Assembly: GCF_000712975.1 (NCBI RefSeq)
Contig: NZ_JHQL01000002.1
Coordinates: 496,001-560,000, forward strand
DNA from: Vreelandella neptunia
GTDB taxonomy: Bacteria; Pseudomonadota; Gammaproteobacteria; Pseudomonadales; Halomonadaceae
Direction of reading: 5' to 3'
Length of the DNA: 64,000 bases
Each line of letters begins with the position of its first letter. Positions within the stretch are counted from its first letter, which is position 1. Under the pieces are notes generated by a model. It made no database searches. It worked only from the letters and a program-made list of their open reading frames with translations, and had not been told where the DNA came from. Positions 1-64,000 of this stretch are shown in pieces. The position numbers and the translations under genes were made by a program.

Positions 1-1019
1 CGGGCTACTACGTTTTGCCGACGCTGATCTACCAGCGTATGGCTAGCTTTGGTACTGGCGTGCTGGCGGAAATGGCAGCGCTCTCGTTACTGATTGGTGT
101 GCTGGCACTGGCAGGCGTTGCCTTGCAGCAATACTGGATGAATCGCAGCCGCTTTGGTTTAGGCGGCCACAGTGGCCGCTCTCATGACTTTACGCTGGGC
201 CGCTTTCGGCCAGCGGTGACGACCGTACTCGTCGGCGTTTTATTGGTGATTCTCGTCGCACCACTCGCGGCACTGGTGGTCAGCTCATTGGTGCCCGCCA
301 TGGGGGTTCCCCTTAGCGTCGATAGCGTGACATTAAACGCCTATCACGAAGTGATTGGCCGCCAAGGAGCCACCTGGCGCGCCGTGCGCAACAGCCTATG
401 GCTAGCAGGCGGTGCCGCGCTGGTGCTTATGCTGTGCAGCCTGCCGCTAGCATATCGCCTGCAGCGGCTCCCTCCCCGACTCCAGCAGCTCACGCTCAGC
501 GCTATTGAGCTGCCCTACGCACTGCCCGGCGTGGTGCTGGCGATCGCCTGCATTTTGCTGTTCGTGCGCCCGTTGCCGCTGATCAACGTAGCGCTCTACG
601 GCACGCTCGGGCTGATCTTTGTGGCCTATCTGGCGCGTTTTTTAGTGGTATGCCTCAAACCCGTTAGTGCCAGCCTGGCACAGCTTGATCCCTCCTTGGA
701 AGAAGCTGCACAACTGGCGGGGGCAGGCCCCTGGCGGCGGCTAACCACGATCGTACTGCCGTTGATTGCACCATCGCTCTTTGCAGGCGGGCTGTTGGTC
801 TTCCTGCTGGCGGTGAACGAGCTAACGGTATCGGCACTGCTTTGGAGCGCCGGTAACGAAACGCTGGGCGTATTGATTTTTAACCTTGATGAGGGCGGTG
901 AAAGCGTACTGGCGTCTGCGGTATCGGTACTGGTGGTCGTCATGGTCGCCTCGCTGATGCTGTCGCTCAGCCTGCTTGCCCCTCGTTTACCCAAAGGAGT
1001 CGTGCCATGGCAGGGCTAG
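1..1019 (+). CDS. ABC transporter permease, FbpB/AfuB type (C-terminal part, cut by the window edge)
   Basis: The reading frame is already open at base 3 and reads through the window edge, so this is the C-terminal part of a larger two-domain permease; the TTG at 15 is not a real start. Several strong membrane segments are visible. The cytoplasmic EAA loop reads EEAAQLAGAGPWRR followed by LPLIAP, the element that contacts the ATPase. Family knowledge: FbpB, AfuB and PhnU/V-type permeases of about 530-560 residues work with a periplasmic binding protein and one ATPase in importing ferric iron, hexose phosphate or aminoethylphosphonate. Its last 13 bases overlap the ATPase gene, so the two are translationally coupled. 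The substrate cannot be read from the permease; the binding protein gene must lie left of the window. Confidence 0.9.
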   Translation, partial: GYYVLPTLIYQRMASFGTGVLAEMAALSLLIGVLALAGVALQQYWMNRSRFGLGGHSGRSHDFTLGRFRPAVTTVLVGVLLVILVAPLAALVVSSLVPAMGVPLSVDSVTLNAYHEVIGRQGATWRAVRNSLWLAGGAALVLMLCSLPLAYRLQRLPPRLQQLTLSAIELPYALPGVVLAIACILLFVRPLPLINVALYGTLGLIFVAYLARFLVVCLKPVSASLAQLDPSLEEAAQLAGAGPWRRLTTIVLPLIAPSLFAGGLLVFLLAVNELTVSALLWSAGNETLGVLIFNLDEGGESVLASAVSVLVVVMVASLMLSLSLLAPRLPKGVVPWQG

Positions 1020-2059
1020 CGATTCAACAGGTCACCAAACAGTTTGGCGACCATCGCGCGGTCAATGATCTCTCGTTAGAGATTGCACCAGGGGAGTTTG
1101 TGGCACTGCTGGGCCCTAGCGGCTGCGGTAAAACCACCATGTTGCGTATGCTAGCGGGGTTCGAAAACGTGACGGGTGGCGAAATACGCCTGAACGATAC
1201 GCTGCTAGCCAGTCGCCATCAACATATGCCCCCAGAACAGCGCAACATGGCGATGGTCTTTCAGTCATACGCGCTTTGGCCGCATATGAACGTGGCAGAC
1301 AACGTCGGTTACCCACTCAAACTGCGCCGCATTCAGGGCAGTGAGTATCAACGCCGAGTTGCTCATGCGCTGGCACAGGTAGCCTTGGAACCCTATGCAC
1401 AGCGTTCGCCACAGGAGCTTAGCGGTGGTCAGCGCCAACGGGTCGCGCTAGCCCGCTGCCTAGTGACTGACCCTGCAGTTGTGTTATTGGATGAACCGCT
1501 GGCCAATCTAGACCGTAATCTACGTGCCTCTATGGAACACAGCTTTGTGGATTTCCACCGCCGTACCCACGCAACAATGGTGTACGTCACCCACGATCAA
1601 AGTGAAGCCATGGCGATGGCGGACCGCATTGCCGTAATGCGCGACGGTGAGCTAGTACAGTGGGCAACGCCTGAAACGCTTTATCGCGAACCGCGCAGCG
1701 AGTGGGTGGCAAGCTTTATCGGCCAAGGTAGCCAGTTGGCCATTGCCAACGGTGCGCCAGGGCAGCGGTTGACGGAAAGCGCCCTAATGCAAGGGCTGGC
1801 CGCAGCACACAGCACCCAGCCTGCACGCCAACCTGTATTAGTTCGCCCCGAGCATATTCGCGTAGACACCCAAGCCCCCAATCAACACGACCTTACCGGG
1901 CGCGTCGAGCGGCTAACCTTTCGTGGTGAACGCTATGAGTTGCACCTGCGCCTGCCCAGCGGTGAAGCCTTGCTGGCTTACCACCACTGTGCGCTTGAAG
2001 AGGGCCAGCAAGTCGCTCTGCGACTACTAGAAGGCTGGTGCCTGGAGCCTGACCAATGA
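1007..2059 (+). CDS. ABC transporter ATP-binding protein, FbpC/AfuC/PotA type
   Basis: A complete 350-residue ATPase that powers import through the preceding permease. Walker A is GPSGCGKTT (near residue 35), the signature is [14 protein letters not shown] (near 138), Walker B is VVLLDEP and the switch histidine lies in VTHDQSEAMAMAD. A C-terminal TOBE-like region (about 240-350, containing VLVRPEHI) follows, as in the Fbp/Pot/Ugp class. The ATG at 1007 has AAAGGAG at 993-999 and overlaps the permease by 13 bases; the stop overlaps the next gene as ATGA. Automatic names would be ferric-iron transporter ATPase, but the two downstream hydrolases make a phosphorylated substrate at least as likely (inference). 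Confidence 0.93.
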   Translation: MAGLAIQQVTKQFGDHRAVNDLSLEIAPGEFVALLGPSGCGKTTMLRMLAGFENVTGGEIRLNDTLLASRHQHMPPEQRNMAMVFQSYALWPHMNVADNVGYPLKLRRIQGSEYQRRVAHALAQVALEPYAQRSPQELSGGQRQRVALARCLVTDPAVVLLDEPLANLDRNLRASMEHSFVDFHRRTHATMVYVTHDQSEAMAMADRIAVMRDGELVQWATPETLYREPRSEWVASFIGQGSQLAIANGAPGQRLTESALMQGLAAAHSTQPARQPVLVRPEHIRVDTQAPNQHDLTGRVERLTFRGERYELHLRLPSGEALLAYHHCALEEGQQVALRLLEGWCLEPDQ

Positions 2060-3138
2060 GCACCCATATTCATTTATTAAGCGGGTTGGGTGATAAAGGC
2101 CCTGCGGCTATCGTGGTCGAAACCAACGGAAAGCGGCTGCTGCTGGACGCCGGTGGAGCGCTGCACCCTGGGGAATCTATCACCTGGGCAGGTGGCTTAG
2201 ACGTAGACGCTATGCTGATTAGTCACGACCATATTGACCATATCGGCGGCGTTGCCGAACTGCCCGAGACCATCCCGCTCTACTGCACACCCTTAGTCGC
2301 TAACGCACTGCCTAAGCACCGCGCTTGGCAGCCTTTGCCAGCACGCGGAAGCCTGATGGTCGAAGGTATCAAAGTGACCACCGGCCAAGCGGGGCACTCG
2401 CTGGGTGGCGTTTGGCTGCACTTAGACGTGGATGGCGGCATTTTCTACAGCGGCGATGCCTGTTTTGAATCCCGCTTGTTTCCCTTTGATACGCCGCCAG
2501 CAGCTCACACTGCGCTACTAGATGGTTCCTACGGCAATTACGACCAGCCCCAGGAAAACTGTCTGCAGGCGATTTGCCAGCAGCTTGAACAGCCGTTGGT
2601 ATTACCGGTGCCTGAAACGGGGCGCGCTCTGGAAATGGCGCTGTGGCTGTCGGAAGAGGCCGACCGCCGTCAGCTCCATTTCGCCATTGACCCGATTATT
2701 CGCGACAACCTCGCCGCACTGCTAGCACTGCCAAGCGACTTACGTCGCCCTGGTCTCGACAGTGCGATTAGCGCACTGCTAAAACGACAGAGTGCTTCGC
2801 AGCCAGTGCTGCGGCTGGTCAGCGATCGCAATGATACGCCCGACCAATGGCCCAATTACCAGCTACTGCACACCGGCTATTTAACGCCTGAACGTCAAGC
2901 CCAGCTTGCCGCAGGCGAGGTGCGCTGGCAGCGCTGGAACGTACACCTGCGTGCATCGCATCTAGTAGCGCTTGCCGACCAGCTAAGGGCCACTCAGGTA
3001 GTCCCGCTCTTTACCCCGCTCACTGGTAACTGCTTAAGCGATTGGCAACAACGCCTGGGGCAGCGGCTGTGCCCCCACCGCTCCCTAGAGATTCATCCGC
3101 ATACGGCCGGACGCTCTACCGCCCATTTAACCGTTTAG
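2056..3138 (+). CDS. metallo-beta-lactamase-fold hydrolase, COG1236/beta-CASP-like
   Basis: A 360-residue MBL-fold enzyme. The zinc-binding motif is H57-D-H59-I-D61-H62, followed by a conserved histidine in AGHSLGG (near 114) and an aspartate in YSGDACF (near 133). The middle (VLPVPETGRALEMALWLSEE) and the late histidine-containing stretch ending VVPLFTP resemble the beta-CASP and C-terminal motifs of the RNA/DNA-processing MBL nucleases. It also differs from PhnP, which is shorter. No signal peptide, so cytoplasmic. Its ATG overlaps the ATPase stop by four bases, and a Pnkp-type phosphatase follows 10 bases later. I infer hydrolysis of a phosphodiester brought in by the transporter; a nucleolytic role is possible but unproven. 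Confidence 0.75.
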   Translation: MSTHIHLLSGLGDKGPAAIVVETNGKRLLLDAGGALHPGESITWAGGLDVDAMLISHDHIDHIGGVAELPETIPLYCTPLVANALPKHRAWQPLPARGSLMVEGIKVTTGQAGHSLGGVWLHLDVDGGIFYSGDACFESRLFPFDTPPAAHTALLDGSYGNYDQPQENCLQAICQQLEQPLVLPVPETGRALEMALWLSEEADRRQLHFAIDPIIRDNLAALLALPSDLRRPGLDSAISALLKRQSASQPVLRLVSDRNDTPDQWPNYQLLHTGYLTPERQAQLAAGEVRWQRWNVHLRASHLVALADQLRATQVVPLFTPLTGNCLSDWQQRLGQRLCPHRSLEIHPHTAGRSTAHLTV

Positions 3139-3148
3139 GAAATTAACG

Positions 3149-3595
3149 ATGTCCACAGTAATTGTTGATGTTGACGGCACGCTTGCCGAATTTCACCCCA
3201 CCGACGTACACGAGTGGGTTCTTGGCCCCGCCAAGCAGTGGGATCCTTTTTTTGCCCATATGGCCGAAGCGCCAGTCATTGAGCCAGTGGCGCGGCTAGT
3301 CAAGCTGCTGAAAGCTCAAGGCCAACAGATCGTGATCTGCAGCGGCCGGCCTGACAGCCACCGTGAGCATACCCAGCGCTGGTTAGAGCGCCACACCATT
3401 CCCTTTGATGCCATGTACCTGCGCCCGCAAGGTGATGACCATATCGATGATGAAGAGGTGAAAGCCGCACTGCTCAATCAAATGCGTAGCGACGGCTTTG
3501 CGCCTTGGCTGGTGCTGGATGACCGTGACGCAGTAGTCGCCCAATGGCGCGCGCTCGGCCTCACCTGCTTGCAGTGCGCACCGGGAGATTTTTAA
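3149..3595 (+). CDS. HAD phosphatase of the T4 polynucleotide kinase 3'-phosphatase type
   Basis: A 148-residue single-domain HAD enzyme. Motif I is D7-V-D9-G-T, giving nucleophile and general acid; motif II is VICSGRP; the acidic motif is LVLDDRDAVV. The C-terminal tail (LTCLQCAPGDF) matches in style the end of the T4 Pnkp phosphatase domain (a Cys-aromatic-Gln tail ending in GDF). That family removes 3'-phosphates from DNA or RNA ends and also accepts small phosphomonoesters. The kinase half found in T4 Pnkp is absent and there is no signal peptide. It is the last gene of the transporter-hydrolase operon, with a hairpin 20 bases downstream. In this setting it may dephosphorylate the product of the MBL hydrolase (inference). 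Confidence 0.82.
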   Translation: MSTVIVDVDGTLAEFHPTDVHEWVLGPAKQWDPFFAHMAEAPVIEPVARLVKLLKAQGQQIVICSGRPDSHREHTQRWLERHTIPFDAMYLRPQGDDHIDDEEVKAALLNQMRSDGFAPWLVLDDRDAVVAQWRALGLTCLQCAPGDF

Positions 3596-3614
3596 GGAGA
3601 CGGCAACACACTGA

Positions 3615-3633
3615 CGCCCCGCTAAACGGGGCG
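3615..3633. terminator. GC-rich hairpin between convergent genes
   Basis: A perfect 7-bp stem CGCCCCG/CGGGGCG with loop CTAAA lies between the convergent ends of the phosphatase gene (3595) and the symporter gene (3667). Neither side has a strong T tract, so termination, perhaps in both directions, is inferred from position and stem strength. Confidence 0.55.
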
Positions 3634-3666
3634 CCGTTGTTAATAAAGCGATGATGTCAGACGTTA

Positions 3667-5262
3667 TCAGCCTGCGAACGAGGCGTACATAATCACCACG
3701 AGTACCACAAGCACAATGCCGGTTGGCACAGCGCCCTTCCAAGGCGTAAGGTCCACATCGCCCGAATCTTCTTGCACCCAGGCGGTGGCGCGGGGGCGCA
3801 GCTTACCAATAATCAGCATTACGGCGACCAACAGCACGAACACCGCGGCGACAAAGTGGAACTCATGCATCACCATCGGTAGCTTGTTAAACGGCGGAAC
3901 AAAGTAGCCAGCCGCGATCAGCAAACAGCCCCCTACCAGCGCTACTTTAGCCGCCATGGGAGGCACGCGTTTCGTCAGAAGCCCCACCAGAACAACCGCT
4001 AAAATAGGGATAAAGTAAATGGCGTTCATCTTCTGCAGATAGCCAAATAGGCTATCCTGGCCTGCTAACAGCGGCGCAATAACCATGGTTGTGACAGCCA
4101 TGATCCAGCCAAACACCTTGCCTGATTTCACGACTTCTTCTTCAGTGGCATCTTTTTTAAGCACACCTTTATAGATTCCCAGGCTGAAAATCGTGGTGGT
4201 GCTGTTTAGCGCCGAGTTAAATGAGGAGAGAATCGCCCCCACCATTACTGCAGCAAAAAAACCTGTTAGGTACGGCGGTAGAACGTTAAATACCAAGTGG
4301 CCATAGGCTTCGTCTGCGCGAACGCCTTGGTCGGCATAGAGGTGGTAAGCAATGATACCCGGCAGCACCAGATAGAGCGGACCTAACAGCTTAAAGAAGC
4401 CGGTTAGCAGCACGCCCTTCTGACCTTCAGCCAGGTTTTTAGCCGCAAAAGTGCGCTGGATAATCTGCTGATTCGTTGTCCAATAAAACAGATGCAGTAA
4501 TAAAACACCGGTGAAGATAGTCGAAAACGGCACCTGCTGATCAGGGCCACCTACCGAGTTAAATTTACTCGGGTCGCTCTCTTTCAGGATGCTCCAGCCC
4601 TCCATGACACCGCTGCCATTGCTCACTGCCTGAAGGCCGAAATAAACAATCACAAAGCCACCGATCAACAGACCGACGCCATTCAATGTATCTGAGACCG
4701 CCACCGTGCGCAGACCGCCAAATAGCGCATACACCGCGCCGATGATGCCAACCGTCCAGACGGTAGCCCACAGCAGCGCTGTACTCGACTCAATGCCGGT
4801 CAATCCTTGAAGATCCAGCATGCCCTGTAAACCAATCGCCCCTGAATAGAGAATGATGGGCAACAGCACCACGGCGTAAGCAATCAAGAAAATAACGTTG
4901 GCAATCAGTTGGGTACCATTATCAAAACGTATCGCTAACAGCTGGGGGAGCGTCGCGATCCCACTTTTTAGAAAGCGCGGCAGGAAAAACAGAGCCAGTG
5001 CTACTAAAGCAATCACCGCGATCACTTCCCAAGCCATGACACTTAGGCCATCGGTAAACGCCGAACCGTTCAGCCCAACCATCTGCTCGGTTGAGAGATT
5101 AGTCATCAACATTGAGGCGGCAATTAACGGAAAGGTTAGTGTCCTGCCGGCGAGAAAGTAGCCACTGGTGCTTCGGTGATCATCTTGACGTGTGATACGC
5201 CATGTCACAAAGGCCACTAAGCCCGTAAAAAAGATGAACGATGCCAGCGTAAGGGCATGCAT
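3667..5262 (-). CDS. sodium:solute symporter, YidK/SGLT-like (SSS family)
   Basis: A 531-residue inner-membrane protein with about 13-14 hydrophobic segments. The N-terminal part (GYFLAGRTL, then [16 protein letters not shown] near residues 50-66) closely matches the E. coli YidK subgroup of the sodium:solute symporters, which couple Na+ entry to uptake of sugar-like or other organic solutes. The substrate cannot be told from sequence. The ATG at 5262 begins [12 protein letters not shown]. It is a single gene, convergent with the transporter operon and divergent from the chemosensory operon, with its own upstream region. Na+-coupled uptake suits a halophile. Confidence 0.88.
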
Positions 5263-5649
5263 GAAAAAATCCTTAGAAGAAGTCGCTAAACAACAAACGA
5301 CATAGTGAATTTAGGTAAAATTACCAATATGCGCGGGATTCTAAGCAGGTGAAACGATTCATCCATTATGCTTTAGTAGCAATAAAGAATAAATAAGGCG
5401 GTTTTTTACTAATTACTCTCTATTTTGGCAAGACGTTAACGAAAAAGAAGAAATACTGATGCAATATCTGTGCGACAGTATCCAACCGCAGGGCGGGGCG
5501 GTATAGCGCTAAGGAGAAAACTGGACAGCTCTCATAAAAGCCGCTGAAATCATCTTATGATGTATGAGTAACTTTTTTTAATATCATACGATTGGCTCAG
5601 GCACTATCTCTCTATTGGCGACAACAGTTAACTTGGAGCACAAGCGATA
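5263..5649. other. divergent intergenic region, no gene seen
   Basis: A 387-base AT-rich spacer between the symporter (leftward) and the MCP gene (rightward). It must hold the promoters of both, but I could not assign -35/-10 boxes with confidence. Only very short frames occur (for example 15 codons from the ATG near 5459), none with a good ribosome binding site. The MCP start at 5650 has GGAG at 5635-5638. Confidence 0.5.
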
Positions 5650-7677
5650 ATGACAGCGCGTTGGAAATCCTTGCCTTTACGGTTACGACTATTTATTTCG
5701 TTTGGAACGGTATTGGCATTGGCCATGTTGCTAGCGCTCTATTTACAGGCTCGCTCACACAGCCAAGCGCGCTTGACGAACTTGCTAAACGAAGAGTTAC
5801 CTGCCCAGGTAGAGGGCCTTGCTACACGGTTAACCCTACGGCTAAGCCCGGCGTTGGCACTGTCAGAAAGCCTAGCCGACAGCTACTTTATTGAAGAGTG
5901 GGTACGCGATGGGCTGCCCGATACGTCACAACCCGCGATCATGCGTTATTTATCGCGGTTGATGACCCAACTAGACACTGAACTTCTCTTTATCGCTGCT
6001 CAATATCAAGGACGTGGTTACTATTTTCAGTACCGCGATGGGGAGTTTTTAGAGCGAACATTACAAGCGCCTGGCGGCGATGATGATTGGTACTATCAAT
6101 TTACCGACAGCGGCTCCGCTTATAACTTAAACCTAGATAGCGATACATTTTCACCTGAAGAAGCGTTTGTCTTTTTAAATTTCCGCAGCCGTGAGGAAGC
6201 GCTCAATGGTCGCCCACTGGTAGTTGCCGGTGCAGGGTTAGATCTTTCTCGGTTGGCGCAGTTAATTAACGACTTCCGATTAGGCGAAACGGGCCGCGCT
6301 GCATTACTAAACGCGGAAGGCGAACTGCTTATTCGTAGCGACGAAACGTCGCTCGCAGCGCTTCAAAGCCAAGACGCAGACAGCCTATTACAAGATGAAC
6401 ACGAACTTCGTGTACATGAGCTGCAACGGGATGGACAAACCTTTTTAGTCACTACACGCTGGCTGCCCGAGCTGCAGCGTTATTTAATGATTGAAGTCTC
6501 CAAAGAGGAGTATTTAAGCTCCATTAGAGAGCGCTTCTTGGCGTCTACCGGTATCGGGTTGCTGATCCTCTTGGTTGGTCTAATCATTTTATACCCACTT
6601 ACCGGCAGCTTAATTCGCCCTTTAATCCGCTTTCAGCGCCAGCTAAAAGAGATCACTCTTAGTTTAGACTTATCCCGCCGGGTAGAAACCGATGATCGAG
6701 CTGAACTCGGTGTCTTGGCTGACCAAACTAACGAACTGTTAGCCCGACTATCGCGAACTATCATGGCTGTTTCCAATAACGCGTTAGCCCTTACCCAGGT
6801 AGCAGATCGCTTGGCGCAAACGGCAGGGCTATCAGGCATCCAGGGCGGCGATATTCGTCATGAAGCGAATCAGACCATGGCCGCCGCCGTGGAAGAGATG
6901 GCGTCGTCAGTGGCTGAAATTACCTCGACCATGGAAGAACTTTCCACCTCGTCAACGCAAATCGCTGACCACTCCCAATCCGTGGTAGAGGTGGCGAATC
7001 AAACGCTGGAACGCAGCCGTAAGGGCAGCACTGCCATGCAGCTGCTACAGTCTAAAATGCAGGATATTCGTAGCGATAGCGAACAGAGTCTGGCAGAAAT
7101 CATGGCGCTGGGTGCTAAGTCGAAACAAATCAGTAAGGTGATGGAACTGATTAACACCCTTGCTGCGCAAACCAAACTAATTGCTTTCAATGCGGCATTA
7201 GAAGCCTCAAGTGCAGGCGAATCCGGCCGTCGTTTTTCCGTGGTCGCTAATGAAATACGCCGCTTGGCAGACAGCGTAACTGACTCAACCCAAGAGATTG
7301 AAGGCCACACCGAAGATATTCAAAACGCCATTAACCGGCTGGTCGTTGCCTCTGAAAAGGGTGCATCGTCGATTGAGAAAGGCGTTGAGGTCAGCATTAG
7401 TACCGCCCAGGACTTGGATGCCCTGCTCAAAGCGGCCAGCCAAACCAGTAGTGCGGCGCAGCAGATATCGCTGTCAACACAACAGCAGAAAACCGCCAGC
7501 AGTCAGGTGGTGATTGCACTGCGGGATATTGATACCGCCAGCTCGCGTAATGCGCAGTCAGTACGCAGCATAACCGACATCAGCCAGGAGATGATTAACA
7601 TGTCGGCAGAGCTAAACGCTCTGGTGCAGGAGTTTACTCTGGCTCAACAGGATGCAAACCACCAACGCCCTTCGTGA
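5650..7677 (+). CDS. methyl-accepting chemotaxis protein (sensor of a Wsp-like pathway)
   Basis: A 675-residue transmembrane chemoreceptor. TM1 is at about residues 13-35, a periplasmic sensor of about 260 residues follows (no residues identify its fold or ligand with certainty; a Cache-type fold is plausible), TM2 is at about 296-322, then HAMP and a long helical signalling domain. The hairpin tip reads AAQTKLIAFNAALEAS, where classical receptors have AxQTNLLALNAAIEAA, so the tip is recognisable but diverged. No C-terminal CheR-tethering pentapeptide is present. The ATG has GGAG 11 bases upstream. It is the first gene of an eight-gene operon with cheB, cheR, hybrid cheA, a GGDEF protein and two cheW-like genes, so it probably drives c-di-GMP output rather than the flagellar switch. 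Confidence 0.9.
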   Translation: MTARWKSLPLRLRLFISFGTVLALAMLLALYLQARSHSQARLTNLLNEELPAQVEGLATRLTLRLSPALALSESLADSYFIEEWVRDGLPDTSQPAIMRYLSRLMTQLDTELLFIAAQYQGRGYYFQYRDGEFLERTLQAPGGDDDWYYQFTDSGSAYNLNLDSDTFSPEEAFVFLNFRSREEALNGRPLVVAGAGLDLSRLAQLINDFRLGETGRAALLNAEGELLIRSDETSLAALQSQDADSLLQDEHELRVHELQRDGQTFLVTTRWLPELQRYLMIEVSKEEYLSSIRERFLASTGIGLLILLVGLIILYPLTGSLIRPLIRFQRQLKEITLSLDLSRRVETDDRAELGVLADQTNELLARLSRTIMAVSNNALALTQVADRLAQTAGLSGIQGGDIRHEANQTMAAAVEEMASSVAEITSTMEELSTSSTQIADHSQSVVEVANQTLERSRKGSTAMQLLQSKMQDIRSDSEQSLAEIMALGAKSKQISKVMELINTLAAQTKLIAFNAALEASSAGESGRRFSVVANEIRRLADSVTDSTQEIEGHTEDIQNAINRLVVASEKGASSIEKGVEVSISTAQDLDALLKAASQTSSAAQQISLSTQQQKTASSQVVIALRDIDTASSRNAQSVRSITDISQEMINMSAELNALVQEFTLAQQDANHQRPS

Positions 7678-7687
7678 GGATGCCGTG

Positions 7688-8755
7688 ATGAGTGCAATCC
7701 GGGTAGTGATCACGGACGACAGTCAACTAGCGCGCGATGTGCTGCGTAATATCCTCACCCGCGATGGCGATATTGAGATTGTTGGTGAAGCCACTAACGG
7801 GCGTGAAGCGGTGGAACTTGCCCGTCGCTTAGCGCCGCAGTTAATCACCATGGATCTGAATATGCCGGTCATGGACGGTCTCAGCGCCATTGAAGAAATT
7901 ATGCATACCAAAGGGGTGCCGATCCTGGTGGTAAGCGACCGCTCTGATGCCGAAACAGCTTATCGTGCGCTTGATGTTGGCGCGCTAGAGGTTATGCAGA
8001 AGCCAACCCTTGATGATGAAGACGCACAACGACTACTCGCGCGTGTTCGACTGCTGTCGGGAGTAGCCGTGATTACTCGCCTACGGCGCCGCCCCACCTC
8101 GGTTATGCCTGTTGTGGCGATAAACGCACCACCTGTCTGTCACCCCACTATGCCGAAAGCGTTTCAACGCATCGTCGCTATTGCTTGCTCTACCGGTGGG
8201 CCGCAGGCATTGGCCCATTTACTGAGTAAGCTGCCCGCCAACTTTCCTGCGCCAGTGGTGATTGCTCAACATATCAGCCATGGGTTTATTGAAGGCATGG
8301 CGCACTGGCTGGCATCACTATGTTCAATGCCAGTTCGCGTTGCTCAACATGGTGAACCGCTCAAACCAGGGTGTATTTATCTATCGCCGTCGGAAACTAA
8401 CCTCCATGTAACGCCTAATCACCGCCTACAGTTACAACAAGGGCCTGACAATGCGCTCTACCACCCTAGCTGCGATGCGCTGTTAACGAGCGTTGCCAAT
8501 GTATATGGTCCGGAGGCAATTGGTGTCATTTTAACGGGCATGGGACGCGACGGCGTTAATGGGGTGCGTGCCATACACCTAGCGGGCGGTAGCACCTTTG
8601 CTCAAAATGAAGCTAGCTCGGTCATCTATGGGATGAACCAAGAAGCGGTGAATGCCGGTGTTATTCAACACATTGTGGCGCTTGATGAGCTACCTGATAG
8701 GCTTATTCATGAATCAAGCGGTCAACGGTCATCTTCGTGGATGCAACCGCTATGA
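7688..8755 (+). CDS. CheB/WspF-like protein-glutamate methylesterase
   Basis: A 355-residue two-domain protein: an N-terminal receiver with the phosphoacceptor Asp in ITMDLNMPVMDG, and a C-terminal methylesterase with the serine in ACSTGGPQ, the histidine in AQHISHGF and the aspartate in TGMGRDGVNG. It removes methyl groups from the receptor for adaptation. I start it at the ATG at 7688 (MSAIRVVITDDSQ) because GAGGA at 7676-7680 precedes it by 7 bases; the frame is open to an ATG at 7652, but that lies inside the MCP gene and lacks a binding site. The stop overlaps the cheR ATG as ATGA. Confidence 0.93.
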   Translation: MSAIRVVITDDSQLARDVLRNILTRDGDIEIVGEATNGREAVELARRLAPQLITMDLNMPVMDGLSAIEEIMHTKGVPILVVSDRSDAETAYRALDVGALEVMQKPTLDDEDAQRLLARVRLLSGVAVITRLRRRPTSVMPVVAINAPPVCHPTMPKAFQRIVAIACSTGGPQALAHLLSKLPANFPAPVVIAQHISHGFIEGMAHWLASLCSMPVRVAQHGEPLKPGCIYLSPSETNLHVTPNHRLQLQQGPDNALYHPSCDALLTSVANVYGPEAIGVILTGMGRDGVNGVRAIHLAGGSTFAQNEASSVIYGMNQEAVNAGVIQHIVALDELPDRLIHESSGQRSSSWMQPL

Positions 8756-10107
8756 GTTCCATACATTCGCTAACGCCGTTTAAGGATCTCGTACGCCGTC
8801 GCTGTGGTTTACACTTAGAAGGCCTTGCTGAAGCTCGTTTAGTGAAAGCCATTGATACTCTTCAAGCCGAAACCAACGTATCTGATACATCATCGCTTAT
8901 TGCGCAATTAGCGCAAAACGACGTGTTGTTTAATCATTTTATTAGTCAGTTAACGGTAAACGAAACCTACTTTTATCGAGAACCAGAGGCACTTGATTGG
9001 TTAGCCGATGTTCATCTTCCAAAGCGACTAGCTGAAAAAGGTAAGCCACTGGCCATTCTAAGCGCGGGCTGCTCATCGGGCGAAGAACCCTACAGTATCG
9101 CTATTGCGCTGTTTGAGCGTTACGGCGAACGTGCCAAACAACTCTTCCATATTACCGGCGGAGATGTTGATCAGCAGGTACTTAGCAAAGCCCAACAGGG
9201 CATTTACAGCGGCATGTCGTTTCGGGCACTGAGCCCTGCGCTTAAACACCGCTATTTTCGCCCAGAGGGTCGACGCTTCAAAATAGAGGAGACGCTTCGT
9301 CAGTGGATAACTTTTCGCTCGTTCAACGTGTTACAGCCAAATACTGACAAAATCGGCCTCTTCGACGTTATCTTATTTCGCAATGTATCGATCTATTTTG
9401 ACGAATCGACCCGACGCGATATACAGCGCCATTTGCAACAGTTACTGGCGCCAAATGGCGTTTTGTTGTGTGGCGTCACGGAAACCTTAGGCAACGATCT
9501 GGGCGTTTTGGAACTACAGCAGGCCCAGGGGGTGTTTTTCTTCCAGGAGGCGCAGGCCAGCGCTCTACCGGCTAATGATGAGCCACACGATAACGATGAT
9601 GAGTGGCTAGTCCCGCCGGTGCAGGTAGATAATTATTCACCCTCTGAGGATAACGCTGAGTTCGAGTCGCTGACGTCGTTTAACGAAGCCTTACTGCAGG
9701 CTCATCAGTTACTCAACCAGAACGCGTTTTCTGAAGCCGCCGCGCTACTTTCCAAACTGTTAGCCCAACAACCTTGGAGTGTTGATGCGCTGCTACTGGC
9801 AGGTTTAGTTGCTCGTTGGCAGCAGGGCTTTACGGATGCCTATGATTATTTCAAGCGCGCTATTTATGTGGCTCCGGATTGCTGGCCAGCGCACTTTTTT
9901 CAAGCCGAACTTTTCCGTTTAGGCGAGCTTAACGATGCCCCAACGCAGCGTCAGCGTGGCTACGCAGCGGTTATTCGCCTATTGGATGCCTCAAAACAGG
10001 CCGATGGTGGGTTAACGATCATTGAGCCGCCTATCTCACCTGGGGATGCCTACTTTTTGGCAACTCGTCACCTTCGTGCACAAACGGCCACACAGGGAGT
10101 GGGTTAA
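8752..10107 (+). CDS. CheR/WspC-like MCP methyltransferase with C-terminal TPR-like region
   Basis: A 451-residue methyltransferase. The SAM-binding motif is ILSAGCSSGEEPYSIA and the family signature appears as LFRNVSIYFD (usually CRNVLIYF). After the catalytic part (about 1-270) comes an acidic linker and then a helical region with a TPR-like repeat (LLLAGLVARWQQGFTDAYDYFKRA). CheR with TPRs is the WspC architecture. The ATG at 8752 overlaps the cheB stop by four bases; an in-frame GTG at 8737 is a less attractive alternative. Its stop shares one base with the cheA start (TAATG). Confidence 0.9.
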   Translation: MSSIHSLTPFKDLVRRRCGLHLEGLAEARLVKAIDTLQAETNVSDTSSLIAQLAQNDVLFNHFISQLTVNETYFYREPEALDWLADVHLPKRLAEKGKPLAILSAGCSSGEEPYSIAIALFERYGERAKQLFHITGGDVDQQVLSKAQQGIYSGMSFRALSPALKHRYFRPEGRRFKIEETLRQWITFRSFNVLQPNTDKIGLFDVILFRNVSIYFDESTRRDIQRHLQQLLAPNGVLLCGVTETLGNDLGVLELQQAQGVFFFQEAQASALPANDEPHDNDDEWLVPPVQVDNYSPSEDNAEFESLTSFNEALLQAHQLLNQNAFSEAAALLSKLLAQQPWSVDALLLAGLVARWQQGFTDAYDYFKRAIYVAPDCWPAHFFQAELFRLGELNDAPTQRQRGYAAVIRLLDASKQADGGLTIIEPPISPGDAYFLATRHLRAQTATQGVG

Positions 10108-12233
10108 TGGCACTGGATATTAAACGCTTTATTCAGCGCTTTATTGAAGAAGCGTCGGATCACTTGCCCCGTTTAAGGGAAGGTATCGAAGCACTTGAAC
10201 AAGGCGACACCCAGCAAGAGCGAATTAACGAGCTATTTCGCGCTGCTCATACGCTGAAAGGCTCTTCACGTATGCTGAAGCTGACGCCCATTACAGCGAT
10301 CGCTCACAGCACTGAAGAGTTATTAAGCGCACTGCGTGACGGATCACAAACCGTCTCGCCGGATATCACATGTCTTTTAAATCAGGCGACGGATGCCCTG
10401 TCGGACCTGGTCAGTCAACTTGCCCAAAATGTGCCACCCGCAGAGCTACCCGAGGCTGATAGCCAGCTCTGCCAAGCGCTGGAAAACGCCGCTGCGGGAA
10501 AGCTAACCCCAACGTCTGAACGGCTCCCTGAAACAGCAGCACTCGTGAACAGCGAACCTAGCGTTACACCGCCTACCACAAAGAGCCCAGCACTTCCGGC
10601 TCAAGAACTGCGTTTAACAGATACGGTACGCGTGCGCCTTGACCGTTTGGATGACGTGATTCGCCTAATGGGCGAAGTATTATCAGGGCACCATCATTTG
10701 CACTCCCTGGTAGAACAAGCTCGCAGCCTCGGCGCGGCTCTTCCCAAAGATCAGCAGGCCCCCTTTAACGCCTTTAGCCGCGAGTTGAAAGACAGCGTGC
10801 TTTCCCACGACGGGCTAATGAGTGACCTTCATGATCGAGCACTGCAGATGCGTATGTTACCGTTGAGCGTGGTGTTTGACCCCTTATCCCAAATGGCCAG
10901 AGACCTTGCCCATTCGCTAGGCAAACAGGTTAATTGCCGTGTTCACGGCAGTGAAATTGAACTTGACCGACAAATGATAGATCGCCTGTCGGACCCGCTT
11001 ATTCATCTGCTGCGGAATGCACTAGATCACGGTTTGGAAGCACCCGATGAACGCCAAGCAGCGGGTAAGCCTGCTCGGGGGCAGTTGTCGCTAGAGGCAT
11101 GGCAAGACGGCAGCTGGGTAGTGATTGAAATGCGCGATGACGGCGCGGGTATTTCCCTAGAAGCGGTACGCCGCAAGGCGCTCTCCAAGCAGCTGCTCAG
11201 CGAAGAGCAGTTGCTTGCCCTAACCGAACAGGAAACCCTAGAGCTTATTTTCCTGCCCGGCTTTTCAACCAAACCGCTGATTACCGATTTTTCAGGCCGC
11301 GGCGTGGGCATGGATGTCGTCAAACGAACCGTTATTGATGAACTCAACGGTGATTTACATCTTTCCAGCCATTCCGGCAAAGGCACCTGCTTTACCCTGC
11401 GCCTGCCTTTATCGCTGGCCATGATGCGTGTTCTGTTGATAAAAGTGGGTACCATCACGCTAGGTATCACGGCACCTTATGTATCAGAGCTTGTAGAGCA
11501 TCTATCAACGAACTTTATCGATGCTGCTGGGCAAAAAACACTAATCTTACGTAACGAATTTGTTCCAGTCGTTTCTCTCGCAGAATTATTAGGCCTTTCC
11601 TACACGCCCTCTACTGCTGATAATTTGCTATTACTTGTCGTACATCAACGTCATCAAAAACTCGCGTTAATTATCGATGCGTTAGTGGATGAACGCGATA
11701 TGGTGATTAAGCCTTTACCCGCCCATTTACGCCATTTGCCGTTGGTATCGGGTATGGTCACTCTGGGGCGCAATACGCTGGTCAGCCTTTTACATGTACC
11801 AACATTACTGGAGCACTCACGTCGCTATGCACCACGGACGTTAGTGAAAACGGAACAACCGCTCCAGGCGCATCGTATACTGGTTGTCGATGACTCACTG
11901 AACACCCGTGAAATTGAAAAAGACGTTTTAGAGGCATGGGGCTATCAGGTCACACTGGCAGAAAATGGCCGTGATGGGCTTAATAAAGCCCTTGCTGATT
12001 CGTTTGATGCCGTGCTAACCGATGTCGAAATGCCTGTCATGGATGGTTTTGCACTGACTGCAAGTCTGCGAGAAAATGAGCTTTATCGTTATAAGCCTAT
12101 TATCATTATTACATCACGAGAAAAAGAAGCGGATCGCCGACGTGGCATTGAAGTAGGCGCTGATGCCTATATTGTTAAAGGTAGTTTTGATCAAAATAAT
12201 TTAGTGGACACGCTGAGAGCTTTACTCGGCTAA
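10107..12233 (+). CDS. CheA-REC hybrid histidine kinase (WspE-like)
   Basis: A 708-residue kinase. Domains in order: HPt with phosphorylatable H48 in AAHTLKGSSRM; an alanine/proline-rich linker with no recognisable P2 domain; the dimerisation segment (LDRLDDVIRLMGEVL); a GHKL ATPase with the N box in LLRNALDHGLE, G1 in RDDGAGI and G2 in SGRGVGMDVV; a CheW-like P5 domain; and a C-terminal receiver with Asp in VLTDVEMPVMDG. Canonical CheA lacks the receiver; CheA-REC fusions are typical of alternative systems such as WspE, FrzE and ChpA. GGGAG at 10095-10099 serves the ATG. The receiver may act as phosphate sink or as the first step to the HPt of the downstream cyclase. Confidence 0.94.
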   Translation: MALDIKRFIQRFIEEASDHLPRLREGIEALEQGDTQQERINELFRAAHTLKGSSRMLKLTPITAIAHSTEELLSALRDGSQTVSPDITCLLNQATDALSDLVSQLAQNVPPAELPEADSQLCQALENAAAGKLTPTSERLPETAALVNSEPSVTPPTTKSPALPAQELRLTDTVRVRLDRLDDVIRLMGEVLSGHHHLHSLVEQARSLGAALPKDQQAPFNAFSRELKDSVLSHDGLMSDLHDRALQMRMLPLSVVFDPLSQMARDLAHSLGKQVNCRVHGSEIELDRQMIDRLSDPLIHLLRNALDHGLEAPDERQAAGKPARGQLSLEAWQDGSWVVIEMRDDGAGISLEAVRRKALSKQLLSEEQLLALTEQETLELIFLPGFSTKPLITDFSGRGVGMDVVKRTVIDELNGDLHLSSHSGKGTCFTLRLPLSLAMMRVLLIKVGTITLGITAPYVSELVEHLSTNFIDAAGQKTLILRNEFVPVVSLAELLGLSYTPSTADNLLLLVVHQRHQKLALIIDALVDERDMVIKPLPAHLRHLPLVSGMVTLGRNTLVSLLHVPTLLEHSRRYAPRTLVKTEQPLQAHRILVVDDSLNTREIEKDVLEAWGYQVTLAENGRDGLNKALADSFDAVLTDVEMPVMDGFALTASLRENELYRYKPIIIITSREKEADRRRGIEVGADAYIVKGSFDQNNLVDTLRALLG

Positions 12234-12258
12234 GCACACTTCATGGTGGGGGGTAATC

Positions 12259-12615
12259 ATGCAAATTTTGGTCGTAGACGACGACCCATTAGCCTGTGAA
12301 ATGACAGCAGCGTTACTTGAGTTTCAAGGCTATACAACGATCATGGCCAATGATGCCATGGAGGCTGTTCAACACTTGGACAACCTGGATACTATCGAGC
12401 TTATTGTCAGCGACATGCATATGCCGCTTATTAATGGCATCGAATTTTTGGAAATGTTGCGTGAACAAGACGTCTCTCTGCCTTTTATTTTACTCAGCGG
12501 CGACACCCCTGAGCCAGAGCTACTGCAAACACCAGGCTTGAATGCCTGCTTACAAAAAGATGCGCAGCTAACCTCTACACTCCAACATGCCGTGACCCAA
12601 GCGCTCAATGGTTAA
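12259..12615 (+). CDS. single-domain response regulator (CheY-like)
   Basis: A 118-residue stand-alone receiver. The acidic pocket is D7-D8-D9, the phosphoacceptor is D52 in IVSDMHMP, the switch Ser is in LLSGDTPEP and the conserved Lys is in LQKDAQ. It has no output domain, so it acts by protein contact or as a phosphate shuttle between the CheA-REC hybrid and the HPt-containing cyclase, its direct neighbours. The start follows a G-rich stretch (TGGGGGG) that probably serves as the ribosome binding site. Confidence 0.9.
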   Translation: MQILVVDDDPLACEMTAALLEFQGYTTIMANDAMEAVQHLDNLDTIELIVSDMHMPLINGIEFLEMLREQDVSLPFILLSGDTPEPELLQTPGLNACLQKDAQLTSTLQHAVTQALNG

Positions 12616-12669
12616 ACCTAAGCTATCTGCTTCACGACGCATCGTTTGCCCACATAAACAGGTAGTCTG

Positions 12670-14382
12670 ATGTCATCCTCTGCTCCGACGCTGCACGAAA
12701 AGCTGAACCATTTGCGCCACCGTTTTATTGAACAGCTGCCAGCACGTTTACAGCAAACCGCCGACAAGTGGCAACAAAGCCACCTGTCGCTGGAGGCAGA
12801 GTCACGCTTAGCGCCTGAACTCCATCGCTTTTTCCACAGCTTAAAAGGTACAGGGCGCTCGTTAGGCTTTGAGCGCATTGCGATGTTAGCCAATCAAGGC
12901 GAAGAAGCGCTAAAAACAAGCCCTACTCCACCTACATTAAACAGCTTGATACCTCAGCTTTTTCAACAGCTTGCCGAGGAAATTAAGTATTTGCAGTCCC
13001 AGCAAGGCCAGCAGACGGTGCTGGCATCGCTTAACAGTATTGAGCTGTCATCGGCCATTGCACAGCCACGCAGTAAGCGTCAACGGCTAATCTATTTATG
13101 CGACGACGAACCCGACCAAGTTAGTCAGCTGCTGCATCACCTGCGCTGTTTCGGCCATGAAGTGGTTCATTTTGAAGACACCGAATCTTTCTTTAACGCG
13201 GTCATTACCCGTCGACCCGACGCTATCATCATGGATGTGCAGTTTCCTCAAGGTAACACCGCGGGTACTGAAACGCTGACCAGCCTGAACAAGCTCACCG
13301 GAGAACGGCTGCCTTCTATTGTATTGTCATCCTACGGCGATTTTTATTCACGGCTGAGCGCTGTTCGTGCTGGCTGCAATGGCTACTTTACTAAGCCCAT
13401 TAAGCCACTGGATTTAATGTTAGCCATCGATGAACTCACCACTCCACTAGATGAAGAGCCTCTGCGCGTATTGGTCGTTGATGATGAGCCAGAAGCAGCG
13501 GCCTATCACTCATTGATTCTTGAAGAAGCAGGTATGATTGTTCAGCAGGTTAATCACCCTGCGGATGCGTTAGCGGCGCTGGACCGTTTTAGTCCTGACT
13601 TACTGCTAATTGATGTCTATATGCCAGTGTGTTCTGGGGAAGAGCTGGCGACGATTATTCGCCAGCAATCCGCGCATATTGGCCTGCCGATTATTTATCT
13701 ATCTAGCGAAACAGACAGCCAAAAGCAGCTTTCGGCCATGACCGCAGGCGTAGAGGCCTTTATTACTAAGCCTGTTACCCCCGATGAACTGGTCTCTGCG
13801 GTACAGCTGCGTGCCGAACGCTTGCATTTACTGCGCTCTCTGATGACCCAAGACAGCATGACGGGGCTTTATAACCATAGCACCACCACTGACATGATCG
13901 GTAAAGCCCTCGCCCATGCCTATCGCGAAGGCAGCCAGCACGCCATGGCCATGCTGGATATCGATCATTTTAAAACCGTCAATGATACCCATGGGCACTT
14001 AGCGGGTGATCAGGTCATTATCACACTGGCTCGGCTGCTAAAAACTCGCTTGCGCGTATCCGATATTATTGGACGCTATGGTGGGGAAGAGTTTGTTGTA
14101 TTACTAAAAGGGATCACTGCAGAACGCGCAGCCGAACTTATTGATGAACTGCGCCACGATTTTGAACTAGTGGATTTTCATGCCGGTGGAGAGCGCTTTC
14201 GCTGCACCTTCAGTGCAGGCATTAGCAGTTTTCCTAACCAGCCTTCCACTGAAGCGTTACGCCTTAGCGCAGACCAAGCGCTTTACCTTGCTAAGCGGCA
14301 AGGGCGTAATCAAGTAGTGATCAGTAAAGAGCATGACCCAAACCATCGTAGCGCAGCACAACGTGACACGGGAAAACAATGA
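12670..14382 (+). CDS. HPt-REC-REC-GGDEF diguanylate cyclase
   Basis: A 570-residue output protein that should make c-di-GMP. Domains: an N-terminal HPt with H56 in FFHSLKGTGR; a first receiver (about 135-255, Asp in AIIMDVQFPQG); a second receiver (about 265-385, VVDDEPEA and LLLIDVYMP); and a GGDEF domain (about 390-555). The active site is intact (GRYGGEEFVVLL) and an I-site RVSD sits five residues before it, so product inhibition is expected. WspR has one receiver and no HPt, so this is a more elaborate output module. Lying between the lone receiver and cheW, and overlapping cheW by ATGA, it is clearly part of the chemosensory operon. Confidence 0.92.
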   Translation: MSSSAPTLHEKLNHLRHRFIEQLPARLQQTADKWQQSHLSLEAESRLAPELHRFFHSLKGTGRSLGFERIAMLANQGEEALKTSPTPPTLNSLIPQLFQQLAEEIKYLQSQQGQQTVLASLNSIELSSAIAQPRSKRQRLIYLCDDEPDQVSQLLHHLRCFGHEVVHFEDTESFFNAVITRRPDAIIMDVQFPQGNTAGTETLTSLNKLTGERLPSIVLSSYGDFYSRLSAVRAGCNGYFTKPIKPLDLMLAIDELTTPLDEEPLRVLVVDDEPEAAAYHSLILEEAGMIVQQVNHPADALAALDRFSPDLLLIDVYMPVCSGEELATIIRQQSAHIGLPIIYLSSETDSQKQLSAMTAGVEAFITKPVTPDELVSAVQLRAERLHLLRSLMTQDSMTGLYNHSTTTDMIGKALAHAYREGSQHAMAMLDIDHFKTVNDTHGHLAGDQVIITLARLLKTRLRVSDIIGRYGGEEFVVLLKGITAERAAELIDELRHDFELVDFHAGGERFRCTFSAGISSFPNQPSTEALRLSADQALYLAKRQGRNQVVISKEHDPNHRSAAQRDTGKQ

Positions 14383-14966
14383 CCGATACTGCTCCACAAC
14401 GTGATGCACAAGCTATCTCTCTTGAAGAAGCGCTAGCACGCCAGAGTAACGACGAGTCGATTATTGATGTGGACGAACCCTGCCAGCAGTTGGTGCTATT
14501 TCGTTTAGCCGGTCAACGCTTCGCCTTCCCTGGCAGTGCGGTCAATGAAATTTTGAACGGTGACCAACCCGTGTATTTTGTGCCTGGGCTGCCCGACTCG
14601 ATGGAAGGTGTGATTCACTTACGCGGCAACATTGAATCGGTGATGACGCTGCGGTCACTGCTTGAGCTTCCCCCTGCAGAACAAACGGGCATGCTGTTAT
14701 TAGTTACTGCAGCAGGCATTCGTAGCGCCGTTCGTATCGACCATTTAGACGATGTTTGCGACATTCCGATCAGCACGCTAAAACCCGCCCCAGACACCCT
14801 TTCCAGACAGTTAACGCCCTATGTAAGTGGGCTCTGGCAACCTGAAGCAACGCCGGAAGAGAGCGAGAGAGAAGCAGCTGAAGGTTATTCTGAAAAACGC
14901 AGCGCAGCCATTGTTTTACTCGACCCAGACGCGTTATTCAGTGCTTATCAGCAAGGCTTAGGGTAA
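14379..14966 (+). CDS. CheW-like coupling protein
   Basis: A 195-residue protein with a CheW domain between short extensions. The core reads QLVLFRLAGQRFAFPGSAVNEIL, then VPGLPDSMEGVIHLRGNIESVMTL, and a third conserved stretch ending near residue 150. CheW links receptors to the CheA P5 domain in the sensory array. The start overlaps the cyclase stop as ATGA, and the second coupling-like gene follows three bases after its stop. Two scaffold genes in the operon match the Wsp system, which also has two (WspB and WspD). Confidence 0.88.
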   Translation: MTDTAPQRDAQAISLEEALARQSNDESIIDVDEPCQQLVLFRLAGQRFAFPGSAVNEILNGDQPVYFVPGLPDSMEGVIHLRGNIESVMTLRSLLELPPAEQTGMLLLVTAAGIRSAVRIDHLDDVCDIPISTLKPAPDTLSRQLTPYVSGLWQPEATPEESEREAAEGYSEKRSAAIVLLDPDALFSAYQQGLG

Positions 14967-14969
14967 GTC

Positions 14970-15380
14970 ATGGTAAATGGTGCACCGAAGCACTCCTCAG
15001 ACCCACCGTCCCATGTTGCCTTAGTGCTATTTAATGCTGGCAAGACCCTGGCCGCCATTGAAGCACGTCATATCACTGGGTTAGCGAACATAGCCCGCTT
15101 ACCACGATGCGCCAATGCTGAGCGCCTACTGCTTAATACTCAACTAATAAGCATAGCCCCTACTCACTGGCTCACCCTGCAAGATGCCGATGGCGCTTGG
15201 CAGTTAGGTGTCTCGGGAGAAGTTGTTTTAGCACATACGCCAATAGTGGAACTGTTTCCATTGCCCGCTCTAATTGCTGCACGCCACGCAAGCCCCGCTC
15301 TGCGAGGCTTAGCGTTGGCCAACCAAACGGTACGCTTGTTATTTGATGGCGCAGCGCTTAAACCAGACCTAACGCTGTAA
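14970..15380 (+). CDS. small divergent CheW-like protein
   Basis: A 136-residue protein closing the chemosensory operon. It has the beta-rich rhythm of a CheW domain (VALVLFNAGKTLAAIEARHITGL at the start, LLLNTQLISIAP in the middle) but little motif identity, so CheW-like is inferred mainly from position and length. No signal peptide or membrane segment. The start lies three bases after the cheW stop. Its end overlaps the end of moeA on the other strand by 12 bases, so no terminator separates the convergent operons. Confidence 0.6.
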   Translation: MVNGAPKHSSDPPSHVALVLFNAGKTLAAIEARHITGLANIARLPRCANAERLLLNTQLISIAPTHWLTLQDADGAWQLGVSGEVVLAHTPIVELFPLPALIAARHASPALRGLALANQTVRLLFDGAALKPDLTL

Positions 15381-16574
15381 CCATAAACAGCGAACCGGCG
15401 TGCCTTTCTCTATCTGCTGGTGCGGGTCAATCACCGCTAATGCGTCAGCACTAATACACGATGAAAGCACGCCTGAGTTTTGGTCTTCAAACGCATCAGC
15501 TATGACGCCCTCCTCGCTAAACCGCAGCGCAACACGCATATAGTGCTGGCGTGGGCCAGTACTCGTGTTGAAATTAGCCGTGGCCATTAGGGCAGGCAAG
15601 GCGCTCAACGCTGAGCAACCCAGTAGGCTTCCCATCAAAGGACGTAAAAACAACCACGCGCCCACAAACCCAGAAACAGGGTTACCCGGCAGCCCTACAA
15701 AACGCGCCTCGCTGCCATCTTCACGTGGCAGACGGCCTAGCGCCAACGGTTTTCCTGGGCGAATCGCCAGTTTCCACATATCTAATTGGCCTAGCGATTC
15801 CAGCGCAGCCTTAACATGATCTTCTTCTCCGACGCTAACCCCACCGGTGCTGACAACCACATCAGCGACGGAGGCGGCTTGCGTTAATAATTTGACCGTC
15901 TGGGCATAATCGTCAGGCACACTAACCCGCTGTACCACCTCCGCACCAAAGTTTTCTAGCAATCGTTTCAGCATCGGCTGATTAGAGTTATATAGCTGAC
16001 CTGGCTTTAACGGCGTGCCAGGGTCAACTATTTCGTCACCCGTCGACAGTAGCGCTACTCTCGGCCGACGACGCACGCTCACCTGGGTAATTCCTTGCCC
16101 CGCCAAATGCCCCAGCGCTGCCGCCTCCAGGCGCTCGCCTGCCGCCAGCAGCAGCTCCCCCTGGTGTACATCACGCCCTTGGCGGCGCACGTTGTCGCCC
16201 ACCGGCAGTGCATCCGGCATCAATACTTGGTCACCGTGCTGCGTTACCCGCTCTTGCATCACTACACAGTCGGCGCCATCAGGAATCTCACCGCCGGTAA
16301 AAATGCGCGCACAACTGCCTGGTGCCAAGGGTACAGCGGGGCTGCCCGCCGCAATACGCTGGCTGATCGGCAGCCACTTGCCCGCATCACTGGCACGAAG
16401 CGCGTAGCCATCCATTGCGCTGTTATCAAATGGCGGGACGTCTAGCTGTGCGTTAACAGCGTCGGTCAACACACGCCCAGCTGCCGCATCAAGCGGCACA
16501 CGCTCAGCGCCAAGCGGAGTGACATCGGCTAGCAGCGCTTCAAGCGCGGCACTTATCGGCTGTAACTCAGCCAT
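15369..16574 (-). CDS. moeA: molybdopterin molybdenumtransferase MoeA (copy 1)
   Basis: A 401-residue MoeA, which inserts molybdate into adenylylated molybdopterin. Visible motifs: NSAMDGYALRASD near residue 50, LSTGDEIVDPG, STGGVSVGEEDHVK near 245, RPGKPLALG and GLPGNPVSGF. Length is typical. The ATG at 16574 sits in a 37-bp sequence also found at the end of moaB (18512-18548). In that second copy the moeA start bases ATGGCTGA overlap the moaB stop, showing that moaB and moeA were once adjacent and overlapping; a 1.9-kb insertion now separates them. Because the insertion removed co-transcription with moaB, moeA must use a promoter within the insert (inference). A second moeA lies at 29689. 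Confidence 0.95.
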   Translation of the reverse strand: MAELQPISAALEALLADVTPLGAERVPLDAAAGRVLTDAVNAQLDVPPFDNSAMDGYALRASDAGKWLPISQRIAAGSPAVPLAPGSCARIFTGGEIPDGADCVVMQERVTQHGDQVLMPDALPVGDNVRRQGRDVHQGELLLAAGERLEAAALGHLAGQGITQVSVRRRPRVALLSTGDEIVDPGTPLKPGQLYNSNQPMLKRLLENFGAEVVQRVSVPDDYAQTVKLLTQAASVADVVVSTGGVSVGEEDHVKAALESLGQLDMWKLAIRPGKPLALGRLPREDGSEARFVGLPGNPVSGFVGAWLFLRPLMGSLLGCSALSALPALMATANFNTSTGPRQHYMRVALRFSEEGVIADAFEDQNSGVLSSCISADALAVIDPHQQIEKGTPVRCLWLQR

Positions 16575-16603
16575 GCTGCCCCCGGCCTGGAATGACGAGG
16601 TTG
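16567..16603. repeat. 37-bp direct repeat, left copy (moeA start side)
   Basis: Bases 16567-16603 are identical to 18512-18548 over 37 positions, with mismatches immediately outside both ends. This copy contains the first eight bases of moeA and 29 bases of its leader. It bounds the insertion on the left. Confidence 0.95.
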
Positions 16604-16829
16604 TTAAACATAAGCTGGTTATTATGAAATAGTGGCATAGTCGTCTCTAAAAACAGGAAAATTGAAGTAGTGAAACCCAAGAATTAGATGATCGGTATAG
16701 GTAGAATGCCACGATCAACGGATAGAAACAGCTAGCTAATGTCTTCACTAAGCGGCATTCCAAGCAGCCTAAGACAAAAAGAATCGCTGGTGCCGTTGGG
16801 CAGTCACCCAAAAAAGAGAGCCTAGCGCT

Positions 16830-18284
16830 ATGTCCCAGCAACGCGATACTGATTTGATCAATGAGCTATTAGCTCAAGGTTCTGAAACCGATTGGTTAGA
16901 GTTCAAAAAAGATAATTTTGAACCTGAGATGATTGGGGTTCGCTGTTCAGCGTTGGCTAATGCGGCACGCCTGATTGGTAAGGATACCGCTTACATGCTT
17001 TGGGGAATTGACGATGCAACGCTTAGCGTGATCGGGTCTAAATTCAATCCACATACACAAAAGGCTAATGGGCAAGAACTGGCGTTTTGGCTGGCACGAC
17101 AATTACAACCCAGCATTCCATTCCAATTTAGACGTATCGAACATCCGCATGGCAATGTGGTTATTCTAGAAATACCCGCAGCGACCGCTGCGCCCGTTGC
17201 TTTCAAAAACATCCCTTACATTCGAATTGGTAGCGCAACTCCTAAGCTAACAGATTATCCAGAGCGTTATCAGCAACTTATTGAGCGTCTGCGACCCTAC
17301 ACCTGGGAGCACGCAGTGGCACGGCAATACATCAGCGGTGATGATGTATTGGATCTGCTGGATTACAGTAGCTATTTCAAACTCACCAAACAACCATTGC
17401 CAGATAATCGACAGGGAATTTTCGATAAGCTAGCAGCCGAACGCCTGATTCACCAAGATGTGGGTGGACACTGGAACATCACCAACCTAGGTGCCATTCT
17501 TTTCGCTGCCGACCTCACTCAGTTTGATAGCGCTTTGGCGCGTAAAGCAGTCCGTTTCACTGCTTATCTAGGAAAAAATCGTGCAGCGCAGGTAAGCCAC
17601 CGAGTAGAAGGTAAAAAAGGCTATGCCGTTGGTTTTGAAGGACTCATTGAGTTTATTAACAGCATTCTGCCGAAAAATGAACATATAGATGTAGCACTAC
17701 GCACCGAAGAGCCGTTATTTCCGACCATCGCGGTTCGTGAAGTGATTGCCAATGCGCTGATCCATCAGAATATGACTATTTCTGGAGCTGGCCCGCAGAT
17801 CGAAGTTTTTCAAGATCGCATAGAGATAACTAATCCTGGTAAGCCATTAGTGCCCGCAGACAGAATGATTGATCTCCCGCCCCGTTCGAGAAATGAAGCG
17901 CTAGCGTCGCTGATGCGGCGAATGGGGATGTGTGAAGAGCAAGGTAGCGGCCTGGATAAGGTGATTGCTTCCATTGAAATGTTCCAGTTGCCTCCACCGC
18001 TGTTTCGAGAAGAAGGTAACGCCATGCAGGTCGTGCTTTACGGGCCTCGCCACTTTGCCCAGATGACACCAGAAGAGCGTACCAGGGCATGCTACCAGCA
18101 TGCTGTGCTTAAATTTTTAACAGGGGAGCGAATGAAGAACGCGACATTATGCGCGCGATTCGGAATTGAAAGCCGCAATGCTTCTCAAGCATCTGTGGTC
18201 ATTAAAAAGGCAAAAGAAGCTGGATTAATACGCGAAGCAGATCCCGAGCACCCAAGAGCAGGTTACGTCCCGCAGTGGGCATGA
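16830..18284 (+). CDS. AlbA_2 (Schlafen-like) and RecG-C-like GHKL ATPase protein
   Basis: A 484-residue protein. The N-terminal AlbA_2-type domain (about 10-150) shows ETDWLEFKKDNF, YMLWGIDDATL and IPYIRIGS. The C-terminal half holds a GHKL-type ATPase (about 290-400) with VREVIANALIHQNM, FQDRIEITNPG and EEQGSGLDKVI. A winged-helix-like tail follows (about 415-484). This architecture is usually annotated as putative DNA-binding protein or RecG-like helicase; it is not a helicase by motif. Such genes are common cargo on islands and near defence loci, but no cellular role is firmly established. It is the only gene in the insertion and is transcribed against its neighbours. Confidence 0.85.
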   Translation: MSQQRDTDLINELLAQGSETDWLEFKKDNFEPEMIGVRCSALANAARLIGKDTAYMLWGIDDATLSVIGSKFNPHTQKANGQELAFWLARQLQPSIPFQFRRIEHPHGNVVILEIPAATAAPVAFKNIPYIRIGSATPKLTDYPERYQQLIERLRPYTWEHAVARQYISGDDVLDLLDYSSYFKLTKQPLPDNRQGIFDKLAAERLIHQDVGGHWNITNLGAILFAADLTQFDSALARKAVRFTAYLGKNRAAQVSHRVEGKKGYAVGFEGLIEFINSILPKNEHIDVALRTEEPLFPTIAVREVIANALIHQNMTISGAGPQIEVFQDRIEITNPGKPLVPADRMIDLPPRSRNEALASLMRRMGMCEEQGSGLDKVIASIEMFQLPPPLFREEGNAMQVVLYGPRHFAQMTPEERTRACYQHAVLKFLTGERMKNATLCARFGIESRNASQASVVIKKAKEAGLIREADPEHPRAGYVPQWA

Positions 18285-18422
18285 TTTCTTGATCGTGTTT
18301 TGATTCATTCTAGCTAACTTACGTTTTTCTTCTCTAAAAACTATGTTAATTAATGAGTTAGACTTTTAGTTTTCTTGATCCACTCTTGATCCTACGGCAG
18401 GCAGAGCGCCAAGAAAGAACAC

Positions 18423-18456
18423 TGTCACATGGCCTACAGGGGCAGGCCATGTGACA
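18423..18456. terminator. 13-bp perfect inverted repeat inside the insertion
   Basis: Arms 18423-18435 (TGTCACATGGCCT) and 18444-18456 (AGGCCATGTGACA) are perfectly complementary around an 8-base loop. It lies 140 bases after the ATPase gene. No T tract follows on the plus strand, so it may be a weak terminator, an operator or a structural part of the element. Confidence 0.5.
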
Positions 18457-18511
18457 TTAGAAAATTGTAGCCTTACTTTTCAGCTAGTAACAGCTATAAA
18501 CACGAACGCTT

Positions 18512-18548
18512 TCAGCCATGCTGCCCCCGGCCTGGAATGACGAGGTTG
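18512..18548. repeat. 37-bp direct repeat, right copy (moaB end side)
   Basis: Identical to 16567-16603. This copy encodes the last residues and stop of moaB and ends exactly at the moaB TGA. It contains a vestigial moeA start (ATGGCTGA on the minus strand), which dates the insertion after the moaB-moeA overlap existed. Confidence 0.95.
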
Positions 18549-19030
18549 GCGAAGTTGCAGGGTTTGTGACGACTGTCGAGCTGTTCCGCCAAAATGCCGT
18601 CCCAACCAGTGCGGCAGGCGCCGGTTGAACCTGGCAGGCAAAACATGACTGTGGCATTAGCGAAGCCACCTAACGCGCGGCTTTGAATGGTTGAACTACC
18701 AATCTCATCACCACTCAGCTGGCGAAAACGTTCACCGAATCCCTCAATACGCTTATCCAGTAGCACGGACACCGCCTCAGGCGTCGAGTCACGCCCCGTA
18801 AAGCCAGTGCCGCCCGTGGTAATCACCACCTGAACGTTGGCATCGGCAATCCACTGGGCAACGACCGCGCGGATTTGGTAGACGTCATCTGGCACGATGC
18901 GCTTTTCGGCTAGGGTGTGACCTGCTTCGGTTAAACGTTGTACCAGCGCTTGTCCAGAGCGGTCGGTCTCTTCCGTGCGCGTATCCGATACCGTCAATAC
19001 CGCTATTTTTAAGGGCTCCATGCTGTCCAT
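18512..19030 (-). CDS. moaB: molybdenum cofactor biosynthesis protein MoaB
   Basis: A 172-residue MoaB/MogA-fold protein acting in molybdopterin adenylylation. The family signature VVITTGGTGFTGRDSTPEAV (near residue 80) and the MPT-binding fold motif AVLTVSDTR at the start are clear. The ATG at 19030 has GGAG seven bases upstream; a second in-frame ATG lies three codons on. It follows DUF1244 by four bases, so DUF1244-moaB (and formerly moeA) form an operon. The final residues (VIPGRGQHG) are encoded by the 37-bp repeat, so the insertion left the protein intact. Confidence 0.94.
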   Translation of the reverse strand: MDSMEPLKIAVLTVSDTRTEETDRSGQALVQRLTEAGHTLAEKRIVPDDVYQIRAVVAQWIADANVQVVITTGGTGFTGRDSTPEAVSVLLDKRIEGFGERFRQLSGDEIGSSTIQSRALGGFANATVMFCLPGSTGACRTGWDGILAEQLDSRHKPCNFANLVIPGRGQHG

Positions 19031-19034
19031 GGGC

Positions 19035-19361
19035 TTACTCCTTGGCTTTTTTCTGGGCTTGGCGAGCCTCTAATGCGGCTAGCTGTTCAGGAGTTGCGGT
19101 ACCTTGGTAGTGGGCTTTCCATTCGCTGTAGGGCATGCCGTAGACATACTCACGGGCAGCGTCATAGTCCAGTGCTTTACCTTGCTCATCTGCTGCCGTA
19201 ACTAGCCATTTAGATAGGCAGTTACGACAGAAGTCAGCAAGAATCATTAGGTCGATATTTTGCACATCTTTATTATCGTCTAAATGTTGTAGCAAGCGGC
19301 GAAACGCGGCAGCTTCTAGTTCTGTACGCGTGGTTTGGTCTAGTTCATTGAACGATGACAT
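19035..19361 (-). CDS. DUF1244 domain protein
   Basis: A 108-residue cytoplasmic protein with the DUF1244 signature IDLMILADFCRNCLSKWL and a lysine/alanine-rich tail. No function is established. I start it at the ATG at 19361 (MSSFNELDQ), which has AGAGG about eight bases upstream; the open frame extends 16 codons further (to 19409) into the terminator region, which argues against a longer start. It is the first gene of the moaB transcript. Linkage to Moco genes may be incidental. Confidence 0.85.
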   Translation of the reverse strand: MSSFNELDQTTRTELEAAAFRRLLQHLDDNKDVQNIDLMILADFCRNCLSKWLVTAADEQGKALDYDAAREYVYGMPYSEWKAHYQGTATPEQLAALEARQAQKKAKE

Positions 19362-19404
19362 TACCGATCCTCTTATCAAGTGACTGTGAAGCAGCATAAC
19401 AAAA

Positions 19405-19426
19405 GACACCGCCCGAAGGCGGTGTC
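19405..19426 (-). terminator. rho-independent terminator of the fdh operon
   Basis: On the minus strand a 9-bp stem GACACCGCC/GGCGGTGTC with loop TTCG is followed by TTTTGTT. It lies 23 bases after the fdh gamma-subunit stop and before DUF1244, separating the two transcripts. Confidence 0.85.
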
Positions 19427-19448
19427 GAAAAGCGTTTCAGCAAACGGC

Positions 19449-20564
19449 TTAGCTAGGCTTAGTGGCGGAAACATCGCCACCACTACTGCTACCCGCTTTT
19501 TGTGCCGCGACTTCTTCTTCGCTTAGGGCTTGATCTTTGACCTCTTCGTACCACAAGTTGTGGTGCTCTTTGGCCCAGGTTTCATCGACATAGCCTGTGG
19601 TCATACCTTCCAGTGAACCTTCCGTTCCGACGGTGCCAATATAAATATGGCCTAGCGCAACCGCCGTTAAACCCAGCGCACCCACTGCGTGGATAATATT
19701 TGCCCACTGCATAGTGTCACGGCCTTGGCCATAGTTGGGGAAGTCGAGTACAAAGCCACTGGCTACCACCACCAACCCAGCAGTTGCTAACAGCCAGTAC
19801 CACGCTTTCTCACCACCGTTGGCAAAGCCTGCATCTGGGTGGCCTTTACCCACCAGCCCACCACCCATTTTGAACCACTGCAAATCGTGCTTTTTCGGAA
19901 TGTTGTCTTTCAGCAATTTGAGCAGCAGCACCACCAACAGGATGCCAAACACCGGGCCGAGGTAGTTATGCAGTACTTTGGAAGCGGAGATCATCCACGC
20001 CCAAACGGCATCGCCAAACAGCGTGCGAAACACAAATTTACCAAATAGCAGATTCAAACCGGTTAACGCTAAGGTGATAAACAGCGTAGCCACGGTCCAG
20101 TGAAGCGACCGCATAAGCAACGACCAGCGAAAAAGCTTTCGCCCTGTGCGCGGTTCATCGAGGTGTTTGCGCCCAACAATAAAGTAGAACAGCGCAATCA
20201 CTGCAATCATCCCACCAACCGTAATCAACCCAAACGGTGACACCCAACGGTTGCGGATCTGCCGCCAAGTTTCACCACTTGAATTAATCAGGTTGTAGTT
20301 ACTGTCAAAACGCGAGTCGCGATAGTTAGGCCCTGTTTCTCCACTGCGAACCTGCCGCCACTGGTCGGCACTAATACCAGGAGCAGCGGTTACCATTTCG
20401 CGGTCTGTATCAGCTTGGGCAACCGCTAGTTGAGACATGCCAAAACTTGCAACCACCAGCAGTAACAGGATGCCGATACGCCAACAGCGCTGGAAAAACG
20501 CCCTCAACCAAGGTGCCTGTGAAGGCACCTGAGAGGTCGTTGTTGTTATGGTCATTGATGTCAT
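19449..20564 (-). CDS. formate dehydrogenase gamma subunit (cytochrome b556)
   Basis: A 371-residue membrane subunit that passes electrons from the Fe-S subunit to quinone. An N-terminal hydrophobic segment, probably a signal or anchor (about 25-50), is followed by a periplasmic stretch and then four or five membrane helices. Candidate haem-ligating histidines lie in RSLHWTVATLF, SKVLHNYLGP, NIIHAVGAL and ALGHIYIG. It is longer than E. coli FdnI (about 217) because of the N-terminal extension, a form common in other proteobacteria. Last gene of the operon, 11 bases after the beta subunit, followed by a clear terminator. Confidence 0.92.
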   Translation of the reverse strand: MTSMTITTTTSQVPSQAPWLRAFFQRCWRIGILLLLVVASFGMSQLAVAQADTDREMVTAAPGISADQWRQVRSGETGPNYRDSRFDSNYNLINSSGETWRQIRNRWVSPFGLITVGGMIAVIALFYFIVGRKHLDEPRTGRKLFRWSLLMRSLHWTVATLFITLALTGLNLLFGKFVFRTLFGDAVWAWMISASKVLHNYLGPVFGILLVVLLLKLLKDNIPKKHDLQWFKMGGGLVGKGHPDAGFANGGEKAWYWLLATAGLVVVASGFVLDFPNYGQGRDTMQWANIIHAVGALGLTAVALGHIYIGTVGTEGSLEGMTTGYVDETWAKEHHNLWYEEVKDQALSEEEVAAQKAGSSSGGDVSATKPS

Positions 20565-20575
20565 GACACGCCTCC

Positions 20576-21190
20576 TTACCCTTTACGGGCAGCATCGTAG
20601 GCAAGGTTGTCAGTACTGGCCTGGGGGTTATTCGACCAAGCACCATCTTTATGGCCACGATGGACGACACGCTGACGGAAAATATCGGCAACATCTTGAG
20701 CATCACCCGCTAGAAGGGCTTTGGTAGAGCACATTTCCGCGCATAGCGGCAGCTTGCCTTCCGCGATGCGGTTGGAGCCGTACTTCTCGTACTCTTCCTC
20801 TTTGCTCTCTGCTGGGCCGCCTGCACAGAAAGTGCACTTGTCCATTTTTCCGCGCTCACCAAATGCATTCTGCTGAGGGAACTGCGGTGCGCCAAAGGGG
20901 CACGCATAAAGACAGTAGCCACAGCCAATGCACAAGTCTTTATCGTGCAGCACGATGCCATCGTCGGTTTTATAGAAGCAGTCGGTCGGACAAACGGCCA
21001 TACAGGGCGCGTCGTCACAGTGCATACAAGCAACTGAAATCGACATTTCATCCGCTTCGCCGTCATTAAGCGTCACCACGCGGCGTCGCTGAATGCCCCA
21101 CTCTACATCATTGGCGTTTTTACAGGCGGTGACACAGCCGTTGCACTCGATGCAGCGCTCGGCGTCACACATAAATTTCATTTGAGCCAT
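20576..21190 (-). CDS. formate dehydrogenase iron-sulfur (beta) subunit
   Basis: A 204-residue electron-transfer subunit with four cysteine clusters for 4Fe-4S centres: CIECNGCVTAC, CMHCDDAPCMAVC, CIGCGYCLYAC and a CTFC motif paired with a later cysteine. It lacks the C-terminal membrane anchor of FdnH, as in the shorter Fdh3B/FdsB-like versions. The ATG at 21190 has GGAG six bases upstream. It sits between the alpha and gamma genes and should ride with the alpha subunit through Tat. Confidence 0.94.
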   Translation of the reverse strand: MAQMKFMCDAERCIECNGCVTACKNANDVEWGIQRRRVVTLNDGEADEMSISVACMHCDDAPCMAVCPTDCFYKTDDGIVLHDKDLCIGCGYCLYACPFGAPQFPQQNAFGERGKMDKCTFCAGGPAESKEEEYEKYGSNRIAEGKLPLCAEMCSTKALLAGDAQDVADIFRQRVVHRGHKDGAWSNNPQASTDNLAYDAARKG

Positions 21191-21262
21191 GGTGTTCTCC
21201 TCTCACCAGCGCGGCACTAGGCCACGCTGGGTTCTGTCAGGTCAGTCGAGACGTTTATTAGC

Positions 21263-24115
21263 TTAAGCGCGCTCAATTCGGCAGATGGTGCACTTGGTTT
21301 CTTGCATGAGTGTCACCGGGTCATAGCCATAGGTCGTGGCGGTGTTCGCCGCTTCACCAATAATGTACGGGTCAGACCCATCCGGATACCGATCACGCAG
21401 GCTCTCACCTTGGAACATGCCGCCAAAGTGGAACGGCATAAAGGCGACCTTACGATCCACTCGCGGCGTCACCAGCGCTTTCACTTTCACACGGCCACCT
21501 TCGGCACCTTCCACCCATACGTCGTCACCGTCGCGTACGCCAATATCGTTGGCATCGGCTGGGTTCATCTCGACAAACATCTCTTGCTGCAGCTCAGCTA
21601 GCCAAGACATGGAGCGTGTTTCTTCACCGCCCCCTTCATACTCGACCAAACGACCTGACGTGAGAATGATCGGATAATCGGCGCTGTTATCGCGATCCTG
21701 AATGGTTTTGTACAGCGTGGGCAGACGCATAATCGAGTCAAAGTCATCCCACGTGGGATAGCGTTCGACCAGATCACGACGGGTGGTGTAAAGCGGCTCA
21801 CGGTGTTTTGGCACGGCATCTGGGAAAGTCCATACCACTGCGCGCGCTTTCGCGTTGCCATAAGGCGCACAGCCTCGTCCAATCGCCACCCGTTGGATAC
21901 CGCCAGAAAGATCGGTTTTCCAGTTTTTGCCTTCAGCGGCCACTTTCTCAATATCGGTCAGATCATTCCACCAACCGAGGTCTTTAAGCAGCTGGTCGGT
22001 AAATTCGGGGTAGCCGTCATCAATCTCACCACCAACCGGCGCTGAGCCTTCAGCCAGCAAATTAACGCCGTCGCGCTCAATACCAAAACGGGCGCGGAAA
22101 CCCATGCCGCCTTCCATGACAGGCACACTAGTGTCATACAGGTTGGGCGAGCCGGGGTGTTTAAACTCTGGTGTGCCCCAGCACGGCCATGGCAGTCCGT
22201 AGTAATCTCCGTCGGCGGGACCACCTTGGGCACGCAGGTTCTCGAAGCTAAAGGTATGCCAGTTTTTCTGGTGTTCTTTGAGACGCTCAGGGCTTTGGCC
22301 GGTATAGCCAACGGTCCACATGCCACGGTTAATTTCGCGCAGCACGTCTTCAATAAGAGGCTCGTTGCCGTTCATCTCAAAGTTCTTCACGAACTCATTA
22401 CCGAAGCCAAGCTTGTTGGCAAACAGGTACATAATTTCGTGATCAGGCTTTGATTCAAATAGCGGCTCAATGACTTGGTCGCGCCACTGAATAGAGCGGT
22501 TGGTTGCCGTCACGCTGCCGGTGGTTTCAAACTGGGTCGCCGCAGGCAGTAGATAAACACCATCAGAACGGTCATGCATCACCGAGGCAACCGTGGGATA
22601 AGGGTCAACAATGACCATCATCTCAAGCTTCTGCATGGCTTTTTGCATTTCCACGCCGCGGGTTTGCGAGTTGACCGCGTGCCCCCAGTAGAACATTGCT
22701 TTTAGCGCGGTGCGCTGGGAGATATTTTCGTCTTCTTCCAGTACGCCATCTACCCAGCGGGATACGGTAATACCGCTAGAATACATCGGCTTACCATCAG
22801 CGTATTCGGTATCGTCAAAGCGGCCTTTTAGCCACTCATAATCGACATCCCACACCTGAGACCAGTGCTGCCATGCGCCTTCGGCCAAACCGTAATAACC
22901 TGGCAATGAGTCGCAGCCTAGGCCAAGGTCGGTGGCACCTTGTACGTTATCGTGGCCCCGCAAAATGTTGGCACCACCACCGGATTTACCAATATTGCCC
23001 AGCGCCAGCTCTAAAATGCAGTACGCACGAGTGTTGTTGTTACCGGTAGTGTGCTGGGTACCACCCATACACCACACCACACAGCCCGGACGATTGTCAG
23101 CAAGCCGTTTGGCCACATCAAACATCTCTGATTCCGGTACGCCAGTAATGTCTTCCACGACACTCGGCGTGAACTGTGCCACCTCTGCGCGCACTTCATC
23201 CATGCCGTAAACACGCTGGCTGATATATTCACTATCTTCCCAGCCGTTTTCAAAGATGTGCCACAGCAGACCCCAGATATAGGCAACATCCGAGCCTGGA
23301 CGCAGACGTACATATTTATTGGCTTTTGCTGCGGTGCGCGTAAAGCGTGGATCCGCGACGATGATGTCGCAATTATTACGCTCTTTAGCAATCAGGATGT
23401 GCTGCATCGCTACTGGGTGAGCTTCACTCGGGTTAGAGCCGATGAACAGAATCGCCTTGCTGTTCTGCATATCATTGAGCGAATTGGTCATCGCGCCGTA
23501 ACCCCAGGTGTTTGCAACACCTGCCACGGTGGTGGAGTGACAAATTCGCGCTTGGTGATCGGTGTTATTGGTGCCCCACATGGAGGCCAGCTTGCGCATT
23601 AAGTACGCCTGCTCGTTATTGAATTTGGCTGAGCCAAGCCAGTAAACACTGTCGGGTCCGTGGGCTTCACGCAGTTCAAGCAGCTTGTCGCCAATTTCAT
23701 TAACCGCGTCGTCCCAACTCAGCCGTTGCCATTCACCCGCCACTAACTTCATTGGGTACTTGAGACGACGAGTGGAGTGGCCGTGCTGGCGTAGTGAGGC
23801 CCCTTTGGCGCAATGAGCGCCACGATTAATCGGATGGTCGAAGGCAGGCTCTTGTTTTGTCCAGATACCTTCTTGAACTTCGGCATACACACCACAGCCC
23901 ACCGAGCAGTGCGAGCAGATGGTGCGCTTAGTTTCGACGGGGGAATCTAATACGGGGGTTTTAGTCGCCGATTCAGCGCGCTGCATCATTGGCGCACCCA
24001 TAAAGCCTGCAGCTGCTACACCACCGGTGGCGACACCACTACGCTTTAAGAATTGACGACGGGAGATTCCAAGCCCTGAAGCATTGGGAGTGTTGGTTTT
24101 GCGAGTTAGACGCAT
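21263..24115 (-). CDS. formate dehydrogenase alpha subunit, Cys-type, Tat-exported
   Basis: A 950-residue molybdopterin oxidoreductase that oxidises formate to CO2. The Tat signal is ISRRQFLK (R19-R20) followed by a hydrophobic stretch. The first 4Fe-4S cluster uses C67, C70, C74 and C102. The Mo/W ligand position is C192 in QARICHSTTVAG; no in-frame TGA occurs, so this is a cysteine rather than selenocysteine enzyme. The C-terminal dinucleotide-binding domain is complete. AGGAG precedes the ATG. With the beta and gamma subunits it should form a periplasm-facing respiratory complex. The neighbouring Moco genes supply bis-MGD. Whether Mo or W is used cannot be read from the sequence. Confidence 0.95.
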   Translation of the reverse strand: MRLTRKTNTPNASGLGISRRQFLKRSGVATGGVAAAGFMGAPMMQRAESATKTPVLDSPVETKRTICSHCSVGCGVYAEVQEGIWTKQEPAFDHPINRGAHCAKGASLRQHGHSTRRLKYPMKLVAGEWQRLSWDDAVNEIGDKLLELREAHGPDSVYWLGSAKFNNEQAYLMRKLASMWGTNNTDHQARICHSTTVAGVANTWGYGAMTNSLNDMQNSKAILFIGSNPSEAHPVAMQHILIAKERNNCDIIVADPRFTRTAAKANKYVRLRPGSDVAYIWGLLWHIFENGWEDSEYISQRVYGMDEVRAEVAQFTPSVVEDITGVPESEMFDVAKRLADNRPGCVVWCMGGTQHTTGNNNTRAYCILELALGNIGKSGGGANILRGHDNVQGATDLGLGCDSLPGYYGLAEGAWQHWSQVWDVDYEWLKGRFDDTEYADGKPMYSSGITVSRWVDGVLEEDENISQRTALKAMFYWGHAVNSQTRGVEMQKAMQKLEMMVIVDPYPTVASVMHDRSDGVYLLPAATQFETTGSVTATNRSIQWRDQVIEPLFESKPDHEIMYLFANKLGFGNEFVKNFEMNGNEPLIEDVLREINRGMWTVGYTGQSPERLKEHQKNWHTFSFENLRAQGGPADGDYYGLPWPCWGTPEFKHPGSPNLYDTSVPVMEGGMGFRARFGIERDGVNLLAEGSAPVGGEIDDGYPEFTDQLLKDLGWWNDLTDIEKVAAEGKNWKTDLSGGIQRVAIGRGCAPYGNAKARAVVWTFPDAVPKHREPLYTTRRDLVERYPTWDDFDSIMRLPTLYKTIQDRDNSADYPIILTSGRLVEYEGGGEETRSMSWLAELQQEMFVEMNPADANDIGVRDGDDVWVEGAEGGRVKVKALVTPRVDRKVAFMPFHFGGMFQGESLRDRYPDGSDPYIIGEAANTATTYGYDPVTLMQETKCTICRIERA

Positions 24116-24139
24116 GGCAGTTCTCCTGGCAGTGTGCCG

Positions 24140-24340
24140 TCAATCACGCAGCGACGCATAGTAAGCGCGGATATGGTCGGTTTCGTGGTAATTCGTTGTT
24201 TTTTTAGGCTCAACCGAGGGGGTGTTATCGGCTTGAGCTAGCGTGACGTGACCTACTGCGGCGGCCGCACCAGCGGCGGCGGTACCTAGACCAACGGTTT
24301 TCATAAACCGGCGGCGCTCAGGGTTATGTGACGTGTGCAT
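24140..24340 (-). CDS. small Tat-signal protein of the fdh operon
   Basis: A 66-residue protein that is mostly a Tat signal: ERRRFMKTVGLGTAAAGAAAAVGHVTLA, then a short tail rich in Thr, Tyr and His. This matches the 'formate dehydrogenase region TAT target' family found just upstream of such alpha subunits; its role is unknown, perhaps assembly or anchoring. I start it at the ATG at 24340 (MHTSHNPE), preceded by GAGGAG; the open frame runs 12 codons further but lacks a better site. It ends 24 bases before the alpha gene. Confidence 0.85.
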   Translation of the reverse strand: MHTSHNPERRRFMKTVGLGTAAAGAAAAVGHVTLAQADNTPSVEPKKTTNYHETDHIRAYYASLRD

Positions 24341-24419
24341 GGGTTTCTCCTCTATCATGCCCTTTTTCTTATACATGGCCCGCAGGCCTTGCTATTTGCT
24401 TACCACTGCGCACTGCCAC

Positions 24420-25073
24420 TCACGGTGTGACGTCGCGCGCCGCGCCGGCTGCGTCTGTCGTTGGCTCCACAAACCGCACCGGTTGATAGGCCGCTCTTTC
24501 GCTCAACGTTGCCTGTTCGCTTTCCATAAACGCGCCGCCCAACTGGCCAAGCGATGCGTAAAAAACAGTGTCTACTTTAGTAAGGTCGTCAAAGCAGTGC
24601 TTCACCCAAGGAGCAATGTGCTGTTGGAAGAAGTAAGTTTGTTCGCCGCTTTGCGCCGTAATCAGCATCGCCATGACCTCGCAGACAGCCGCCAGGTGGT
24701 CTTCTGGCTCGCGGGTATGCTCGCTGCGCTCAAACCCCAGTGCCCGCAGATCCTGACGCAGGGCCACTAGTGCGGCTTCCATTAGTTCTCCGTTGCGGTA
24801 CCAAGAGGCGTAAGGCACTACTTCGCCCTGAATAACGCCAACAAGAAGGCGAAAGTGCGCGCGCTGAAGACTCTCAGGACTGCTTTGGCCAGCGGCGTGA
24901 GAAAGTGCTGCCCAGCACTCAGCCAGACGACTACCGTCTTGTTCAATGTCTAGGTTAGCGAGCCAGGTTAATAGCTCGCAGTCAGGTGCTTGGCGTAGCA
25001 GGCTGGCTAAAAGCTGATAAATATCGGCCCGCAGTGCATCGGTATCGCTTAGTGTGGGCATTGCATCACTCAT
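24420..25073 (-). CDS. TorD/DmsD-family chaperone for formate dehydrogenase
   Basis: A 217-residue all-helical cytoplasmic protein. The TorD-family pattern is seen at the start (ADIYQLLASLLRQAPD), in the middle (LLVGVIQGEVVPYASWYRNGELM) and in the EPEDHLAAVCEVMAMLI stretch. Members bind the Tat signal of a molybdoenzyme and hold it until cofactor insertion is complete, so this is probably the chaperone for the alpha subunit. It starts four bases after the polyferredoxin stop, with AAGG eight bases before the ATG. Confidence 0.88.
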   Translation of the reverse strand: MSDAMPTLSDTDALRADIYQLLASLLRQAPDCELLTWLANLDIEQDGSRLAECWAALSHAAGQSSPESLQRAHFRLLVGVIQGEVVPYASWYRNGELMEAALVALRQDLRALGFERSEHTREPEDHLAAVCEVMAMLITAQSGEQTYFFQQHIAPWVKHCFDDLTKVDTVFYASLGQLGGAFMESEQATLSERAAYQPVRFVEPTTDAAGAARDVTP

Positions 25074-25077
25074 TGCG

Positions 25078-26796
25078 TTACACCTTCAGTTGCGCATCAG
25101 GATCACGGATCATGGCTTTCCACACATCTTTGACCCGACAGTCCTCGCACATTTCTAGCCGTGCTAGCGCATCGCCCGCGAAATAGGGGTGGTCAGCTAG
25201 CTTCGCTTTGATCGTCGCTACCGTACTGGCAGTAGCAAACGGCTTGCCGCAGCCAATGCACTCAAAGGCCGCCTCTTCGTGGCAAATGTGCCGAGTGTCG
25301 CGTTCCGACGCAGCCAAAAAACCAGGCAGCAGCGTAATCGCGTTTTCAGGGCACGCCTGTTCGCACAGCCCGCACTGCACACAATCAGCTTCCAGAAAGC
25401 TCAACGCTGGTGTGTCACCCCCTGCTTTTAGCGCCGGTGTTGGGCAGTTGCTAACGCAGGCATGGCAAAGCGTGCAGGCTTCACGATCGACCTCAATGCC
25501 GCCATACGCAGCCCCTTCAGGCATGACATAACGCTCATTGCTAGGAGCCCCAAGTGCTGTGAGTGTGGCGAGCACCTGATTAAAGCGAGTGCGCTTGTGG
25601 GGTTCGGTAAAGCGTAACGCTTCGTCGGTTAGCGGCGTCAGGCTAGGTAGTGCATCGCGCTCTTCCGCCTGCTCCGGCTGCAATAACTTAACCCGCGTAG
25701 CATCATGCCCCAGTGCCTTCAGCAGCCCATGGGCTTGGGCGACTTGATGGGTGATGAACGTGGTTAAACGAGGCGGCATCTCATCGTGCAACTGAATACG
25801 CACTTCAGCCGCTCCGTTCGCGAGTGCGGTAAGCCACTGGTCGTGGCCAGCAGCACCCAGCTCTTCAAGCGGAGCATCTAGTACGTGGCCCGGCGTAACA
25901 ACACCAGCTTTGCGCTCAGTATCGAGGAAGTCATGAGTGACAAAGCGCATAACAGGCGCTTGACCACCCGCTTCGCGGTAGGCAGCCAGCCACGTCGCTA
26001 ACGTGTCTTGCTGACGACGGGTTTCAGGCAGGCGGAATTCAATTGCGCCGGTTGGGCAAGCGCTGGTACAGCTGCCCACCCCTTGACAAAGGAACGGGTC
26101 AATTTCAATGCGCGATTCAATGCGTCCCTGAACACTGGAAATAGCATCAGCTGGGCAAACATCCAAACAGCGCGTACAGCCAACGTTGCCACTCGATGAG
26201 TGCGCACAAAGATCGCTATTAACCTGAAAATAACGTGGCTTATCGAACTCACCAACCAGCTCGACAACGCTGTCCAGAATTTCGTTGCGTTGAGCTTCCT
26301 GGGTTAGCCAGTCTAGGCGAATGTAGCCTGGCGGGGGGATTTCCCAGGATTGATCACTGTTCGATATGTCCGCAGCCGTTACGTCGAGCACCACGTCAAA
26401 CGATTCACGCTCAATCAGCGCTTGCGCCAAATTAAGTGTGTCGTCGTCAGCAACGGCTACTTCAGCGCGAAAGGCACCTAAATAGCCGGTGATGCTTAGC
26501 TGTGATCGTTGAAGGTCTGTCAGCGTGTGACAGATTAGCGGCTCGCTAGCAGCTGCTATGTCGGGGGCGATATCGGTTGTCAGAAGCGTCAATGAGGCGA
26601 GGCCACGGTTTTGTAGCACGCGGGCAGCATAGCTAACCTCGTGCGCCTTACCTAGCAACAGCGCATGGCCACGACTGTGATACGTCACGTTAGCGGGCGT
26701 TAAGTTAACCGGCCACGAGATACGCTGACGCACCGCTTCACGAGCGGTGACATTGATCTGGTCATCTATCGATGCCAGTTGAATTCGTTGGTTCAT
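25078..26796 (-). CDS. 4Fe-4S polyferredoxin of the fdh operon
   Basis: A 572-residue cytoplasmic protein with several ferredoxin-type clusters: C-VGCTRCLDVCP and CQGVGSCTSACP around residues 195-245, CTLCHACVSNCP and CVQCGLCEQACP around 445-490, then CIGC and CEDC motifs near the end. No signal or membrane segment. Homologues are commonly the first gene of this type of fdh operon and are annotated only as 4Fe-4S binding proteins; an electron-transfer or maturation role is inferred. The binding site before the ATG is weak (GAGA). It is the first gene of the operon, so the promoter must lie in 26797-26986. Confidence 0.85.
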   Translation of the reverse strand: MNQRIQLASIDDQINVTAREAVRQRISWPVNLTPANVTYHSRGHALLLGKAHEVSYAARVLQNRGLASLTLLTTDIAPDIAAASEPLICHTLTDLQRSQLSITGYLGAFRAEVAVADDDTLNLAQALIERESFDVVLDVTAADISNSDQSWEIPPPGYIRLDWLTQEAQRNEILDSVVELVGEFDKPRYFQVNSDLCAHSSSGNVGCTRCLDVCPADAISSVQGRIESRIEIDPFLCQGVGSCTSACPTGAIEFRLPETRRQQDTLATWLAAYREAGGQAPVMRFVTHDFLDTERKAGVVTPGHVLDAPLEELGAAGHDQWLTALANGAAEVRIQLHDEMPPRLTTFITHQVAQAHGLLKALGHDATRVKLLQPEQAEERDALPSLTPLTDEALRFTEPHKRTRFNQVLATLTALGAPSNERYVMPEGAAYGGIEVDREACTLCHACVSNCPTPALKAGGDTPALSFLEADCVQCGLCEQACPENAITLLPGFLAASERDTRHICHEEAAFECIGCGKPFATASTVATIKAKLADHPYFAGDALARLEMCEDCRVKDVWKAMIRDPDAQLKV

Positions 26797-26986
26797 GCAT
26801 TCTCACGGTCAGAAAATCGTTTTTTTTATAATTAAATGTCATCGTTTTTTACTTTGAGGGTATATCTTAGCGCTTTCTCTACCTTGAGCGTATGGTGCCT
26901 AGGCTTTTTTTGCCACTTTAAAGCGCTTGAGCGTCTCAACGCTTCATTGCAGAACCTACGTTAAGCTATTGTTTATAAAAAAATTA

Positions 26987-27631
26987 TTACTTCTTTATAC
27001 ATTCGTCTACCTCGCCATCAAATGAATCAGACTGGTCGTCTAGTCGCGAGTTTTGTACAACATTGGCGTCACTTGTACAGCTATTAACATCTTCTGCTGG
27101 GGTAGCAGCATCGTCCGCCATGCGGTTTTCATCATCGGCATCTGCTGGCCGCTCTAGCGCCTCTTCTGTTTTATTTGCCCAGCGTCGAAGCTTGCCTGCC
27201 AGTTCGCTGGCCATAGGCTTTAGCTGTTGACGGTAATCAGCATCGTAGTCATCTAACCCATCGCGTACGTTGTAGTTACCGGTGGCCCACAGCCGTTTCA
27301 GGGCACGACGGCGTAAGGCAGCGCTAACCCCAGACGACATGAACGCGCTGAAGTCACTGCCTGCGGGCAAGTGATCGGGGTCAGGTAAGGTGTGATCCAA
27401 ACTGCCAGGCGCAAGCGGCGCATCGTCAACAGGTGGCTCTGTCTGCAGCCCCCTCTCATGTAACGACGCCTCATGTAACGACGCCTCATCCAACGTCTCA
27501 TCATCGCGGGAAGTAGTAAGCGCATTGGCCTCTGACTCTGCATTGCCGATGGAACAGTTATTGAACTCGGTGTCTGCTTCGTCGCTTTCAACGCCGCGCT
27601 TTTTACGTGACCAGCGTTCAAATCTGCTCAC
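26987..27631 (-). CDS. DUF3306 domain protein
   Basis: A 214-residue acidic soluble protein beginning MSRFERWSRKKRGV, typical of DUF3306. A conserved block lies at FSAFMSSGVSAALRRRALKRLWATGNYNVRDGLDDYDADY. The flanks are low-complexity and acidic. The start is GTG at 27631 with AAGGAG upstream, overlapping the DUF3305 stop (GTGA). DUF3305/DUF3306 pairs recur beside formate dehydrogenase genes, but no function is established. A 15-bp tandem duplication lies in the variable part. Confidence 0.82.
   Translation of the reverse strand: MSRFERWSRKKRGVESDEADTEFNNCSIGNAESEANALTTSRDDETLDEASLHEASLHERGLQTEPPVDDAPLAPGSLDHTLPDPDHLPAGSDFSAFMSSGVSAALRRRALKRLWATGNYNVRDGLDDYDADYRQQLKPMASELAGKLRRWANKTEEALERPADADDENRMADDAATPAEDVNSCTSDANVVQNSRLDDQSDSFDGEVDECIKK
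27456..27485. repeat. 15-bp tandem duplication in the DUF3306 gene
   Basis: Two perfect copies of TCATGTAACGACGCC (27456-27470 and 27471-27485), with a diverged third partial copy after them. On the coding strand they give EASLHEASLH, so the frame is kept. Probably replication slippage in a low-complexity region. Confidence 0.9.
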
Positions 27632-28068
27632 TGGGGTTGCTCCTTGGTCGGCGTTTCTTTGCCCCGACCGGCTCCCTTATGCTTCTTTTTACGCCGTTCT
27701 GGCGGCGCTTCCCCATGGCGTGCCAAATAACTTTCCAGCCATATTTGAATCGCCATCGGCATCGGTGCTTCCAACACCTGCTGTTCGCCATCCAACCAGC
27801 CCGCCGCCACATCTTGGCTTGCGGTAATGGCATCAGGTTTGGGTGTTTGGCCGGTAAAACCAGCGCGCACAAATAACCTAGGCGTAGCCGAAGTGAGGTT
27901 AAAACGGTAGGCAGCGCGCTCGGTCATATAAAGTTGAAGGTTTAGCACATTGTCGCCTTCCCCTCCCAGGGCGAGATCAGCAATACGCCACTGCGTTAAA
28001 TTAAACCCTCTGACCTGCTTGGGTTCGGCTACCAAGGTAATACTCAACGAACGCAGATTATCACTCAT
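27628..28068 (-). CDS. DUF3305 domain protein
   Basis: A 146-residue soluble protein. The DUF3305 core is ITLVAEPKQVRGFNLTQWRIADL with GFTGQTP and a late EAPMPMAIQIWLESYLARHGEAPPERRKKK stretch. The C-terminus is lysine/arginine-rich. Function unknown. It is the first gene of the DUF3305-DUF3306 pair, divergent from fdhD; the shared spacer 28069-28202 should hold both promoters. Confidence 0.82.
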   Translation of the reverse strand: MSDNLRSLSITLVAEPKQVRGFNLTQWRIADLALGGEGDNVLNLQLYMTERAAYRFNLTSATPRLFVRAGFTGQTPKPDAITASQDVAAGWLDGEQQVLEAPMPMAIQIWLESYLARHGEAPPERRKKKHKGAGRGKETPTKEQPQ

Positions 28069-28202
28069 ACGAAATAGACCACCTTAGACCTTGAACGGGT
28101 AGACAAGTAAGCCTTTTGAGCGCCATCATCGTCAACTCAGAGTGTTTTACTCAACTATTATTTCGTAGATGGTTTTTCATTAGGTTCCAACGAGGATTGC
28201 GG

Positions 28203-29060
28203 ATGCCCGCCCTTCAGTTAAGCCAAGCCCGCTTACCGGCTACAACAACAATCAATGTGATGGATGCTTACGGCGACACTCGCCAACAAGCCATCGCGGC
28301 AGAGCGCGCACTAACGGTTTATCTTAATAAGCGCGAAATTGTCACACTCATGACCTTAGGCGATGATCCTGAAGCACTGGTGGTGGGCTACTTACGTAAT
28401 CAAGGGTTATTACGCCGCGCGGAAGATCTGAAAGTTGTCCAGGTCGACTGGGAGGTTGAAGCCGCCGCGGTGGTCACCGACTATTTACCCGACGATTTAG
28501 AAAACCGGCTGAGCACTCGTACTGTTACAACCGGTTGCGGCCAAGGAACGGTATTCGGCAAATTGCTGGAACAAACATCGCTTTCTGAGTTGCCCAAGAC
28601 ACCGCTTAACCAATCGACGCTCTACCAGCTGCTAACCAATCTGAATACTTATAACGATACCTACCGCAGCGCTGGGGCAGTGCACGGCTGCGCGTTGTGT
28701 AATCAACATCAAGTGCTTGACTTCGTTGAAGATGTTGGGCGACACAACGCGGTAGACACGCTGGCAGGCCACCAGTGGCTCAATCAAGCGAAAAGCAGTA
28801 GTGCTGATATTTTTTATACCACCGGCCGCCTGACTTCCGAGATGGTATTAAAAGTCGCTCAGATGGGCATCAGCGTGTTGGTTTCGCGTTCAGGGGTTAC
28901 CCAAAAAGGCGTCGAGCTAGCGGAGCGCTTCGGGGTGATGCTGATTGCTCGTGCTAAAGGCAAAAACTTCCAGGCTATTAATACGGCTAATCGCTTAACG
29001 CTAGATGCCATACCAGCCAAACCACCCAGCGCACGCACGTCTAAGGAGGCTGGCATATGA
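28203..29060 (+). CDS. fdhD: formate dehydrogenase accessory sulfurtransferase FdhD
   Basis: A 285-residue protein that passes sulfur from IscS to the Mo cofactor and is needed for formate dehydrogenase activity. The catalytic pair is C163-A-L-C166 in GAVHGCALCNQHQ, followed by VEDVGRHNAVDTLAG and a STTGR-like stretch (FYTTGRLTSEMV), all diagnostic. I start it at the ATG at 28203 with GAGGA six bases upstream; the frame is open back to 28116 but those codons look non-coding. First gene of fdhD-mobA-moeA-moaA-COG0523; its stop overlaps mobA as ATGA. Confidence 0.94.
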   Translation: MPALQLSQARLPATTTINVMDAYGDTRQQAIAAERALTVYLNKREIVTLMTLGDDPEALVVGYLRNQGLLRRAEDLKVVQVDWEVEAAAVVTDYLPDDLENRLSTRTVTTGCGQGTVFGKLLEQTSLSELPKTPLNQSTLYQLLTNLNTYNDTYRSAGAVHGCALCNQHQVLDFVEDVGRHNAVDTLAGHQWLNQAKSSSADIFYTTGRLTSEMVLKVAQMGISVLVSRSGVTQKGVELAERFGVMLIARAKGKNFQAINTANRLTLDAIPAKPPSARTSKEAGI

Positions 29061-29692
29061 TCACCCCGCAAACCCTCACCGGCATGATTCTCGCAGGTGG
29101 CGAAGGCCGTCGCATGGGCTGGCGCGATAAGGGGCTTGAACCCTTTGCCGGGCTACCACTTGTCGCTCATGTGGCTAAACGGTTTGATGGCCAAGTAGCC
29201 GAACTCATGATCAATGCCAATCGCAATACTGATGCCTATGCGCTGTTTGCAACACGGGTCATTGAAGATGCGGAAGGCGGCTTTAAAGGCCCGTTGATGG
29301 GCATTTACAGTGGACTGCGCGCGGCTGAAACGCCCTGGCTGCTGGTCGCTCCCTGCGATTCTCCCGCCCTACCCCATGACCTTGTGAATCGTATGGTGGC
29401 AGGCATCAGCTCAGAGAGTGGCGAGTACGATATCGCCGTTGCGTTTGACGGCGAACGCTTACACCCTGTCGTTGCGCTGCTGCGTACCTCGCTTGCCGAT
29501 GACCTAGCAAACGCGCTAGCTGGGGGGGAGCGCAAAATCGATCGTTGGTACGCACGCCACTCCTGGTGCAAGGTAGATATGTCGGATTGCCCAGAAACGT
29601 TTGCCAACCTCAATACCGAGGAAGAAAAGTCGCGTTTGGAGCTAACCCTAACGACAACTTCCAAAGGTTTGCCATCGCAGGAAACACCATGA
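29057..29692 (+). CDS. mobA: molybdenum cofactor guanylyltransferase MobA
   Basis: A 211-residue nucleotidyltransferase that attaches GMP to Mo-molybdopterin to give MGD, the cofactor form used by formate dehydrogenase. The GTP-binding signature LAGGEGRRMGWRDKGLEPF starts near residue 13, and the metal-binding aspartate is in VAPCDSPALP. The ATG overlaps the fdhD stop and its own stop overlaps the next moeA, both as ATGA, so the operon is tightly coupled. No mobB was seen in the window. Confidence 0.94.
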   Translation: MITPQTLTGMILAGGEGRRMGWRDKGLEPFAGLPLVAHVAKRFDGQVAELMINANRNTDAYALFATRVIEDAEGGFKGPLMGIYSGLRAAETPWLLVAPCDSPALPHDLVNRMVAGISSESGEYDIAVAFDGERLHPVVALLRTSLADDLANALAGGERKIDRWYARHSWCKVDMSDCPETFANLNTEEEKSRLELTLTTTSKGLPSQETP

Positions 29693-30942
29693 GCCTGTCG
29701 TGCTTTGAGCTTGGTGAGCAGATGCTCAGCGTTGATGACGCACGGGAAGCGCTGATGACCTTGGTGGAGCATCCCGTTGGGGTAGAGCCTATAGCACTTA
29801 GCCAAGCCTATGGCAGGCGGATAGCGAGCGACATCATCGCGCCTATCAATGTACCCCAACATACTAACGCAGCCATGGATGGCATTGCCCTGGCTTGGCC
29901 AAGCGTGCAGCCTCATCAAACGCGCTGGCCAATTGCTGGCGATGCCTTTGCTGGTCAGGCATTTGAAGGTAATGTGCCTTCCGGCCAGTGTATCCGTATT
30001 ACCACTGGCGCTCCCTTACCGCCAGGTACCGACACGGTCATCATGCGCGAGCAGCTTATTGAGCAGGGTGTTAGTGTCATGATCGACGCCCCTGACCGAG
30101 TTAGCCAGGGCCAGCATGTGCGCCAAGCAGGGGAAGATATTGCAATTGGCGAGATAGCACTGGAAGCAGGCACGCGGTTAGATGCCGCCTGCTTGGGGTT
30201 AATCGCTTCATTGGGCTATGGTGAGGTTTGGGTGTTTCGGCGTCCCAAAGTGGCTATTTTTTCCACCGGAAATGAGGTCACGCCCCCAGGCGATGCGCTG
30301 CCCAGTGCCGGCATTTACGACACCAACCGTTTTACACTGATCGGCCTACTCAGCGAGCAGGGGGCCGAGGTGGTGGATCTAGGCATTCTGCCCGACGACC
30401 CCACCACCATTCAAAACGCCCTGGCTAGCGCCGCCAAACAGTGCGATTTAGTGATTACCAGTGGGGGCGTTTCTGTCGGCCACGCTGATTACACAAGGGA
30501 AGCGTTGGAAGCATTAGGACAATTAGCTTTCTGGCGCGTAGCATTGCGACCCGGACGTCCTATGGCTTGTGGTTGGCTCGGTGAGGCTCGTAAACCGTTT
30601 GTCGGCTTACCCGGCAACCCCGTCGCGGTCATGGTAACCTTTAGCCAATTCGTGGTGCCGTTACTGCAACGATTACAAGGGCAAACTCCCTCTCCCCCTA
30701 GGCGCTTAACAGCCATCGCCCAAACACCGCTAAAAAGCCGTTTAAAACGCACCGACTTTATACGTGGCATTTATTCAAGCAATGCCCAAGGCGTGTTACA
30801 GGTACGTAGCACCGGAGCTCAGGGGTCAGGAATATTGACCTCGATGGTAGCTGCCAACTGCCTGATTGAACTAGGTGACCATCAAGAAAGCGCTCAACCA
30901 GGCGAGGCAGTCTGCATTCAACCACTGACGAGGTGGCAATGA
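29689..30942 (+). CDS. moeA: molybdopterin molybdenumtransferase MoeA (copy 2)
   Basis: A 417-residue MoeA paralogue. Motifs: NAAMDGIAL near residue 65, [37 protein letters not shown] and [11 protein letters not shown]. It differs from copy 1 in several positions (SVGHAD rather than SVGEED), so it is not a recent duplicate. The real start is the ATG at 29689, which overlaps the mobA stop as ATGA; the open frame 48 codons upstream lies inside mobA and is an artefact. Two MoeA forms can coexist, sometimes with different metal or partner preference; here copy 2 is tied to the fdhD operon. Confidence 0.93.
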
Positions 30943-31946
30943 CTAAACAACCAATTGCCGAAAAACTCATTGATGATTTCGGCCGCCGTGTCAGTTATGT
31001 ACGCATTTCCGTGACGGACCGTTGCGATTTTCGCTGCGTTTATTGCATGAGCGAAGAGATGACCTTTTTGCCACGGGCCCAAGTGCTTACGCTGGAAGAG
31101 CTTGCCATGGTGGCCCAGGCGTTTACCGAACTTGGCGTTGAGAAAATCCGCTTAACCGGGGGCGAGCCGCTAGTGCGTAAAGGTATTGAGCAGCTGGTGG
31201 ATGACATTGGCGCGCTGCCAGGGCTTGACGACTTCACCATGACCACGAACGGCGCGAGCCTACGCAAACACGCTAACCGGCTCTATCAAGGCGGGCTGCG
31301 CAGGCTCAATATTAGCCTTGATTCTCTTGACCCTGAACGCTTCAAACAGCTAACCCGCACCGGTGATTTAGCCAAGGTCATTGACGGCATTCACGCCGCC
31401 CAGGAAGCTGGCTTTAAACGCATCAAACTTAACGCCGTCATCATGAAAGGCCGCAATGAAGACGAAGTGCTTAACCTCGTCACGTTTGCCCGCCATGAAG
31501 GGCTGGATATCAGCTTTATTGAAGAGATGCCGCTGGGCGACGTGTCTGATCACTCCCGAGCCGAGACATTTTACTCCAGCGACGACGTGCAAGCGCTGAT
31601 CGAGACGCGTTACCCACTCACACCGACCACGGAAACTACGCCAGGGCCTTCGCGTTACTTTAAAATGGCCGACAGCAACAGTCGGGTCGGCTTTATTTCG
31701 CCCCATAGCCACAACTTTTGTGATAGCTGCAACCGCGTGCGGGTAACCGTTGAAGGCCGCCTATTGCTCTGCCTCGGCAATGAACATTCTGTCGATTTAC
31801 GTGCCGTACTGCGCAGACATCCTGGCAATATGCAGGCATTGAAACTGGCCATTATTAACGCCTTACCGCTCAAGCCCGAGCGCCATCACTTCACCACCGA
31901 TGGTGATGTCCAGGTGGTGCGCTTTATGAATATGACAGGGGGGTAA
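30939..31946 (+). CDS. moaA: GTP 3',8-cyclase MoaA
   Basis: A 335-residue radical SAM enzyme for the first step of Moco synthesis. The N-terminal cluster is C29-x3-C33-x2-C36 (CDFRCVYC); the second cluster cysteines lie in [11 protein letters not shown] and LLLCLG. The protein ends in the conserved Gly-Gly. I use the ATG at 30939: it overlaps the moeA stop as ATGA and has GAGG five bases upstream; an in-frame GTG at 30933 overlaps that site and is less likely. MoaC, MoaD and MoaE are not in this window and must be encoded elsewhere. Confidence 0.95.
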
Positions 31947-31949
31947 TCG

Positions 31950-32966
31950 TTGTCAGCCAATCGTGTGCCAGTACATATTATTACTGGCTTTCTCGGCAGC
32001 GGTAAAACTACGCTTATCCACAGCCTGATCGAGCAAAAGCCTGTGGATGAAAAATGGGCCATTTTAGTCAATGAGTTTGGTCAGATCGGCATTGATCAAA
32101 CAATGTTTGAGCAGCGCAATGATGTTGTCGTTAAAGGTCTGCCCGGTGGCTGCTTATGCTGCCAGCTGGCCTTTGTGCTGCAAGCTGCGCTGGTCAATTT
32201 ACTCGCTCGCAATAAGCCCGATCGCGTCATTATTGAGCCTTCGGGGCTGGGCCATCCGGCCGGCTTATTAGATATACTGCGTGGTGAGGCTTTCCAGGAC
32301 GTGGTGGTTTTGCACGATATTATTGCCACGCTGGACCCGCGTCGCTTAGATGAGCCACGGGTACGCCAACACGAGACCTTTCAAGATCAACTGGCGATGG
32401 CAGATGCTGTAGCGATCACAATGGGAGAGCAAGCCAGTGCCGAACAATACGAACAGGCGCAGCAGTTTGTGACTGAACTCTGGCCACCGCGCAAATGGGT
32501 GCATTGCATTGAGCATGGCATGTTACCACTAGCGCTGCTGCTGAACGGCGGCCAAACACGTACTCACGAGGGCTCAGCCATTCCTGATACACACCGCCAA
32601 GTGATAACTACCCCCACCGTGGAAGGCAGTTTTTTTGATATTCCCCCTCTACTTGGTCAACCTCAACAAAAAACCGCCAGCACCCTTGGGTACACCAGCA
32701 CTAGCCTACGCTGGCATCCAAATGAACACTTTAACCTTGACCATTTAGCCGCTTACTTAAGCGGGCTCCCCTCTACTGCGCGCGTCAAAGGCGTATTTCA
32801 TACCGAGCTGGGTTGGAAGCAACTCAATCGAGCTGACGGAACGCTAACCGTTGGGAGCAGCGCTTGGCGTCAGGATTCTCGGCTTGAAGTCATTACCCCT
32901 GACAATGACACCCATACCCACACTCGCTTACTAAGAGAACTATCATCTTCAGGAGCACTGAGCTAG
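31950..32966 (+). CDS. COG0523/CobW-type GTPase, putative metallochaperone
   Basis: A 338-residue G3E GTPase. Walker A is GFLGSGKT (residues 13-20), followed by NEFGQIGID, the metal-binding motif C68-L-C70-C71 in GGCLCCQ, and EPSGLGHP. A CobW C-terminal-like domain ends in a short His-rich tail (DTHTHTR). Such proteins deliver metals (Zn, Co or others) in a GTP-dependent way. The start appears to be TTG at 31950, three bases after the moaA stop and behind a G6 run; no ATG is near. Its place at the end of the Moco operon suggests a role in metal supply for this pathway, which is inference. Confidence 0.85.
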   Translation: MSANRVPVHIITGFLGSGKTTLIHSLIEQKPVDEKWAILVNEFGQIGIDQTMFEQRNDVVVKGLPGGCLCCQLAFVLQAALVNLLARNKPDRVIIEPSGLGHPAGLLDILRGEAFQDVVVLHDIIATLDPRRLDEPRVRQHETFQDQLAMADAVAITMGEQASAEQYEQAQQFVTELWPPRKWVHCIEHGMLPLALLLNGGQTRTHEGSAIPDTHRQVITTPTVEGSFFDIPPLLGQPQQKTASTLGYTSTSLRWHPNEHFNLDHLAAYLSGLPSTARVKGVFHTELGWKQLNRADGTLTVGSSAWRQDSRLEVITPDNDTHTHTRLLRELSSSGALS

Positions 32967-33032
32967 GGTAAGCTCTAGAAGTACTGATCTAGAAGTACCG
33001 AACTAGAAGTACAGGGTTAGGAATGCTGAGCT
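32951..33032. repeat. degenerate 14-bp tandem repeats across the convergent gene ends
   Basis: Six units of about 14 bp run from 32951 to 33032. Three share a perfect CTAGAAGTAC core at 32975, 32989 and 33003, exactly 14 bases apart; the outer units are diverged (AGGAGCACTGAGCT, AGGAATGCTGAGCT) and one is 12 bp. The array covers the stop codons of the COG0523 gene (plus) and the EAL gene (minus) and fills the gap between them. Confidence 0.8.
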
Positions 33033-36000
33033 AAGAGCGCTGCCTCAATATCTTCAGCGGGCATAGGGCGGCCAAACAAATAACCCTGGAAAGCACGACA
33101 GCCGTGAGCTAACAACCACGCTTGTTGAGCATCTGTTTCTACCCCTTCGGCAATCACATCTAAATTTAAGCTTTTCGCTAGGGCAATGGTGCTTTCAACA
33201 ATCGCCGCATTGGCACTGCTATCCAATACTTGATGGACAAATGATTGATCAATTTTCAGCTGATCAAGCGGTAACTGAGCAAGATACGCCAGTGATGAGT
33301 AACCGGTTCCAAAATCATCCAGAGAAAAACGTACGCCCTGGGCTTTCAGACTAAGCATTTTATCGCGAGCATCATCTCGCGCTTCCACAAACAGTGACTC
33401 AGTGACCTCAAGCTTTAGGCGCTCAAGCGGCGCTTTTGTGCGAATAAAAACCTGCTGTAAGCGAGACAGAAAATCGCTATCGCGAAACTGCAGTGGGCTA
33501 ATATTCACAGAAATCGTCAGTTCACGCAGATGCGGCATGGTTGCCCAGCAGGCTAACTGGCGGCACGCATCCTCGATGACCCACTCACCGACCTCATTAA
33601 TTAGCCCGGTACTTTCTAATAGCGGGATAAATTCGCCCGGAGACACCATGCCACGCTCTGGGTGCTGCCAGCGCAGCAGGGCCTCAACGCCGGTAATGTG
33701 ACCAGTTCGACCAACCTGGGGCTGGTAGTGCAAGCGCCACTGCTGGCTTTCCAAGGCTTGGCGCAGGTCGGCTTCAAGCTTGACTCGCGCCAGTAGCGTT
33801 GCCTGCATGACAGGATCAAAGAAGCGTATAACACGACGCCCGCTTGTTTTTGCCTGCGCTAAGGCCATGTCAACCTGCTGAAGATAGTCTTCGGTACTCA
33901 GTTGGCTATCGGATAAAATAGTGATGCCAACACTCGCAGTCACCATGACATGCTCTTCAGAAAAAGTAATGGGCTCATCAAGCGCCGCCAGCAGTTTTTG
34001 GGCGATATGCTCTGCTAAGCGACGTGTTTGCCGAGGGCTTCCATCAATACCTTCGATGAGCACAGCAAATTCGTCACTACCCAAACGCGCCAACGTATCG
34101 GTATCACGTAACATTTGACCAAATCGTTGGGCTACACGCTGCAATAGCTGGTCGCCGGCGAGGTGGCCCAACGTATCGTTAATATGATTGAAACGGTCAA
34201 TATCGATTACTAACAGCGCACCGCAGCGTTGGTGTCGATTGAGCTCTTTTAGGGCCACTTCCATTCTATCCATAAACAGACGCCGGTTCGCGAAGCCTGT
34301 TAATGGATCGTAAAACGCTAATTGATGGATCTCTTGCTCAGCAGCTTTACGCTCACTAATGTCACTCATGGTGGCAACGTAATTAGTGAGGTCGCCCTCT
34401 GCATCGTATACGGCACTAATTGTTAACCATTCAGGAAACAGTTCGCCATTTTTACGCTGATTCCAAATTTCCCCTTCCCAGCTCCCCGTTGCTGTTACCC
34501 GCTTCCATAAACGTCTATAAAACAACGAGCTATGATGACCAGAGCTAAACATCCGTGGGTTTTTACCAATTACCTCTTCATCGCTATAGCCCGTGATACG
34601 CTTAAACGTATCGTTGGTTTTTAAAATATTTCCCTGGGCATCCGTCACCATAATGCCCAGGTGTGCCTGGAAAGCGGCGGCGGCAATCTTCAATTCCACT
34701 TCTGCGCGCTTTGCTTCGGTAATATCACGGTTCACCGATAATACTCCCTCAAACTGACCATCACTACTCATTAGCGGGCTAACGGTGGCATGAAAATGGT
34801 GTCGCTGTGCATTTATAATCAATGGATATTCAAATCTTTCTACCCGGCGAAACTGCTGCACTCTTTCAAAAACAGCAGTAAAAGCGGCCGCTAACGCGCT
34901 GGGCAAAACATGAGCAAAGTGCTTGCCTAATGCATCCTGGCTATTAATGAGCAGTTGCTCAGGGGCAACTGCGTGGATGTAGCTAAAGCGTCCATCCCCA
35001 TCAAATACAAAGATCAAATCCTGGATTGAGCTTACCAGAGCATCCATACGCGCGCCGCGTGCTTGGGCTTCCGCCCGCGCTAGCTCTCGTTCTTTTATTC
35101 GCTCATGTAACTGATAAGCTAGTGTGAGACGATTGAGGTAGTGGCGAACCCCCCATGCACCGAGCAACGTCATTAAGATCGCGACCAAGGACAATACCAA
35201 TAGTCGCTGATACCATCCCGCCATCAGTGTACGTAGGTCAACCCCCACCACCACAAATACCGGATAGTCACTAATTCTTTGCATGTGTAATAAGCGTTTA
35301 TGCCCATCGATAGGCGAAATAGCGGTGAGTGTTTGAGAAATATCACCACTCTCCAACCACTGCTGAGTAGAGGGTGCATTCACCTGACTACCAATGGTGA
35401 TCCCCCCGTCCGGTGCTGGATGCCTAGCAATTACCCGTAAATTTTCATCTATTAACGCAATAGTCTCACCGTCGTATACCCGCATTTGCCTCAGTGTATC
35501 GACCAAAACTTGCGGCATAATACGGGACATAATCACGCCCACAAGATTGTTATTATCATTTACTAAACGCTGACCATGATAAAGGTAAAAACGCTCGCTA
35601 TGCATTGACCGAAGTAGCGGCGTCATTTTTTCAGCCTGTTCACCTTGCACAAACGTACGAAAAAAAACGCTATTACCTAGCTCATCTCCAACATGCTGCT
35701 CATCACCGCTGCCCAGCCATACGCGCCCTTCGTCATCCAGAATACTTACTTCATCAATCAACGGCACATACTGAGCAAGATTTTTGAACACCTGCTGAAG
35801 AGCCCTCGAAGTTTCAGCCTCTAAATGATTCTGATCTAAGGTAGTTATTTGATAAACGTCCAACAGCTCAGCCAGGCTAAATAACCCTTGACCACTTTGA
35901 CCAAACACGCCTTTTACCCATTCAGAAACCACGTTGGCGCGTGCAATGATACGGGACTCAGCCGCATGGACTTCTTGGTGGTATTGGCCTTTGAGCAACC

Positions 36001-36127
36001 AACCAAACAACGCCATCATCGTACATAGAGACACTATATAAATCGCAATAACACGACGTTTTTGACGGCGATAGACAGGGGTTAGCTGCCTGTTTTCAGT
36101 TATTTTACCACTGCGAGAAAGCAGCAT
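33017..36127 (-). CDS. membrane PAS-PAS-GGDEF(degenerate)-EAL protein, probable c-di-GMP phosphodiesterase
   Basis: A protein of about 1036 residues. TM1 near 25-45, a large periplasmic sensor region to about 300, TM2 near 305-325, then two PAS domains (the second with ITGYSDEEVIGKNPRMF), GGDEF and EAL. The GGDEF site reads GSDEF, so cyclase activity is unlikely. The EAL site is intact: EALLRW, LEVTESL, LDDFGTGYSSL, LKIDQSF and AEGVE. The net activity should be c-di-GMP hydrolysis. I prefer the ATG at 36127 with AAGG upstream over a GTG at 36163. Its end lies inside the 14-bp repeat array. Confidence 0.9.
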   Translation of the reverse strand: MLLSRSGKITENRQLTPVYRRQKRRVIAIYIVSLCTMMALFGWLLKGQYHQEVHAAESRIIARANVVSEWVKGVFGQSGQGLFSLAELLDVYQITTLDQNHLEAETSRALQQVFKNLAQYVPLIDEVSILDDEGRVWLGSGDEQHVGDELGNSVFFRTFVQGEQAEKMTPLLRSMHSERFYLYHGQRLVNDNNNLVGVIMSRIMPQVLVDTLRQMRVYDGETIALIDENLRVIARHPAPDGGITIGSQVNAPSTQQWLESGDISQTLTAISPIDGHKRLLHMQRISDYPVFVVVGVDLRTLMAGWYQRLLVLSLVAILMTLLGAWGVRHYLNRLTLAYQLHERIKERELARAEAQARGARMDALVSSIQDLIFVFDGDGRFSYIHAVAPEQLLINSQDALGKHFAHVLPSALAAAFTAVFERVQQFRRVERFEYPLIINAQRHHFHATVSPLMSSDGQFEGVLSVNRDITEAKRAEVELKIAAAAFQAHLGIMVTDAQGNILKTNDTFKRITGYSDEEVIGKNPRMFSSGHHSSLFYRRLWKRVTATGSWEGEIWNQRKNGELFPEWLTISAVYDAEGDLTNYVATMSDISERKAAEQEIHQLAFYDPLTGFANRRLFMDRMEVALKELNRHQRCGALLVIDIDRFNHINDTLGHLAGDQLLQRVAQRFGQMLRDTDTLARLGSDEFAVLIEGIDGSPRQTRRLAEHIAQKLLAALDEPITFSEEHVMVTASVGITILSDSQLSTEDYLQQVDMALAQAKTSGRRVIRFFDPVMQATLLARVKLEADLRQALESQQWRLHYQPQVGRTGHITGVEALLRWQHPERGMVSPGEFIPLLESTGLINEVGEWVIEDACRQLACWATMPHLRELTISVNISPLQFRDSDFLSRLQQVFIRTKAPLERLKLEVTESLFVEARDDARDKMLSLKAQGVRFSLDDFGTGYSSLAYLAQLPLDQLKIDQSFVHQVLDSSANAAIVESTIALAKSLNLDVIAEGVETDAQQAWLLAHGCRAFQGYLFGRPMPAEDIEAALLAQHS

Positions 36128-36312
36128 TATAGTTAGACCTTGTTCAGGTACTTCACAGCACACCTAGTACAATATAAAAAAACAGACGACGATACACCAC
36201 TACGTCTCTTTAGCAGCAGGGTTCAATAGTGGCGTGGCTTGTTTTTGTTGTATATCAATTTTCAGCAAAAATACTCACTAAACGACGTTATTTTACTTAA
36301 CAAGAGGCTGCC

Positions 36313-37251
36313 ATGGCATCGTTAGGCCAAATGGGTGACTATGAAGTGCGCTTAGTGCGTATTTTTAAAACCGTTGTCGAGTGTGGCGGCTTTACTGCTG
36401 CGGAGACCGCCTTAGGCATCAGTCGTTCGGCCATTAGCCAACACATGAACGACTTAGAAGGCAGGCTAGGGTTTTCGTTATGTCAACGTGGCAGAGGCGG
36501 GTTTAGCTTAACCGAAGAGGGTAAAGAAATTTACCAGGCGGGCTTAACCCTACTTACTGCGCTTGAAGATTTTAAAAGCGACGTCAATGCGCTGCATCAT
36601 ACTATTAAAGGTGAACTAAATATCGGTATTACTGATAACTTGGTCACCTTACCCGCGATGCATGTCACCAACGCGCTCGCCGAGCTGACAGCACCAAACC
36701 ATGAAGTCACCATTAATATTCACATGGAGCCCTCAGATGCCATTATTCGAAGTGTTATGGACGGGCACTTACATGTCGGCGTGGTTCCCGATGTAAACCT
36801 ACCCGCTAGCTTAGAAACACACCATCTATACGATGAGCCGTCCTACCTCTACTGCGCAGCAACTCATCCGCTATTTACAGATACAGATACAGATACAGAT
36901 AAGACTCTAACCGCTGAAAAAATAGCATCTTATCCAGCGATAATGCCTCGTTACCCACTCCCTAACAGTGCGCGTGAGGCACATGATGCACTTAATCTAC
37001 AGGCTTCCGCCTCTGATCGTGAAGGCACTGCCTTTTTGATTCTTACTGGGCGCTTCATTGGTTTTCTACCCGCGCATGTTGCTGCGCAATGGGTTAACGC
37101 AGGCAAGATGCGCGCCATTGATGCTGCCACCCTTCGCTATCAAATACCATTTGTAATGATCACTCGCAATGACCGTCGCCCTAACCGAGTCATTGATGCA
37201 TTTCTCAGGTTTGTGAAACGTTCAGCGTCAGTTAATGCCCCATCAGCTTAA
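36313..37251 (+). CDS. LysR-family transcriptional regulator
   Basis: A 312-residue LysR regulator. The winged helix is at about 12-70 (GGFTAAETALGISRSAISQHMNDLEGRLGF) and the effector-binding domain starts near 95. A (Thr-Asp)4 stretch from a hexanucleotide repeat lies in the effector domain. AGAGG precedes the ATG by about seven bases. The gene overlaps the convergent oxidoreductase relic by 20 bases. The original target may have been that oxidoreductase or nhaC; the sequence does not decide. Confidence 0.9.
   Translation: MASLGQMGDYEVRLVRIFKTVVECGGFTAAETALGISRSAISQHMNDLEGRLGFSLCQRGRGGFSLTEEGKEIYQAGLTLLTALEDFKSDVNALHHTIKGELNIGITDNLVTLPAMHVTNALAELTAPNHEVTINIHMEPSDAIIRSVMDGHLHVGVVPDVNLPASLETHHLYDEPSYLYCAATHPLFTDTDTDTDKTLTAEKIASYPAIMPRYPLPNSAREAHDALNLQASASDREGTAFLILTGRFIGFLPAHVAAQWVNAGKMRAIDAATLRYQIPFVMITRNDRRPNRVIDAFLRFVKRSASVNAPSA
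36877..36900. repeat. four copies of the hexamer ACAGAT in the LysR gene
   Basis: Perfect (ACAGAT)4 at 36877-36900, coding for alternating Thr and Asp. Gain or loss of units keeps the frame and would change only the length of a surface loop. Confidence 0.95.
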
Positions 37252-37447
37252 ACCGCGACGCGCTGAAAGGACGAATGTCCAACGGACTCTTACGCCCATG
37301 CAGTAGGTCGGCTACCAAGCGTCCCGTTGTAGCACCTCTAGCTGGCTCTACCAACGTAACCTCGAGTCCCTCTCTTTGCAGATATAACGCACAGCAAATA
37401 CCAACGATTCCACCTCCGATCACCACGGCTGGATGCGTTGTGGTCAT
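37232..37447 (-). pseudogene. internally deleted FAD-dependent oxidoreductase relic
   Basis: A 71-codon frame. The first part (AVVIGGGIVGICCALYLQREG) is the N-terminal FAD-binding motif of the D-amino-acid oxidase/dehydrogenase family. The last part (TGRLVADLLHGRKSPLDIRPF) is what normally ends such proteins about 350 residues later. The catalytic middle is missing, joined in frame near LVEPARGATTGR. The ATG at 37447 still has AGGAG upstream. No functional oxidoreductase is expected. The 3' end overlaps the LysR gene. Confidence 0.8.
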
Positions 37448-37469
37448 TATTATTCTCCTGGAAACGCCA

Positions 37470-37499
37470 AGCACCCTGCCTTTAGCAGGTCAGGGTGCT
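37470..37499. terminator. hairpin between nhaC and the oxidoreductase relic
   Basis: A 9-bp stem AGCACCCTG/CAGGGTGCT (37470-37478 with 37491-37499). An alternative inner stem CCTGC/GCAGG (37475-37479 with 37485-37489) competes with it. It lies downstream of nhaC on the minus strand; the T tract is poor, so termination is probable but not certain. Confidence 0.5.
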
Positions 37500-37559
37500 G
37501 ACAAATCGATAAAATGCTTACGCTAACGTTAGAACAATCGACGTCTAATTCGTTAAGAA

Positions 37560-39095
37560 TTAGCCACTTGAGCTGGAAACCGGCGTCGCGCTAGTGACAG
37601 CAGAATCAGCGGCGGCACCGAGCGCTGATGAGGAGGCGATTGCTTCTCCCTGGCTCTCCCACAAAGCACGCTCTTCATCAGTCGCTTTTGGTGAGAACCA
37701 GCCTAACTGGGCGTAAAGAATACCGAGCACTGGGGCTAGCCAGCAGGCAAAGGCCAGCGGGATATACAGCAGGTTCTCAACGTTTCCGTCGGTGATTCCC
37801 AGTCCCAGGACACTGATGACAAAGGCGCCGCCGGCATTCCAAGGCACTAAAGGAGACATCAACGTACCGCCTTCTTCAATACCCCGTGACAGGTTAAGCG
37901 TCGAGTAGCCCAATCCCCGGTACGTGGGCGCATACATGCGACCCGGCAGTGCAATCGATAAGTAGGGGTCGCCTGCCACTAAGTTAGTTGCAAAGGACGT
38001 GGCAATCGCAGACGTTTGAACCCCTTTGAAAGAGCGCACTTTAGCCATAATGGCCGTAATGATCGTCTCGAGACAGCCGGTTTTCTCTAGCGCACCACCG
38101 AAACCCAGCGCGATTAAAATCAGCGAAATTGTCCACATCATCGACTGAATACCACCACGGTTCAGCAAGCTGTCCATGGCATCAACACCCGTCTCAATGG
38201 AGTAGCCGTAGTTGGCATACGTCACAATATCGTGCAGACCTACGCCCTGAACCACCATCGCCGTTACCGCACCGGCAAGGACCCCAGCAAATAGCGAGGG
38301 GATGGGGGGCATCTGTTTAACGGCTAAGATAATAACCAGCACGGCCGGAAGCAGTAACCATAGAGAAATCGTGAAATTTTCATCCAGAGATGCAGTAATG
38401 GCGTTGATACGTTCAAACGAGGCGGCTTGGTCATCAATCATCGTGAAACCCACCACCAGATAAATCACCAACGCAATTAGCATGGCCGGAATCGTCGTCG
38501 GCATCATGTTTTTGATGTGCGAGAAGACATTATTGCCGGTTACTGCAGAGGCTAGATTGGTAGTATCGGACAGCGGAGAGACCTTATCGCCAAAGAAAGC
38601 GCCAGACACTACCGCGCCTGCAGTCCAATAAATGGGAATATCAAATCCAGCACCGATTCCAACCAGCGCCAAACCGACGGTACCAACCGTACCCCAGGAA
38701 GTGCCCAAGGAAACGGACACCACCGCACAAATCAACATCGCTGCGGCAAGGAAAAAAGCAGGAGACAACAGTAAAAGGCCGTAATAGATCAGACTGGGCA
38801 CGGTACCACTAGCGATCCAAACGCCAATAATCATGCCCACTAAGATCAACACCGAAACCGAGGGGAGTGAGACGTTAATAACGTGAAAAGCACCGTCTTC
38901 AATGCGCTTCCAGCGAAAACCTAGTTTGATTCCAACAAGCGACGTAATCGCTAAACCGATGGCTAGCGGAATATGAGGGGTAAAGTCGCCAAAATAGAAA
39001 ATCTGCACACCAATGGCGATGAGCGTCAATATAACAGGCGTTAGGGCAAGCCCAAGGCTGGGTTTTTGACGAACCCTTTTTGGTTTTTCTTCCAT
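37560..39095 (-). CDS. nhaC: Na+/H+ antiporter NhaC
   Basis: A 511-residue inner-membrane protein with about 12 hydrophobic segments, of NhaC length and pattern. Typical stretches are SLGTSWGTVGTVGLALVGIG, GAFFGDKVSPLSDTTNLA and GGTLMSPLVPWNAGGAF. It exchanges internal Na+ for external H+ and supports growth in salt at alkaline pH. The C-terminus has a short cytoplasmic Ser/Ala-rich tail. It lies between the oxidoreductase relic and a long non-coding spacer. Together with nhaD it makes this a sodium-homeostasis neighbourhood. Confidence 0.93.
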   Translation of the reverse strand: MEEKPKRVRQKPSLGLALTPVILTLIAIGVQIFYFGDFTPHIPLAIGLAITSLVGIKLGFRWKRIEDGAFHVINVSLPSVSVLILVGMIIGVWIASGTVPSLIYYGLLLLSPAFFLAAAMLICAVVSVSLGTSWGTVGTVGLALVGIGAGFDIPIYWTAGAVVSGAFFGDKVSPLSDTTNLASAVTGNNVFSHIKNMMPTTIPAMLIALVIYLVVGFTMIDDQAASFERINAITASLDENFTISLWLLLPAVLVIILAVKQMPPIPSLFAGVLAGAVTAMVVQGVGLHDIVTYANYGYSIETGVDAMDSLLNRGGIQSMMWTISLILIALGFGGALEKTGCLETIITAIMAKVRSFKGVQTSAIATSFATNLVAGDPYLSIALPGRMYAPTYRGLGYSTLNLSRGIEEGGTLMSPLVPWNAGGAFVISVLGLGITDGNVENLLYIPLAFACWLAPVLGILYAQLGWFSPKATDEERALWESQGEAIASSSALGAAADSAVTSATPVSSSSG

Positions 39096-39666
39096 CTTAT
39101 TATCCTCGTCATTATTGAGCTTTTGATAGGTTTATCAGCAGCTATTATTCTCGTATTACTAGAGTTTCTTAGATTTATCGTTTAGATCACTGGCAGTAGA
39201 CATGTTTTTTAGCATTGTACTGTCCTGCCTTTTTATCTATGTCAGCTGACTACTTACAATGCGTCACTACGCTTTCCACATACGAACGGCATTGCAATCA
39301 CGTCCCTATAACAAAAGAATACGAAGGTAACGAAGACTTAACGTGTCTATTTCTCGGGTTTTCGTGCTGCATTCAGGGGAAACACACAACGACTAAACAT
39401 TCATGCTTAAAATTAACACTTTAAGACAATTAACTTATTTACCTAAAAACTAAAGCAAACACTGTATTTTTAATAAAAAAATATCTTTTAGCAGCCTAAA
39501 AAATCTGCAGAATAGCCAAAAAGCCAAAAAATAGACCAAGCAAAAACACCCGTCTCGCTGAAAGCGAGACGGGTGTTTAACCCCACTAAAAAATAACAAA
39601 CATTACTAAAGCCGATCACATTGTGGCGATAGTGTTGAGAGAGCGGCCAATAGCGCTACTCTTTTG
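39096..39666. other. long AT-rich intergenic region, no gene seen
   Basis: A 571-base spacer upstream of nhaC and downstream of the SbtA-like gene. It holds the nhaC promoter region (not pinpointed) and the terminator at 39544-39578. A 69-codon plus-strand frame at 39215-39424 has no binding site, no recognisable protein features and AT-rich codons, so I do not call it. Confidence 0.6.
39544..39578 (-). terminator. rho-independent terminator of the SbtA-like gene
   Basis: A perfect 16-bp stem (AAACACCCGTCTCGCT with AGCGAGACGGGTGTTT) around a 3-base loop. On the minus strand it runs into a T tract (GTGTTTTTG). It lies about 90 bases after the SbtA-like stop. Confidence 0.9.
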
Positions 39667-40608
39667 TTAGGTAAGTAAGTACTCAATTAACCTGTGATAG
39701 AGCGGAATGCCTAACATCACATTGAGAGGGAACGTGATCCCAAGCGAAGCGAGCATGGCAAGGCCAATATTTGCCTGTGGAATAGCGGCGCGCATGGCGG
39801 CGGGAGCGGCAATATAAGACGCACTGGCAGCCAAAGAGGCAAGTATTACGATAGACCCAATCGGCAATCCAACCAGAGTTCCTACTAGAATGCCCAGTAG
39901 CGATAACAATAGCGGTGTCACCAGAGCAAAAGTGACTAAGCGCCAGTGGTGCCAAGGCATTGGACGTAACGTTTGCGCGGCGGTTAACCCCATTTCTAAC
40001 AAAAACAGCGCCAGCACACCCTTAAAAGCCCCTGTAAACAGTGCGGTGACTTCTTCTCCTTGAAACGGCCCATACAGCGTGCCGATGACGACCCCGCCAG
40101 CCAATAAAATAACGCCACGGTTGGTTAGGGTTTCATGCCATAGCTTACTGGTGCTCTCTTTAACAGCAGCGCCTTGGTGGCGTCTAAATAGAGCTATTGC
40201 CACCATAATCGCAGGCAACTCCATCGCCACTAAGTAGAGCGTCACTTCACTGCCAACCACTAACTGGCGAGCTTCCACATACGCTAACGCAACCGCAAAG
40301 GTACCTGCACTGACGGAGCCATAGTGAGCAGCGATGCTAGCACTATCAGCGGGAGAAAGACGCACCCAACGGCGAAGCACCGGCATCAACAATAGCGGTA
40401 TAAACGCCGATAGCAAGGCGACGCCAGCCAGCTCTGGTACTAACCCCCAATGAATATTGCCATGCAGCGCCATCCCGCCCTTCAAACCAATCGTAAGCAT
40501 TAGTAGCAGGCTTAAGGTGTCGTAAGTAGCCTTGGGGACTTGCAGGTCTGACTTTACCGCTCCAGCAACGAGGCCTAGTAGGAAAAACATCACCACAATA
40601 TCTGGCAT
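39667..40608 (-). CDS. SbtA-like sodium-dependent bicarbonate transporter
   Basis: A 313-residue membrane protein with about 10 hydrophobic segments, matching the SbtA (DUF897) family: LMLTIGLKGGMAL near the start, HYGSVSAGTFAVALAYVE in the middle and SYIAAPAAMRAAIPQAN near the end. SbtA imports HCO3- with Na+ in cyanobacteria; heterotroph homologues are less studied. I choose the ATG at 40608 because GGAG at 40617-40620 gives 8-base spacing; the upstream ATG at 40614 would leave only two. No SbtB-like PII gene lies alongside. Divergent from a LysR gene that probably controls it. Confidence 0.87.
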   Translation of the reverse strand: MPDIVVMFFLLGLVAGAVKSDLQVPKATYDTLSLLLMLTIGLKGGMALHGNIHWGLVPELAGVALLSAFIPLLLMPVLRRWVRLSPADSASIAAHYGSVSAGTFAVALAYVEARQLVVGSEVTLYLVAMELPAIMVAIALFRRHQGAAVKESTSKLWHETLTNRGVILLAGGVVIGTLYGPFQGEEVTALFTGAFKGVLALFLLEMGLTAAQTLRPMPWHHWRLVTFALVTPLLLSLLGILVGTLVGLPIGSIVILASLAASASYIAAPAAMRAAIPQANIGLAMLASLGITFPLNVMLGIPLYHRLIEYLLT

Positions 40609-40691
40609 CGCCATTGCTCCTTAGGATCAAAAAGAGGCTGCATTTTGCGAGCGACTACACTAGATAACTAATAATATATTGAAAGAAACCC

Positions 40692-40707
40692 ATAGATAAT
40701 TTTCTAT
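40692..40707. promoter_or_regulatory. candidate LysR operator between sbtA-like and lysR
   Basis: A dyad ATAGA-N6-TCTAT (40692-40696 and 40703-40707) lies in the 137-base divergent spacer, the usual place for an autoregulating LysR site. It resembles the T-N11-A form only loosely, so this is a candidate. Confidence 0.35.
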
Positions 40708-40745
40708 ACTTATCTTTAATACGTTTCTAGGAGTAATGAGCCACT

Positions 40746-41720
40746 GTGAATATTCGCCATCTGACCTTCAGATTGTTACAGGTCTATGTCACCGTTGTTC
40801 GATGCGGCTCCATTAGCGAAGCCGCACGCCAGCTCCACCTTACCCAGCCAACGGTGTCACAACAGCTAAAAAGGCTAAGAGAGGCAGTGGGTAGCCCATT
40901 GTTAGAACAGCACTCCCAGCGACTAGCGATGACTGCAACCGGGCAAGCTCTTTATCAGGCAAGCCGCGATGTGCTGGGACGCTTTGACGATTTTGCCGAC
41001 CAGCTAAGCGACTTACAACACGGCAGTAAAGGCCGTTTTAGTATTGCTCTAGTGAACACTGCTCAGTACGTGCTACCGCGCCTGCTTGGTCCCTTTAGCC
41101 AAGCGTTCCCAGAAGTGGATGTCACTGTCCATATCGGCAATCGACGCCAAGTACTTGCCCGCTTTGAGCGTCAGGAAGATGACCTTTATGTCTTCAGCCA
41201 TCCCCCCGCCCTCGCGCACGCGGTCGCTTCACGCTTTATGCGTAACCCCTTAGTTGCCATCGCTAGTGTTGACCACCCGCTTGCCCAGCAGGCCAGCGTT
41301 TCTATGGAACAGCTCCTCACTGAACGCTTACTGCTGCGTGAACCTGGTTCAGCTACGCGCATGCTGTTAGACAGCTGGCTTCAGGAGCACGGGCTAACCA
41401 TGCAAAAAACGTTGCAGATGGCAAGTAACGAGGCTATTCGAGTCAGTGTTGCCGCTAATATGGGCGTTGCAGTGTTATCCGAGCACGTTTTGCCCAATGA
41501 ACACCCTGACCTAGTGGTTTTACCCGTTGAAGGGTTACCTATTGAAAGCCACTGGCAATTTATTGTGCGTAATGACCAACGCTTGCCACAATCAGCACAA
41601 CGCTTTTTGCATTACGTTCATGAACACCTAACACAATGGATAGAACCACGCTTTATCTGTAACGAGCTGGCTAAGCTGCTGGGAGAATACCCCTCATTTC
41701 CTTTGCGAACATCGTCATGA
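40746..41720 (+). CDS. LysR-family regulator, CbbR/CmpR-like
   Basis: A 324-residue LysR protein with a winged helix at about 6-65 (GSISEAARQLHLTQPTVSQQLKRLREAVG) and a periplasmic-binding-like effector domain. Overall pattern resembles CbbR/CmpR regulators of carbon fixation and inorganic carbon uptake. The start is GTG at 40746; AGGAG at 40729-40733 is 12 bases upstream, and no in-frame ATG is better placed. Divergent from the SbtA-like transporter, which fits a role in sensing carbon status (inference). Confidence 0.88.
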   Translation: MNIRHLTFRLLQVYVTVVRCGSISEAARQLHLTQPTVSQQLKRLREAVGSPLLEQHSQRLAMTATGQALYQASRDVLGRFDDFADQLSDLQHGSKGRFSIALVNTAQYVLPRLLGPFSQAFPEVDVTVHIGNRRQVLARFERQEDDLYVFSHPPALAHAVASRFMRNPLVAIASVDHPLAQQASVSMEQLLTERLLLREPGSATRMLLDSWLQEHGLTMQKTLQMASNEAIRVSVAANMGVAVLSEHVLPNEHPDLVVLPVEGLPIESHWQFIVRNDQRLPQSAQRFLHYVHEHLTQWIEPRFICNELAKLLGEYPSFPLRTSS

Positions 41721-41722
41721 AC

Positions 41723-41855
41723 CTAACCGTTGCTTGAACGCAAGAGCTCACGCTCGACACTCAATCGACGCTGGGCTTTCACCTCACTGATACGGTTATT
41801 TAGTTTGGAAATGACTCTTGGATGAAAATGTCTCTTTACACCGTTTTTTTAACAT
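41723..41855 (-). pseudogene. possible small Arg-rich gene broken at a 7-base homopolymer
   Basis: On the minus strand a frame ending at 41723 reads RVISKLNNRISEVKAQRRLS followed by VERELLRSSNG: a basic, helix-like, coding-looking sequence without a start codon in frame. An ATG at 41855 would join it (43 codons) if the A7 run at 41844-41850 (plus-strand T7) were A6. The stop lies two bases from the convergent LysR stop. It may be a frameshifted gene, a sequence error or chance; no binding site is seen. Confidence 0.25.
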
Positions 41856-42015
41856 TGCTATTAGCGAAACGATTAATTTATAAAAAAAGTCTCTTTTAGC
41901 TTCTTATTTAGCAGTTTCATTCGCTTTTATTACATATTGCGTTGCAATACGGGCTGCTACAATATCGCGGCTTCTACACCACTTTCATCCACTTAACCAT
42001 GGGGAATAACGTCGC

Positions 42016-43494
42016 ATGCTTACCTTGCATAATGACTCAAGTCAGCCACGATCCTATCGTCGCTGGCTTTTTTTATTAGTAGCTTTACTACCCTTGCTTG
42101 GCACACCGGCGTTCGCTGTAACAGGCGATATTGATCTCACTACGTCTGCTGTTGGTTTTTTCGCTGTTGCCATCTTCGTACTGGCCTATGGGTTGGTCAT
42201 GGCAGAAGAAAAAATCCACATGCGTAAGTCTAAGCCCGTCTTGGTAGCCGCCGGTATTATTTGGGGACTCATTGGCTGGGTGTACGTCCAAAATGGCATG
42301 TCGGAAACGTCAGAGTATGCGTTTCGTGTGACACTTTTGGAGTTCACCGAGCTAATGCTGTTCCTACTCGTTGCTATGACCTATATCAACGCCATGGAAG
42401 AGCGCCGCGTCTTTGATGCCCTTCGCTCATGGATGCTGCGCAAAGGCTTTAGCTATCGTCAGTTATTCTGGCTAACGGGTGGCCTGGCCTTCGTGCTGTC
42501 TCCCATTGCTGATAACTTAACCACGGCACTGTTGATGTGCGCAGTTATCACCAAGGTGGCTGAAGGTGATAAGCGCTTTATTAATCTCGCTTGTATTAAC
42601 GTTGTGGTGGCTGCTAACGCTGGTGGTGCCTTTAGCCCCTTTGGTGACATCACTACGCTGATGGTTTGGCAAGCAGGACTGATCCAATTCCAGGAATTTT
42701 TCATCCTATTCCTGCCCTCCTTGGTTAACTTCCTGATTCCTGCTGTCATTATGAGCATATTTATCAAGGATCAGAAGCCCAGCAGTGTGTATGAAGATGT
42801 CTGGCTAAAGCGCGGTGCACGGAGAATTATTGCGCTATTTTTGATCACCATTGCCACCGCTGTGATGTGCCATACACTACTGCACTTGCCGCCTGTACTC
42901 GGCATGATGACAGGCCTTGGCTATCTGCAATTTTTTGGCTATTACCTACGTCGCAGCCTTCCCCGTTCACTGGAGCGCAAGCGTGAACGCTACAGTCGCC
43001 GGGGCGACAACAAGAAGCTTGAGCAGTTAGGTGGCGTAGTACCGTTTGATGTTTTCAACCGTGTTGCTCGTGCCGAGTGGGACACCCTGTTGTTCTTCTA
43101 CGGGGTGGTGATGTGTGTCGGCGGCCTAGGCTTTATGGGCTACCTTGGGCTGCTTTCCGAAGCGCTTTACACCGGTTGGAATGCCACCTGGGCCAATATT
43201 GTCTTGGGGGTTGTTTCAGCGGTTGTCGATAACATTCCGGTAATGTTTGCTGTACTTACCATGGAGCCAGAGATGTCTCACGGCCATTGGTTACTGATTA
43301 CGCTGACAGCAGGTGTAGGGGGTAGCTTGCTCTCAATTGGTTCAGCAGCGGGTGTTGCTGTGATGGGCCAAGCACGAGGCGCCTACACGTTTATGGGCCA
43401 CCTGCGCTGGGCACCGGTGATTTTCCTTGGCTACGTTGCCAGTATCATCGTGCATATGTGGCTTAACGCTGACAGCTTTGCCGTCTTTGGCTAG
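42016..43494 (+). CDS. nhaD: Na+/H+ antiporter NhaD
   Basis: A 492-residue NhaD-type antiporter of the ion transporter superfamily. An N-terminal signal-like segment is followed by about 12 membrane helices. Conserved stretches include LSPIADNLTTALLMCAVI, NAGGAFSPFGDITTLMVWQAG and GVVSAVVDNIPVMFAVLTM, with the repeated Asp-Asn pairs expected in the ion site. NhaD exports Na+ or Li+ at alkaline pH and is common in marine and halophilic gammaproteobacteria. Single gene with its own upstream region (41856-42015) and a strong terminator. Confidence 0.95.
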   Translation: MLTLHNDSSQPRSYRRWLFLLVALLPLLGTPAFAVTGDIDLTTSAVGFFAVAIFVLAYGLVMAEEKIHMRKSKPVLVAAGIIWGLIGWVYVQNGMSETSEYAFRVTLLEFTELMLFLLVAMTYINAMEERRVFDALRSWMLRKGFSYRQLFWLTGGLAFVLSPIADNLTTALLMCAVITKVAEGDKRFINLACINVVVAANAGGAFSPFGDITTLMVWQAGLIQFQEFFILFLPSLVNFLIPAVIMSIFIKDQKPSSVYEDVWLKRGARRIIALFLITIATAVMCHTLLHLPPVLGMMTGLGYLQFFGYYLRRSLPRSLERKRERYSRRGDNKKLEQLGGVVPFDVFNRVARAEWDTLLFFYGVVMCVGGLGFMGYLGLLSEALYTGWNATWANIVLGVVSAVVDNIPVMFAVLTMEPEMSHGHWLLITLTAGVGGSLLSIGSAAGVAVMGQARGAYTFMGHLRWAPVIFLGYVASIIVHMWLNADSFAVFG

Positions 43495-43513
43495 CAAGCA
43501 GCTGTCATAAAAC

Positions 43514-43554
43514 AAGCCCGCGTCATGCGCTTACGAGCACTACGCGGGCTTTTT
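43514..43554. terminator. terminator of nhaD, probably bidirectional
   Basis: A 10-bp stem AAGCCCGCGT/ACGCGGGCTT (43514-43523 with 43542-43551) followed by TTTTT on the plus strand. The other strand has TTGTTTT after the stem. It lies between convergent nhaD and the EAL gene, whose stop is inside it. Confidence 0.88.
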
Positions 43555-46156
43555 AGTACGCTTCAAATAAGTACTCAATAGGCGTAGGACGCCCAAACAA
43601 ATAGCCCTGGTAACGGTAGCAGCCATGGCCTTTCAGCCAGTCAAGCTGCTCTTTTTTCTCAACACCTTCTGCAACCACCGTTAAGCCCAGGCTAACCGCT
43701 AGCAAAATAGTGGTATCTACTATCGCCGCATCGGTCTTGTCAGTTAATAGTTCACGAATAAACGACTGGTCAATCTTTAACTCGTCTAAAGGCAAGCGTT
43801 TTAAATAGCTCAGCGATGAGTAGCCAGTACCAAAATCATCTAATGCAAACCGAATGCCTTGGGCGCGAAGCTTCAACATCGTGCTGCGCACTCGCGCAGG
43901 CTCATTCATTAACAGACTTTCCGTGACTTCCAGCACCAAACGGCCAGGTGGGGCCTGAGTGTGTGCCAATAAACCTTCTAGATTACGCACAAACTCAGGC
44001 TGCTGAAACTGAACGGAACTTACGTTAACCGAAATGGTAAGTGACGAATACGCAGGATGCTCTGCCCACTTTGCCAATTGTTCACAGGCTGATTTCAGTA
44101 CCCAGTGACCGATAGGCAAAATCAGGCCGTTTTCTTCTGCAAGCGGAATAAAAGTGGCTGGCGACACCCACCCACGCTGGGGGTGGTACCAGCGCAACAG
44201 CGCTTCGACGCCCGTGGTAGCACCGTGATGATCTACTTGTACTTGGTAATGCAACGATAGCTCATTACGCTCTAGCGCTTGATGCAGGTCACCTTCCAAG
44301 CTGGCCCGCTCAAGCACACTGATTTGCATATCCATATTAAAAAAGCGCAACGTGTTGCCGCCTGCCGCTTTCGCTTGTTGTAATGCCATATCGGCCTGCT
44401 GCAGAACGCTGTTCACACTTTGTCCAGTACCCTCAAACAACGAAATGCCGATACTGGCACTAACCGGTAGAGCACGATCATTACGCAGCTTAGTAATCGT
44501 CTCTAAGAATTGCCGTGCAAGGCGTTCAGCCCTATGGGTAGCATCCCCCTGCTGCTCGTCTAACACCTTAAGTAATACAACAAACTCATCGCTACTAAAA
44601 CGTGCAACCATGGCTTCTTGTGGGAGCTGTTGCTGCAACTGATCAGCCACCTTAATTAGCAATTGATCGCCGCTCTCATGGCCTTGTATATCATTCACCA
44701 ATCTAAAACTGTCTAGGTCAAGAATAAAAACAGCGCTATACCTGCTTAAATGGCTGTCTTGTTCAGTAACTTCTGCTAGCGATTCCATTAATAAACGACG
44801 ATTAGGAAGTCCTGTTAACGCATCATAAAATGCCAGACGATGGGTTTTTGTTTGCATTTCCAGGTATTCGGTCAATTCTGTTGAAACGCCACATAAACAA
44901 GGTGCTTCTCCTGCCACCATAGTGAGTGGCATCTTAATTGAGAGAAAGGTACGCACATGCTCCTCTCCTTGGAGCTTATGGTGTTCTTCAACCGTCATCT
45001 TAGTGCCAGTTTCTAAAACTTTTTGATCAATTGCCTTAACGGCTGCTGTACTTACTTCATCAAAAAAGTCATCGTCGCGCTTCCCAATAATATCTTTAGC
45101 TGGGCAGTTAAAAAGTTCACTTATTTTTCGATTCACATAACGATACTTTAAAGAAGGTGATTTAATATAAATATACGCATCAACGCTATCTAAAATAGTC
45201 GACAATAGTGCTTCATTAGTATTCAACTGTTCACGATTAATTTTCATACGTCGCTTAAGCAGAAAATTAACTAAAAGTGCTAATAGAAGCAGTAAAAAAA
45301 GTAAGCTGACACTCCACCATAACCACGTAGGGATTGCTTGATGTGGCTTTGGATTAGCCCGCCATAAACTTAACGTTTCATAATAAATAGAGCCATTATC
45401 CTGCTTCCAGCGACGCAGGACATCATCGATACGGCTGAGAACTTCTTCAGAAAGCTGCGGCGATGCCGCATAAAAAAGCCTTACTGGTTGAAAAATGACG
45501 GGAGTAGCGCGCAACCCATAATCGTGTGCACGCCAGTCACCAAATAGATGATTTGCAGCCACTATGTCTGCTTCACCATCAGCCACAGCCTGAAACCCTT
45601 TTGCAAAGCTATTTACTGGTAGCCAGGTAACATTAATATCAAAACGTTCGGTTACCGATGCTAAATAGCGTTGTTGAACAGAGCCTGACACCACGGCTAC
45701 TCGACGCTGCTCAAGATCAAAAATAGCCTCAATCTCAACACCTTCTCGCTGATAAAGTTGTGACCAGCTATGCAGCACAGGCTCTTCATGAAAGGCAATA
45801 TCTCCAGCACGACTTTCGCTCCAGGCAACATCAGGAAGCACGTCGATATCACCCTGCTTTAACAGCGTCAGGCAATGCTGGAAGTCGCATTGATAACTTT
45901 CAAGCTGCCACTGCTCTTCCTTAGCAATCTCCTGTAATAGATCACCTAATACGCCTCTAGGCCGCCCCTCGTCGTCAGCAAAAAGTTTAGGAGGATTATG
46001 GTAAACGCCAACTGTCAGGGTCTCAGCCATTAACTGGAAGGGCGCTAAACAGCCTCCCAACAATAGCGTTCTGAGTACTAGACGGAGCAGACTACACACA
46101 CCTTTCTTGTGCATAGAAGATGAGCATGTACTCAAATAGCCCAGCGTCTTCGACAT
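43553..46156 (-). CDS. periplasmic SBP-sensor, PAS, GGDEF(degenerate)-EAL protein
   Basis: An 867-residue membrane protein. A signal segment is followed by a periplasmic SBP_bac_3-like domain (about 45-275; LTVGVYHNPPKLFADDEGRPRG, GDIDVLPDVAWSESRAGDIAF), a transmembrane helix near 285-305, a PAS domain (about 320-430), GGDEF and EAL. The GGDEF site is SSDEF, so it is probably inactive. The EAL site is intact (EALLRW, LEVTESLL, LDDFGTGYSSL, LKIDQSF, AEGVE). It probably hydrolyses c-di-GMP in response to a small ligand such as an amino acid. Only eight bases separate it from the upstream GST gene, so both may be one transcript. Confidence 0.9.
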   Translation of the reverse strand: MSKTLGYLSTCSSSMHKKGVCSLLRLVLRTLLLGGCLAPFQLMAETLTVGVYHNPPKLFADDEGRPRGVLGDLLQEIAKEEQWQLESYQCDFQHCLTLLKQGDIDVLPDVAWSESRAGDIAFHEEPVLHSWSQLYQREGVEIEAIFDLEQRRVAVVSGSVQQRYLASVTERFDINVTWLPVNSFAKGFQAVADGEADIVAANHLFGDWRAHDYGLRATPVIFQPVRLFYAASPQLSEEVLSRIDDVLRRWKQDNGSIYYETLSLWRANPKPHQAIPTWLWWSVSLLFLLLLLALLVNFLLKRRMKINREQLNTNEALLSTILDSVDAYIYIKSPSLKYRYVNRKISELFNCPAKDIIGKRDDDFFDEVSTAAVKAIDQKVLETGTKMTVEEHHKLQGEEHVRTFLSIKMPLTMVAGEAPCLCGVSTELTEYLEMQTKTHRLAFYDALTGLPNRRLLMESLAEVTEQDSHLSRYSAVFILDLDSFRLVNDIQGHESGDQLLIKVADQLQQQLPQEAMVARFSSDEFVVLLKVLDEQQGDATHRAERLARQFLETITKLRNDRALPVSASIGISLFEGTGQSVNSVLQQADMALQQAKAAGGNTLRFFNMDMQISVLERASLEGDLHQALERNELSLHYQVQVDHHGATTGVEALLRWYHPQRGWVSPATFIPLAEENGLILPIGHWVLKSACEQLAKWAEHPAYSSLTISVNVSSVQFQQPEFVRNLEGLLAHTQAPPGRLVLEVTESLLMNEPARVRSTMLKLRAQGIRFALDDFGTGYSSLSYLKRLPLDELKIDQSFIRELLTDKTDAAIVDTTILLAVSLGLTVVAEGVEKKEQLDWLKGHGCYRYQGYLFGRPTPIEYLFEAY

Positions 46157-46164
46157 AAAGAAAC

Positions 46165-46836
46165 CTATTCACCCGGCATCGTAAGGGGGCCAGCACGCTC
46201 AACAACTCGTTGCCAGGCAGGATCGTTTTCGATACGTGATACAAACGACGCAATAGCAGGATAAGAGGTCAACGATTGTGTCGCGGCAATCGCTTGTAGA
46301 GGAAAACTCATTTGTATATCGGCACCACTTGGCCAAACACCGGCAAAATTACCGTGTTTCTCTAGGTGCGTCTCTACCAGATGCAAGTGCTGCTTTAACT
46401 GGGGGTTAATAAAACGCTGCTGTACCGTTGAGCTGATTCCTTTTGCCAAAGGCCTGATTAGCCAAGGGGATTGTTTAGGTATCTGGCTAAACACTAGCCC
46501 CATCACTAAGAGCGGCATTAACGACCCTTCTGCATAGTGAAGCCAATAGCGATAATTGACCCACTCATTGCGGCGCTCATCAATAGAGTGCTCTTTACTT
46601 TCACCATAGCAGTTGACGAGATAATCAATAATGGCCCCTGACTCTGCCACCACCAGCTCGCCATCGGTAATAATAGGCGATTTACCTAGTGGGTGAATTT
46701 TTTTAAGTGATTCCGGAGCTTGTTGGGTTTTACTATCTCGTTGATAGACCTCAATCTCATAATCAAGGCCAAGTGTTTCTAAAAGCCATAAAATGCGATG
46801 AGAGCGGGACTTTTCAAGATGATGAACGCGGATCAT
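46165..46836 (-). CDS. glutathione S-transferase family protein
   Basis: A 223-residue cytosolic GST. The N-terminal thioredoxin-like domain starts MIRVHHLEKSRSHRILWLLE and carries the glutathione-binding stretch GKSPIITDGELVVAESGAIIDYL; an all-helical C-terminal domain follows. A serine in the LEKSRSHR stretch is the likely catalytic position. Substrate unknown. It precedes the EAL gene by eight bases. Confidence 0.9.
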   Translation of the reverse strand: MIRVHHLEKSRSHRILWLLETLGLDYEIEVYQRDSKTQQAPESLKKIHPLGKSPIITDGELVVAESGAIIDYLVNCYGESKEHSIDERRNEWVNYRYWLHYAEGSLMPLLVMGLVFSQIPKQSPWLIRPLAKGISSTVQQRFINPQLKQHLHLVETHLEKHGNFAGVWPSGADIQMSFPLQAIAATQSLTSYPAIASFVSRIENDPAWQRVVERAGPLTMPGE

Positions 46837-47073
46837 AACGACTCCATGGGGCGACTTGTTACGCTAGCATTGCGCTAACGCCAATTATCCTTTTTGCGAT
46901 AAGCGTGTTTAGCTTAGCACTATTACGGCGTTGAACCCCATGAAGAAGCTTAGGAACTATTTACCTTAGTAATCAGCCTACTAGCAGAAAAAATGCTTAA
47001 CGCAGCGATTGAACGATAACACCTTGATTTTAATTGTTTTTAACAATACACACTGCTGTTACTTATTTATCAA

Positions 47074-47652
47074 TTACATTCTATGTTCATGGCGCCAGCG
47101 CGCCAAACTACCTAATGGAGACCATTTTCCTTCCAGCCAAGGAGCAAGTAGCCGTGTAGAAAGCGGGATGAATAAAAACACCATGACAGGCGTCAGCATC
47201 ATTGTACTAACCATTACACGGGGCACCATCGGCCAGTCCGCTAAAGCACTGCCAAATACCCAATTGAATAGCAGTGAGATTGGAAAGAAAGCCAACCATA
47301 CAGCGACGGCCTGTTTCCAGCGTGGCGGTGTCGAGCCAGAGCTAGACTGAAACCAAGCATCTAAGCCAGTGGCACGGTGCTCATGGGGCGCATCATATAG
47401 CCCTTTACCTCGCTGTAGCCATGCATTCCGCGAAGCCGAATGCTCCCAGGCATTTAGTGTGTCACTGCTGCTAAAGCGGAAAATGATCTGATATTCGTCA
47501 TCGCTATTGGGAGGTGCCAAAACACCAGAGCCTAAATAGCCAGGAAAATCAGCCGCCAACTCGCGGCCTTCGTTTAACCAACGGTTAAAATCTTGATAAC
47601 GACCGCTTGCTACTCGGCGAGCGACCATTAACGTGACAGGTGAGGCAGACAT
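47074..47652 (-). CDS. membrane protein with antibiotic-biosynthesis-monooxygenase (ABM) domain
   Basis: A 192-residue protein. The first about 100 residues form an ABM-like ferredoxin-fold domain (VTLMVARRVASGRYQDFNRWLNEG, YQIIFRFSSSDTLNAWEHS). Two to three membrane helices follow (about 115-170). This ABM-plus-membrane form is common in proteobacteria and of unknown function. I start it at the ATG at 47652 with AGGAG upstream; the frame is open 55 codons further (to 47817), but that part is non-coding in character and overlaps the neighbour. Confidence 0.83.
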   Translation of the reverse strand: MSASPVTLMVARRVASGRYQDFNRWLNEGRELAADFPGYLGSGVLAPPNSDDEYQIIFRFSSSDTLNAWEHSASRNAWLQRGKGLYDAPHEHRATGLDAWFQSSSGSTPPRWKQAVAVWLAFFPISLLFNWVFGSALADWPMVPRVMVSTMMLTPVMVFLFIPLSTRLLAPWLEGKWSPLGSLARWRHEHRM

Positions 47653-47782
47653 GATATATCTCCTAATGTGGTCACAGCGAATTGCCGGGTAGGCAAGCTG
47701 TTTGCTTTCAGGTGGGTAAACCCAAAGGCTACGATACACATTATACAAGCAATCATGATGCCATGTGACGATAAGGTGGTTG

Positions 47783-48166
47783 CTAACGGCTAGGAATTGG
47801 CTGTCGACGTTCGCCACGCTGAAAAGCTCTTACGTGCAGATAGATATCAATGGCGCTATTAATCGCTTCAGCCTCCTGGGCATCCGGCATAATCACAGGG
47901 CCGTCCATTTCTCTATCTTTGTTTAAAATAGTTTCAACATCAGTACGATAGCGTTCTAAAAGATGTTCTAGGTTGATACGGATACGGTGTATTTCTAGCG
48001 AAAAAGCATGTTTTTGTTCGTTACGTTGAAACACGTCTAACGGGTTTTCTGCCGCATCAATTAAGCTTTCCAGGGTATTCAGTACTAATTTTTCTGCACT
48101 ATTTAAATTGGGTATAACGGAATAGATGAGTTCATGGAGCGTTAGTTTTGAATCACTATGGTGCAT
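47783..48166 (-). CDS. hypothetical protein
   Basis: A 127-residue soluble, mostly helical protein starting MHHSDSKLTLHELI. I do not recognise the family. It has helical heptad-like stretches (NSAEKLVLNTLESLIDAA, IRINLEHLLERYR). GGGAG ends 12 bases before the ATG at 48166; an in-frame TTG at 48178 directly abuts that site and overlaps the DUF2835 stop, so it is less likely. It is probably co-transcribed with DUF2835. Confidence 0.7.
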   Translation of the reverse strand: MHHSDSKLTLHELIYSVIPNLNSAEKLVLNTLESLIDAAENPLDVFQRNEQKHAFSLEIHRIRINLEHLLERYRTDVETILNKDREMDGPVIMPDAQEAEAINSAIDIYLHVRAFQRGERRQPIPSR

Positions 48167-48174
48167 ATGCCAAG

Positions 48175-48402
48175 TCAACTCCCTGGGAGAGATTGAATGT
48201 TGATAAAACGGCCTTGGTCAGAAAACTCAAGGCGAAAAACGCCATGAACACCTTCTTGCCCTACCACACGGCGCAGCGCTTCAGCCGGAAAAATGACCCA
48301 GCGACCATCAACACTGCGCGTACGAACATTGCTGTAACGCCCTTCGTAATGCGCTAGGCACTCACTTTTTGATAGATGAATAACAACATCAATTATGGGC
48401 AT
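48175..48402 (-). CDS. DUF2835 domain protein
   Basis: A 75-residue protein matching DUF2835: CLAHYEGRYSNVRTRSVDGRWVIFPAEALRRVV followed by GVHGVFRLEFSDQGRF. Members are short, cytoplasmic and of unknown function in gammaproteobacteria. The stop overlaps the region of the following hypothetical gene, indicating coupling. Confidence 0.85.
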   Translation of the reverse strand: MPIIDVVIHLSKSECLAHYEGRYSNVRTRSVDGRWVIFPAEALRRVVGQEGVHGVFRLEFSDQGRFINIQSLPGS

Positions 48403-48519
48403 GTGAATGATTAACCAAATAATAGCTAAGCGGTCGTTTTAGACACGACGATTACGTGCTGCGATTCTTTCATAGATGCTCTATGCTAACGCAAACAGCT
48501 TATCCTTCGGTAATTGCTT

Positions 48520-49134
48520 ATGGATCTTTCTACTCTAAACCCTTTTGTTTCTTCATATACGTTACCGCAGCCTAAGGTAAGCAGCGCGCAGGCTAATCGG
48601 ATGCAGCCGGAAGAGCAGAAGGCTCACTCCTCTGAGACTGCACAAGCCAGTGAAGAGACGGACTCCTCCGCCAGTAGTGAAACGACTGGTCCTACGCGCC
48701 CCGACGGTACGCCGCTAGCACCTGAGGAGATCCAGCATTTAGAGCAGCTTAAGCAAACTGACAGGGAAGTTCGCCAACATGAAATGGCCCACCAGACAGT
48801 AGGCGGCCCCTACACTGGCGGCGCTAGCTATGAGTACGAAGTTGGGCCAGACGGCAAACGCTATGCAGTTGCGGGTGAAGTACCTATTGATTACGGCCCC
48901 GTACCAGGCAATCCCACAGCGACTATTGAAAAAATGCAAACCGTCATCGCGGCAGCGTTAGCGCCCGCAGAACCGTCTTCTAAAGATATACAGGTGGCTT
49001 CTCAGGCAAGACAGTATTTATTGGAAGCCAAGCTGGAAGCCGCTCGCGAGCAAAGCGAAATGAATGCCGCACGAAGTGCTGGGGAAGCAACGACAGAAGA
49101 TGTGACAGCAACGCCTAATGAGCAAGCAGCCTGA
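48520..49134 (+). CDS. SprA-related putative metalloprotease (CJM1_0395 family)
   Basis: A 204-residue protein. A disordered Ser/Glu/Thr-rich N-terminus (about 1-65) precedes the conserved core RQHEMAHQTVGGPYTGGASY with a zincin-like H87-E88-M-A-H91, then YEVGPDGKRYAVAGEVPID. The family is annotated as putative metalloprotease from the HExxH motif; no substrate is established. No signal peptide. I start at the ATG at 48520; a TTG at 48514 is possible. Single gene, divergent from the DUF2835 pair. Confidence 0.85.
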   Translation: MDLSTLNPFVSSYTLPQPKVSSAQANRMQPEEQKAHSSETAQASEETDSSASSETTGPTRPDGTPLAPEEIQHLEQLKQTDREVRQHEMAHQTVGGPYTGGASYEYEVGPDGKRYAVAGEVPIDYGPVPGNPTATIEKMQTVIAAALAPAEPSSKDIQVASQARQYLLEAKLEAAREQSEMNAARSAGEATTEDVTATPNEQAA

Positions 49135-49185
49135 TCCATTGCTTTTCCCACATTGGAATCAGTTTATTAATCCTATTGATGCCGC

Positions 49186-49665
49186 TTAGGGTGCTGGTGA
49201 AGCAGCACCTAAAAAGCGCTGATTCCAGTAATCGATATCCAATGGCACACTGACCACGGCTCGGCCGCTGCCGGGTGCATGAATCATCTGACGATTACCG
49301 CCATAAATACCTACATGCGTGGCTTTAGCGCCCTCCCCAAAAAACAGTAAATCGCCTGGGCGAGGCGCATCTACCTGTGGCAGCGCGCGAAACTGATCAT
49401 CAGCGGTGCGTGGCACGCGGATACCCGCAGCGCGATAAGTCATTTCTACAAGCCCCGAACAATCCAGCCCCTCCGGTGTATTGCCGCCAAAGCGATACGG
49501 AGTGCCAATCGCTTGCTGGGCATGAGAGAGAATTAGTGCGCGCTCCATTGAAATGCCCGCCTGAGCACTTGGTTCAGGAAGGGTGGTGGTCTCTTTGCTG
49601 GCACATCCTGCCAATAGAAGCAGCGTAAATAGCGTTAACAATGAAGATAGACGGATAAACGGCAT
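49186..49665 (-). CDS. NlpC/P60 lipoprotein peptidase
   Basis: A 159-residue lipoprotein. The signal ends in the lipobox LLAGC (C21). The NlpC/P60 core has the catalytic cysteine C69 in GLDCSGLV, H117 in ATHVGIYGG and a third polar residue at H129 in QMIHAPGSG. Such enzymes cleave peptide stems in peptidoglycan; this one resembles the E. coli Spr/MepS size class. GGAG precedes the ATG. Its end is convergent with the SprA-like gene. Confidence 0.92.
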   Translation of the reverse strand: MPFIRLSSLLTLFTLLLLAGCASKETTTLPEPSAQAGISMERALILSHAQQAIGTPYRFGGNTPEGLDCSGLVEMTYRAAGIRVPRTADDQFRALPQVDAPRPGDLLFFGEGAKATHVGIYGGNRQMIHAPGSGRAVVSVPLDIDYWNQRFLGAASPAP

Positions 49666-49764
49666 ACATCGCTCCGGCTCAGCACGTAAGAAGTGCTTTT
49701 ATCATGGCCTATGCGCAGCTTACCCGCTACTGATTCGTAGGTTGTTATTACTAACGCACTGTAA

Positions 49765-50394
49765 CTAACGCCCTATCCACTCTATAAAGGTGGTTTCGCC
49801 CAGCGAATGGCGCTCATGGCGCAAACGGCTCATCGCGGCGTAGGGCAAGTCCATCACTAAGCCGTTACTAAGCGGCTGCTCCAGCACTTGGCGCAGCAGC
49901 GCATTGCAGACAAACAGGTGTGCCACCACCAACACGTGTTGACCGGGCGGATTGGCTAGCAGCCGTTGCCAGGATTCGCTGACCCGCGCATCCAGCGCGG
50001 CCAGCGTTTCCCCTTCCGGCGGCGCGGCTTGGCAGGGGTTAAACCAAAACGCACTCATTTGCTCGCTGCCCTCATCGGCAAATACCTGAGCATGGGTTTT
50101 ACCTTCCCAGCGCCCCAAATAAAGCTCGGCTAAGTCGTCATCGACTTGCACAGGCACATCAAACTCCTCGCCTAGCCACAGCGAAAATTCGCGACAACGC
50201 AGCAGCGGCGAACTGACAATCGCATCGTAAGGTGGCCTGCCATCTTCGCTGTGGCGCATAACGGCATCGCTCACTTGCTTCCAACCTGTTTCACTCAGTG
50301 GATGATCGGTGCTGCCACGTAACATACGCCCGCCTACTGGTTCACCATGGCGCATAATATCGATGGTGGTGATGTCTGCATTTGGAAAGCGCAT
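49765..50394 (-). CDS. histidine phosphatase family protein of the phn operon
   Basis: A 209-residue phosphoglycerate-mutase-fold enzyme. The catalytic motif is R15-H16-G17-E in IDIMRHGEPVGG; the second catalytic histidine is in VLVVAHLFVCN. The fold is that of CobC/SixA-type phosphatases. It follows phnE by 24 bases as the last gene of phnD-C-E-E, so it may act on the imported compound or its product (inference). AGGA precedes the ATG. No corrinoid genes nearby support a CobC role. Confidence 0.85.
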   Translation of the reverse strand: MRFPNADITTIDIMRHGEPVGGRMLRGSTDHPLSETGWKQVSDAVMRHSEDGRPPYDAIVSSPLLRCREFSLWLGEEFDVPVQVDDDLAELYLGRWEGKTHAQVFADEGSEQMSAFWFNPCQAAPPEGETLAALDARVSESWQRLLANPPGQHVLVVAHLFVCNALLRQVLEQPLSNGLVMDLPYAAMSRLRHERHSLGETTFIEWIGR

Positions 50395-50418
50395 GGTTTC
50401 TGTTCCTCGACAGGCTGA

Positions 50419-51234
50419 CTAGATGATCGCGTGGCGCACACGGGCAGAGACCCACTCGGACACCAGTACCGTGGCAAAAATCATCACAAAGATGACGCTC
50501 ACCTGATTCCAGGCGAGGCTGTTAATTGAGGCATTGAGCTGCAAGCCAATACCACCAGCGCCCACTAGGCCCAGCACGGTAGACTCACGAATATTGATGT
50601 CCCAGCGATACACGCTGATACCCGCGAAAGCCGGCATAACTTGGGGCAATACACCGTAGTTCATCACCTGCAGGCGGCTGGCGCCGGTGGCGCTAATCGC
50701 TTCCACAGGCGTTGGGTGGATCTCTTCAATGGCTTCATAAAGCAGCTTGCCCACAAAACCAATGGAACGCAGCGCAATGGCGATAATGCCCGCCAAGACG
50801 CCAGGGCCAAGAATGGTGACTAGCAGCATGGCCCAAATCAGCGAGTTGATAGAGCGTGACGACACAATAATAGTGAGCGCTAGGCTACGCACCAGTGGAT
50901 GTGGCGTGGTGTTACGTGCTGCTAAAAACGCCACAGGAAAGGCCATGGCAATGCCTAGCGCCGTTCCTAACGTAGCAATGTTTAAGGTATCCCACATGGG
51001 CTTCCATAGCACGTTGGCGTACTCCCAACGCGGCGGCATCATACGGCTGATTAAGTCGCTGCCCTGGCGGCCAGCATCTTCAACAAACACCCACATGGTG
51101 TTATCAGAAATCACTTTCCAGCACAGCAGAAACAGGCTGATGCCGACAAGCCAGGCGGCGAACTGCAGCCACTGAGCACGGGTAGTACGCCGCTGCCACA
51201 GCGGCGCCCCTTGGGGGGAGGTTGAAACAGGCAT
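50419..51234 (-). CDS. phnE: phosphonate/phosphate ABC transporter permease PhnE (second copy)
   Basis: A 271-residue permease with about six membrane helices. The EAA-type loop reads EEIHPTPVEAISATGASRLQVMNYGVLPQVMP and the C-terminal STVLGLVGAGGIGLQL is typical of PhnE. I start it at the ATG at 51234 with GAGGA six bases upstream; the open frame to 51306 overlaps the first phnE and is an artefact. Two PhnE subunits probably form a heterodimer with PhnC and PhnD. Confidence 0.93.
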   Translation of the reverse strand: MPVSTSPQGAPLWQRRTTRAQWLQFAAWLVGISLFLLCWKVISDNTMWVFVEDAGRQGSDLISRMMPPRWEYANVLWKPMWDTLNIATLGTALGIAMAFPVAFLAARNTTPHPLVRSLALTIIVSSRSINSLIWAMLLVTILGPGVLAGIIAIALRSIGFVGKLLYEAIEEIHPTPVEAISATGASRLQVMNYGVLPQVMPAFAGISVYRWDINIRESTVLGLVGAGGIGLQLNASINSLAWNQVSVIFVMIFATVLVSEWVSARVRHAII

Positions 51235-51265
51235 AACGTTTCCTCTTATGACAAGTGGCGCGCCG

Positions 51266-52093
51266 TTACTGTGTCCAGCGGCGAACATAGCTGGAGGCAT
51301 ACTCACTCATCAGTACAATAGCGATGATGATCAGCAGGATGGCAGCAGATGTGCCGTATTCGTAGCGGCTCAACGAGGTGTTCAGGGTGGCACCGATACC
51401 ACCTGCACCAACAATGCCAATCACTGACGACTCGCGGAAGTTGATATCCAGACGGTACATAGAGAGGCCAATTAAGCGCGGCATCACCTGAGGTTGAATG
51501 GCATGATTCATGGTTTGCCACCAGCTCGCCCCGGTGGCACGTACGGCCTCTACCTGGCGCCAGTCGAGATCTTCAATATCTTCTGCCAGCAGCTTGGCCA
51601 TAAAGCCAATGGTGGCAAACGCCAGGGTCAACATGCCCGCAAACGGTCCGAAGCCGAACATCACCACAAACAGAATGGCGATGATAATTTCCTGGAAGGT
51701 CCGTGAAACGGCAATAATCGCGCGGCACACGGCATAAATCGGTAATGGCGAGATATTGCGTGCCGCCCCCAACCCCACCGGTATGGCCAATAACACGCCA
51801 ATCACTGTAGAGGTTAACGTCATGGTCAGACTTTCCAGCAGGCCAGCGATAATGTCACTCTGGCGGCTAACGAAGTCCGGCTGCAGAAATGCGCCAAGAA
51901 AATTGAGTGCGCGCCCAGCCCCTTCCGCCACACGCGCCCAGTTCACTTCCACAGAAGCGAGTGCAAGTACCAGATAAACCATGGCACCTAGCACCAACCC
52001 CCAACGCACACGTGGGTTATCAATCAGGGGCAAGCGCCGCCATTGGCCATCACGTGCGGCCTGTTGGCGCGCCAACGAACCGCTACCACTCAT
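51266..52093 (-). CDS. phnE: phosphonate/phosphate ABC transporter permease PhnE (first copy)
   Basis: A 275-residue permease with about six membrane helices. EAA loop: [17 protein letters not shown]-type sequence (here [17 protein letters not shown]) followed by [14 protein letters not shown]; the end has [17 protein letters not shown]. It overlaps phnC by ATGA and is followed after 31 bases by the second phnE. The two copies are clearly paralogous but diverged. Confidence 0.93.
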
Positions 52094-52971
52094 CGTGTGC
52101 CTCCACTCGTCAGGCTTGCGAGCGGAGGCAGCTCACGGCCAGCGTGAGGGCGATGTGCTTCGCTCTCTTTCGCTTTCACTTTTGCTTTCTCTTCCGTTTC
52201 ATCATCGTCGGAGTGTTCTGGGGTGGTATCCCAATCCTCTTCACCATAGATGGTGGTGAGTATCTCGCTGGTAAGCTCGCTAGGCTGCCCGTCAAAGACG
52301 ATTTCCCCAGCCCGCAACCCTACGATACGGTCAGCAAACTGCTTCGCCAACGCGACATCATGAATGTTGATAATCGCGGCCAACTCTCGCTCGGCGCATA
52401 GTTCACGAATCAGTCGCATGATCTGGCGCGACGTTTTCGGATCGAGACTGGCAGTGGGTTCATCAACTAGCAGTAGCTTTGGGCTTTGTAACAGCGCACG
52501 AGCAATACCGACCCGCTGGCGCTGCCCACCGGAAAGCGCATCAGCGCGCTTATCAATGGCGTGTGGTAAGCCAACCCGTTCCAGCAAGCGAAAGGCTTCG
52601 GCCACCGCTTCTTGTGGGTAACGGCGCAAAAAACTACGCCAAAAACCCACATAGCCTAGCTGGCCAGACAGCACGTTTTCCATCACGGTTAATCGATCAA
52701 CCAGTGCATACTCCTGAAAAATCATCCCCATGGAGCGGCGTGCGTGGCGCAGACGATTGCCCGAAAGTTTGGTCAGCTCTACATCTTCCAGGCGAATGCT
52801 GCCTTGGGTGGGTTCTACCAAACGGTTCACGCAACGAATCAGCGTACTTTTCCCTGCACCGGATGGCCCAATCAGCGCCATCACTTGGCCCTTAGGTAGC
52901 GTCAGTTGTATATCGGTTAACGCACGATCCCCAGTGGGGTAACGTTTGCCAACGCCGGTAAGAGTTAACAT
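52090..52971 (-). CDS. phnC: phosphonate/phosphate ABC transporter ATPase PhnC
   Basis: A 293-residue ATPase. Walker [10 protein letters not shown] near residue 36, signature [16 protein letters not shown], Walker B LLLVDEP and switch histidine in INIHDVALA. It is longer than usual PhnC (about 260) because of an acidic, lysine-rich C-terminal tail beyond about residue 250. Translationally coupled to phnE. A hairpin lies between it and phnD, which may set a lower level of ATPase than of binding protein. Confidence 0.94.
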
Positions 52972-53010
52972 GAGAGTGCCTCATTAACGAATAGTCAGGT
53001 ACATAGCAAT

Positions 53011-53038
53011 TCGGCCAGAAAGTTGCCTTCCTGGCCGA
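53011..53038. terminator. intra-operon hairpin between phnD and phnC
   Basis: A perfect 8-bp stem TCGGCCAG/CTGGCCGA with a 12-base loop lies 25 bases after the phnD stop. No T tract on the minus strand, so it may be a partial terminator or an mRNA-stabilising element that raises phnD over the downstream genes. Confidence 0.5.
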
Positions 53039-53062
53039 TAGGGTTTTAGAACGACTAGCGTA

Positions 53063-54040
53063 TTAATCGCAGTCGTAGGTCACGCCATTGGCATCGGCGA
53101 TGGTGCGAATGACCGACCAGTTTTCCTGGTAGGTAATCGGGATAAACTGCGCTTCACCGGAATTGGTAAACTCAGCCTCAAGAGCGGTGCCTTCCCAGTC
53201 ATAACTGAAGAAGGCATCTTGAATTTTCTCGGCAAGTTCAGGGTTCAAGTTGTTGGCCAGCCCATAGGCGGTGGTGGGGAACGTTTCGGAGGTGTAGATA
53301 ATCTCGTAATCGCCTTCATTGACAACGCCACGAGAGATCATCCGCGTGCCAACAGAGTTAGCAATAGCGGCAGCGTCGTAGTCTTTGTTCACCACGCCTA
53401 AAATGGAGTTGTCGTGGGAACCGGAGAACGCGGTTTCAAAATCTTCACCAGCCTCTAGACCGTACTCGGAACGCAGTAGCGCAGATGGCGCGCGGAAACC
53501 AGAGTTAGACGTTTCAGAGGTAAATGCCAGCTGGCGCCCCGCCAAATCCTCAACCGACTCAATGCCGCTGCCAGGATAAGTGATGATTTCCATCTCATAA
53601 CCGAAGCTGCCATCTTCAGCGGCCATCATGGCAAAGGGGCGGAATCCCCCACAGTTAACCGCAACCGGTACGCCACCTGTGTTGAAACCAGCCACATGCA
53701 AGCGGCCTGCACGCAGCGCTTCTTGTTGAGCCGCATTGGACTGAACCGGGAAGAACTGTACCCGCTTGCCGGTGGCATCGCTTAAGTGTTCGAGAAAATC
53801 AGCCCAAACATCGGCGTATACGGCTGGATCTTCAACCGGCGTGTAGGCAAAAACCAACGTGTCCGGGTCAACCCACTGGGACTCGTCGCTGGGCACATCA
53901 GCCACCATGTCGCCGTCATTATCAACATAGCGCGAAGAGAGGTCAGCGGAGGCGCTAACGGCCGCCAGTGAAAACGCACTCACCACAGCAGCACTAATTA
54001 ACGTACGAGTAAACGATTGAGACAGACAGAGGGGTTGCAT
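53063..54040 (-). CDS. phnD: phosphate/phosphite/phosphonate-binding protein PhnD
   Basis: A 325-residue periplasmic binding protein. Signal peptide at about 1-33, cut near SASADL. A short Asp-rich segment (YVDNDGDMVAD) that resembles a calcium-binding loop follows, then the PhnD core from LVFAYTPVEDPAVYADVW. The ligand-site stretch is FTSETSNSGFRAP, where PhnD proteins have a Thr/Ser-rich anion site. Two cysteines (near 130 and at the C-terminus, TYDCD) could form a disulfide. First gene of the operon, about 50 bases downstream of a Pho-box array. No C-P lyase genes are near, so phosphate, phosphite or a phosphonate used elsewhere are all possible. Confidence 0.92.
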   Translation of the reverse strand: MQPLCLSQSFTRTLISAAVVSAFSLAAVSASADLSSRYVDNDGDMVADVPSDESQWVDPDTLVFAYTPVEDPAVYADVWADFLEHLSDATGKRVQFFPVQSNAAQQEALRAGRLHVAGFNTGGVPVAVNCGGFRPFAMMAAEDGSFGYEMEIITYPGSGIESVEDLAGRQLAFTSETSNSGFRAPSALLRSEYGLEAGEDFETAFSGSHDNSILGVVNKDYDAAAIANSVGTRMISRGVVNEGDYEIIYTSETFPTTAYGLANNLNPELAEKIQDAFFSYDWEGTALEAEFTNSGEAQFIPITYQENWSVIRTIADANGVTYDCD

Positions 54041-54090
54041 ACATCACCTAAGCGGGTTGTTTAACAATGCCGCTATGGTGATACCCAACC

Positions 54091-54141
54091 ATGACAGTGA
54101 AAGGACACTAAAATGACAAGGCGATGACCTCTCAGTGACAG
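54091..54141 (-). promoter_or_regulatory. Pho-box array: five half-sites at 11-bp spacing
   Basis: Plus-strand 7-mers ATGACAG, AGGACAC, ATGACAA, ATGACCT and GTGACAG start at 54091, 54102, 54113, 54124 and 54135, exactly 11 bases apart, with 4-base spacers. On the minus strand they read as CTGTCAT-like half-sites, the PhoB consensus. The array ends 50 bases before the phnD ATG. Phosphate-starvation control of phnDCEE is strongly suggested. Confidence 0.85.
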
Positions 54142-54172
54142 TCCTGTAATTGAAGACTCAACAACTGAAAAC

Positions 54173-55939
54173 TCAGCGTTGCCTATTTCCCGCTGGGACC
54201 ACACAGCATCCTCGGCGCTCGACGAACAAACTGTTGCCCGCTATTTTTTTTGCTTGGTGCTTTAATTCGGAAAGTTGGGCGGCAATATCTAGTGCCTTGC
54301 ATCTGGCGGTATCGGTAACAGGCTTAACGGCAATAGAAACGCTCACAAAGGGAATAAAAGCCACTGCTCCCTGGCGGTTTTCTATGTGGATTCCGCCCTG
54401 CTGACGGTCTGCATCTTCATAAAACCCAGGCGCCATCACTTCAAAAGAGTGCAATATTTGCTGGCAGACGCCCTCCCATTGCTCTAAGGGAAGCAGCATC
54501 ATAAAGTCATCGCCGCCAATATGACCGATAAACCCGCCAGCACTCTCTACCTGCGCCTGAAGCAACCGTGACAGAGAAATAATCACGTGGTCTCCGCGGG
54601 CATAGCCATAGGCATCGTTAAATGCTTTGAAATTATCTAAATCGACGTAGGCGGCCGCGAATCCTTCGCTCTGATCGAGATAAGTGACCAGCGTTTCGTT
54701 AATTAGAATATTACCCGGCAAACCGGTAAGCGGGTTGGCATGACGAGCTTGGCGCACCTGGATGGCGGTAATCTCTCGTAACAGGTCAACAATATTGCCC
54801 ATCCCCAGATAGCGGCCGTGACTATCTACAATCACGAAATCTTCCTGTTCGATATCGCGGCTATCGGTTAGTTGCTGGCTCAGCGCCTCCAGAGACAAAT
54901 CTGCCTCGGCCACTAACATTTTAGGATCTGCAATCTCCAGCACACGACGCTTGGCATACAGCGCATGGCTGTAGGGGTTGGTAAATAGGGTTAAGAACGC
55001 ATTGCGGCGTACCACAGCGATAGGCACGCCTTCATCTACCACTGCAACACAGCGCAGGCTTGTCATGTCACGAAATCGTTCGGCGAGCTCTGGCACAGAG
55101 CACGCCGGAGTGACAGTACTTATTGAACGCAAAATAGAGTGGGCGGTGCGCCCCGCTGGGCTTTTTAGCTGTGTCGTGGCAGGCAACAGCATATGTAACT
55201 GCAAGGGCGGATGGGGGCTTGGTCGTGCAAAATAAAACCCCTGTAATAACGCCAGCCCACGGTCTAATTCCCACAAACAAAGGTGCTCGGCGGCAGTCTC
55301 AACTCCTTCAGCAATCAGCTGGCAGTCTAAGCTGCGCGCCACATCTAGAATCGAGCGTAAAAACTCACGCTTAGCCGGCTCTTGATCAATGCCAGAAATA
55401 AAATGACGGTCGAGCTTGACGAAATCAGGACGAAGTTCAGACCAATGCCGCAAGCTGGAGTGGCCAGCCCCTAAGTCATCCAATGCCACTTGAAAGCCCA
55501 TGTCTCGATAGTGGGCCACTGCTTGGCGCATTAGGTCGTAGTCGTGAATAGGCACATGTTCAGTGAGTTCAATCACCACCCGTTCGGCGGGCAGGCCGCT
55601 CTCTTGGATGAAACTCAGTGTTAAGCCTTCACGAAAGTCCCGCTCAACAATCGTCAGCGGCATCACGTTCAGAAACAGCAATCCTGGCAGCTCAAGTTCT
55701 GCAAAACGCTGAATCGCTAACCGTCGACACAGTAAATCAAGATCGACTAACAACCCGGCCTGAGTGGCTACCTCAAACAGGCGTAATGGCGAATGCAGTG
55801 GCGATGTTTTAGGGCCGCGAATAAGGGCTTCATAGCCATAAATAGCCTGCTGATTGGCATCCACAATAGGCTGAAACAGCACATGGAGCTCTTCTGTTGC
55901 GATAATTTGGTTCAACCACTGCGCTTCTTGTGCGGTCAT
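54173..55939 (-). CDS. EAL-CBS-GGDEF protein
   Basis: A 588-residue cytoplasmic protein with no membrane segment. EAL comes first (about 5-245): YEALIRG, IELTEHV, LDDLGAGHSSL, FVKLDRH, AEGVET, an intact set. A paired CBS region follows (about 270-400), then GGDEF (about 405-570) with GGDDF at the active site. Both activities are possible. The order EAL first with CBS between is less common than GGDEF-EAL; CBS pairs usually bind adenine nucleotides. It lies upstream of the phn promoter in the same direction as a PhoD-like phosphatase gene, but whether it belongs to the Pho response is not shown. Confidence 0.88.
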   Translation of the reverse strand: MTAQEAQWLNQIIATEELHVLFQPIVDANQQAIYGYEALIRGPKTSPLHSPLRLFEVATQAGLLVDLDLLCRRLAIQRFAELELPGLLFLNVMPLTIVERDFREGLTLSFIQESGLPAERVVIELTEHVPIHDYDLMRQAVAHYRDMGFQVALDDLGAGHSSLRHWSELRPDFVKLDRHFISGIDQEPAKREFLRSILDVARSLDCQLIAEGVETAAEHLCLWELDRGLALLQGFYFARPSPHPPLQLHMLLPATTQLKSPAGRTAHSILRSISTVTPACSVPELAERFRDMTSLRCVAVVDEGVPIAVVRRNAFLTLFTNPYSHALYAKRRVLEIADPKMLVAEADLSLEALSQQLTDSRDIEQEDFVIVDSHGRYLGMGNIVDLLREITAIQVRQARHANPLTGLPGNILINETLVTYLDQSEGFAAAYVDLDNFKAFNDAYGYARGDHVIISLSRLLQAQVESAGGFIGHIGGDDFMMLLPLEQWEGVCQQILHSFEVMAPGFYEDADRQQGGIHIENRQGAVAFIPFVSVSIAVKPVTDTARCKALDIAAQLSELKHQAKKIAGNSLFVERRGCCVVPAGNRQR

Positions 55940-56085
55940 ATACCTGCTGCCCTATCAAACGTCGCCTGTTCCTTTGATGTTTATAGCTCCATCTGATTTT
56001 TAAAATTCCATCAGGAAAGCATTCGGGCAGCAATCGTGCGACATTTCTGTGTCGTTTGTATGACAAGACAACCAACAGCGGCCGA

Positions 56086-58005
56086 CTAAGAACGAGAGAG
56101 CTCGGGGGGCGGAAACACCACATCGCCGCCATCGACGTCTAGCTGGCGAATATCCGTCGGGTGGCCCTGCTCATCCAGGCTTACCAGCCCAATCCCACTA
56201 GCATTCCATAGCCGCTCTCCGGCGCTGGCCCGGTCCGGGTCGCGAGGATGAATGCTCAGCTTGCGGCGCTTGGTAAACCAGTTGAGCGGCGATAACGGCG
56301 CATAGAGCCAACGGTTCAAGCGGTCGAACGTATTCAGCAGCTGTTTGGGGAACGTATTTTTGATCCCACTGGAGGTGATTTGCCAAAGGTGTGGTGCCTG
56401 CTTTTGTCGGCGTACAACAATATCGTAGGCAAACGAATAGTGGACGTCGCCAGATAAAATCACGTAGTTACCTGGCGTTTTTGAGTGTCGCCAAATATGC
56501 AGTAGCACATTGGCAGCCCCGCGATGCGCCATCCAGTTTTCAGCGTCCACCACCAACGGCTTGCCCGCTAGGGTAAATAGCTTTTGAATGATCTCTATCA
56601 GCTTGACCCCAAACATCGGGGCAGGAGAAACGATAACGGCGCTTTTAGTACCCAATAACGCCTGCTGCATTTCCATCAACGCTTCCCAGTCCATTAAACC
56701 CGAAGGGCGGTTAGGGCTACGTTCGCTGCGCCAACGGCGGGTACGCGTATCCAGCACAATTAGGGCAGGCGTGCCAGGCACCTGGTACTCCCAACCCTGA
56801 AAGCGCAGTAATCGCTCAATGAAATTATCCTGGACGCTCGCATTAAGCGGGCCATCCCCTTCAAAGAGTGTCGAGGCTTGAAGCAACAGCGGATTAAGCT
56901 TATCCGGCGCATTGCCCCATCCCTGGCACAATAAATAAGCCACTAACGCATTGCCGATAATTCGCTTTGAAAACGGATGGCCGTAGGCACAACGCTCCCA
57001 GTCAGCCGTCAAGTTCCAGTCATCGGTGACATCGTGGTCATCAAAGATCATCAGACTGGGAATGTGAGCCATTAGCCTTGCACACTGAGGCAACCCGGCA
57101 ACAAAGTCATCAATCACCACCTGCTCTTGCTGGTAGGCATCAGTTTCTTTGTTGCCCAGTACAGGGGGGGCAACGGCAATGAGTCGCCATGGCGTTGGGG
57201 ACCATACCAAGCAGTACATGGCGAGCATTTCCGCCAGTGTCATCAAGTGGTTTTGCGCATTGGCGGAGGTAAATACGGGCTTTTTAACACCGCCAAAGAA
57301 ACGCTCCCGTAGCGCAGCATTACTGGTCACATCCGGTAACAACGCTTCACGGTGATAATAGCTTTCGCGGGCGGAATAAAGCGCTTGGCTATCATCTACC
57401 GTGGCTCCTTCCAACTGCTCATCTACCAACCCCAAACGCTCAATCAGTGCGTGTACGGCGCGCAGCATCGGGCCGGCAACGTCATCAACGTAGACCTGGT
57501 CTCCGGTCATTAGCAGCCAAGCTGGCCACTCTTCTGGAGTTGATTGGCGTTCGGCTAACCATGTATCTGCCCGCACCAAGCCATCGGCGCTGTTGTGATG
57601 AGGCTTACGGCACGAACCGTGCATTAGCCGGTGATGCCGAGAGGCCAATACAAAGCCTGGGTACATCTCGCTTTCATGACATAACCAGGGAGCCCAATCC
57701 GGCAAGCGTTGCCATTCGCCTTGCGTATTCTGCACCTGCAGGTCGTAGGCAATTCGCTCATCGGTGGGCAGCGCGGTCGGCAAACTCAGGTCAATAAAAT
57801 GAATATAGGCGTGCTGACCAATCGCCACACATTGATGCGACTTATCCAATGGGTACGTCTGGGCACCCATTTGCTCAGGGTAAAGTACCAGCTGCATCGT
57901 TAGCGGACGCGAAGCGACTAGCCACAGTACTAGCCGCGAAGGCGAAAGTCGGCGCAGCAGTGGCCCCACCAGCACGTCTGGCAATGTCTTGGCGATTTGC
58001 GTCAT
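56086..58005 (-). CDS. PhoD-like metallophosphatase (alkaline phosphatase D family)
   Basis: A 639-residue protein. Metal-binding motifs are MTGDQVYVDD, LMIFDDHDVTDDWNL and LSGDVHYSFAYD, diagnostic of the PhoD-like family. Unlike secreted PhoD it has no Tat or Sec signal, so it is probably cytoplasmic; its substrate is unknown. Length is typical for the larger bacterial subgroup of the family. It follows the sensor kinase gene by 33 bases and may be the last gene of the RR-HK transcript. Confidence 0.87.
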   Translation of the reverse strand: MTQIAKTLPDVLVGPLLRRLSPSRLVLWLVASRPLTMQLVLYPEQMGAQTYPLDKSHQCVAIGQHAYIHFIDLSLPTALPTDERIAYDLQVQNTQGEWQRLPDWAPWLCHESEMYPGFVLASRHHRLMHGSCRKPHHNSADGLVRADTWLAERQSTPEEWPAWLLMTGDQVYVDDVAGPMLRAVHALIERLGLVDEQLEGATVDDSQALYSARESYYHREALLPDVTSNAALRERFFGGVKKPVFTSANAQNHLMTLAEMLAMYCLVWSPTPWRLIAVAPPVLGNKETDAYQQEQVVIDDFVAGLPQCARLMAHIPSLMIFDDHDVTDDWNLTADWERCAYGHPFSKRIIGNALVAYLLCQGWGNAPDKLNPLLLQASTLFEGDGPLNASVQDNFIERLLRFQGWEYQVPGTPALIVLDTRTRRWRSERSPNRPSGLMDWEALMEMQQALLGTKSAVIVSPAPMFGVKLIEIIQKLFTLAGKPLVVDAENWMAHRGAANVLLHIWRHSKTPGNYVILSGDVHYSFAYDIVVRRQKQAPHLWQITSSGIKNTFPKQLLNTFDRLNRWLYAPLSPLNWFTKRRKLSIHPRDPDRASAGERLWNASGIGLVSLDEQGHPTDIRQLDVDGGDVVFPPPELSRS

Positions 58006-58038
58006 GTCATTGTCTCTTGGTTAGGTCATGCATAGTGA

Positions 58039-59403
58039 CTACCGAGCAACTACAGGTAACTCAATAACCACATCCAATCCACCTGCTTCGGCGCGTTGCA
58101 GGTGCATTTGCCCTTGATACAGCGCGACAAGATCCGTCACGATGGCTAAACCAAGCCCACTACCAGAACGTTGCTCATCGAGACGTTTCCCGCGCTGCAC
58201 GGCAGCTTGGCACTCCTGTGCAGACATACCCGGACCGTCATCACTCACCCGCAGTAACAGCCTTTGACCATCGGCTTGCAAGCCAATGCTTACCTCGCTT
58301 GTCGCCCAGCGAAGTGCGTTGTCTAACAGGTTACCGACGATTTCCTGAAGGTCCTGCCCATCCATATGGACGCGCATGCTGCTGTCTACGTTTTGCCGCA
58401 GGCAAATATGACGTCGCTGCGCCAGACGCGTAAGTCCAGCAATCAGCGCCGCCAGCGTATTCTGCACAGCAATAGGGGCGAAACGCGCACCCTCACCAGC
58501 AGCGGATGCCCGCGCTAAGTGGTGGCGCACCGCGTTGTCGATGCGCGAAAGCTCAACCTCCCAATGAGCGCGGCTTTCGCTGGGTAATTGCTTGACCAGT
58601 AGCCGCATAACACTCAGCGGGGTTTTTAACGCGTGAGCAAGGTTGCCTGCGGTATGGCGGCTTCGTTCAATTAAGCGCTGATCACGTGCAAGCACGGCAT
58701 TCATTGACTCCGCCAGCATGGCTAGCTCATCGGGTAGATGCGTATCAAGCCGTTCAGACGTCCCCTGCTCAACCTCAAGTAAATTAACATTCATACGCCG
58801 CAGCGGCGCCAAACCCCAGCGCACCTGCAATGCCAGCACGCCTAGCAACAGCGCACCCAGGCCCCCCAGCCCTAGCCATAAAGCTTGTTGAAACTGCTGA
58901 ATATCTTCTCGCAACGCGTTGTCACGGGCGGCAACGCTAACATGCAACGGGGTTTCCAACGGGGCAAGATAAATGTCTCGCTCGACAATGCGCAACTGCT
59001 GGCCTCGCGGGCCCCTCAACGTGCGAGCCGATACGTTTTTATTATCGATAACCGGTAGGCGCTGATCCCACAGCGAGCGCGACGTTTTCGTAAGGTGGTC
59101 ATAGTCGGTAATTTGCCAATACCAGCCGGAATAAACCTGTTCAAAACGCGGATCACCCAGTGATCGATCGAAACTTATCTGCTGGTCGATCGGGTCAAAG
59201 GTAACGCCCGCAATGATCACATTCAGCGTTGTCTCCAAGCGTTCATCAAAGGCATGTATGGCTGACGTACGATAATGATGGGTGAGCAAGCAGCCCGCCA
59301 ATGGCAACGCTAGCAACACCATTAATAGTACCGCTAGCAGAAGACGCAACGTAATCGAACGGGTCGACCAACGTTGGGCCCAGCGGATAATTGCTGACCT
59401 CAT
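58039..59403 (-). CDS. sensor histidine kinase, PhoQ/QseC-like
   Basis: A 454-residue membrane kinase. TM1 at about 20-40, a periplasmic sensor to about 165, TM2 at about 170-190, HAMP, then the H box AGNLAHALKTPLSVM (the LKTPL form of PhoQ-like kinases), N box EIVGNLLDNALRWA, G1 VSDDGPGM and G2 GSGLGLAIV. Its start overlaps the response regulator stop by four bases. The signal is not evident; metal, acid or envelope stress are typical for this group. Confidence 0.92.
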   Translation of the reverse strand: MRSAIIRWAQRWSTRSITLRLLLAVLLMVLLALPLAGCLLTHHYRTSAIHAFDERLETTLNVIIAGVTFDPIDQQISFDRSLGDPRFEQVYSGWYWQITDYDHLTKTSRSLWDQRLPVIDNKNVSARTLRGPRGQQLRIVERDIYLAPLETPLHVSVAARDNALREDIQQFQQALWLGLGGLGALLLGVLALQVRWGLAPLRRMNVNLLEVEQGTSERLDTHLPDELAMLAESMNAVLARDQRLIERSRHTAGNLAHALKTPLSVMRLLVKQLPSESRAHWEVELSRIDNAVRHHLARASAAGEGARFAPIAVQNTLAALIAGLTRLAQRRHICLRQNVDSSMRVHMDGQDLQEIVGNLLDNALRWATSEVSIGLQADGQRLLLRVSDDGPGMSAQECQAAVQRGKRLDEQRSGSGLGLAIVTDLVALYQGQMHLQRAEAGGLDVVIELPVVAR

Positions 59404-60074
59404 GCGCCGGTGGGCTCTTCAGCCAGTAAGCGATATCCCTGACCACGCAACGTGGCAATCCGCCACGCACCTAATTTACGCCGCAACCGGCTCACTTGAA
59501 CATCAATTACGTTGGAGTCGGGCTCATGATTACGGTCATAAACATGTTCAGAGAGCTCGCTGCGGCTAACCACGCGAGGAGCAGCATGCATTAAGTAGCT
59601 GAGCAGACGCGTTTCCTGAGCAGTGATGCTAACCGGCCGGCCCGCCAACGTGACATGCTGGGTATGGGTATCTAAGCGTAATTCACCCACTTTCAGAACG
59701 GGATGGGCATGACCATGACTACGGCGCACCAGAGCACGCAGCCGAAACAGAACCTCGGCAGGTTCAAAGGGTTTCGTCACATAGTCATCGGCCCCTGCGG
59801 TAAAGCCCGCCGCTTTATCCGCCCAGCGCTCGCGTGCCGTTAAAATCAGTACTGGCAGATCAATACCATCTTCACGCCATGCAGAGAGCCAACGCGTGCC
59901 TTCACCATCGGGCAGACCCACATCGAGAATTACCGTGTCATAGGCTTCCGTGCGCACCAGAAAATCTGCTTCCTGACCATTTTCAGCATGCTCTACCAGC
60001 CAATCGCCCTCACGTAGCGCTTGAATAAGCTCGCGGGCGAGCGCCTGGTCGTCCTCTACCAGTAAACACTTCAT
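59400..60074 (-). CDS. OmpR-family response regulator, PhoP/QseB-like
   Basis: A 224-residue regulator. Receiver with the phosphoacceptor Asp in VILDVGLPDGEG and Lys in YVTKPFEPAE; winged-helix output with ITAQETRLLSYLMH and VIDVQVSRLRRKLG. The pairing with an LKTPL-type kinase matches PhoP-PhoQ-like systems. Coupled to the kinase by ATGA. Eleven bases follow the PepSY gene upstream, so PepSY-RR-HK(-phosphatase) look like one operon. Confidence 0.94.
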   Translation of the reverse strand: MKCLLVEDDQALARELIQALREGDWLVEHAENGQEADFLVRTEAYDTVILDVGLPDGEGTRWLSAWREDGIDLPVLILTARERWADKAAGFTAGADDYVTKPFEPAEVLFRLRALVRRSHGHAHPVLKVGELRLDTHTQHVTLAGRPVSITAQETRLLSYLMHAAPRVVSRSELSEHVYDRNHEPDSNVIDVQVSRLRRKLGAWRIATLRGQGYRLLAEEPTGA

Positions 60075-60085
60075 GAATAGCTACC

Positions 60086-60481
60086 TTATTGGCGGCGCAT
60101 CTCATTAATGCGCACACCTTCTATTTTCATTAACTGCCCGCTATGGCCATCAAACTCAAACTCAACCACTTGATTTTGAGCACCCAGCAGCTTGATCTCA
60201 TACTCCACATGGCCATCCTCACGCTCTATCTCTACTTCTATTACTTCGCCGATATAATTAGCCTCCAACCAATCTAGGATGGACTCTAAGGGCACGACGT
60301 CTCCGCGCCGCACTTCACTGTGCAACGTTTCCCAGTGCTGGTCAGCAATGGCGGCACTACCGGCCAGTGCAATGGCAAACACCGTTGCAACGACGCACAC
60401 AGGTACCACCTTGCACAAGCGCATGTGTGGCAGACGCTGCCAATAATGTGAAAGGGTTGGCATGAGGGGCATTTTATTCAT
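60086..60481 (-). CDS. PepSY-domain exported protein
   Basis: A 131-residue protein. A hydrophobic segment at about 23-45 acts as signal or anchor, after a 22-residue basic N-terminus. The PepSY domain (about 65-130) shows ILDWLEANYIGEVIEVEIERE and FDGHSGQLMKIEGV. PepSY proteins next to two-component systems often modulate the sensor or proteases in the periplasm. First gene of the operon, divergent from a second PepSY-like gene. Confidence 0.85.
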   Translation of the reverse strand: MNKMPLMPTLSHYWQRLPHMRLCKVVPVCVVATVFAIALAGSAAIADQHWETLHSEVRRGDVVPLESILDWLEANYIGEVIEVEIEREDGHVEYEIKLLGAQNQVVEFEFDGHSGQLMKIEGVRINEMRRQ

Positions 60482-60632
60482 TCTACTAGAATGCCAAAGG
60501 CAACATGAACGTTAGATGAACGGCTTTGTCAGCTTACGGAAAGAACCGCGGTGTTATAACTTCATTGTCTTACTGCGAATGCTGTCTCATTCAACAGACC
60601 AAGTCATTTAACAAACCAAGAAGGAATTTGAC

Positions 60633-61109
60633 ATGAACGCTATGAAAAAAATGTTGCTGATTCCGGCCTCCGCGTTGCTGCTCACTGCAGCTGCAGGTAG
60701 CGTGCAAGCTGACTCGTTACCCGTTGATCAGATTGATAGTGTACTAACCCATGCCACTGACTATGGGTTCACCCATTACGAAGAGATCAGTATTAAAAGT
60801 CGTGGCCGCGCCGAGGTAGAAGGTTGGCTAGACGACGAATGGTACGCTGACATTGAGTTTTCTATCGATAGTGGCGAAACACTAAAAGAAGAGCGTGAGC
60901 GCCTAATTACCGGTGCCTGGGGCATGAGCGAAGATGATATCCGCCAGGCATTAGAAGTAGCGAGCCAAGAAGGCATGGTCGAATTTGAAGATATCGACAT
61001 TGATAAAAGCGGCATGATCGATGTTGAAGGCCGTGATGAAAATGGCCGTGAACTAGAAATCAGTCTGCGCCAAGGCTCCTTTCAAGTGAGCGAAATTGAC
61101 CGCGATTAA
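60633..61109 (+). CDS. periplasmic PepSY-like protein
   Basis: A 158-residue acidic protein with a Sec signal (about 1-26, cut near VQADSL). Two PepSY-like halves follow: HYEEISIKSRGRAEVEGWLDDEWYADIEF and MVEFEDIDIDKSGMIDVEGRDENGRELEI. Function unknown; probably a target of the adjacent two-component system, as genes of this kind often are (inference). AAGGA precedes the ATG. The 151-base divergent spacer (60482-60632) holds both promoters. Followed by a clear terminator. Confidence 0.8.
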   Translation: MNAMKKMLLIPASALLLTAAAGSVQADSLPVDQIDSVLTHATDYGFTHYEEISIKSRGRAEVEGWLDDEWYADIEFSIDSGETLKEERERLITGAWGMSEDDIRQALEVASQEGMVEFEDIDIDKSGMIDVEGRDENGRELEISLRQGSFQVSEIDRD

Positions 61110-61150
61110 CTGAATAGCACAATCCGGCATTAACTAACGCAAAACATCAT

Positions 61151-61175
61151 GCGGGCCTTCACGGCCCGCTTTTTT
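61151..61175 (+). terminator. rho-independent terminator of the PepSY-like gene
   Basis: Stem GCGGGCC/GGCCCGC with loop TTCAC followed by six T residues, 41 bases after the stop. Confidence 0.92.
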
Positions 61176-61302
61176 GTGTTAGCACTGTAAAGGATTTCTT
61201 GTAAAGGACGTTGTTAACGTCGCATTGTAATGTGCATAACATAGCCATTAGCCACCTAATGCGTACTCTCAGCATAGACGTATGTAACCAAGGGAGATGC
61301 CT

Positions 61303-62292
61303 TTGCTACCCACCACCGACGAGGGCGTAAGCGACCGTTTAGAACACGCAGTACTGCGTGACCTTGCGTGGTTGCTGGTCACGCCTGATGTAATTGAACT
61401 ATCGGGACCTATTACCTATTCAGGCAGGCCAACACGCCAGGAGCTTGGCTTAGTAGATTCAGTTGATGACTGGTTGGCGAGTCTTTCAACACTGGTGAAT
61501 GCGCTAGATGGCAAGCTGGCGACGCGCATGGGGCACTACCATGAGCGACTGTGGCACCTAATGTTAGATAACGCACCTAACACTCGACTGCTCGCCAAGA
61601 ACCTGCGCATTACCCAACGGCGTAATACCCTGGGCGAGTTGGACATGCTCTATCGAACGCGGAATAACCCCAACCCTATCCATCTGGAAGTAGCGATAAA
61701 GTTCTACCTTGGACTACCAGAAGGCCCTGGAGATGCCACCAGCCAAAGCCGCTGGATTGGCCCTGGCGGGCTGGATAGCCTAGCACTGAAATGCAGCCAT
61801 CTTCGCCATCATCAGTTGCCGATGTCGAGCACTGCCATCGCGCAAGCGATCATCGCCCAATGGCTATCCCCTAGAGATCTCGGCCATGCACTACCCCATT
61901 ATCCGCTGACACAGCGCCTAGCCATGCCCGGCGTGTTGTTTTATCCCTGGCACACGACAATGCCACCGCCCATCGGGGCAACGGTCGATCATCGGCGTGG
62001 TAAGTGGTGTTATTTAAACGATTGGCCAGCGCTTGCGGCCGAAAAAGGCGAGTCATTACACATGGCGTGGTTAGAAAAACCTCACTGGCTGGCGCCACCC
62101 CAACAGGCAGCTTTTCAGCCAGCCAACGAGGAAATGGCCATGGTAATGCCGCTGATTGAACGCTACGGGCCACAGCAGGTGATGCTCTACGACTCGGAGG
62201 CAGAAACAAAGAAACAGCAAATGGAGCGTCTTATCATTGTCCCCAATGACTGGCCACGCCAAGTGCCGCTACCACCCCGTGCGCGCGGTTAA
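61303..62292 (+). CDS. DUF1853 family protein, possibly PD-(D/E)XK-like
   Basis: A protein of about 329 residues. The DUF1853 core includes HYHERLWHLML, a segment NTLGELDMLYR and then HLEVAIKFYLG. The acidic residues followed by E-x-x-x-K resemble a PD-(D/E)XK nuclease core, but activity has not been shown. The ATG at 61297 abuts the ribosome binding site AGGGAG directly (no spacing), so the TTG at 61303, six bases away from it, is the more likely start. Single gene, convergent with proB. Confidence 0.82.
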   Translation: MLPTTDEGVSDRLEHAVLRDLAWLLVTPDVIELSGPITYSGRPTRQELGLVDSVDDWLASLSTLVNALDGKLATRMGHYHERLWHLMLDNAPNTRLLAKNLRITQRRNTLGELDMLYRTRNNPNPIHLEVAIKFYLGLPEGPGDATSQSRWIGPGGLDSLALKCSHLRHHQLPMSSTAIAQAIIAQWLSPRDLGHALPHYPLTQRLAMPGVLFYPWHTTMPPPIGATVDHRRGKWCYLNDWPALAAEKGESLHMAWLEKPHWLAPPQQAAFQPANEEMAMVMPLIERYGPQQVMLYDSEAETKKQQMERLIIVPNDWPRQVPLPPRARG

Positions 62293-62320
62293 ACAGCCAT
62301 CTCGTTAGGCAACTATCTCG

Positions 62321-63481
62321 TTAAACAACCACCAAATTATCGCGATGGATCAGCTCATGAGCTTCCACGTAACCCAGGATGGCTTCAATCTGATGGCTCG
62401 GCTGGCCCGCCAGCAGACGGGCTTCATCCGCGCCGTAGTTAACCAACCCTTTGGCCACGCGTGCGCCCTGCTCATCCACGCACAGCACCATATCACCGCG
62501 CTTAAAGCTGCCCTGCACGTCACGTACGCCCACCGCCAACAGGCTAGAGCCTTTGCCACGCAGCACATTCACCGCCCCGGCATCCAGCACCAAGGTGCCA
62601 CGCACCTGCAACTGACCTGCTAGCCAGCGCTTACGAGCAGCAATGGGCGCTTGGTCTGGGCGCAACAGGGTGCCCAACGCTTCACCTGCCATGATGCGGG
62701 AAATAACCTCCGGCTGACGGCCACTCGCGATCACCGTGACCGCGCCAGAGCGGGCAGCCAGCTGTGCAGCACGGATTTTGGTGCTCATGCCACCGCGCCC
62801 CAAAGCACCGCCACTGCCTGCCACAGCGGCTAAGCGCGGGTCGTCGGCACGGCCTTCAGCAATCATCTGAGCATTGGGATCGTGACGAGGGTCAGCGTCA
62901 AACAGCCCTTCCTGATCGGTGAGCAGCAGCAGCGCATCGGCTTCTAACAGGTTAGCCACCAGTGCGCCAAGCGTATCGTTATCGCCAAAGCGAATCTCGT
63001 CGGTGACCACGGTATCGTTTTCGTTAATCACCGGCACCACGCGCATCTCAACCAAGGTACGCAGCGCCGACAATGCGTTGAGATAGCGCTTTCGGTTAGA
63101 AAGGTCATCGTGAGTAAGCAGAATCTGAGCCGTTAACATACCGTGGCGAGCAAAATGCTGCTCATAGCACTGGGTAAGGCCGTTCTGGCCTACCGCCGCG
63201 GCCGCCTGAAGCTCATGAACGGCACTAGGGCGCGCCTGCCATCCTAGGCGCACCATGCCCGCGGCTACTGCGCCAGAAGAGACCAGCACGACCTCTTTGC
63301 CCTGCTGATGCAGCGTGGCAATCTGGTCAACCCAGCCGCCAATGGCCGCCTCATCCAAACCACGACCATCGTTGGTGAGCAGCGCGCTACCAATTTTCAC
63401 CACCACCCGACGGGCTCCGCTTAACGCCTCACGGCCGGGCAACTGCTCATTGCTTTCCACGTCGCGACTCTCCCAAGCCAT
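62321..63481 (-). CDS. proB: glutamate 5-kinase ProB
   Basis: A 386-residue kinase for the first step of proline synthesis. The amino-acid-kinase core has [50 protein letters not shown] and LLLTDQEGL; a PUA domain fills the C-terminus (about 290-386). I start it at the ATG at 63481; the frame stays open to 63526, but the usual length and the obgE-proB gap favour the shorter form. It follows obgE, a common gammaproteobacterial order. Proline also serves as an osmolyte precursor in halophiles. Confidence 0.95.
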
Positions 63482-63542
63482 CCCGCTCACGCGATTAAAT
63501 CCGTCAACCCTGCTGACGCTCCCCATTCGGCCGACGGATCGG

Positions 63543-64000
63543 TTACGGGGCGTACTCTACTTCGACATCGTAATCATCATCGTCAAAGTCGTCGTCATTT
63601 TCATCGTCGTCGTCACGCTTACGGCGACGGCCAAGACGCGCTTCGGTACGGGCCACCGACTCCTCTTCCATGCGGCGGCGCATTTCCTGCTCGCGGGCGT
63701 GGGCTTCTTCATCTTCATTTTCCAAGCGCTGCTGCTCGGTTAGCCAGCGGTACGCCGCCTGTACCAACTTGTCAGTGCCGTCGCTGCTGATGGCCGAAAT
63801 ACGGAACACCGGGCCATCCCAGTTCAGCGCGTCAATGATTGCCTGGGCGCGAGCTTCGCGATCCTCTTCCGGCAGCAAATCGAACTTGTTCAGTACCAGC
63901 CAGCGCGGCCGTTCAGAAAGCGCCGGAGAGAACTGACCTAGCTCGTGAATAATCGCCTGGGCCGCCTCCACCGGATCCGACTCGTCAAACGGCGCCACGT
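63543..64000 (-). CDS. obgE: GTPase ObgE/CgtA, C-terminal part (cut by the window edge)
   Basis: The last 152 residues of ObgE, a ribosome-associated GTPase; the rest lies right of the window. Visible are the G4 motif LNKFDLL, the G5 stretch SAISSDG and an acidic, Asp-rich tail (after [19 protein letters not shown]). The tail is longer and more acidic than in E. coli, as expected for a halophile. The frame is open to the window edge, so no start is given here. Confidence 0.93.

Follow-up and report, generated by a model that had tools for sequence, protein, structure and literature searches.

A direct repeat at the moaB-moeA junction of Vreelandella neptunia bounds a remnant of a type I restriction island and may keep moeA translatable

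The genes moaB and moeA lie intact and co-directed on the minus strand of the window, a stretch of 64,000 nucleotides from a Vreelandella neptunia contig (NZ_JHQL01000002.1), and are separated by an insert with a single long gene (Table 1). A direct-repeat scan of positions 16000-19500 revealed a pair with 37 of 37 identical bases at the insert borders, the runner-up having 20 bases at 80 % identity. Terminal inverted repeats were not found: none of the eight inverted-repeat pairs reported for the same region was located at the insert ends. The conspecific genome G103 presents the empty site with one copy of the 37-mer; its alignment to the window had an identity of 99.4 % over 1-16603 and of 99.15 % over 18512-39212, with nothing between. 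Because G103 joins both flanks via this single copy, the insert has a size of exactly 1,945 bp, 37 duplicated and 1,908 unique. The single-copy junction reads CAGCATGGCTGA; the moeA ATG overlaps the moaB stop, and the ancestral overlap of the two genes comprised eight bases (ATGGCTGA). With up to three mismatches, the 37-mer occurred in 13 of 97 genomes, twice in the genome of the window and once in 12 others. That it is a common repeat throughout the genome was rejected, as both of these copies in the window's genome are located at moaB-moeA. An earlier note, made from the letters of the window, had described the perfect repeat around a 1.9-kb insert, its end at the moaB stop, the eight-base ancestral overlap and the integrity of both proteins, and had expected relatives lacking the insert to show overlapping genes with one 37-mer. 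The repeat scan, the ORFs and Pfam matches of both genes, the moaB protein identical to that of G103, the empty site and the exact overlaps in the genus reported below agree with this description. Terminator-like sites numbered five in the stretch against 1.8 expected, and a hairpin different from that of the window follows moaB in some other alleles, as judged by eye. No convincing promoter was detected in the stretch, the two promoter-like sites standing against 2.6 expected. Adjoining the repeat, at 18569-18581, three SNPs in 13 bases separate the window from G103, followed by none up to 20444 (~1.8 kb). The sequence suggests perhaps a short imported tract; a donor was not found by eye among 20 aligned relatives.

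Table 1 Features of the moaB-moeA region, in window positions
Feature	Position	Strand	Basis or remark
moeA	15369..16574	-	PF03453, PF00994, PF03454
Repeat copy 2, tail of the leader ORF and moeA start	16567..16603	-	Repeat scan, allele comparison
Leader mini-cistron, MPLFHNNQLMFNNLVIPGRGQHG*, 23 codons, stop overlaps moeA start	16567..16638	-	
Conserved module at the right end, with the 5' part of the leader, its Shine-Dalgarno-like motif and the upstream region	16604..16732	-	
Shine-Dalgarno-like AGAG preceding the leader start	16645..16648	-	Read from sequence
Apparent hsdS 3' remnant, 16 aligned bases directly before the SLFN start	16814..16829	+	BLAST against the G108 and G043 islands
SLFN/AlbA_2-HATPase_c_4 gene, 484 aa, remaining gene of the island	16830..18284	+	PF04326 SLFN_AlbA_2, PF13749 HATPase_c_4
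Terminator-like hairpin, 15 pairs, 3' of moaB	18423..18456	-	
Repeat copy 1, moaB tail, terminates at the moaB stop	18512..18548	-	Repeat scan, allele comparison
moaB	18512..19030	-	PF00994; protein identical to G103 moaB; last 37 bases are the upstream repeat copy

The insert gene encodes a SLFN/AlbA_2 protein with 91-92 % amino acid identity to the product of a gene between hsdS and hsdR in two relatives, G108 and G043. Both carry an island of the order hsdM-hsdS-SLFN-hsdR at the same moaB-moeA site. The window and these islands share DNA over the SLFN gene, a part of the intergenic stretch following it, the right 202 bp and 16 aligned bases from the end of hsdS; by the DNA alignment against the islands and by the ORF list, the window insert lacks hsdM, hsdR and almost the whole of hsdS. 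Thus, the set of hsdM, hsdS and hsdR that makes a type I island is present at this site in G108 and G043 and missing in the window. The window insert derives by deletion from a type I restriction island, of which the SLFN/AlbA_2 gene alone has been left. The "unusual cargo element" of the earlier note was half correct: the insert does carry cargo, which is actually the leftover of a type I restriction island. The HsdR of G108 scored above the cut-off of NF046051 (EcoAI/FtnUII family). In comparison to G108, 206 changed bases of the SLFN gene were in silent and 63 in replaced codons; since the changes are mostly silent, the orphan gene seems to have been under selection, at least for much of its history. 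Among the PADLOC matches of the insert gene, the best had an E-value of 2.5e-5 to Aga_SIR2-PNTD1-PNTD2 and covered a part of the protein, and NCBIfam assigned no family. Between the islands of G108 (L059/L086) and G043 (L067/L087), the alikeness was 0.84-0.96 for hsdM, the hsdS end and SLFN (84-96 % identity) and 0.41-0.60 for the rest of hsdS. The flanks and hsdR were near the core divergence (hsdR 0.76-0.86 per 200-bp bin, core 0.58-0.79). This uneven divergence therefore points to an old island with later internal exchange around the specificity gene.

All 82 genus genomes possess moaB. Seventy-eight were scorable for the junction, moeA lying outside the fetched stretch in G030, G002, G060 and G032: inserts larger than 400 bp were present in 9, the exact moaB-moeA overlap in 59 and small differences of -3 to 22 bases in 10. 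A tenth insert, that of Halomonas sp. PA16-9, came from the plasmid collection. The cargo belongs to at least three unrelated types: the hsdM-hsdS-SLFN-hsdR genes of G108 and G043, a different type I system, accompanied by helicase and AAA genes, in G025, and a TRAP transporter, an HMG-CoA reductase and a MocR-like regulator in G017, G045, G008 and PA16-9, with the reductase called by Pfam and the transporter and regulator assigned by reading of the sequences. Two small inserts hold an ORF of 178 aa without Pfam match (G035) and a stretch of 0.57 kb (G042). The TRAP transporter and HMG-CoA reductase genes that are the cargo at L046:1605-7135 form an operon, which in G017 contains an IS3-like element. 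The inserts are scattered on the moaB+moeA tree, with at least nine changes compared to 9.6 for shuffled labels, and for the window's genome the tree prefers a gain to losses that would have occurred separately in G103 and G041. In Vreelandella, this junction is a hotspot for insertions. The PA16-9 record (NZ_CP040452.1, L227; 1.83 Mb), labelled as plasmid, carries chromosome-like moaB and moeA genes and may be a piece of a chromosome.

Within the nine inserts, no tyrosine integrase or resolvase was detected, all 98 PF00589 and 6 PF00239 matches of the genomes being located outside; the insert of PA16-9 was checked by its ORF list. For the window these searches, the ORF list and Pfam support the view of the earlier note that the insert holds one gene and neither transposase nor integrase, and its failure to see terminal inverted repeats was reproduced by the scan. 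Transposases of the rve, IS-type kind occur in G017 and G025. A transposon or IS element as the origin was rejected for the lack of a transposase and of terminal inverted repeats and for repeat lengths of 9-38 bp between alleles. Of the marks of an integrase-borne island, end repeats that match one site of the empty strains were found (G103 and others), a recombinase gene in the element was not. A degenerate pattern of the moaB tail gave no exact match in viral contigs, and phage records yielded three weak partial matches to the tail and nothing more; a phage attachment site was rejected on these results. Among 65 plasmid records with a match, a query coverage above 80 % was reached in PA16-9 only, which carries its own moaB-moeA pair with insert.

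The repeat copy at moeA forms the 3' end of a short leader ORF, the stop of which overlaps the moeA start in the way the moaB stop once did. In eight of the nine alleles this ORF begins with ATG behind a Shine-Dalgarno-like motif (by eye AGAG, AGAGG, AGGG, GAGGG or AGGA), stays open for 22-28 codons and overlaps the moeA start with its stop, the arrangement that a coupled uORF-gene pair would have. In G042 the leader frame is kept although the copy of the moaB tail has apparently decayed. In G045 the leader is broken by a one-base deletion in a run of G, a frameshift that may be an error because the assembly is poor (86 % complete, 6 % contamination, several cargo ORFs broken). A right module of ~130 bp is shared by seven alleles with unrelated cargo, the window's and those of 6 of the 274 other family genomes (E<1e-16). 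The matches have 74-86 % identity, all six begin at one common edge, and all are located at moaB-moeA inserts; insertions of the same family at other loci, for which the earlier note had proposed a search, were thus not encountered at this threshold. Four further matches in the 275 family genomes, with at most three candidates scored per unmatched genome, spanned 20-48 bases with E-values of 0.0009-0.0075. A left end common to different cargo types was not evident in the allele alignment. A leader without cargo was not present among the genus genomes examined; the order "duplication first" was therefore not seen in Vreelandella. In equal context, the predicted openness was lower for the moeA start (0.13-0.42) than for the leader start (0.43-0.66) in seven of eight folded alleles (G045 was left out), with G035 reversed (0.38 versus 0.29). 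A shorter leader context rendered the leader start more open in all eight; the equal-context result is preferred. The lower value may arise because the moeA context is richer in G+C (8 of 8 alleles), and the predicted accessibility helps a coupling of moeA to the leader little.

The length of the repeat differs among alleles, with values of 9, 20, 25 and 36-38 bp. Its two copies are matched within genomes: the total difference was 23 in the true pairs and 38.8 in the mean, and 2 of 720 pairings, the true one included, were as low. This test comprised six genomes; G042, G025, G035 and PA16-9 were left out for want of a full-length repeat or as near-copy of G008. Both copies of the window's genome equal the single copy of G103, its nearest insert-free relative, and of G041, those of G108 the copy of its nearest insert-free relative G001. 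An exception is G008 with seven differences between its own copies. The likeness within genomes implies that the copies were either homogenised, by conversion or recombination with insert-free relatives, or made locally; a fresh local duplication at each insertion also fits because the copies match the host lineage. The identity of the right module follows the core identity (Spearman 0.80, 21 non-independent pairs of seven alleles, with G025, G035 and PA16-9 excluded).

A parallel was found in Halomonas, another genus of the family. At 15 of 80 named Halomonas loci (L197, L209 and 13 others), moaB and moeA are separated by one to four mini-cistrons in tandem, without cargo. These have 14-35 codons, are made from moaB-tail sequence and each overlap the start that follows. 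The majority are variants of ...RHKPCNSLxxxANLVIPERGQHG*. The moaB-tail motif recurs at distances of 85, 88, 94 and 220 bp; each of the 25 steps measured has a length of 1 mod 3, the phase in which the relay is maintained. Thirteen of the 15 chains run complete to the long MoeA ORF; the other two are L224, which reaches its contig end, and L193. In several loci, e.g., of H. nitroreducens and H. maura, a mini-cistron starts with moeA-like codons and ends with the moaB tail, as expected from tandem duplication across the overlap. The tails match within genomes (observed 43, null mean 77.5, none of 20,000 reaching so low a value, uncorrected for relatedness). Upstream of the shared tail, the resemblance of the Vreelandella leader to the Halomonas mini-cistron was not significant, 36 of 300 shuffles being as good, which leaves a common origin of these parts unsupported.

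We consider it fairly probable that the junction is a hotspot occupied in the window by an eroded type I island, with a junction duplication that would be kept for coupling and would allow cargo turnover and precise loss. The insert, its empty site, the relation to the hsd islands, the unrelated cargos, the shared right module and the sequence anatomy are observations; from these we infer the coupling, the origin by tandem duplication and the loss by recombination between the repeats. According to this reading, moeA would be translated by coupling to an ORF that ends on its start codon. Because of this coupling, an insert would persist only with a duplicated junction of moaB tail, ribosome-binding region and stop/start overlap, which would place moeA after a short ORF with the same kind of ending as moaB. 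Probably the duplication originated in tandem across the overlap, as in Halomonas, rather than as a target duplication of transposition, and may have been retained through selection on moeA. Recombination would keep the moeA-side copy similar to the local moaB tail. The repeat pair would also allow the cargo to be lost precisely and so account for the patchy distribution, and cargo could be swapped by ordinary recombination between conserved ends. The window copy would afterwards have lost hsdM, hsdR and nearly all of hsdS. A wider generalization is tentative and, in our estimate, falls somewhat short of an even chance: tandem duplication of a stop/start overlap between genes may create coupling cassettes, mini-cistrons derived from the tail of the upstream gene that would pass ribosomes along to the downstream gene and evolve in concert with the parent gene; they may also serve as a landing pad at which unrelated islands insert and from which they depart precisely with no need of an integrase.

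The earlier note had proposed an insertion with duplication of a 37-bp target. The insertion stands; a target-site duplication by that event is less supported, because the copy at moeA is part of a leader module that has its own start codon and accompanies unrelated cargos, and because repeat lengths vary and Halomonas duplicates the same tail without cargo. A separate insertion in each case, through illegitimate repair or through an unknown type of transposition with a local target duplication of 20-38 bp, would account for copies that match the host lineage and for the differing lengths; we hold it improbable, since unrelated cargo inserted independently would not give one 130-bp right module in seven alleles, with a divergence that follows the core. 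Site-specific integration would assign to the 37-mer the role of an attachment site, for an element that carries the moaB 3' end and whose integrase was lost or acted in trans. This is unlikely and still a serious rival: gene-restoring repeats, one fixed site and varied cargo resemble att sites, dusA islands carry attachment repeats of 21 bp (PMC4482086), and the nine genomes hold tyrosine integrase genes elsewhere, with 6-15 matches each. It is opposed by the lack of PF00589 and PF00239 matches within any of the nine inserts, by the viral and phage results on the moaB tail, by the variable repeat length and by the absence of an evident left end across cargo types. Another unlikely alternative concerns the leader, which may be incidental if moeA uses its own Shine-Dalgarno region within the repeat and selection acts on that region only. 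Many alleles have, by eye, a purine-rich sequence of the GGGGG or GAGG type shortly before the moeA ATG; however, ATG, preceding motif and open frame of the leader are kept in eight of nine alleles while the codons between diverge, and the Halomonas units keep their length of 1 mod 3.

The 37-base repeat is a copy of the gene junction and may keep moeA translatable. This offers an account of how foreign DNA can settle between overlapping, coupled genes and leave the downstream gene unharmed; it would also account for an island site that is used recurrently and lacks an integrase. The Halomonas arrays present a natural experiment on termination-reinitiation, in which the number of relay ORFs between one pair of genes ranges from one to four. 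The open literature searched contained, among the matches listed, no paper on moaB-moeA insertions or mini-cistron arrays in Halomonadaceae. Genomic islands at the ends of protein genes, such as those associated with dusA (PMC4482086) and SGI1 at trmE (PMC8409611), have a fixed housekeeping-gene site, direct repeats, varied cargo and an integrase gene. The moaB-moeA inserts share with them the fixed housekeeping-gene site, flanking repeats and varied cargo; in contrast to these integrase-bearing islands, no integrase was found in the inserts, the repeat length varies, and conservation concerns the leader module that belongs to the downstream gene. Like EcoAI-type islands, the G108 island at moaB-moeA has hsdM, hsdS and hsdR together, whereas the window keeps the accessory SLFN/AlbA_2 gene only. 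Translational coupling via stop/start overlap and uORFs is treated by Huber et al. 2019 (PMC6728339) and in a review (PMC12548453). Like the coupled uORFs described there, the leader is a short ORF with an overlapping stop/start and could hand ribosomes on to moeA; it differs from them in that it ends in a copy of the tail of the displaced upstream gene and in that tandem arrays of such units exist in Halomonas.
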